Part shown: piece by piece, positions 1 to 27,879 of the stretch
How positions within the stretch are numbered: the stretch's first letter is position 1
Layout: each line of letters starts with the position of its first letter
IMG/VR virus record: IMGVR_UViG_3300022200_002351
Location: 1 to 27,879 of that record
Origin: a virus
Direction: 5' to 3' (one strand)
DNA: 27,879 bases
Position numbers and translations under genes: made by a program
Notes under the pieces: generated by a model
Told to the model about the DNA's origin: nothing
Databases searched by the model: none
What the model saw: the letters and a program-made list of their open reading frames with translations, nothing else

Positions 1-946
1 GCTTACTGTTAAGATCAATTTCTTTCCCGGCAGCCTTTTGACCTACAGCTTTAGCTTTTAATTTTAAATTTTTTGGGGTTGCTCCTTGAGTTTCACCTGA
101 GCGTCTTTTAGCAATCATTTTTGCAAATTGCCTACCAACTTGCTTTGATTGTTCATTCCCTTCGGGTAGCCCCTCAGATTTCCATTTAGACATATTTGGA
201 CCTGCATATGGTTTATTTAAGTAATTTCTAACTTTGGCTTTATGTTCAGCCTCGGCTCTTTGTCTTGCAGTTTTTGGGTCTACTTTTAGTGGGGTTATGT
301 TCTTTTCTTTTTGCCCTTCAGACTTTTTTGCTTCGTTTATTTTCTCATCAATTTTCTTTTCTAACATTTTAAGAAGAGCACGCTCACCATAAACTTTCTT
401 CACGGTTGACTCAACAAAAGCTTTATTATACTCAATCTCTGTGGACTCCATTAAAGCAGGAAATGCACCGCGAGTTGAAGGGTCAGCAACAATATCAAAA
501 GTTAAAAGATTAAAATCTTCGTTTACAGTTTTAGTCCCATCATTATTTTCAGTTAAGCTTCCAATTCCTCGACTTGAAATTCCAATTTTAACTCCACCTT
601 TAATAAGTCCTTCAACGACTTTTCCTGCTGGGGTTGGAAGTATCTCAGCTTCCCCTATAACTTCCCCATTTTCCATATAAAGGTTGGTAATCAGGTGGGA
701 TGCATTTGATAACTTGACTACATCATAAGTTGGGTGATCTAGTTCACCAACTAAACGACGCTCATTTATTGCCTCGTTTAGCTTCTTTATTTGTGACTCT
801 AGAACTTTCTTTGGATATCGTCTTTTATTACAGTTAGCTTCATCTGCCCTTTGGAATATTCCTTTCACACGAAGAACTGGGTTTCCATTTCTGTTTTCAG
901 AAAGAACAGTATAGTTCTCTAATAAAAATACGTCTTGTAAATGCAT
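1..946 (-). CDS. 21: Prohead core protease, T4 gp21-like (3' end cut by window edge)
   Basis: This is the head-maturation serine protease that trims scaffold and capsid proteins inside the prohead. Translating the minus strand from the ATG at 946-944 gives 315 codons with no stop before base 1, so the C-terminus is missing. The S80/gp21-type triad is visible: His71 in GELDHP, Ser124 or Ser125 in GISSRG, and Asp151 or Asp155 in FDIVADPS. An early RVKGIF segment and the NxxxRRYP motif near residues 38-45 also fit the family. The start is supported by a GGGAG ribosome site 8 nt upstream and by a TAATG overlap with the preceding gene. T4 gp21 is about 212 residues; here the catalytic domain ends near residue 165 and is followed by at least 150 Lys/Arg/Glu-rich residues, including a run of basic segments (KAKVR, AKRRSGE, KLKAKA). 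Family assignment is secure; the role of the extension is unknown. Confidence 0.9.
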   Translation of the reverse strand, partial: MHLQDVFLLENYTVLSENRNGNPVLRVKGIFQRADEANCNKRRYPKKVLESQIKKLNEAINERRLVGELDHPTYDVVKLSNASHLITNLYMENGEVIGEAEILPTPAGKVVEGLIKGGVKIGISSRGIGSLTENNDGTKTVNEDFNLLTFDIVADPSTRGAFPALMESTEIEYNKAFVESTVKKVYGERALLKMLEKKIDEKINEAKKSEGQKEKNITPLKVDPKTARQRAEAEHKAKVRNYLNKPYAGPNMSKWKSEGLPEGNEQSKQVGRQFAKMIAKRRSGETQGATPKNLKLKAKAVGQKAAGKEIDLNSK

Positions 947-1359
947 TATTTCTTCTCCCTGCTCCAATAAGGAGCACCACGATCTTTCTTGGACCTAGAT
1001 CCAGTGTGGCGAACCATTGTTCTAACTGCGTAACCCTTTACGTCTTTGAAACTTGATGGTATAGATCCTGGGGAAAAACCTTTAGCAGATCTTCCATTGA
1101 TGATTTGCTCGTTGTCTTTTCCCCATTTCTTTCTAGTTATAACATACAAACGGCCGGAGTCTTTTGTAGAGAACATCTGACCTATGTAACCTTTCTTAAG
1201 CGCATCTGTTATGGATTTATAAACCTTTACTCTAGACTTTTGGGATTTAGTTTTAGCATTTCCATTCTTACCACTACTAAGCATCTTGTCTCTACCTTCT
1301 TTAGATCCTTTTGCTTTTTCTGTTTTTGCTTCAGTAAGAATATCAATAAAGTCTTTCAT
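946..1359 (-). CDS. Small basic protein of unknown function upstream of prohead protease
   Basis: I do not recognise this 137-residue protein. It is strongly basic, with a Lys/Arg/Ser-rich first half (residues about 12-45) followed by a more structured segment around GRLYVITRKKWGK and a basic tail ending WSREKK. There is no signal peptide, membrane segment or cysteine. The ATG at 1359-1357 lies one base past the stop of the preceding gene (TAATATG) and I see no clear ribosome site, so translation is probably coupled. Its stop overlaps the start of the protease gene (TAATG). In T4 the position just before gene 21 is held by small prohead-core genes 67 and 68, so a prohead-core or internal virion role is a positional inference only; sequence similarity to gp68 is not evident to me. 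Confidence 0.75.
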   Translation of the reverse strand: MKDFIDILTEAKTEKAKGSKEGRDKMLSSGKNGNAKTKSQKSRVKVYKSITDALKKGYIGQMFSTKDSGRLYVITRKKWGKDNEQIINGRSAKGFSPGSIPSSFKDVKGYAVRTMVRHTGSRSKKDRGAPYWSREKK

Positions 1360-1360
1360 A

Positions 1361-1873
1361 TTATTTATATTGTGATTTCACTTTCTTTACACAACGCTCA
1401 AACTTTGAGGACTTTTTTGGACCAGTAGAAGAATGGCAGATAGCCCAAGGATTATCTTCATTGGACTTTTTCTTTTTTTTCTTTTTTTGTCCACCTGCCA
1501 AGTTAACTCCAATGTTACCAACAGAAGTAGTTCCGGCAGTTAGTTCCTCAATTATTTGTCTTGCACGCTTAATTATTGTAGAAAACTCCTCAATTAAATT
1601 TTCTGTTTGCTCTTGGAGGTTTTGCTTTTCTTCTTGAACTACTTTAGTATTAACTTTTTTATTAGACTTTAACTTTGGATTTACAGTTTTAATAGCAAAG
1701 TCCACAAAGGATTCATCAACTTTAATTTTTGAGTAATCAGGGGATTTATCTTCCCCAAGTGTAGCCTCTTTTAATTTTGGTCGGAGAGATTCTTTTGGGT
1801 TCCTACCCATTTCATTTAAAATGTTTTGAGCGAAGTCCCCAACAGAAATATCCGGTAAATGCTTATCAGCCAC
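1361..1873 (-). CDS. Lys-rich protein with C-terminal WAxC...ERCV motif, unknown function
   Basis: A 170-residue charged protein I cannot name. Residues 1-65 contain two short amphipathic segments (VGDFAQNILNEMG; DESFVDFAIKTV). Residues 80-112 look helical or coiled coil. Residues 130-136 are seven consecutive lysines, and the last 30 residues carry NPWAIC (Cys146) and FERCVKKVK (Cys161), a compact two-cysteine module. The start is GTG at 1873-1871: an in-frame stop lies three codons upstream, and AGGAG sits 9 nt before the GTG, overlapping the stop of the preceding gene. The lysine run is encoded by A-rich DNA containing two in-frame A-AAA-AAG heptamers. Position upstream of gp21 suggests a virion or prohead component; this is inference. 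Confidence 0.78.
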   Translation of the reverse strand: MADKHLPDISVGDFAQNILNEMGRNPKESLRPKLKEATLGEDKSPDYSKIKVDESFVDFAIKTVNPKLKSNKKVNTKVVQEEKQNLQEQTENLIEEFSTIIKRARQIIEELTAGTTSVGNIGVNLAGGQKKKKKKKSNEDNPWAICHSSTGPKKSSKFERCVKKVKSQYK

Positions 1874-1885
1874 TATTACTTACTC

Positions 1886-2206
1886 CTAATCTTCTGAATC
1901 CTCTTCACCATCAATATCTTCTTCCGTAAGTTGAGAAACTGAAGTTGCTATCTCTAGAATATCACTGATATGCTCTGCAATAACATCATCTGATAGTTCT
2001 TCATCAAGTTTTGAACAGCAAAGAGGGCATTCGTGAGACTCGGCCTCAACAATCTCCTCCTGTGGGGTATCAACTTCTTCGGTGGCTTCAACCTCAGTTG
2101 ATTCCTCGACCTTAGAAGTTGCTTTAACTTTAATGCCAGCGGTTCCCCAATAAGCCTGAGAAACTATGTCATTAACAACTGATTCATTAATTGAGTTATG
2201 TTTCAT
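1886..2206 (-). CDS. Small acidic protein with CPLCC cluster, unknown function
   Basis: A 106-residue, very acidic protein (Glu/Asp-rich at residues 34-56 and 95-106) that I do not recognise. A central HECPLCC (His58, Cys60, Cys63, Cys64) is followed by a predicted helix with His79, which could form a small metal site, although a full set of four ligands is not certain. The N-terminus is more ordinary (NESVVNDIVSQAYWG). The ATG at 2206-2204 has AAGGA 9 nt upstream. This is the first gene after the only sizeable intergenic gap in the window and begins the head-gene group. An acidic small protein beside gp21 recalls the acidic prohead-core protein gp67 of T4, but no sequence motif proves that. 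Confidence 0.75.
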   Translation of the reverse strand: MKHNSINESVVNDIVSQAYWGTAGIKVKATSKVEESTEVEATEEVDTPQEEIVEAESHECPLCCSKLDEELSDDVIAEHISDILEIATSVSQLTEEDIDGEEDSED

Positions 2207-2219
2207 AGAATAACGTCCT

Positions 2220-2227
2220 TATTTATA
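2220..2227 (-). promoter_or_regulatory. Possible T4-type late promoter TATAAATA
   Basis: The minus strand reads TATAAATA in the 73-bp gap ahead of the small head-gene group. This octamer is the classic gp55-dependent late promoter of T4. It lies so close to the ATG (2206) that a start site 5-7 nt downstream would exclude the AAGGA ribosome site, which argues against it being the main promoter. In DNA this AT-rich a few chance copies per strand are expected. Confidence 0.3.
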
Positions 2228-2276
2228 TTTATTTTAGCTATGAGAGAAAGTGATATAAAATTTTTGAAATATAAAA

Positions 2277-2284
2277 TATTTATT
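2277..2284 (-). promoter_or_regulatory. Possible late promoter variant AATAAATA at end of PAAR gene
   Basis: The minus strand reads AATAAATA across the PAAR gene stop codon, one base different from the T4 late consensus. Initiation just downstream would give a leader of about 65 nt that retains the AAGGA ribosome site of the next gene, a more workable geometry than the copy at 2220-2227. The rest of the gap is AT-rich with no GC-rich hairpin terminator. Confidence 0.3.
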
Positions 2285-3137
2285 GATTGGGTTCGTCAAA
2301 TAGAGAAAAGTTAAGTCTAATCTTATCTGCTGATCCAAAATTTCCTTGTGGATACCCAGTATAATTTGATGCTTCTACATATACATCAACTGTTGCTGTA
2401 ATACCTCCATTCCAGTCAGGTTCACTCGTAGGCGTACCATATATTTCACCTGTAAGTGAGTCTATAAATATTCCAGGCCACAAAGTTTGATCACCCCCTC
2501 CAGGTCTTCTGACCCTAAAGTTTGAGATTGGTATTGGATCTGTAAATATTCTAGGTATTCCTTGACCAGGAATAGAAGCACCAGCTTGAGAAGTTATAGG
2601 ACTCCCAGGTCTATTAAAGAACTGCTCTTGTGTTTGCTCACTTGTCAATTTTGTATAAGCTTCACTTGGCCTGATTGGGGACACTTCAGTAAATTCAACT
2701 CTAATTAGACCTCCATTATTTCTTGTGTAAATAACTCCTATACGTATGTTAGGATTAGAATAACTTATAGAAGGTGGTTCAACAACAAAGCCAAAACTTT
2801 GAAGAGGGTCATCTGGCTCCCTTAAAGCACCAAAGCCTCCACCTCCATCAGAAAACACTGTCCCATCTATAGCGTGAGCTATGTCACCACAACTTAATGG
2901 ATCAAAGTCTCTAACTATAGGCTGTCCACCAACAAAAACGGTAGGACTACCTATAACGGCTATAGGAGGGTGACTAGCAAGATCCACGCATCCATGAGGT
3001 AGAAACGGATCTCCTACCCTAACCACAGGAGATCCATTTGCGTGTACATCTTCTTTTAATGGTGTCGGAAGCGTAGGCGGGAAGCAGGTAGGGCTATGTC
3101 CAAATGTCAAAGTATTCTTACGTATTACTCGTGGCAT
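2280..3137 (-). CDS. PAAR-domain spike-tip protein fused to Ig-like (He_PIG-type) domain
   Basis: A 285-residue protein. Residues 1-95 form a PAAR domain, the sharpened metal-bound cone that caps phage and type VI spikes. Visible features are SPVVRVGDP, the SPTVFVGGQPIVRDFDP repeat, and candidate metal ligands His14, His48, Cys50, His56 and Cys83. T4 gp5.4 is the equivalent tip and is only about 97 residues. The remainder is a Gly/Pro linker and a segment at about 205-258 with PGIFIDSLTGEIYGTPT, the hallmark of putative Ig (He_PIG) domains, ending in beta-strand-like sequence. The ATG at 3137 overlaps the end of the preceding gene by 20 bases and has GGAG upstream. It presumably sits on the gp5-like spike encoded about 24 kb upstream. 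PAAR call is strong; the Ig-like call is moderate. Confidence 0.88.
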   Translation of the reverse strand: MPRVIRKNTLTFGHSPTCFPPTLPTPLKEDVHANGSPVVRVGDPFLPHGCVDLASHPPIAVIGSPTVFVGGQPIVRDFDPLSCGDIAHAIDGTVFSDGGGGFGALREPDDPLQSFGFVVEPPSISYSNPNIRIGVIYTRNNGGLIRVEFTEVSPIRPSEAYTKLTSEQTQEQFFNRPGSPITSQAGASIPGQGIPRIFTDPIPISNFRVRRPGGGDQTLWPGIFIDSLTGEIYGTPTSEPDWNGGITATVDVYVEASNYTGYPQGNFGSADKIRLNFSLFDEPNQ

Positions 3138-6100
3138 TCCTATCTTTCTCCGTAATAATTATAGTATCATCCTCTTTAATAGCTTCTTTTATGCCAGTTA
3201 TCTCTTTTTCATTTCTTCTGATTACTGGTCTAATATTGACTCCTCTAGATCCATTAGCTAATTCACTTAAAAATAAGTTATTAGTTTCATAACCAAGTTT
3301 TGTAAATTTATCTAATGGAACTCTAGTGAAAACATCCCACCAAGTTAGAAATTCAACAGATGAGTAAGAATTGTATAAATAATCAACCACATCATTTACA
3401 ATGTAGGATGCCCCGGTCTTAAAGTTCCCCTCATCCACAAGACTTGAATCTGCTGACTTTGAGTAAGTTTTTGAATCAGGATTGAAATAAGAGTTTTTAA
3501 ACCTATCAGACTCAGTATTATATTTATAAATAAATCCATATGGGTCAGGATTTAATTTTTCTACTTCTCCAATGTAGTAACCAGAGTATTTCTCACTAAT
3601 AGGTATCTGATCCAAAGGTGGAGTCAGTAGGGATCGGTCATCTACATCTATGTCTGGTATGAAATCAGCAATTCTGGATACTACTCCATTTTCAAAATAA
3701 TTTATTTTTGATTGGTTTCCGAATGGATTATGTTTTGAGCCATTACCCGGAGTAACAATAAATCCAAAGGGTATGTTCCTACTTAAAATAGAAGCATCAT
3801 TCTGTGACCTGTTTGATTGAAACACTCTAAAAGTTAAATCATTCTGTCTTAATGTTATTTCACCGGAGTCTTTAGCATATCTTACCATTGGATCACGATA
3901 ATCAAAATTTATTTTAGATATTGATAAGGAATAATTTTCTACATACTTATCAATTATATTTTGATCAGTAGTAAACTTATATTTAGCCTCAATGTTGTCT
4001 ACCATGTCTTCTGACCTGGAAAGATCCCTTACTGTAGATAAATCTAAATAAAAGAACATTGGATCTAAATAATCTTCTTCATTATAAGTCCCAGTAAATT
4101 CATTAATTGAAGTTGGGGATAAAACTTCTATTTGACATCCAGGATTATAGCCCAAGATGGAAAGCACATTAAATCTTACTCCAGGAGGTACATACAAAGT
4201 AGATGAAGAATCATTAGTTAAGATAAATGGTAAATTTGTATTAGAAATACCATCTATCATTGTAGAGGAAATATAGTAATCGGGTCCGTCACCGGATTCT
4301 ATAACAGATTCTATTTCTGATATGTCTCCCACTTCCCCATCTAAAATAACTACCCCAATGCCGGTATCAGTAGAAAAAACGAAATCATCAGATGATTCAA
4401 GTTGATCAAGCTTTGAAATTTGAATTCCTGCATTAATATCAGTATTGAGCCTCTTTTGTCTTTTTTGTATTTTTGATAAATAACCTTCATATTGCTTATA
4501 ATCAGCAGATGATGCCTGAACTGATAAAATACCGAGAACAGCTTGCGTTAATGAATCATTTTTAACTTCCGAAGAATCATATTCAATAAAACTATCATTA
4601 CTTTGTCTTCTAGCTAAGTTAATATAATAGTTAGCATCAAATTCATTAATTCTACCAGTCAAAAGAAGTTTTTTAATTGTGGATAAAAAGAATTTAACAT
4701 CTACTTTAGTATTTCCAAAATAATGAATATTATTAAAGGCGTCTAATAGACCTTCACTAAGACTTATTGCTATTTTATCTAAAGTTAAGTTTGAAACATA
4801 ATCTTCATTCCAAGGTGATAGTTTATTTTGTCTAGCCATAAAGTAGTCAACTTCTTTTGCTATAAACTTTTTAAATATATTACCCTCGTAATTATTTGTT
4901 ACTATTTCTGTTGACTTAGTAGGTGGTTTAGTAAAGAAATTATATTTTCTATCTAATAGAGCTTCTCTTGCTTGATCTTCCCTCTGGTTGTTAGATTTAT
5001 TAGATTCAGTTGGGTCCAAGTCGTAAGGTTTAGTCAACTTTATTTTTGTTGTTTTATTCCTTGCAGTTTGATTTCCAATTAAACTTTCTATTTCGGATGG
5101 TGGACTAACAATTTGACCAGGATATAATGTAGAATTGTTTAGGGATAGAACATCAAATACTTTCTTTGAATTATTATAAGATAATCCTGGGTTGGATCTT
5201 CTACATGTAGATTCGCAATCAGAAGCGTCATCAAATGGGCAAGCAAGCCCCGATTCTATTTGTTGTTCTGAGCACTCTACGCACCTGCCATCAATACATC
5301 TAAACCTACCAGATAAGTTTCCTAGGGAAGGAGGTTCTGAAGGAAGCTGTACCCCTACGCTACCTGTTTGCTGGAACGGGTCTGGGTCAGGCTGTGTACC
5401 AAAGCTTCCAGTTTGTTGCCCAGCTACCCCTGTCTCATTAGGTCTAGGAATCTCAAATACTGGCTGTTGAAACCCCCTAGGTCTTTCCCCAACCCTTGGG
5501 GGTAGAACTTGAAAAGGCTTTGGTCCACCGGTAGTGGGTCCACCTCCTGAACCGGGTGGTAATGGGTCAAAAGTGCCTCTTGGTCTACCGGTAGTGGGTC
5601 CACCTCCTGAACCGGGTGGTAATGGGTCAAAAGTGCCTATTGGTCCACCGGTAGTGAGTCCACCTCCTGGATCGGGAGGAACTGTACCGAGATCTCTTGG
5701 TCTAGACCCGGTGAATGGTCCCTCAGTACGTTCTGGGCATCTGTAGACATATGTTATTCTATCTGGAGTTTCTTCTACTCTTATAAGTTGATTCCTTACA
5801 CCAATAGGAGTCTGATCTCCGCATTTCCTTTCCGGGTTTTGCATACAATTTTGCGGGCAGGGCACCGGTACGGCTGTTTGTGGTTGTAAAGCAAAGACTT
5901 CATCAAGTGTAAAAACTCTTGACCCTATCCTACAAGGAATACATTCAAAAGTTATAGTTTTTACATTTATTCCATCAGGGCAATAAATTCTTGTCTGTCT
6001 ACAAAATTTGCCTCTTGCACCACCGGGACCAGCGGTTCCAGGTCCAGCCGGTCCCGTAGTAGCAGGACCAGGGAGTCCTCTACCACCGCGTGGACCAGCG

Positions 6101-6696
6101 GTTCCAGGTCCAGCCGGTCCCGTAGTAACAGGAACAGGGAGTCCTCCACCACCGCGTGGACCAGTAAAAGGACCAGGGACTCCTGTACCACCTCCTCCAG
6201 GACCAGGAGGGCCTCCAGTACCAGGAAGTCCACCTCCTCCAGTTCCAGGTCCACCACCGGTAGTGGGTCCCCGTTGGCCACGGGGGCGGTCAGGCTTTCT
6301 CTCACATGGTACGCAGGGCTCTTTTATATCAAAAGCTTTATTTATACACTCTGTCTCTGAACTGTAGACTTGGTTTGTTCTTGGAGTCTTACCATTTGGG
6401 AATCTAGATCTATATTCAGATAGTTCTATACATTTATATCTACGAGTAAAGCACCCAACATTAAATGGATCCCGAGGCTTTATTGTACCGCCATCTCGAT
6501 AACACCTAGTGCTATCGCAAATACAGACCCATTCTTCTACCGGTGGAAAAATTACGGGTCTAGATGGGTCAGGAGGACTGTAGACATAAGGAGGTACAAT
6601 TATTTCTCTACCCCCAGCAGCGGTACTCCCTGTAGGTTGCTGGCCAGGAATGTATTCACCACAATTAAATCTGTGTAGATTCCCTAGATAGCTCAC
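3118..6696 (-). CDS. Large virion protein with Cys-rich modules and Gly/Pro-rich repeat linkers
   Basis: A 1192-residue protein without a recognised family. Cysteine-rich modules lie at about 57-131, 231-320 and 465-498, separated by Gly/Pro/Thr-rich linkers at about 137-230 and 322-460 that are collagen-like in composition but not a strict G-X-Y repeat. The linkers contain near-exact tandem repeats of 22 and 20 residues. From about 505 to the end the sequence changes to Asn/Ser/Asp/Tyr-rich, mixed alpha/beta, without cysteine repeats except one near the middle. There is no signal peptide or membrane segment. Translation starts at GTG (6696-6694) with a strong AAAAGGAGA 8 nt upstream. It sits between the 808-residue protein and the PAAR tip gene, so a baseplate or host-contact role is likely but inferred. 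The G+C content rises locally in the linker DNA. Confidence 0.82.
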   Translation of the reverse strand: MSYLGNLHRFNCGEYIPGQQPTGSTAAGGREIIVPPYVYSPPDPSRPVIFPPVEEWVCICDSTRCYRDGGTIKPRDPFNVGCFTRRYKCIELSEYRSRFPNGKTPRTNQVYSSETECINKAFDIKEPCVPCERKPDRPRGQRGPTTGGGPGTGGGGLPGTGGPPGPGGGGTGVPGPFTGPRGGGGLPVPVTTGPAGPGTAGPRGGRGLPGPATTGPAGPGTAGPGGARGKFCRQTRIYCPDGINVKTITFECIPCRIGSRVFTLDEVFALQPQTAVPVPCPQNCMQNPERKCGDQTPIGVRNQLIRVEETPDRITYVYRCPERTEGPFTGSRPRDLGTVPPDPGGGLTTGGPIGTFDPLPPGSGGGPTTGRPRGTFDPLPPGSGGGPTTGGPKPFQVLPPRVGERPRGFQQPVFEIPRPNETGVAGQQTGSFGTQPDPDPFQQTGSVGVQLPSEPPSLGNLSGRFRCIDGRCVECSEQQIESGLACPFDDASDCESTCRRSNPGLSYNNSKKVFDVLSLNNSTLYPGQIVSPPSEIESLIGNQTARNKTTKIKLTKPYDLDPTESNKSNNQREDQAREALLDRKYNFFTKPPTKSTEIVTNNYEGNIFKKFIAKEVDYFMARQNKLSPWNEDYVSNLTLDKIAISLSEGLLDAFNNIHYFGNTKVDVKFFLSTIKKLLLTGRINEFDANYYINLARRQSNDSFIEYDSSEVKNDSLTQAVLGILSVQASSADYKQYEGYLSKIQKRQKRLNTDINAGIQISKLDQLESSDDFVFSTDTGIGVVILDGEVGDISEIESVIESGDGPDYYISSTMIDGISNTNLPFILTNDSSSTLYVPPGVRFNVLSILGYNPGCQIEVLSPTSINEFTGTYNEEDYLDPMFFYLDLSTVRDLSRSEDMVDNIEAKYKFTTDQNIIDKYVENYSLSISKINFDYRDPMVRYAKDSGEITLRQNDLTFRVFQSNRSQNDASILSRNIPFGFIVTPGNGSKHNPFGNQSKINYFENGVVSRIADFIPDIDVDDRSLLTPPLDQIPISEKYSGYYIGEVEKLNPDPYGFIYKYNTESDRFKNSYFNPDSKTYSKSADSSLVDEGNFKTGASYIVNDVVDYLYNSYSSVEFLTWWDVFTRVPLDKFTKLGYETNNLFLSELANGSRGVNIRPVIRRNEKEITGIKEAIKEDDTIIITEKDRNATSNT
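5521..5700. repeat. 60-bp tandem repeat, three copies, coding
   Basis: Copies at 5521-5580 and 5581-5640 differ at only two of 60 positions; a third at 5641-5700 matches well in its first half and has diverged in its second. The unit encodes 20 residues (core GTFDPLPPGSGGGPTTG) in frame within the 1192-residue protein, so copy number can change without a frameshift. Confidence 0.93.
6026..6193. repeat. 66-bp tandem repeat, two full copies and a shortened third, coding
   Basis: Copies at 6026-6091 and 6092-6157 differ at three of 66 positions. A third copy from 6158 keeps both ends of the unit but lacks its middle. The unit encodes 22 Gly/Pro/Ala-rich residues in frame. A 17-bp word, ccaccggtagtgggtcc, is shared between this linker (6254-6270) and the 60-bp repeat block (5525-5541), suggesting common origin of the two linkers. 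Confidence 0.92.
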
Positions 6697-6714
6697 CTAT
6701 ATAATCTCCTTTTT

Positions 6715-9141
6715 TTATACTAGACTTATTGTAGGTGCTCTAGCGTTTAGATTTGATCCAATCTGGGACGTTCCAACGGGAAATCCTGTTATTTGAAATG
6801 TGATTGTTGGGTAAGTTGCTATACCAGCACCAGATTGACCAAGATATCCCATTTGAGAAGAATCAGATGTTAATTCTATATCCCTGTTTATAACCACGAA
6901 CCCAGCAAAACATGTCTCTTCTCTTTGATCTGGAAGTTGTATTCTCCTATTACTGAAAAACTCACCATTAAATGGAGGAGCACCAGCAGGTATTAAATGG
7001 TTGTCGTCTCTATTACCACCAAAAAATTGGTCTTGTGCTACCCATGCAACGTAGATAGTGAATTCGTTTCTTTGCTTTTCTACCCAAACAGCATTAGTTC
7101 CAGTTCCTCCAACAAAGTAGTCATACTGTGGTTGGCAACTCATTGGGGCGCAGTTCCATAATTGAACGTCAACGTGGTAATCATCCATCCAATTAACTGA
7201 AGACCTATCTATGAATATTCTCTTTTTAACATAGAAAATATTCATCATGCCGCTCTTACCTCTCCAGTTTTTGGTTCCTATTTTATTAAGTCTTGATGAA
7301 AGATTAAAGTTTGAATATGATCCAAAAGAGTGACCGTCTAGATTATCAGAGTCTCCATTAAAAGCATGTACGTGTATTCTATCATTTGGATACTGACCCG
7401 CATTAGGTAAGTTATTTCCCTCGACCCATGGAGCTACATCCCAGTCTGGGTAATCTGGTATTGAGTAATCGTTTGGAAGGCCATATCTGGTTTTCATTGC
7501 TGACTTTAGAGCTTCCGTTGTAACAGAACCCTGAAGTTGAGTGTCAGATATATATTTACATATTGCACCCTCAACTCCAAAGTTAAATCCTCCCTTGACA
7601 TAACCTCCACCAACTATCTTTGGTGATGTTTGAGCAGAAATTGAAGTGGAAAGTGATGTTATCTGAGACCGTAGTGCTCTATAAGCTCTCTTAATCTCGT
7701 AATCCAACTCTGCTTGTGTTGCTACTGGGTTAGCTATGGAGAGTTGTGGTACAGCAGCAGCAATACCAGCCCTTTCATTATAACTTAATTCGGTAGTTCT
7801 GAGGAATGGTCTAATATCAATTACATCCGCACTAGTTAGAATTGGAGTTCCTCTATCATTCTTAGGAGCGTCTCTCCTAACAACAATGTAAGCTAGTGGA
7901 AGAATAGTCTGACCAATTAAACTATAATGTTCTTCAGGTAAAGTTTCTGATAGTAGTGGGCTAAGGTTCATCAAGTCATCAGGTACAGGGAAAGAACCTT
8001 TAATTCCTGAGTCACCCTCTCCCGTAACCCCAAAGCCACCGTAATTCATGTAAAGATCCGATGGATCTGCTAGAATTTTAGATCTTCCTTGGGAGTCTAT
8101 ACCTTCATAGTTTTTATATGATGAATTTCCAACTGCATCTAGAGGACCCTCAGTAAAGTTCATACCTATCCCAGCACCAAGAACAAGTCCCAACTGTGGC
8201 CTATTTATTTTTGTTGGATTATCATTTATAAACTTAGCAATAGTGGTAGAGCTTGTATCTACTGGCTTAGAATAAACAAATAGCAAATCAATTCTAACAG
8301 CATTCGGAGCTAAGGCTTCTTCAGCTTCACTAAATGGAACTCTATTTCCTGCTTCATTAGTATAATAAAAGTCTTCAACATTAAACTCAGGTATCGTAAT
8401 TGACAATTCACTTGGAACATCAACTACTGCTGTTCTAGTTACACCACGCCATAACTTAACAAAATTTGTTTCAGCAACACCTAGGGAAGCAAACCCTAAT
8501 GCACCTGCATTATCATATTGCCTTAAAACGAACTCTGTCCCTCTTTGGCTATTATTTGCCCAAAGTTGGACCTCGGTTATAGGATAAGGAGGTGTATTTA
8601 TTCCATCAGGGTAATCTATATTTGCCGTATTCCCTGGGGTTATAACTTGGTTACCATCTCTAGGTCTAAGAACAGGATAAGTAAATGCTCTCTCTGATAA
8701 GCCATTCATGCCAAAAGAGCTTTGTGTATTGTAAAACTTAAAGTTCTCTAATAATGGACCTAGAACTTGGTCATTCAATAAGGTAGCAGCCCAGGTATTG
8801 CTTTCAGTAATATCAAAGCCAGTAAGATGTCTAATTATTTGCAATCTATTTAAACTGTAAGCGTCGTTAATTCTAGCAGTAAATCTTCCTGGTTTAACCT
8901 TGACTGTAGAATCTGAACCCTCTACATATGGCTTTAACTCATTAAGCTCATTCCTATCAATACCATCAACACCAGCAGCAGTATTAAGTTCAGCTACTTG
9001 ATCCTTCAACCACAAAGTATTTTCATGAATTTGCTTTAAAGGTATATTATCCACTTCCCAATAGTAGGGATCATTAGCTTTAAAGAATCTTACTGGGTCT
9101 GTAAACCTATAGTTACTATCGTAAAATTTAATCCTACTCAT
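6715..9141 (-). CDS. Large virion protein with WExDNxP N-terminal motif, unknown function
   Basis: An 808-residue protein I cannot place in a named family. Residues 25-52 hold a motif, YYWEVDNIPLKQIHE, that is shared with the N-terminus of the gene immediately upstream (9 identities over 25 positions), suggesting a common way of docking into the particle. The rest is beta-rich, with many short strands, Asn/Gly/Pro turns and a long central region. A predicted helix around 485-515 (LDYEIKRAYRALRSQI) could trimerise. No cysteine-rich module or signal peptide. The start ATG (9141) overlaps the previous stop (TAATG) and has AAGGA upstream. Its place among baseplate genes suggests a wedge-associated or fibre-like structural protein. 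Confidence 0.8.
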   Translation of the reverse strand: MSRIKFYDSNYRFTDPVRFFKANDPYYWEVDNIPLKQIHENTLWLKDQVAELNTAAGVDGIDRNELNELKPYVEGSDSTVKVKPGRFTARINDAYSLNRLQIIRHLTGFDITESNTWAATLLNDQVLGPLLENFKFYNTQSSFGMNGLSERAFTYPVLRPRDGNQVITPGNTANIDYPDGINTPPYPITEVQLWANNSQRGTEFVLRQYDNAGALGFASLGVAETNFVKLWRGVTRTAVVDVPSELSITIPEFNVEDFYYTNEAGNRVPFSEAEEALAPNAVRIDLLFVYSKPVDTSSTTIAKFINDNPTKINRPQLGLVLGAGIGMNFTEGPLDAVGNSSYKNYEGIDSQGRSKILADPSDLYMNYGGFGVTGEGDSGIKGSFPVPDDLMNLSPLLSETLPEEHYSLIGQTILPLAYIVVRRDAPKNDRGTPILTSADVIDIRPFLRTTELSYNERAGIAAAVPQLSIANPVATQAELDYEIKRAYRALRSQITSLSTSISAQTSPKIVGGGYVKGGFNFGVEGAICKYISDTQLQGSVTTEALKSAMKTRYGLPNDYSIPDYPDWDVAPWVEGNNLPNAGQYPNDRIHVHAFNGDSDNLDGHSFGSYSNFNLSSRLNKIGTKNWRGKSGMMNIFYVKKRIFIDRSSVNWMDDYHVDVQLWNCAPMSCQPQYDYFVGGTGTNAVWVEKQRNEFTIYVAWVAQDQFFGGNRDDNHLIPAGAPPFNGEFFSNRRIQLPDQREETCFAGFVVINRDIELTSDSSQMGYLGQSGAGIATYPTITFQITGFPVGTSQIGSNLNARAPTISLV

Positions 9142-12100
9142 TATGAATCCTTACTGTCAAGCTCGAAAGTATTACTTGATCTAAATCCCCTACCAATATC
9201 TCTATATGTATCATTCGCAAAGTCCCCATACTTAACTTGAGTATAAGGTAAGATTCTTCTTACAGGAGTTGGAATATTAGACTTTCCAATGCTACAGTGT
9301 TTTGCATTGGCAAAAAGATTAGATGATGATTCGTCTAACAAAACCGCTCCATTCTGATTAGAAATAATCTCATTACTATAATAGTACCCTGAAGTTTCCC
9401 ATTGACTATTAACGGTATTATATCTTCTTATTCTAGAATCTAGACTAGAAGGGCCTATTGAGGAGCAATTAGATGATGCGTGGTACCCCTGACTATATAT
9501 TTGATCTATTTCTCCGACTCTTCCACCTAATCCTGATATTGAAAGAATCGAAGCTTCTGGATGAACTGAGAAATACAGTCTAAAAGGGCCTTTATTCTTA
9601 TGAACATCTGGTGCCCAAGGGTTACCACTACATGGTGCATAAAAGTCTATAAGAGATAAGGATTCTGTGTCTGGGGTAGTCATAGGAGCCCCACTATGGA
9701 AGGTATCTTCACTACCTACTTCTAACCATCCACCTAAAGGCCCATGGTAGTTTGCATCTTCTGGATAGTCTTCTTCTACTGAAACAAATGCTGACTCCAT
9801 TGTACTATCATTACCTATATTCCAAATAAATAATTTGTTACATAAATATACTGATCCTCCAGTAGTATCGTAATAAACATCAGATGGATTCCAGAATCCG
9901 CATGGGAAGTGAACATTTTTTAAATCAATATGACTTTGATTTAACGCTCTTACACACATTCCGCCATAAGTTAATTCAGTGTAGGTAGTGGTGTCCTCCC
10001 CTGGATCAAAGATTTGATTTTTGCCTGTAAGAAGGGCTGGAATTGTATGGGACCCTATTTTTTGAAATGAGGTCCCACTATTTTTTGCACCTATATTATA
10101 ATTATTTATAACTCCTCCACCTCCATCTATAGGGTTTGGATAAAACTGTATGAATCCACTGGAGATATAATCACCATTTGACCCTGGGTCGTATAGGGGT
10201 CCATCAGTTACTGCGGTAACTCCATACTCCCCTTTCCAATAGTTTTTGTAATATCCTAAATCCTTAATGTTTAAAGTAGAGTGCTTATCCAATACAATAC
10301 AAGACCTTGTAGAATGTAGTTCAACCATTGTATGGTTGAAAGGATCATTAAGGTTATATGAATCTACATCAAAGTTTGCATCAGTATTATCTGTAGGTGG
10401 TTTAATAGCGATTATAGAATTATCTTCTGCATATAAATCAACACCGAATTGAGCAAAAGCAGTAGGACCATTTATTTCTATTTTAGAACCTTGTCCTGCA
10501 TAAGCTCCCGCTAACCTTTCTTGTCTTGCTTGATTAGGAGGTCCAAAAACTTTAGTAGCATAATGTTTTGATCCTTGCAAAGTCATAGTAGACCCATTAG
10601 TTACAGAAATTTCTGATCCCTTTACTGCAAAGTTTGCTATAGATTGCTCATCCTCTCTTATTATGTTACAATGTATTAGTTTGGCCTCTGAATTATTTTT
10701 TAAAGATATAGCTGGTAAGATACCGTCTGAATTTCCAAACAGGTAATCAGCCCCAACTGGGCGTCCGAATGATCTTGAAAAGTTAAATCGTCCTACTTTA
10801 TCAACTATCGCAGAAGTTTGAACTGGTAGTAGTTTAGAATTAAAAAGCTCTAGATGTGATCCATTGGCAGAAAAGTCGTAGTGATAAAAGGTGTCATAAT
10901 TAGCTCTAGGATCACTTTCTTTTGTAGTTGGTAAAATACTATTCTTATTGTAAATTAAGTTAGAAATATTTAATTTAACTGCTTGTTTTTGATTTCCTAT
11001 TGCTGTTAATTTATCTAATTCTAAAGTTGAATTAAAACAATCCGCTCCAACAAGGTTACCTAAAATAAAAGTTCTACCATTTAAGGAATACTTTGAGTTT
11101 ACAGCCTTTAAACCATAACCGGTGTTTAACTCTAATGATAAAGCTGTATTATAAGCAATAGATAAATTTTGTGATTCTTTATTTTTATCTTCATACACCC
11201 CACCTTTTAGGATAGAGTTCTCTAAGTTTATTCCTATAGTATTCCTACTGAACTCTAGAATAGTATTTCTTGTTTCAGTCGGCTTTGCAAGATTAACCTC
11301 ACCTAATAATGAATCTAATTTACTTGCATACAAATTATCCATGTGGGATTGAGTAGAACTTATATTAATTAATGAGTTTATGGCATGTAGCCCTGCTGAA
11401 TCATCATCGCGCAATAGAGTATTTTCAAAACTATTATCTAAATCAATATAGTTTATTCTTTCTTCCCATGGACCTATCAATCTCTCGCTATCACCAGGAG
11501 TAAAGCCATAGTTTCTAGTAGCTACACAGGATCTTAAAATATTTATTTCAGAGTTTACAACTTTTATACCTGCTCTTCTATGCCTAGTTGAGACGATGTT
11601 TTCTAGATAAATATTTGTAGAATTTGAAATAAAAACTCCATAATCGTTATTACTAACAGTTGAACCAGACCCGTCTACGAAAAAGTTTCTTACATATATT
11701 GGACCATTACAATTGTCAATAATAATTTTTGGCAATGTGTTTCCATAGAATAATGAAATAACCTCTGTACCATTTTTAATGTTATTTTCATAATTTACTC
11801 TTTCATCAGTAACTAAATCAAAGGAACTAGCATCTTTTGTGTGAATTTCATCACTATTATTAGGATTATACTCATAAGCTTCAAAATAAACTCCATGCTC
11901 CCCATTAGGGTGATCGGATGGGTCCCTTCGATTTCCAGATCCTCCTCTATTAGGAATAACTAAAGTTCCTCTGTTATAAATTAAGTTACTTGGAGACTTA
12001 ACATAACCATTTAATACAGTATTATTTATTCTTTGATCTTCACTTGCAAGAGTTGAACTATAAACGAAAGAATCAATACTCTCGCATTTAGATTGTTTAA

Positions 12101-12701
12101 AAATTCTAAAAGGTGCTTGATCAAGTGGCGCATATTTAGCGTCAAGCAACTCTTTTGCATAGTCTACTGAAGATACGCCAGAAGCAAAATTGTATTCATT
12201 TAAACCATCGGTATTGTCTTCAGTATTTGTCCTTTCACTAATGAATAGTACTGTAGCAAAAGTAGAGGACGCTCCTGCTTCAGTATGGGCGAAGTTTTTA
12301 TTAACAATTTCTAATGATCCACTTGGACCAAATGTAAAGTTTCTTAGCTCTAAGGAATCCTGGAGGCCGAAATTAGCAATTTCTACGACAACAGGAAAGT
12401 TAACATACTTAGGTATTGCCTCAATGCAAGTTTTAATATCCCTGAATATATTTTTAGAACATCCCATTAACTCATCTGGGACATCGGCAGATACGACTAA
12501 AGCTGCACCAGGGACGGATGAGGTTGGGTAACCGAGCTTCTCCCATAGTAAATAAGTTCTCTCATCCAAATCGTATATTGGTAAATTGTCTTGCTCCCAG
12601 TTATAAAAAGAACTAGTATCAAACTTTGTTACCTTATCTGTCCAACAATTGAAAAGCTTGGTAACTCCTGTAACAGTATAAAAGTCGTCGGGAAAATACA
12701 T
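9141..12701 (-). CDS. Beta-helix virion protein (pectate-lyase-like fold), possible tailspike
   Basis: A 1186-residue protein. Residues 31-56 carry FYNWEQDNLPIYDLDERT, matching the motif in the next gene. Residues about 60-120 recall the catalytic-leader region of tailspikes (SADVPDELMGCSKNIFRDIKTCIEAIP). Residues about 320-800 show repeated rungs with Asn-Ser turns and alternating hydrophobics (NSTNIYLENIVS, NSEINILRSCVATRN, NSLINISSTQSHMDN, NSTLELDKLTAIGN), typical of right-handed parallel beta-helices of the pectate lyase superfamily. The last 300 residues are Gly/Ser/Tyr-rich. No catalytic residues can be assigned without a structure. It follows the 206-residue gene with a TAAAATG junction; GGAG is about 14 nt upstream, so translation is likely coupled. 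It could be a depolymerising tailspike or a purely structural fibre. Confidence 0.82.
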   Translation of the reverse strand: MYFPDDFYTVTGVTKLFNCWTDKVTKFDTSSFYNWEQDNLPIYDLDERTYLLWEKLGYPTSSVPGAALVVSADVPDELMGCSKNIFRDIKTCIEAIPKYVNFPVVVEIANFGLQDSLELRNFTFGPSGSLEIVNKNFAHTEAGASSTFATVLFISERTNTEDNTDGLNEYNFASGVSSVDYAKELLDAKYAPLDQAPFRIFKQSKCESIDSFVYSSTLASEDQRINNTVLNGYVKSPSNLIYNRGTLVIPNRGGSGNRRDPSDHPNGEHGVYFEAYEYNPNNSDEIHTKDASSFDLVTDERVNYENNIKNGTEVISLFYGNTLPKIIIDNCNGPIYVRNFFVDGSGSTVSNNDYGVFISNSTNIYLENIVSTRHRRAGIKVVNSEINILRSCVATRNYGFTPGDSERLIGPWEERINYIDLDNSFENTLLRDDDSAGLHAINSLINISSTQSHMDNLYASKLDSLLGEVNLAKPTETRNTILEFSRNTIGINLENSILKGGVYEDKNKESQNLSIAYNTALSLELNTGYGLKAVNSKYSLNGRTFILGNLVGADCFNSTLELDKLTAIGNQKQAVKLNISNLIYNKNSILPTTKESDPRANYDTFYHYDFSANGSHLELFNSKLLPVQTSAIVDKVGRFNFSRSFGRPVGADYLFGNSDGILPAISLKNNSEAKLIHCNIIREDEQSIANFAVKGSEISVTNGSTMTLQGSKHYATKVFGPPNQARQERLAGAYAGQGSKIEINGPTAFAQFGVDLYAEDNSIIAIKPPTDNTDANFDVDSYNLNDPFNHTMVELHSTRSCIVLDKHSTLNIKDLGYYKNYWKGEYGVTAVTDGPLYDPGSNGDYISSGFIQFYPNPIDGGGGVINNYNIGAKNSGTSFQKIGSHTIPALLTGKNQIFDPGEDTTTYTELTYGGMCVRALNQSHIDLKNVHFPCGFWNPSDVYYDTTGGSVYLCNKLFIWNIGNDSTMESAFVSVEEDYPEDANYHGPLGGWLEVGSEDTFHSGAPMTTPDTESLSLIDFYAPCSGNPWAPDVHKNKGPFRLYFSVHPEASILSISGLGGRVGEIDQIYSQGYHASSNCSSIGPSSLDSRIRRYNTVNSQWETSGYYYSNEIISNQNGAVLLDESSSNLFANAKHCSIGKSNIPTPVRRILPYTQVKYGDFANDTYRDIGRGFRSSNTFELDSKDS

Positions 12702-12702
12702 T

Positions 12703-13323
12703 TTAGAAAGTAATACTCCATCTAAAAACTAAAGCAAAGTCATCAGTTTTTCTGATACCTGAGAACTGTCTGTAGGCTACAAGTATAGGGGCCGGTGGAT
12801 CATTCTTCTTTATATTCTTCATAAAGAGCCCGATCTCATTAAGTAGGGAATCTTCCCCATCTCTCTGAAGGTCGTTGGCAACAGTCTCATCTAAAACTAT
12901 TGTAAATCTAACAGTCCTAGAGTCTAATCTAGTTATTTGATTATATGGTATAATTCCATATAAATTATCCTCTGCTGCAACGGAAGCTGTAGAACCCTTT
13001 ATTATATGCCCGGTTACAACATATAGATTACTATACTCCTCTATGTATTCATCTAAAGCAGTTAAAGGACCAACTAGTTCATACCTATCAGCAATCTCGT
13101 CATTTGGGTCATCACCACTAACGCCTACTTGAAATCTATCTATTTGAAAGTCAGTTATCTTATCGGACCCTACGAGTGAAAATAAGTGAGATAATCCAAT
13201 ACCCATACCAGAGGTAATGATATTGTGATCATCGAATACAACTTCTTCACTGCCATCTTGATAGCGTTTTGACACTGTTAAGTGCCCAGCTATATTTAAT
13301 TCGTTTTCAATATTTAAGTTCAT
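12703..13323 (-). CDS. Tail/baseplate beta-sandwich protein, unknown specific role
   Basis: A 206-residue, beta-rich protein. The layout (N-terminal strands around HLTVSKRYQDGS, then NIITSGMG, then RFQVGVSG, and a C-terminal NEIGLFMKNIK ... VAYRQFSGIRKTDDFALVFRWSITF-type end) follows the common pattern of small phage tail proteins in which an EIGLF strand and a final W-x-I-T-F strand close a beta sandwich. That pattern is recognised from many phage genomes, but I cannot tie it to a numbered T4 protein. No ribosome site is evident; the ATG follows the previous stop by one base (TAAAATG). Likely a baseplate or fibre-connector component. Confidence 0.78.
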   Translation of the reverse strand: MNLNIENELNIAGHLTVSKRYQDGSEEVVFDDHNIITSGMGIGLSHLFSLVGSDKITDFQIDRFQVGVSGDDPNDEIADRYELVGPLTALDEYIEEYSNLYVVTGHIIKGSTASVAAEDNLYGIIPYNQITRLDSRTVRFTIVLDETVANDLQRDGEDSLLNEIGLFMKNIKKNDPPAPILVAYRQFSGIRKTDDFALVFRWSITF

Positions 13324-13324
13324 T

Positions 13325-15223
13325 TTAACTGAATTTTAATTTAATATCAAATCTAAACCCTAATGGGACTCCCACATATTCACTAGCGTTCATAAATAAA
13401 TGCATAGCAGCTTCTTGGGTAGCACCAGAAGATTTATTGTTTACATAGAGAAGATCTCTAGAAGATATATATTTACTAAAGAGTTTATATTTTCTAGGAT
13501 TATTGTTTATAGAGAAATTATAAGGTGGATTTTCTCCATTTTTAAGCATTTCTTTTATATCTAGAGTCCATAATCCAATAGAATATAAACCACCAAATAA
13601 ATACATAGCTCCAGCGTCCCCCGATGGAACTAAGAAAGATACGTGCATACAGGTATTACTAGTATCCGTCTCTATTCTTCTAAAAGCTTTACATTCAGAT
13701 AATTCATCATATAAGTTATCCAAAGTTCCAGTTAAAGCTTCACCATCTCTAAATGTTAGGAATCCATTCTCATCTACCGTGCCATAAGTATTAAATCCAG
13801 GGCTGAGAGTCCCGGACATAATTTGATTCTCTCCAAAGTTATTCCCAGGATCTTTAGCATAAATAACAAAGCTAGCATCTAAAGCAGATGGTATGAAAGT
13901 TCCTCCATCAGTCCATAAGGATGATACATCATCGACACCTGGAATAGTTTTAATGTTTTGAGCATAATTCAAATAATGACCAAGATCGTAGTTAATCTTT
14001 AAAAAATCAAGTAATTCAGTAAAGTCTACTGATTCACTACTACTTACGATATAAGGAGTGCAATTTACTTCTTCTAACCTAGTATCAGTTGGTTTAGGAT
14101 CAGAGGGTAATAGTTTATAATATAAATCCAAGGCAGAAGCTGTGCCATAAGAATCATATCCAGATAATGCATTATCCTCACCCTCCTTTAAGACAATGAA
14201 GGTTGGCCAATTTAGTCCGACCCCTGTGTTAGCCGGGTTATCATAGACAGAAAACTTTAAATCAGCCTCGTTACCTACTCCAGGGAACCCCTGCTCATTA
14301 ATGGTTATCCTTATTCCACCTTGAGGATCAGCGGAAAGACCAAAACTTAACTTTTTGGAATCTATATCCCCCGCTCCAATCGGAATTAAAAAGAATGAAA
14401 TTTTGTCAGTGGCACCTGGAATATATGTTGAAGTATATTGGAATTCTTCGCCATCAGCGTAAGTGCCGGTTATAATAATCTCATCCCCTCCATAATAAGA
14501 GTTTCCTGGGTCTTTTGTATCTTTTACTATACTTAATCTATTTAATTCAGTATCCTGGTTAGGGCTTGTGTTAGTTCCGGTAACAAGGTATTCTAAGTTA
14601 GATCCATTAAATATCAAATTTATAACTGCTTTATCAGCATTATCATCTAGCTCCAAAGTCACGTCTGAGCCAATACTACTAGTGTAGATATTAGTAATAT
14701 CATTATTTGTTCGACTTCTTATCTTATTAGAAGCAAGACCATTAAAAATTGATGTTACTTCATGCCGACCAAAATTTTCAAGAATACTTACACCAAAATC
14801 GCCGAGGTAGACGCTGTCAGTTACTGTTCCACCATTATCAGTGGCTGTAACGAATATACTAGTTGTCGCAAAGTCTGTTAGATTTAGTTCTTTGTTAGCT
14901 AATGCAGCAAAAGAAAAGCTAGCAGGCCCATAAGCTGATAATGAATCATCAGAACCTAATAATTCACGTATGTTTACATTATTGCTATACGACACTACAC
15001 CTAAATAATTCTTATAGGATGAATCTATTGGAGCTAAATTATCATATCTAAAAAGACTTTTATGTGCATGGTTTCTAAATCCATCCCCGTCCTTACCGAA
15101 AGAGACAGCCATTATAGTATAGTTAGAAGTGTCTAATATAGATGACGCACTTTCTAAACCACTAAGGTAGGGTGGTATAGTCATTATATCAGCAATATGT
15201 TCTCTGGCTAAATCTAAAATCAT
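13325..15223 (-). CDS. Virion structural protein, possible baseplate wedge component
   Basis: A 632-residue protein encoded between the gpI/gp7-like gene and the 206-residue gene. It is acidic and beta-rich with an N-terminal segment SNYTIMAVSFGKDGDGFRN and no signal peptide. The C-terminal 120 residues contain SIGLWTLDIKEML followed by RKYKLFSKYISS and end in LGFRFDIKLKF, an arrangement resembling the EIGLF ... RWSITF end of the neighbouring 206-residue protein. In T4, gp7 is followed by gp8, so position suggests a gp8 counterpart, but length (T4 gp8 is about 334) and sequence do not support a firm call. The start is ATG at 15223 one base after the previous stop (TAAAATG). Confidence 0.75.
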   Translation of the reverse strand: MILDLAREHIADIMTIPPYLSGLESASSILDTSNYTIMAVSFGKDGDGFRNHAHKSLFRYDNLAPIDSSYKNYLGVVSYSNNVNIRELLGSDDSLSAYGPASFSFAALANKELNLTDFATTSIFVTATDNGGTVTDSVYLGDFGVSILENFGRHEVTSIFNGLASNKIRSRTNNDITNIYTSSIGSDVTLELDDNADKAVINLIFNGSNLEYLVTGTNTSPNQDTELNRLSIVKDTKDPGNSYYGGDEIIITGTYADGEEFQYTSTYIPGATDKISFFLIPIGAGDIDSKKLSFGLSADPQGGIRITINEQGFPGVGNEADLKFSVYDNPANTGVGLNWPTFIVLKEGEDNALSGYDSYGTASALDLYYKLLPSDPKPTDTRLEEVNCTPYIVSSSESVDFTELLDFLKINYDLGHYLNYAQNIKTIPGVDDVSSLWTDGGTFIPSALDASFVIYAKDPGNNFGENQIMSGTLSPGFNTYGTVDENGFLTFRDGEALTGTLDNLYDELSECKAFRRIETDTSNTCMHVSFLVPSGDAGAMYLFGGLYSIGLWTLDIKEMLKNGENPPYNFSINNNPRKYKLFSKYISSRDLLYVNNKSSGATQEAAMHLFMNASEYVGVPLGFRFDIKLKFS

Positions 15224-15224
15224 T

Positions 15225-18200
15225 TTACTCTATTATTATAGTCTCTGTTATACCTATGGTTCCTATATAATCCGTAGTGTCAGCGGTGGTTGTAACTCTA
15301 GGATCTATTCTATAGTTATGCCTACTTCCTCCCTTTGATTCATGTATATCTTCCATCTTTGAATAATCTCTGCTTGCAATAGGTTGTTTATTGTATTTTC
15401 CAATAATCTGATTAAACCAACCTAATATATTCATTAAATCAATTTTAGATATATCATGTCTAAACTCAGTGCAGTAATTATAAGTCATTGGGTGTGACTT
15501 ATCTATCCCTCCGAGTAGAGGTTTACACCATTTATTTAAAGTTATATCATAAAGGTCCATGGAATGATATAAAGCGACTCTATATAAATATTCGTCAACA
15601 GGAACTTTAAAAACCTCTATAACATACTTTTGATCTTTTCTATGTAGATAACCAAAAGTATTGAAATAGTCATAATCCATATCTACTTCAACATTTCTAG
15701 TGTTAAATTTAACTGAAAGCTTTTTATAATCTGATTCACCAAAAATAGTAATTAATTCATAGCGCCTTGGAAGTTGAGCTTCAGGATCTATAATATCTAA
15801 ACACTGGAACCCTTGTCTCTCTGGGTCATCGTAGCTGAACTCTTCTGGGTTGAAAGTAAACAAGTGGGAGTACTTTCTTATCACATCGTTTGAGTTTAGT
15901 ACTCCTCTCTCTAAAGCTTTTCCGCTATCATGTCTTACCCATTTTTTATCTTTAGTATAAGACCAGATCTTACCCCCTTCTTCCTTAGTGTGAATCCATA
16001 CTCCAATAGTACCCCCTCCATACTCTATACCACCAGGGTGGGTTACTAGAGCATTGAAAGAGAAGTTGAAATCGTGATCAGGTAGAAGGAAATTCTTTTC
16101 TACGTCATAACCATCTTCAGTAAAGTTTTCAAACTTATCTACATCAAAGCTTATTCTTGGGAATCCATCTTGTGCTATTTGCCAAATAATAGTATTTGAG
16201 TTTAGGAAATCGTTAGCTCTTCCTGCGCCAGGAGCGTCAGACTTTTCTGTTCTAAATACAATAAAACTATTTAATGGGTTTGATCCAGAAGTATGAATCA
16301 ACTCTACGGAATCAAGAATACCAGAGCATCTATACTCAGGATTATTAACTACTATTTCATCACTGGCAGATGTAAAAATATGAGTACCTAGTGACTTTGA
16401 CGCCGCTGTATCAGCAAAAGGTTCCTCTCCGGGATGAAAAGAATGAACCCCAGAGTACAAATATGTATTAGAAATTAAATTACCAGCAGCCTTCTGGCCT
16501 GGGCCATCGGATGTGAAATCAGAGTTTCTTAATATTGATCCAAAAGCATGATTAAATATAGTTGGTCCTCCATCTAGTTCCAACGTTCTTGGATTTAACC
16601 TATGCCCACTAAAGTCTGATGTATAGACATCATACATCCAATGGAACTCTCTGCCTAAAGCAACTCTGTAAAAGTCTTCAGGTGCCTCTGGGAAAGCGCC
16701 AGACGATTCGGTTAACTCATTAGCATAACTTTGTGCTATATTCTTCCAATACAAATCTTTTACTAACGAATCATAGTTAGAAGATAAATAAATATGACCT
16801 TTAGCTAATTTGCGGTCCTCTTCAATTTTATGGAAGATAGCACCTATTGTATGTAACTGACCTCTGTCACAAGAGTAATCGCTCTCATAAGCCTCTAAAG
16901 ATGTTGGTGATTTCCAACCCCTAAAAGGGAAGGTGTTGCTAACAGCTATCTCATAATAAACATTTGCAGAATCTAAGGTTTCGCAAGCTCTGTATATTGG
17001 AGGAATATCCCTGTAGTCTGGGATAGTGACGAAAGTTAAAGATGATGGAATCAACCCTAATGCAGCACCGCTTAAGATATTATTTCCTAAGGGGGCTGTC
17101 ATACTACTCAAACTCCAATTAGATGGTGAATTAAACCCGTCTCTTGTGTAAAAGCCTTCTTTTGGAAAAAAGTTTGAATAGTCTCTTCTTCTGTAAGTTC
17201 TTCTAGGAACATTAAATAAAGTTGTATTATTTGGTGAACTAACTCTTAGATCCTTCCAGAAGGAATCAACATCTGTTCTCCCAAATACATTCCCGTCCTC
17301 GTTCAAACCCCTCTTATACCCATTCATTGAGTATACACCGGTTACACTTAAGTTAGTAAAAGAAGAAGACCCATCTAGGGATGACTCTGGATTGTCGTTC
17401 TTTTTAAAATCTACAAAAGGTATAATATCTGGTGTGTATTCCTGGTAATCTGAATCAGAGGCGTTTAGCCTTATTCTTGGTATTGAGTGTGCAGGTGAGA
17501 ACTCCTTTACAGCCTGAGAAGCCAACTGCACGGCCCTACCTGAATTAACTTCAATAGTGTTCTTTAGGAAATCAAACTCATCGGCTTCAAAAACTAAATC
17601 AAAGTGTGAAGACTTGCCGTTCCATAAGGAGAGGTAGTTTACTTTTTTGTTTGAAATATCTTTAATAATGTTTTCCCAATTTGGAGGGTAAGTAACATCA
17701 TCAGTAAAGAATAACCATCCGTTATTTACACCGGAATCTTCTATATTTTCTATTGTGTGTGATTTTATATAATCTCTTACTTGTATAGCAAAGTTTTGAG
17801 GAACACCAAAACAAACTAATTTGTCGGCAATCCTATCAATCATATCTTTTGTTAAAGATACATTGACGTAGTAGGGGTATTCCTCAAATGGTGGTATAGG
17901 ATAAACCCTTCCTCTATATTTGAACTTGAAGTCTTCATCATCAATAGGGAATGGTTCTCCTGCAAGTAGGAATGATCCACTAAACTCTTGAACTAAATCA
18001 AATATAATTCTATCTGTAGCTAGTTTTATATTCTCATCAAAATCTTCTTGATTGAATGCGTTTACACCAAACTCTCTTCTAAAAGCTAAGTCCCTAGTCC
18101 AAGTTGTGTAATCTTTAAATAATGTTGATTCTGTAGCTAAAGAATACCAAATGATATGTGGAATATATGACTCCCAAAGATCTGATATTCTTGATGAAAC

Positions 18201-19346
18201 ATCAAATACATTTTGACTGAATATAGCATCAGATGCATACTGCAAAGACGCTTTAGTTCCTGCTCTCTTATAAACTTCTACAGCATTAATTAATTGTAGC
18301 CTCCACCTTCCTGGATCTTCGCCAAAAAGAGGCCACCCTATAAGATCGGCAACGAAGGGGAGGTATTCTTCTGGGCATTGCTGAATTTGATAATAAGTCT
18401 CTATCTGATCAACACTATTTGAGTAATCAGCAAATGCAAACGAAAAAGCTTTTACTATCTTTGATACTGGGCCGATTATCTTTTTATTATCTATATAAAC
18501 AGATAAATTTAAAAATCTATCTATAGCATCTTTTAATCTAAAATCATCTTTATCAATATAAAGAGGAGAATAAAGTACATCAACAAGTGTTTTTAGCTTA
18601 TCTAGTTGTTGAGTCCCACTAGTATTCTCCGTATTTGCAATATATGGAGGAGGCAGATACTCGTCTGGGATTAGATCATTATCTCTGAAAGCGTCACATG
18701 TAGCATAGTTCTTCCAAATATACTCAGTCACACCTTTCATTGTATCATTTATCAGTATCTTCTCACCCTCGTATAATTTTTCTGTTAATAAAGTTTTTAC
18801 ATAAGAGGAAGGTTGATAGTCCAACGTATCTGGCCCAGATAGATTTAGGAAGTATATCCAACTAAGTTGATCAACCAAATAAGCATGTTGGGCACTAGTA
18901 TCAGTATTATCTTCAACAAAAATTTTAGTTGGCTTATTGAGATAAATTCCTGGTAAAAGATCGTTCTCCAGATAATCTGCAAACTCTTCTTTGGAATCGA
19001 AGTTATTAAATGTATAATTTAATGGAACTAAAATTCTCTTTTCAAACTCAGCAATGTCTAAATCTAAAATGTCATTTTGCTTTACAAAATACTGCGCCAT
19101 TCCAGAAGGTGTACCCAAGCCTGAAAACTCTCCAACACCTTCCAAAGCACTTATGTTAAAGACAGTGTCAACTATATTTAATATATTTAAGTGACTATTT
19201 ATTAGTTTATCAATAGGATCTAAGTCTTGCCCAGATAAATTATAATCATCAAGTTTGTATTGATCAGGGACTATAAAGCTTAACGCTTCATCGAAATTCG
19301 ATTTATGAAACTTTCTACTTTTACCAAACTTTCCTGGGTCGACCAT
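15225..19346 (-). CDS. Baseplate wedge protein, T4 gp7 / P2 gpI-like
   Basis: A 1373-residue protein and the largest in the window. Residues about 310-380 carry the signature of the P2 gpI / tail protein I family: a CPEEYLPFVADLIGWPL segment, then RWRLQLINAVEVYKRAGTKAS, the helical hairpin found in baseplate wedge proteins next to the J/gp6 protein. T4 gp7, about 1032 residues, contains the same element within a long elongated chain. N-terminal residues 1-300 are helical and rich in Tyr/Asp. From about 650 onward the sequence becomes beta-rich, with stretches such as EYGGGTIGVWIHTKEEGG suggesting jelly-roll-like inserts. It directly follows gp6 (TAATG overlap), the order expected for J-I / gp6-gp7 modules. 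Identity as the gp7-position protein is likely; exact domain limits are uncertain. Confidence 0.72.
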   Translation of the reverse strand: MVDPGKFGKSRKFHKSNFDEALSFIVPDQYKLDDYNLSGQDLDPIDKLINSHLNILNIVDTVFNISALEGVGEFSGLGTPSGMAQYFVKQNDILDLDIAEFEKRILVPLNYTFNNFDSKEEFADYLENDLLPGIYLNKPTKIFVEDNTDTSAQHAYLVDQLSWIYFLNLSGPDTLDYQPSSYVKTLLTEKLYEGEKILINDTMKGVTEYIWKNYATCDAFRDNDLIPDEYLPPPYIANTENTSGTQQLDKLKTLVDVLYSPLYIDKDDFRLKDAIDRFLNLSVYIDNKKIIGPVSKIVKAFSFAFADYSNSVDQIETYYQIQQCPEEYLPFVADLIGWPLFGEDPGRWRLQLINAVEVYKRAGTKASLQYASDAIFSQNVFDVSSRISDLWESYIPHIIWYSLATESTLFKDYTTWTRDLAFRREFGVNAFNQEDFDENIKLATDRIIFDLVQEFSGSFLLAGEPFPIDDEDFKFKYRGRVYPIPPFEEYPYYVNVSLTKDMIDRIADKLVCFGVPQNFAIQVRDYIKSHTIENIEDSGVNNGWLFFTDDVTYPPNWENIIKDISNKKVNYLSLWNGKSSHFDLVFEADEFDFLKNTIEVNSGRAVQLASQAVKEFSPAHSIPRIRLNASDSDYQEYTPDIIPFVDFKKNDNPESSLDGSSSFTNLSVTGVYSMNGYKRGLNEDGNVFGRTDVDSFWKDLRVSSPNNTTLFNVPRRTYRRRDYSNFFPKEGFYTRDGFNSPSNWSLSSMTAPLGNNILSGAALGLIPSSLTFVTIPDYRDIPPIYRACETLDSANVYYEIAVSNTFPFRGWKSPTSLEAYESDYSCDRGQLHTIGAIFHKIEEDRKLAKGHIYLSSNYDSLVKDLYWKNIAQSYANELTESSGAFPEAPEDFYRVALGREFHWMYDVYTSDFSGHRLNPRTLELDGGPTIFNHAFGSILRNSDFTSDGPGQKAAGNLISNTYLYSGVHSFHPGEEPFADTAASKSLGTHIFTSASDEIVVNNPEYRCSGILDSVELIHTSGSNPLNSFIVFRTEKSDAPGAGRANDFLNSNTIIWQIAQDGFPRISFDVDKFENFTEDGYDVEKNFLLPDHDFNFSFNALVTHPGGIEYGGGTIGVWIHTKEEGGKIWSYTKDKKWVRHDSGKALERGVLNSNDVIRKYSHLFTFNPEEFSYDDPERQGFQCLDIIDPEAQLPRRYELITIFGESDYKKLSVKFNTRNVEVDMDYDYFNTFGYLHRKDQKYVIEVFKVPVDEYLYRVALYHSMDLYDITLNKWCKPLLGGIDKSHPMTYNYCTEFRHDISKIDLMNILGWFNQIIGKYNKQPIASRDYSKMEDIHESKGGSRHNYRIDPRVTTTADTTDYIGTIGITETIIIE

Positions 19347-20935
19347 TAGACGTAATGAATGGTTATGTTAAAGTTGTTTAACTGAATTATTTCATTAAAA
19401 TTAACAACTATCGTTTCAGGAATATTATCTATTGATGCAAACCTGACTTCATTAATTTCAAAGATTTCTCTAGCTAAGTCGCCAGGAACAAAGTATTGTC
19501 CGAAACGCCAATTATCTACATTAAAATAGCTTAGTATGACTGCTCTTATTTTTGCTTTTATAGTTTCTTCGTTAGCTTTGTATTGTTTATCAACTCTAGC
19601 TGTTATACTCGTATCTATAGTCCTTATTAGGCCATCTACTACAACAACCTCATCTGTTATCATTTTCTTCTCATCAATTCCAGCAACTAACTGTCTTTTA
19701 AACTCAGGGGTTGCTTTCCTTAATTGAAGATCACTGGCCTTCTCTAAGACAAATAGATCAATTATATTTGCTGATGAGTAAGCTCTTCTTACCGATGCAG
19801 TTGCTTTTCCTACTGATCCATAACTAGTCATGTAAGTATTAGCAAAAGCATCATAATCGTCAAGTGTAACTAGCCTATTTAATGATCTGTAAAGCTTTGG
19901 ACCATAACGTTTAGCGTGAGAGATAGTTTCAGCATTAGCTCCACCAGTACCAGCGGAAGTATTTTCTATAGTAGCTGTTTTTGTTTCACCACCGAGACTG
20001 CAAGAAATACGAGAGTTTAACGACTCTTTTCTTATATTACCTCTAGTTCCTCCACCTACACGATAGAAAATAGTATAAGAATCAGTTATATTAGGGCTTT
20101 TTCCTACATTACTATCTGGAAAAAGTATTGTAGCAGCGTAAGAACTGTCAGTTGCAATTTGAAAAACTTTATCATCCGGACCGGAAGCAAAGAATACAGA
20201 CTCTACTTGTTTGTATCTACCGGCAGTGGTTTCATCATCCCCATTAATATAAACTAAAACACTACCTTCTACTACGGGGGATTGTGATAACTTAATTGAC
20301 TTTATGGATTCAGTATTAGAAAATGCCCCATCCTCACGAATAAAAGACCCTTCTAAAAGAACTAGATTTGTAAACTCATTACCTACTTTTTCATTTTCAT
20401 ATAGATTGATATTCCCTTCAGAGTTTTCAACATCTATATCGCCATTGGCAGCTACTTTATATAAGGTGTAAGTTAATGGTGCTCCGTCTTCTGGTGAGGT
20501 TATATTAATTACTCTAGAGGGCGCTTCTATTACTAGTTTATCCTCTTCGGGTATAGTAAATGTTTCATCTAAAGTAATTTTTGCATTCGCTGCGGATGAT
20601 ATTGGACCCTTTAATCTGATACCTATAAGGTCTAACAAGTTCTTGACTGACTTTCTAGTCCTAGCTGTTCTTAAGAAGTTCTCATATGATAGATAATCGG
20701 CTTTGTAGGATAGAACATGACCCATATAAGCTACAAGTTCTATTAGCATCATTCCGAAATCAGATTCAGAAATATAGTTATAATCTAAAGGGTATACAGC
20801 TTTGACATAATCAATCATACCCTGCCTCAAAGTTAAAAAGTCTGTCGCGGCGAAGTTTATAAACTTATTTCTAGCCTCTAGATCTACATCCAAAGTCTTT
20901 AGAAAATCTGATTCTACCGTTCCTTTAAATACCAT
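19346..20935 (-). CDS. 6: Baseplate wedge subunit gp6 (P2 J-like)
   Basis: A 529-residue protein of the gp6/baseplate J family, which dimerises to form the inner ring that holds the wedges together and changes shape on contraction. Diagnostic features are the N-terminal helical region, with SESDFGMMLIELVAYMGHVL at about 56-75 and a DYLSYENFLRTARTRKSV segment, and the C-terminal domain with VDNWRFGQYFVPGDLAREI, all conserved in T4-like gp6. T4 gp6 is 660 residues, so this is a shorter form. The ATG (20935) overlaps the stop of gp25 (TAATG). The gp25-gp6 pair followed by a gpI-like gene is the classic baseplate order. Confidence 0.9.
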   Translation of the reverse strand: MVFKGTVESDFLKTLDVDLEARNKFINFAATDFLTLRQGMIDYVKAVYPLDYNYISESDFGMMLIELVAYMGHVLSYKADYLSYENFLRTARTRKSVKNLLDLIGIRLKGPISSAANAKITLDETFTIPEEDKLVIEAPSRVINITSPEDGAPLTYTLYKVAANGDIDVENSEGNINLYENEKVGNEFTNLVLLEGSFIREDGAFSNTESIKSIKLSQSPVVEGSVLVYINGDDETTAGRYKQVESVFFASGPDDKVFQIATDSSYAATILFPDSNVGKSPNITDSYTIFYRVGGGTRGNIRKESLNSRISCSLGGETKTATIENTSAGTGGANAETISHAKRYGPKLYRSLNRLVTLDDYDAFANTYMTSYGSVGKATASVRRAYSSANIIDLFVLEKASDLQLRKATPEFKRQLVAGIDEKKMITDEVVVVDGLIRTIDTSITARVDKQYKANEETIKAKIRAVILSYFNVDNWRFGQYFVPGDLAREIFEINEVRFASIDNIPETIVVNFNEIIQLNNFNITIHYV

Positions 20936-21405
20936 TATAATGTTACTTCTAAATCAAAATTTACAGATTCTACATTTTTTAATCTACAATAAAGTTTTAT
21001 TGTTAGAGTTTGATCTCCATATGCGTTAGGAGAATCATTTGGGATTACTCTTATTTTAAGAAGTTTAACATCCCTAGCATATCTAGCCATAGACTCAATA
21101 ACTTCTATTTTTATTTTATGTAATAGGGATTCATCTATTTGCTCCATCATATAGCTCCTGAGATTAGTGCCAAAGTCAGGATGCATTACTCTTTCTCCCC
21201 TGTTGGTCATGAGCATTTGTCTTAAATTACTCTTTATAAGATCAACCCCTCTAGCCTTAGTAAAATAACTTCCGTAAGTTTTCGGGTCAATTGGGTATTG
21301 AAATCCGTAAATACTTTTTGTGGCAGACCTAATCGCTGATTTATTTGACAGCGAGGGATAATTAAAAATATTATTATAAACCGTTACTTCGGAATTTACT
21401 GCCAT
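20935..21405 (-). CDS. 25: Baseplate wedge subunit gp25 (GPW/gp25 family)
   Basis: A 156-residue member of the GPW/gp25 lysozyme-like-fold family, the sheath-initiating wedge component found in contractile tails, type VI secretion (TssE) and R-type pyocins. The family core is clear at residues 54-82: VDLIKSNLRQMLMTNRGERV followed by HPDFGTNLRSYMME, and a later IPNDSPNAYGDQTLTIKLY strand pair. T4 gp25 is 132 residues; the extra length here is an N-terminal extension of about 25 residues. The ATG at 21405 has AAAGG 9 nt upstream and lies two bases past the stop of the hydrolase gene. Confidence 0.93.
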   Translation of the reverse strand: MAVNSEVTVYNNIFNYPSLSNKSAIRSATKSIYGFQYPIDPKTYGSYFTKARGVDLIKSNLRQMLMTNRGERVMHPDFGTNLRSYMMEQIDESLLHKIKIEVIESMARYARDVKLLKIRVIPNDSPNAYGDQTLTIKLYCRLKNVESVNFDLEVTL

Positions 21406-21407
21406 AG

Positions 21408-24065
21408 CTACTTACCTTTATTAAAATATGGGAACGTTAATGGTGGAGGATTTGTATAGTTAAACCCTATATCATAACCATTTTGTTTCATATCAACAGT
21501 ACATTTATATAGTTCCGTAAATAAAGTATTATACTTTTGTTGATAAGCATCATAATCTATAAACTTAGCCATTGTCCCATGTTGAGCTTCAATATCCGCT
21601 ACTGATGTGGATGTTAAAGCTAAACCCTCCTCAGTGTATAAACAAGTACCAATAGAAGAAGTTGTAAATACAGCATTGACATATGCTGCTGAGGCTTGGG
21701 AACCTCTATTTTTTAAACATCCTGGGTACATTATTGACGATACTACGGTATCTAAACCGGTTACACTTCCATCAGCATTAGATAATACTATCAATGGATT
21801 AGGGTATATCGTCCCAGTAGCCCAAAATGGGTGTTCAACATTGGTATTAGTAAATTTTCTGTCTTCTTCAGCAAAAGGTAAATAAGCAGAAGAAAAACTC
21901 AATCTGTTATTTTCTGACACGGAACTCCATTGATAATCACTACCACTTAGCTGCCCCCAAGTAGGTATTAATGTATCTTTAAGTTCAAACAAATAACACC
22001 TATCAACTAGGAAGCCTAGAAATTCCATTTTTTCTAAAGCAACGGAACTTCCTTGTGCATCATCATTTAATATACCTGTAAGAGTAAGGCCATCAAAAGT
22101 TACACTTCCTGCATCAGCCCAACCAGACAATATATTTTGTATATCTTGAGGTGTTGTTCTGAAAAAGTCAAAATCAGTTTTAGATACGATATTAGTGTCC
22201 CTAGCAACAAAGCTTCTTCCTAAATCCCAAGTAAATGGTGGTAAGAAATTTTTTGCATTAGCGCCATAGAAAGAATCAGTAAAAAACTTAGATCCCTCCC
22301 ATTGCCTTCTAGTCACAGTAACTTCTGAATCATTAGGATCATAAAAATCATAAGATTGCAATGCTGAAGTGTAGCCGCCATCAAGACCGTTATTTGTTGA
22401 GTATCCCTTTTCATCAGGGACTTTTAATTGAGAGTCTTTTAGCCAGTTCCATTGTTTAGCTACATTGACATATGCTGCTGCATCAGGTTTCCATCTTACT
22501 TCTCCGTCTGAGAAGAATAAGCCCCATGTCTCTACGAACGGCATTGTTGAGAAAGGATTATCAACCATCGCTTGCCAAGGCATACCACCAAAGCCATCTA
22601 AAAAGAAAGATGATACGTTTATTGCATAGCTGTCGAAAGTTTCTGAGTATACTGCCTCGTTATACATATAAGGCAACTGGAATGTTTTAGATCCAGATAA
22701 AGCTAGTTCAGTATTTCTTTTTCTCCATGCGGAGGAGTATGCATAAGGGTGAAAACAAACAAAGTCTATCCTAGCTTCTCCAGCCAACTGAGTTAAAAAG
22801 CTTTCACCATAAATAGTTTTAGAGTTGGAAAAAGAAGTTGGTGAAGTCAGAGTGTGATCAAAATATGGGTCAGCATCACTATATGTAATAGCTATATTTA
22901 ATCCCTCATCGTCAATTCTCTTTCTTAGGTATGTAGTTGCACTCAAAACTAATCTATCGGCACCATCAGTAATTGGGAAAAAACTATTTTTTAACATTGC
23001 GTCATAAATAGTCTTAAAAAGAGAGTGAGAGACACCATTTATCGTTCCTTCGTCTGGGAGCCCGGTAACCCAGGCATCCATTTCCTGGTACCAACTTTTC
23101 CAATCGTTAGTATCATCTGACTCTAAATAAGATTTTACATCAAATGGTAAAAGTCTTTCTGTACCCCCTATTTCTGCTCCAAACTCATTAGCTATATCAA
23201 AGCACCACATACTTTCTTTATCTTTAACAACTTCAAAAACAGAAGAAAGATAAGGGTGTAGTACATTTTTCCAAAATTTATCATCTAACTCAGCGTCCGA
23301 CCCATAAGTATTTACTGCTCTAACTGAATGAGGCCATGTCGCCAAAGTATATGGGGGACCTGGATCAGCATAATATACAGCCCAAGCACCTTCTAAAATT
23401 GAGTTATAAGCCAAACCACCTACCCCATATTCATTAAAATTTAAGGATTTAGCTCTTTCTAAACCAAATGGAGTTCTAGTCCAACCGTGAAGCCTAAACT
23501 CTAGTCCACTAGCCATAGATTCTATTTGCAAATTTTGAATTGGTGCGCTAGTTGACATTGGAGTATATGCGACAATACTCGCCGGTAACGTATCAATAGC
23601 ATCAAAGATAGCAAACATCACTTTAATTTTATATTTACTTGCTCTGAAAAGTAAATCTTGTATGTCCTTTAAATGCTTTTCTCTTAACTCAGTTCTTTTA
23701 TAAGAATCATCATAATATTCAGAGTTAATGCTAGTATTATTTTCGTAACCCCACATATAAGGTTCTAAGAAAACTCTCACTGCATTAACTCCAATACTTC
23801 TAAGATAAGAGAACTGAGTATCTATCTCATCTCCATCGTAGTAGTACCATTGAGCAGTTTTGTTAGAACCTAAAAATACATTACTTGCATCATGCCATGG
23901 TTCACCCAATCGTACGTAAGCGAACTGTCCATCCTCTGGGATATACCCATCGTAGTATAGTTTACTGTATCTTGGGAGTCTACCACCTTTTCTAAACTCC
24001 TTTTCCATATGAGGAACGAAGTTGAATCCACGACAATTATAAAAATATGAACTTGCGTCTACCAT
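21408..24065 (-). CDS. Glycoside hydrolase, clan GH-A (GH5-like) barrel, virion-associated
   Basis: An 885-residue protein whose first about 545 residues read as a complete clan GH-A TIM barrel. Strand beta-2 gives GVNAVRVFLEPYMW (92-105). Strand beta-4 gives MWCFDIANEFG with Asn293-Glu294 as the acid/base pair, strand beta-6 FVCFHPYAYSS with His439, and strand beta-7 YMYNEAVYSE with Glu470 as the likely nucleophile. Strand beta-8 gives FVETWGLFFSDG with an aromatic Trp514. Both catalytic Glu are present, so activity is plausible; the substrate is unknown, with beta-linked glycans of the host surface the obvious candidates. The C-terminal 340 residues are of unrecognised fold and may bind carbohydrate or dock to the baseplate. 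No signal peptide. The gene is embedded between the LamG protein and gp25 with a TAAAATG junction and no ribosome site, so it is expressed with virion genes. GH5 subfamily cannot be set by eye. Confidence 0.85.
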   Translation of the reverse strand: MVDASSYFYNCRGFNFVPHMEKEFRKGGRLPRYSKLYYDGYIPEDGQFAYVRLGEPWHDASNVFLGSNKTAQWYYYDGDEIDTQFSYLRSIGVNAVRVFLEPYMWGYENNTSINSEYYDDSYKRTELREKHLKDIQDLLFRASKYKIKVMFAIFDAIDTLPASIVAYTPMSTSAPIQNLQIESMASGLEFRLHGWTRTPFGLERAKSLNFNEYGVGGLAYNSILEGAWAVYYADPGPPYTLATWPHSVRAVNTYGSDAELDDKFWKNVLHPYLSSVFEVVKDKESMWCFDIANEFGAEIGGTERLLPFDVKSYLESDDTNDWKSWYQEMDAWVTGLPDEGTINGVSHSLFKTIYDAMLKNSFFPITDGADRLVLSATTYLRKRIDDEGLNIAITYSDADPYFDHTLTSPTSFSNSKTIYGESFLTQLAGEARIDFVCFHPYAYSSAWRKRNTELALSGSKTFQLPYMYNEAVYSETFDSYAINVSSFFLDGFGGMPWQAMVDNPFSTMPFVETWGLFFSDGEVRWKPDAAAYVNVAKQWNWLKDSQLKVPDEKGYSTNNGLDGGYTSALQSYDFYDPNDSEVTVTRRQWEGSKFFTDSFYGANAKNFLPPFTWDLGRSFVARDTNIVSKTDFDFFRTTPQDIQNILSGWADAGSVTFDGLTLTGILNDDAQGSSVALEKMEFLGFLVDRCYLFELKDTLIPTWGQLSGSDYQWSSVSENNRLSFSSAYLPFAEEDRKFTNTNVEHPFWATGTIYPNPLIVLSNADGSVTGLDTVVSSIMYPGCLKNRGSQASAAYVNAVFTTSSIGTCLYTEEGLALTSTSVADIEAQHGTMAKFIDYDAYQQKYNTLFTELYKCTVDMKQNGYDIGFNYTNPPPLTFPYFNKGK

Positions 24066-24066
24066 T

Positions 24067-26838
24067 TTAGCTTGTAAAAGTTATTGATATTATTGGCTCC
24101 CACATAGTGTTTGGAACGTCAATATTCTTGAAGAAATCCTTATTTAAATTATAGTTATTAAGAACTTCGTCAGAAGTTAATGATTTAGAATAAAATTTAG
24201 TAGCTCCTAAATGGCCCTTTAGACCACTTATAACACCACCATACTTACCACCCATGAAGTTTCCACCTTCAGCCATACCATCGGTATAACCACCTCCAAG
24301 GATCCAGGGTGTAGTATAGTCATAAAGTTTAGGACAACTCTTAATAATTGAATCAGCCTCTGGGCCTACAGTTGTTGTGCTATATTCAAAACTATTAGCC
24401 TGTTTTGTTGATGGAACGTTTGGCATATCTCCTGGGTCTACGCCGAATACGAATGAAAGACTTGAAGTACACATCAAAGTACCATCTAAATAAAATTTTA
24501 CTTCATCAAGTTTTGGATTTAGAGTAAATGCAATATGACAATATTCTAAGCCTACACTCGACACAGCTTTTCCATTTACTACAGTACTAGCGTCTAGTTT
24601 CATTGAGTGCCATTCATTTTTTGATTGACAAACTTCATTATCGTAATAATTCCTAGACAGGAATCCAACTGATGATGAATCATATGACTGAGTAGGGGCA
24701 ATAAATAAACATTGTGAATCTATTTTATTATCTAGATTAGAGTTAGAGGGTTGCTCATAAGAAGTTATTCTTCTGTCTCTTGTAAACCCAAATACCATAC
24801 CTCTAACAGTATCAGATCCATCTGATCTTCTAAGATTTAGGATATCATCTTGTTTTAATGACCCTGCTGCCAGTCCTGTATTTTCATTAGCAAGGATCAA
24901 CCTATAAAGTCCTGATGCCTGAGTTGGTCCATCGTTATAACCCATATCAACGCTGTCAAAATATGGAAGATGTACCCATGTTTCAAACGTTGCCCCTAGT
25001 CTGTTATACATCCAATCATTAAACTGATTTGTATCAGGTAACTTTACATAGCTTCCAACAGTTTGTGGGTTTCTCATATCGGAAGAACTGTAATGCTTAG
25101 TTACTCCTCTAAGGTAAGGAATAGCAAGACCATCGGTGAAAACATCATCAACACTTGAAGCAACCAACTGTGAATTATTTTCATCAGTATCTGATTCTGA
25201 ATTTCTAGTTTGGAAATAAGTTGAGTCAGGTAACTCTATGTTAGTGTGAAGATAGTTATATACAGCAAATAGTGAGTCAGTCACTATCATGTCAGTAGCA
25301 TCTAGTCTCGTTGCTGAAGGGGTGTATACACTGCTTGTACCATCGAATATAAAAGATCCCTCTCCCAGGTCGGGTAATAATAAATGGGACGTTGCAGTAT
25401 GCTTTGTGGATACAGGAGGGACTACGAATGTAGGTGCTGTAAGAGGAAGCACGACTCCAGATATGTCCTCTTGATTAAGGACCATGGATCTTTGCTTCTC
25501 AATATCTAAACTTATGTTTGTCCCTTGTAAGTAAGAGAAATCATTAATCGGAACTTCTCCTACTGAGTATCTTATATCAGAACCATAAATAGATGGTAAC
25601 TTTACGGCTAGCTCAATTTGCTTCTTCCTTTTATTGATTCTAATTCTATGAAAATTATTTTCGGATATTAAAGATTGTTTTAAGTTAAATATTATTGGCT
25701 GGGAAGCATCTTTATTGATTAGCTCTCTTACCTGTCTTTCAATATCATTTATTCTTTTGTTTCTTTGACCTATAAGATCTTGAAGGAATCCATCTTTCTT
25801 ATAATAATTAGAAAGGAACACTGAGTCATCAATAATCTCTGGATCTAGGATTGTGTTAAAATAACTATCTAGATCTTTATTAGATAATCCCTTTCCTCTT
25901 CCTCCAAGGTTAGGATCATGCTCAAATGTCCACAGGTCCTCTTTTCTCAACCTAGCTTTCCTAGCATCTAACTCCATTAGAACGGGTACTAACCCACTAG
26001 TTTGAGAATCATAATAAAGACCGTCTTGAGAGAATATAAACTGTCCGTATGATGACTTTGGAGGTCCGAAGTTAAGACGAATAATCTCTTCTGGGGTTGG
26101 ATCTTCTTCATCCACTTGGTCTGGGAACTTAAATCCAAGACCTTGTAATATACTTGAAAGCTGAGGATTAAATACAGGTTCGAGACTTGGATCCTCTTCT
26201 CTACTTCTTAGCGTTTCATCAATTAAACGAAGAGTATTATTACAAGCGTCTATATGTGCTCTAGCGGCCCTAGCTGATCTGGCTAGGGAGCCATATTCAG
26301 CGTCTATATAAGAGTCATATGCGGCAGGATCCATGTTAGAAAGTTCTGACTTTAAACCTGCTGAGTCTTTCATCCTTAAGAAATCATTAAATGATTTAAC
26401 ACAGTCTGCTTGAGATTCAACCTCAGAAATTATAGAATTTACATTTTGATATAGTTGTTGACCTTGGTTGACGGCTTCGGATATCGCATCCATGAAGCCT
26501 CCCGTTTGCTTACCCAGTAATCCTTCATTTCTATCAATTTTTGACTTTGATGCATCAGAAATAACGGTCAAGCCACCATTTTCATTTACAACAGATAGTC
26601 CTCCATTAACACTTCGCAAGAAGTTACTGGCATCAGCTAAAACTCCCTCAGAATTACTTTTTGAATCAAAAATATCATCACCAATACCAGCAAGAATATC
26701 TGAAGGTATAAGGCCCATTACGTCTCCAGGTAAGCTAGCCATACAAGATGGAATACCAAAAGCGGTCTCGACCACATCCATCGGAGTACCACCCTGTCCA
26801 AATACTGCTTGTGCTGCTTTTAAATCTATATTAGGCAT
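24067..26838 (-). CDS. Large virion protein with C-terminal LamG-like jelly roll
   Basis: A 923-residue protein. The N-terminal 60 residues are Gly/Ala/Met-rich and hydrophobic (GIPSCMASLPGDVMGLIPSDILAGIG). Residues about 115-215 and 340-410 are helical or coiled coil with many charged residues (IERQVRELINK; INKRKKQIELAVKL). Residues about 596-900 resemble a LamG/concanavalin-like lectin domain: ATFETWVHLPYFD, then EYCHIAFTLNPKLDEVKFYLDGTLMC, and finally LGATKFYSKSLTSDEVLNNYN, the usual order of strands in laminin G-like modules. Such domains often bind carbohydrate. It lies between the spike gene and the glycoside hydrolase gene, each joined by TAAAATG. A hub or tail-associated role for the N-terminal half is inferred from position and helical content; the T4 counterpart is not clear. 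Confidence 0.8.
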   Translation of the reverse strand: MPNIDLKAAQAVFGQGGTPMDVVETAFGIPSCMASLPGDVMGLIPSDILAGIGDDIFDSKSNSEGVLADASNFLRSVNGGLSVVNENGGLTVISDASKSKIDRNEGLLGKQTGGFMDAISEAVNQGQQLYQNVNSIISEVESQADCVKSFNDFLRMKDSAGLKSELSNMDPAAYDSYIDAEYGSLARSARAARAHIDACNNTLRLIDETLRSREEDPSLEPVFNPQLSSILQGLGFKFPDQVDEEDPTPEEIIRLNFGPPKSSYGQFIFSQDGLYYDSQTSGLVPVLMELDARKARLRKEDLWTFEHDPNLGGRGKGLSNKDLDSYFNTILDPEIIDDSVFLSNYYKKDGFLQDLIGQRNKRINDIERQVRELINKDASQPIIFNLKQSLISENNFHRIRINKRKKQIELAVKLPSIYGSDIRYSVGEVPINDFSYLQGTNISLDIEKQRSMVLNQEDISGVVLPLTAPTFVVPPVSTKHTATSHLLLPDLGEGSFIFDGTSSVYTPSATRLDATDMIVTDSLFAVYNYLHTNIELPDSTYFQTRNSESDTDENNSQLVASSVDDVFTDGLAIPYLRGVTKHYSSSDMRNPQTVGSYVKLPDTNQFNDWMYNRLGATFETWVHLPYFDSVDMGYNDGPTQASGLYRLILANENTGLAAGSLKQDDILNLRRSDGSDTVRGMVFGFTRDRRITSYEQPSNSNLDNKIDSQCLFIAPTQSYDSSSVGFLSRNYYDNEVCQSKNEWHSMKLDASTVVNGKAVSSVGLEYCHIAFTLNPKLDEVKFYLDGTLMCTSSLSFVFGVDPGDMPNVPSTKQANSFEYSTTTVGPEADSIIKSCPKLYDYTTPWILGGGYTDGMAEGGNFMGGKYGGVISGLKGHLGATKFYSKSLTSDEVLNNYNLNKDFFKNIDVPNTMWEPIISITFTS

Positions 26839-26839
26839 T

Positions 26840-27879
26840 TTATTGTATCCCTAATGAATTTTGTCTTTCTTCTATATTTATATTCGGAGGAGTTACATCC
26901 GCTGTTCCTGGTGAGTTCAAGTGTACCTGTGCACCCTTAATGCCCGTGTTCCCGGCCCCATCCAGTTTTATTGTCCCATTGGATTTAACATTGAAATTAC
27001 TCCTACTATTAATGTTCACATTCTCACCCTCAAAATTTAAATCTCCATCAGCTAAAAATTCTATATTACCGGATGACCTAACTTTTATATTGCCATTTGA
27101 TATTAAAGTAATTTCACCATTAGACTTTACTTGGACAATAGAGTTGTTTCCTCTAGCATATACAAAAACATTTCCTGGGGTTGCTCCTTCACCCATCGGA
27201 GGATTAGGCCCAGTAAATATATTTATATCTTTATGCTCACTTAGTATATTTACATTTCCAAACTGTTCTGGATTTCCAGGGTTTTTGAAAGTTCCTGTAG
27301 ATGTATTCTTTATAGTTAGGTCTCTTCCATCCTGCACCCATATAGTTGTATCAGAATTTTTGTTTGTAAATGTTTGACTACCCTTTGTTTCAATTTGTAT
27401 TGAGTTAGCTGCACCAAGATCTTGAATATTTAAAGGTCCCATTATTCTAATACCCCAACCTTCACTATTTTTTAGATCTATACAGTTTGTTTCGGGGCTA
27501 TCAATGAGCTTTAGACTATGCCCTGTCTGAGACTTTGCGAATAATCCAGTTACAATTTTTTCAGGAGTATAATAGTCTGATATTTTAATTATCGCACCTT
27601 TAGCATCAGAAAGGGAAATACTTCTTGGATTTCCTGTTGCATCAAATGTAGTCTGGGAGACCCTGTCGGGTATTAACTCTAAATCATCATTTAATTCGTT
27701 TGTTTTAGCGGCAAATGAGTTCTCTGAAACTACCGTACTTAAATAATAGTATTTATTAGTTGCTACATCTCGGTATAGTAAAACATCTTGAAGCTCTGCC
27801 GGTAAAGCTATAAAGCCACCTAAGTACTTATCGTAGTAAGGAGAGGTGTACTCCACTGGGACATCCACCTCTCCTATTG
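26840..27879 (-). CDS. 5: Baseplate central spike, gp5-like with C-terminal beta-helix (5' end outside window)
   Basis: The visible part of a gp5-like spike protein. A GTG at 27868 could start 342 residues, but the frame stays open to the window edge, reading IGEVDVPVEYTS, so the gene most likely begins further right and its OB-fold region is only partly seen. From about residue 155 the chain is a repetitive beta structure with short V/I-x-x-N/S-G-x-I units (VQVKSNGEITLISNGNIKVR; INSRSNFNVKSNGTIKLDG), matching the triple-stranded beta-prism at the tip of T4 gp5 and VgrG spikes. No lysozyme domain (T4-type E-D-T triad) is visible in this portion. The trimer would pierce the outer membrane, capped by the PAAR protein encoded at 2280-3137. 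Confidence 0.8.
   Translation of the reverse strand, partial: IGEVDVPVEYTSPYYDKYLGGFIALPAELQDVLLYRDVATNKYYYLSTVVSENSFAAKTNELNDDLELIPDRVSQTTFDATGNPRSISLSDAKGAIIKISDYYTPEKIVTGLFAKSQTGHSLKLIDSPETNCIDLKNSEGWGIRIMGPLNIQDLGAANSIQIETKGSQTFTNKNSDTTIWVQDGRDLTIKNTSTGTFKNPGNPEQFGNVNILSEHKDINIFTGPNPPMGEGATPGNVFVYARGNNSIVQVKSNGEITLISNGNIKVRSSGNIEFLADGDLNFEGENVNINSRSNFNVKSNGTIKLDGAGNTGIKGAQVHLNSPGTADVTPPNINIEERQNSLGIQ

Follow-up and report, generated by a model that had tools for sequence, protein, structure and literature searches.

Most of the virion depolymerases known to date are beta-helix tailspikes. In addition, GH5-type enzymes have been found in phages. The Klebsiella podophage SopranoGao (Lastavirus) encodes in its tail gene region an 826 aa 'endoglucanase' (ASV45041.1) which was suggested to be able to degrade host EPS (PMC10052179). 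It carries an N-terminal Gp77 fiber-tail adaptor domain, an Ig-like domain and, behind the adaptor, a GH5 domain with a clear PF00150 match (2.4e-46). A GH5 endomannanase of permafrost soil viruses, the activity of which has been demonstrated, was proposed to be an auxiliary metabolic enzyme, and viral GH5 endomannanases of this kind were proposed to degrade environmental polymers (PMC6786970). Furthermore, Erwinia phages, Pseudomonas phages and uncultured phages are represented by GH5-domain proteins in a viral fold library. The hydrolase presented here is virus-encoded like the permafrost enzyme, yet the latter was not described as a baseplate gene. It also resembles the SopranoGao enzyme in being encoded in a tail gene region; that enzyme yields a short, weak match to the profile of the hydrolase family. 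With the SopranoGao GH5 domain behind its adaptor and several GH5-domain proteins in the viral fold library, the proposal of an earlier note that our gene might specify a new type of virion depolymerase goes too far. What is new is a divergent GH-A lineage invisible to the sequence libraries, located in the slot between a LamG-type gene and gp25 and equipped with an orphan C-terminal region. Also new is a comparison with relatives that shows a precise insertion and alternative cargo.

The window, i.e. the whole stretch of DNA that was analysed, is a virus record of 27,879 bases. Its structural genes are all located on the minus strand and form an almost gapless run. The genes surrounding the hydrolase are:

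21408..24065, minus strand: predicted clan GH-A glycoside hydrolase gene, 885 aa (ORF, profile match and predicted fold)
24067..26838, minus strand: conserved baseplate-operon gene directly upstream, weak LamG lectin-like match (Pfam Laminin_G_3 0.0013, under the curated cut-off)
20935..21405, minus strand: gp25 baseplate wedge protein, directly downstream (Pfam GPW_gp25 8.2e-12; PHROG 43)
19346..20935, minus strand: gp6-like baseplate wedge protein (PHROG 219 2.2e-34)
15225..19346, minus strand: tail protein I-like (weak Tail_P2_I match; synteny; in relatives, cargo sits within this gene or divides it)

The hydrolase ORF starts with ATG and is intact. A gap of 1 nt separates it from the upstream LamG-type gene and one of 2 nt from gp25, in agreement with the earlier note, which had placed it immediately ahead of gp25 among the baseplate genes without giving a strand. 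The operon of the window comprises, in this order, VgrG/gp5-like, LamG protein, hydrolase, gp25, gp6, tail-protein-I-like and further tail proteins, and the same run also holds a weak beta-helix protein (9141-12701), a PAAR protein and a T4-type prohead protease. The term 'T4-like' that had been used for this phage is only loosely right: gp6, gp25 and the prohead protease fit it, but identity to the annotated gp6 relatives listed does not go beyond 21-29%. The LamG-type protein is 923 aa long with the LamG-like part at its C-terminus; it shares 37-45% identity among the relatives and has no family name. At 3118-6696, adjoining the PAAR protein, a 1192 aa protein with a Gly/Pro-rich collagen-like stretch is encoded for which no Pfam match was found.

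The hydrolase protein has no match in Pfam, NCBIfam, PHROGs or PDB sequences, and Pfam PF00150 (GH5) fails to match it even at E 10; PDB phmmer matches with ribosomal L7, at E-values of 0.3 or higher, were discarded as noise. The sole tblastn lead was weak and connected residues 68-161 with a 'glycoside hydrolase' encoded on a Haladaptatus plasmid (E 2). When an alignment of this Haladaptatus protein and five relatives, several of them with PF00150 matches, was compared with the window protein by hhalign, a probability of 94% and an E-value of 1.6e-7 (single comparison) were obtained. A genome scan for the GH5-like family yielded 80 loci in archaea and many bacterial phyla. An HMM of 86 GH5-like members scored 27.4 bits with the window protein (E 6.5e-11, single comparison); 2,000 shuffled copies reached at most 5.1 bits, and unrelated phage ORFs in the fetched loci at most 0.5 bits. 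The match is composed of three colinear stretches (68-158, 246-298 and 431-509), the second of which is not significant alone. It aligns Glu294 with the glutamate of the family NEPG motif and Glu470 with that of the family 'ctEw' motif.

For a comparison of single residues, the window protein was aligned with 47 non-redundant family members that share 18-24% identity with it. Arg97, Asn293, Glu294, His439, Glu470 and Trp497 are invariant in this alignment, and Tyr441 is nearly so. The two catalytic glutamates named in the earlier note are among them, and their numbering was correct: FDIANEFG starts at residue 289 and YMYNEAVY at residue 466, which yields Glu294 and Glu470, respectively. GH5 enzymes have eight conserved residues: Arg, His on strand 3, Asn, Glu, His, Tyr, Glu and Trp. 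The window protein possesses seven of them. The strand-3 His is missing; the protein has Phe154-Asp155 at this place, as has nearly the whole related group. Therefore, it was placed in clan GH-A, and family membership was left open. Domains and key codons are as follows:

22431..24032, minus strand: predicted catalytic TIM barrel, about residues 12-545 (AF2 model with family alignment; structural matches span 53-549)
23775..23777, minus strand: Arg97 codon, strand 2 (Arg in 47/47 family members)
23184..23186, minus strand: Glu294 codon, predicted acid/base, end of strand 4 (Asn293-Glu294; Glu in 47/47; strand 286-292)
22749..22751, minus strand: His439 codon, end of strand 6 (HPY motif; His in 47/47; strand 433-438)
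22656..22658, minus strand: Glu470 codon, predicted nucleophile, strand 7 (Glu in 47/47; strand 466-471)
22575..22577, minus strand: Trp497 codon, strand 8 (Trp in 47/47 family members)
21411..22433, minus strand: C-terminal region, residues 545-885, candidate docking or glycan-binding part (no known relative)

Single-sequence AF2 of the full protein failed (pLDDT 31). With a 48-row family alignment, the first 560 residues were modelled at pTM 0.67 and a mean pLDDT of 61. The model contains strands at 95-99, 148-154, 286-292, 365-368, 433-438, 466-471 and 493-496/498-500 that alternate with helices, and stretches of low confidence at 1-20, 28-62, 163-249 and 370-422. Barrel strands 2-8 can be seen. 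The assignment of strand 1 is uncertain: a weak match exists between RGFNFVP (12-18) and strand 1 of the family, and residues 28-62 are of low confidence. In the model, Glu294 lies two residues past strand 4, since Asn293-Glu294 follows strand 286-292, and Glu470 is located inside strand 7. Thus, both glutamates take the predicted positions on strands 4 and 7 that the earlier note had expected of them. Foldseek and VIA-align searches revealed GH5 and GH164 beta-mannosidases, GH5_18 enzymes and GH5 mannanases as top matches. The top matches reached an E-value of 7e-7 and a Z-score of 22.9 (293 residues, rmsd 3.4), so that the clan GH-A barrel claimed earlier is borne out by the predicted fold. 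The attribute 'endo-acting' is unsupported, because the nearest folds include exo-beta-mannosidases besides endo-mannanases. As the family alignment went into the model, the latter is no fully independent evidence of homology; it is used for topology, and the homology claim rests on the HMM score.

Taken together, by homology, catalytic residues and predicted fold, the gene product is classified as a clan GH-A glycosidase. It belongs to no named subfamily. By sequence, its nearest relatives form an unclassified GH5-like group from bacteria and archaea, annotated as 'cellulase family glycosylhydrolase' and represented by WP_227779056.1 (Haladaptatus), WP_044517642.1 (Hymenobacter) and WP_172623950.1 (Octadecabacter). 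With this group it shares the colinear strands 2-3, 4 and 6-8, the Arg, Asn-Glu, His-x-Tyr, Glu and Trp positions and a strand 3 that ends with Phe-Asp instead of the GH5 His. Identity is about 20%, and the phage barrel is much longer, with long stretches of low confidence at 1-62, 163-249 and 370-422. The phage protein also possesses a C-terminal region of 340 aa; the cellular enzymes mostly stand alone and have a length of 310-500 aa. The best structural matches (Z about 21-22.9), i.e. GH5 mannosidases and mannanases (7bob Op5Man5, GH5_18, GH5_7) and the GH164 beta-mannosidase 6t5o, are 10-16% identical to the hydrolase, which lacks the strand-3 His of GH5. For residues 545-885, neither a Pfam match nor a paralogue in the window or the relatives' loci was found, and in viral contigs there is no relative apart from the identical copies. 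The docking role that the earlier note had considered for this region is likewise unsupported.

Such copies exist in two more IMG/VR contigs, L002 and L003: The hydrolase gene is identical there (0 nucleotide differences) and hence intact in all three contigs. L002 differs from the window at 41 nucleotides, all of them outside the hydrolase gene. Relatives whose gp6 shows 50-64% identity to that of the window have the gene order gp5 - LamG protein - gp25 - gp6 - tail protein I. The junction is covered by 20 relatives' contigs, some of them near-duplicates; in these, gp25 comes next after the LamG gene at a distance of -1 to 10 nt. They lack the hydrolase, which occupies this junction in the window, L002 and L003. 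In the alignment, the LamG protein of these three has about 12 extra C-terminal residues compared to the relatives. On the short contig L013 (3-1169), a 389 aa open frame without LamG or Pfam match lies immediately ahead of gp25 in opposite orientation; a rearrangement or an assembly joint may account for this. According to these sequence comparisons, the hydrolase gene is a lineage-specific, precise insertion between the LamG gene and gp25. The gene matches its neighbours in GC content, GC3 (0.251) and codon usage. Therefore, the insertion does not look recent, and a recent transfer was dropped from consideration.

Searches for further copies were empty. Neither the window protein nor the family profile found one in the relatives' records, whose contigs are fragmentary. 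Family-profile scans of viral contigs yielded no relative of the hydrolase, and tblastn of the protein against phages no match. At E 0.001, nothing was detected in 395 genomes of the Leeuwenhoekiella phylum or in 294 from that of a Planctomycetota MAG, empty results of little weight. Among 60 stretches recovered from viral contigs in a scan for the DIANEFG motif, the gene was present only in L002 and in L078, the contig of L003; the rest were unrelated. A match in Acinetobacter phage IME284 was dropped as a tailspike relative, and weak C-terminal matches in an Armatimonadetes genome proved to be unrelated proteins.

The operons of the relatives contain other carbohydrate-active cargo. In L005 and L008 (both 11592-16688), a SASA carbohydrate-esterase domain is inserted into tail protein I at residues 803-983. 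This insertion point matches the site (about 811-823) at which the tail protein I gene is divided in other relatives. Between the two halves, L016 (IMGVR_UViG_3300017766_000684) carries at 14054-17680 a gene for a 1208 aa galactose-oxidase/GlxA-like copper radical oxidase in which the candidate copper-site Cys, both Tyr and both His are visible (NLFCGG, LRWYPT, RDYHSA, GSVTHH). Very large ORFs of 2071 and 1496 aa without Pfam match are found at the same tail protein I site in L015 (14021-20236) and L017 (4760-9250).

The reading we consider probable combines these observations: a retaining clan GH-A glycosidase, inserted in the baseplate operon of a contractile tail, that would act as a virion-borne depolymerase of envelope glycans. 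The retaining mechanism is suggested by clan membership. Glu294 would be the proton donor and Glu470 the nucleophile, with Arg97, Asn293, His439, Tyr441 and Trp497 predicted to shape the -1 subsite. After its insertion between the LamG gene and gp25, the gene would have stayed long enough to share the codon usage of the phage. The enzyme would most likely be assembled into or onto the baseplate and may cleave a polysaccharide of the host envelope so that the tail reaches the cell surface. The substrate might be a beta-linked glycan, perhaps a mannose-containing one; it cannot be transferred from known enzymes, because the relatives are only about 20% and the structural neighbours 10-16% identical.

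An intracellular or lysis-time auxiliary metabolic enzyme, encoded in the late operon and acting outside the virion, appears unlikely but deserves to be weighed seriously. It has a published counterpart in the viral GH5 auxiliary enzyme with confirmed endomannanase activity (PMC6786970), and no docking domain was recognised in our protein. However, the gene lies only 1-2 nt from structural genes on either side, its sequence has no obvious signal peptide for export, the cargo of the relatives is partly fused to a tail protein, and a free enzyme does not explain the extra 340 aa region. The first three of these points are also why a virion-borne, glycan-degrading part is preferred. Far less probable is a catalytically dead barrel that serves as a glycan-binding tail adhesin: long extra barrel stretches, the orphan C-terminal region and the weak lectin-like match of the neighbouring gene would suit it, but the family residues are kept at the catalytic positions and the gene is intact in three contigs. 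A chance resemblance to glycoside hydrolases, to which the lack of library matches and the single tblastn match at E 2 might be ascribed, is hardly conceivable in view of a profile score of 27.4 bits against 5.1 bits for the best shuffle, the coinciding invariant residues and the fold matches.

Beyond the virion-borne glycosidase itself, the baseplate operon could be a cassette system in which GH-A hydrolase, SASA esterase and copper radical oxidase are swapped among related phages, matching the glycans of the host envelope. We propose this tentatively and consider it somewhat less probable than not. If it is true, the interchangeable modules include an oxidative enzyme; to our knowledge, no galactose-oxidase-like oxidative enzyme is known from any virion. 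A GH-A barrel in a baseplate operon that is invisible to the libraries means that standard annotation can miss such enzymes. Together with the esterase and the oxidase of the relatives, the hydrolase points to swappable glycan-active parts of the phage baseplate.
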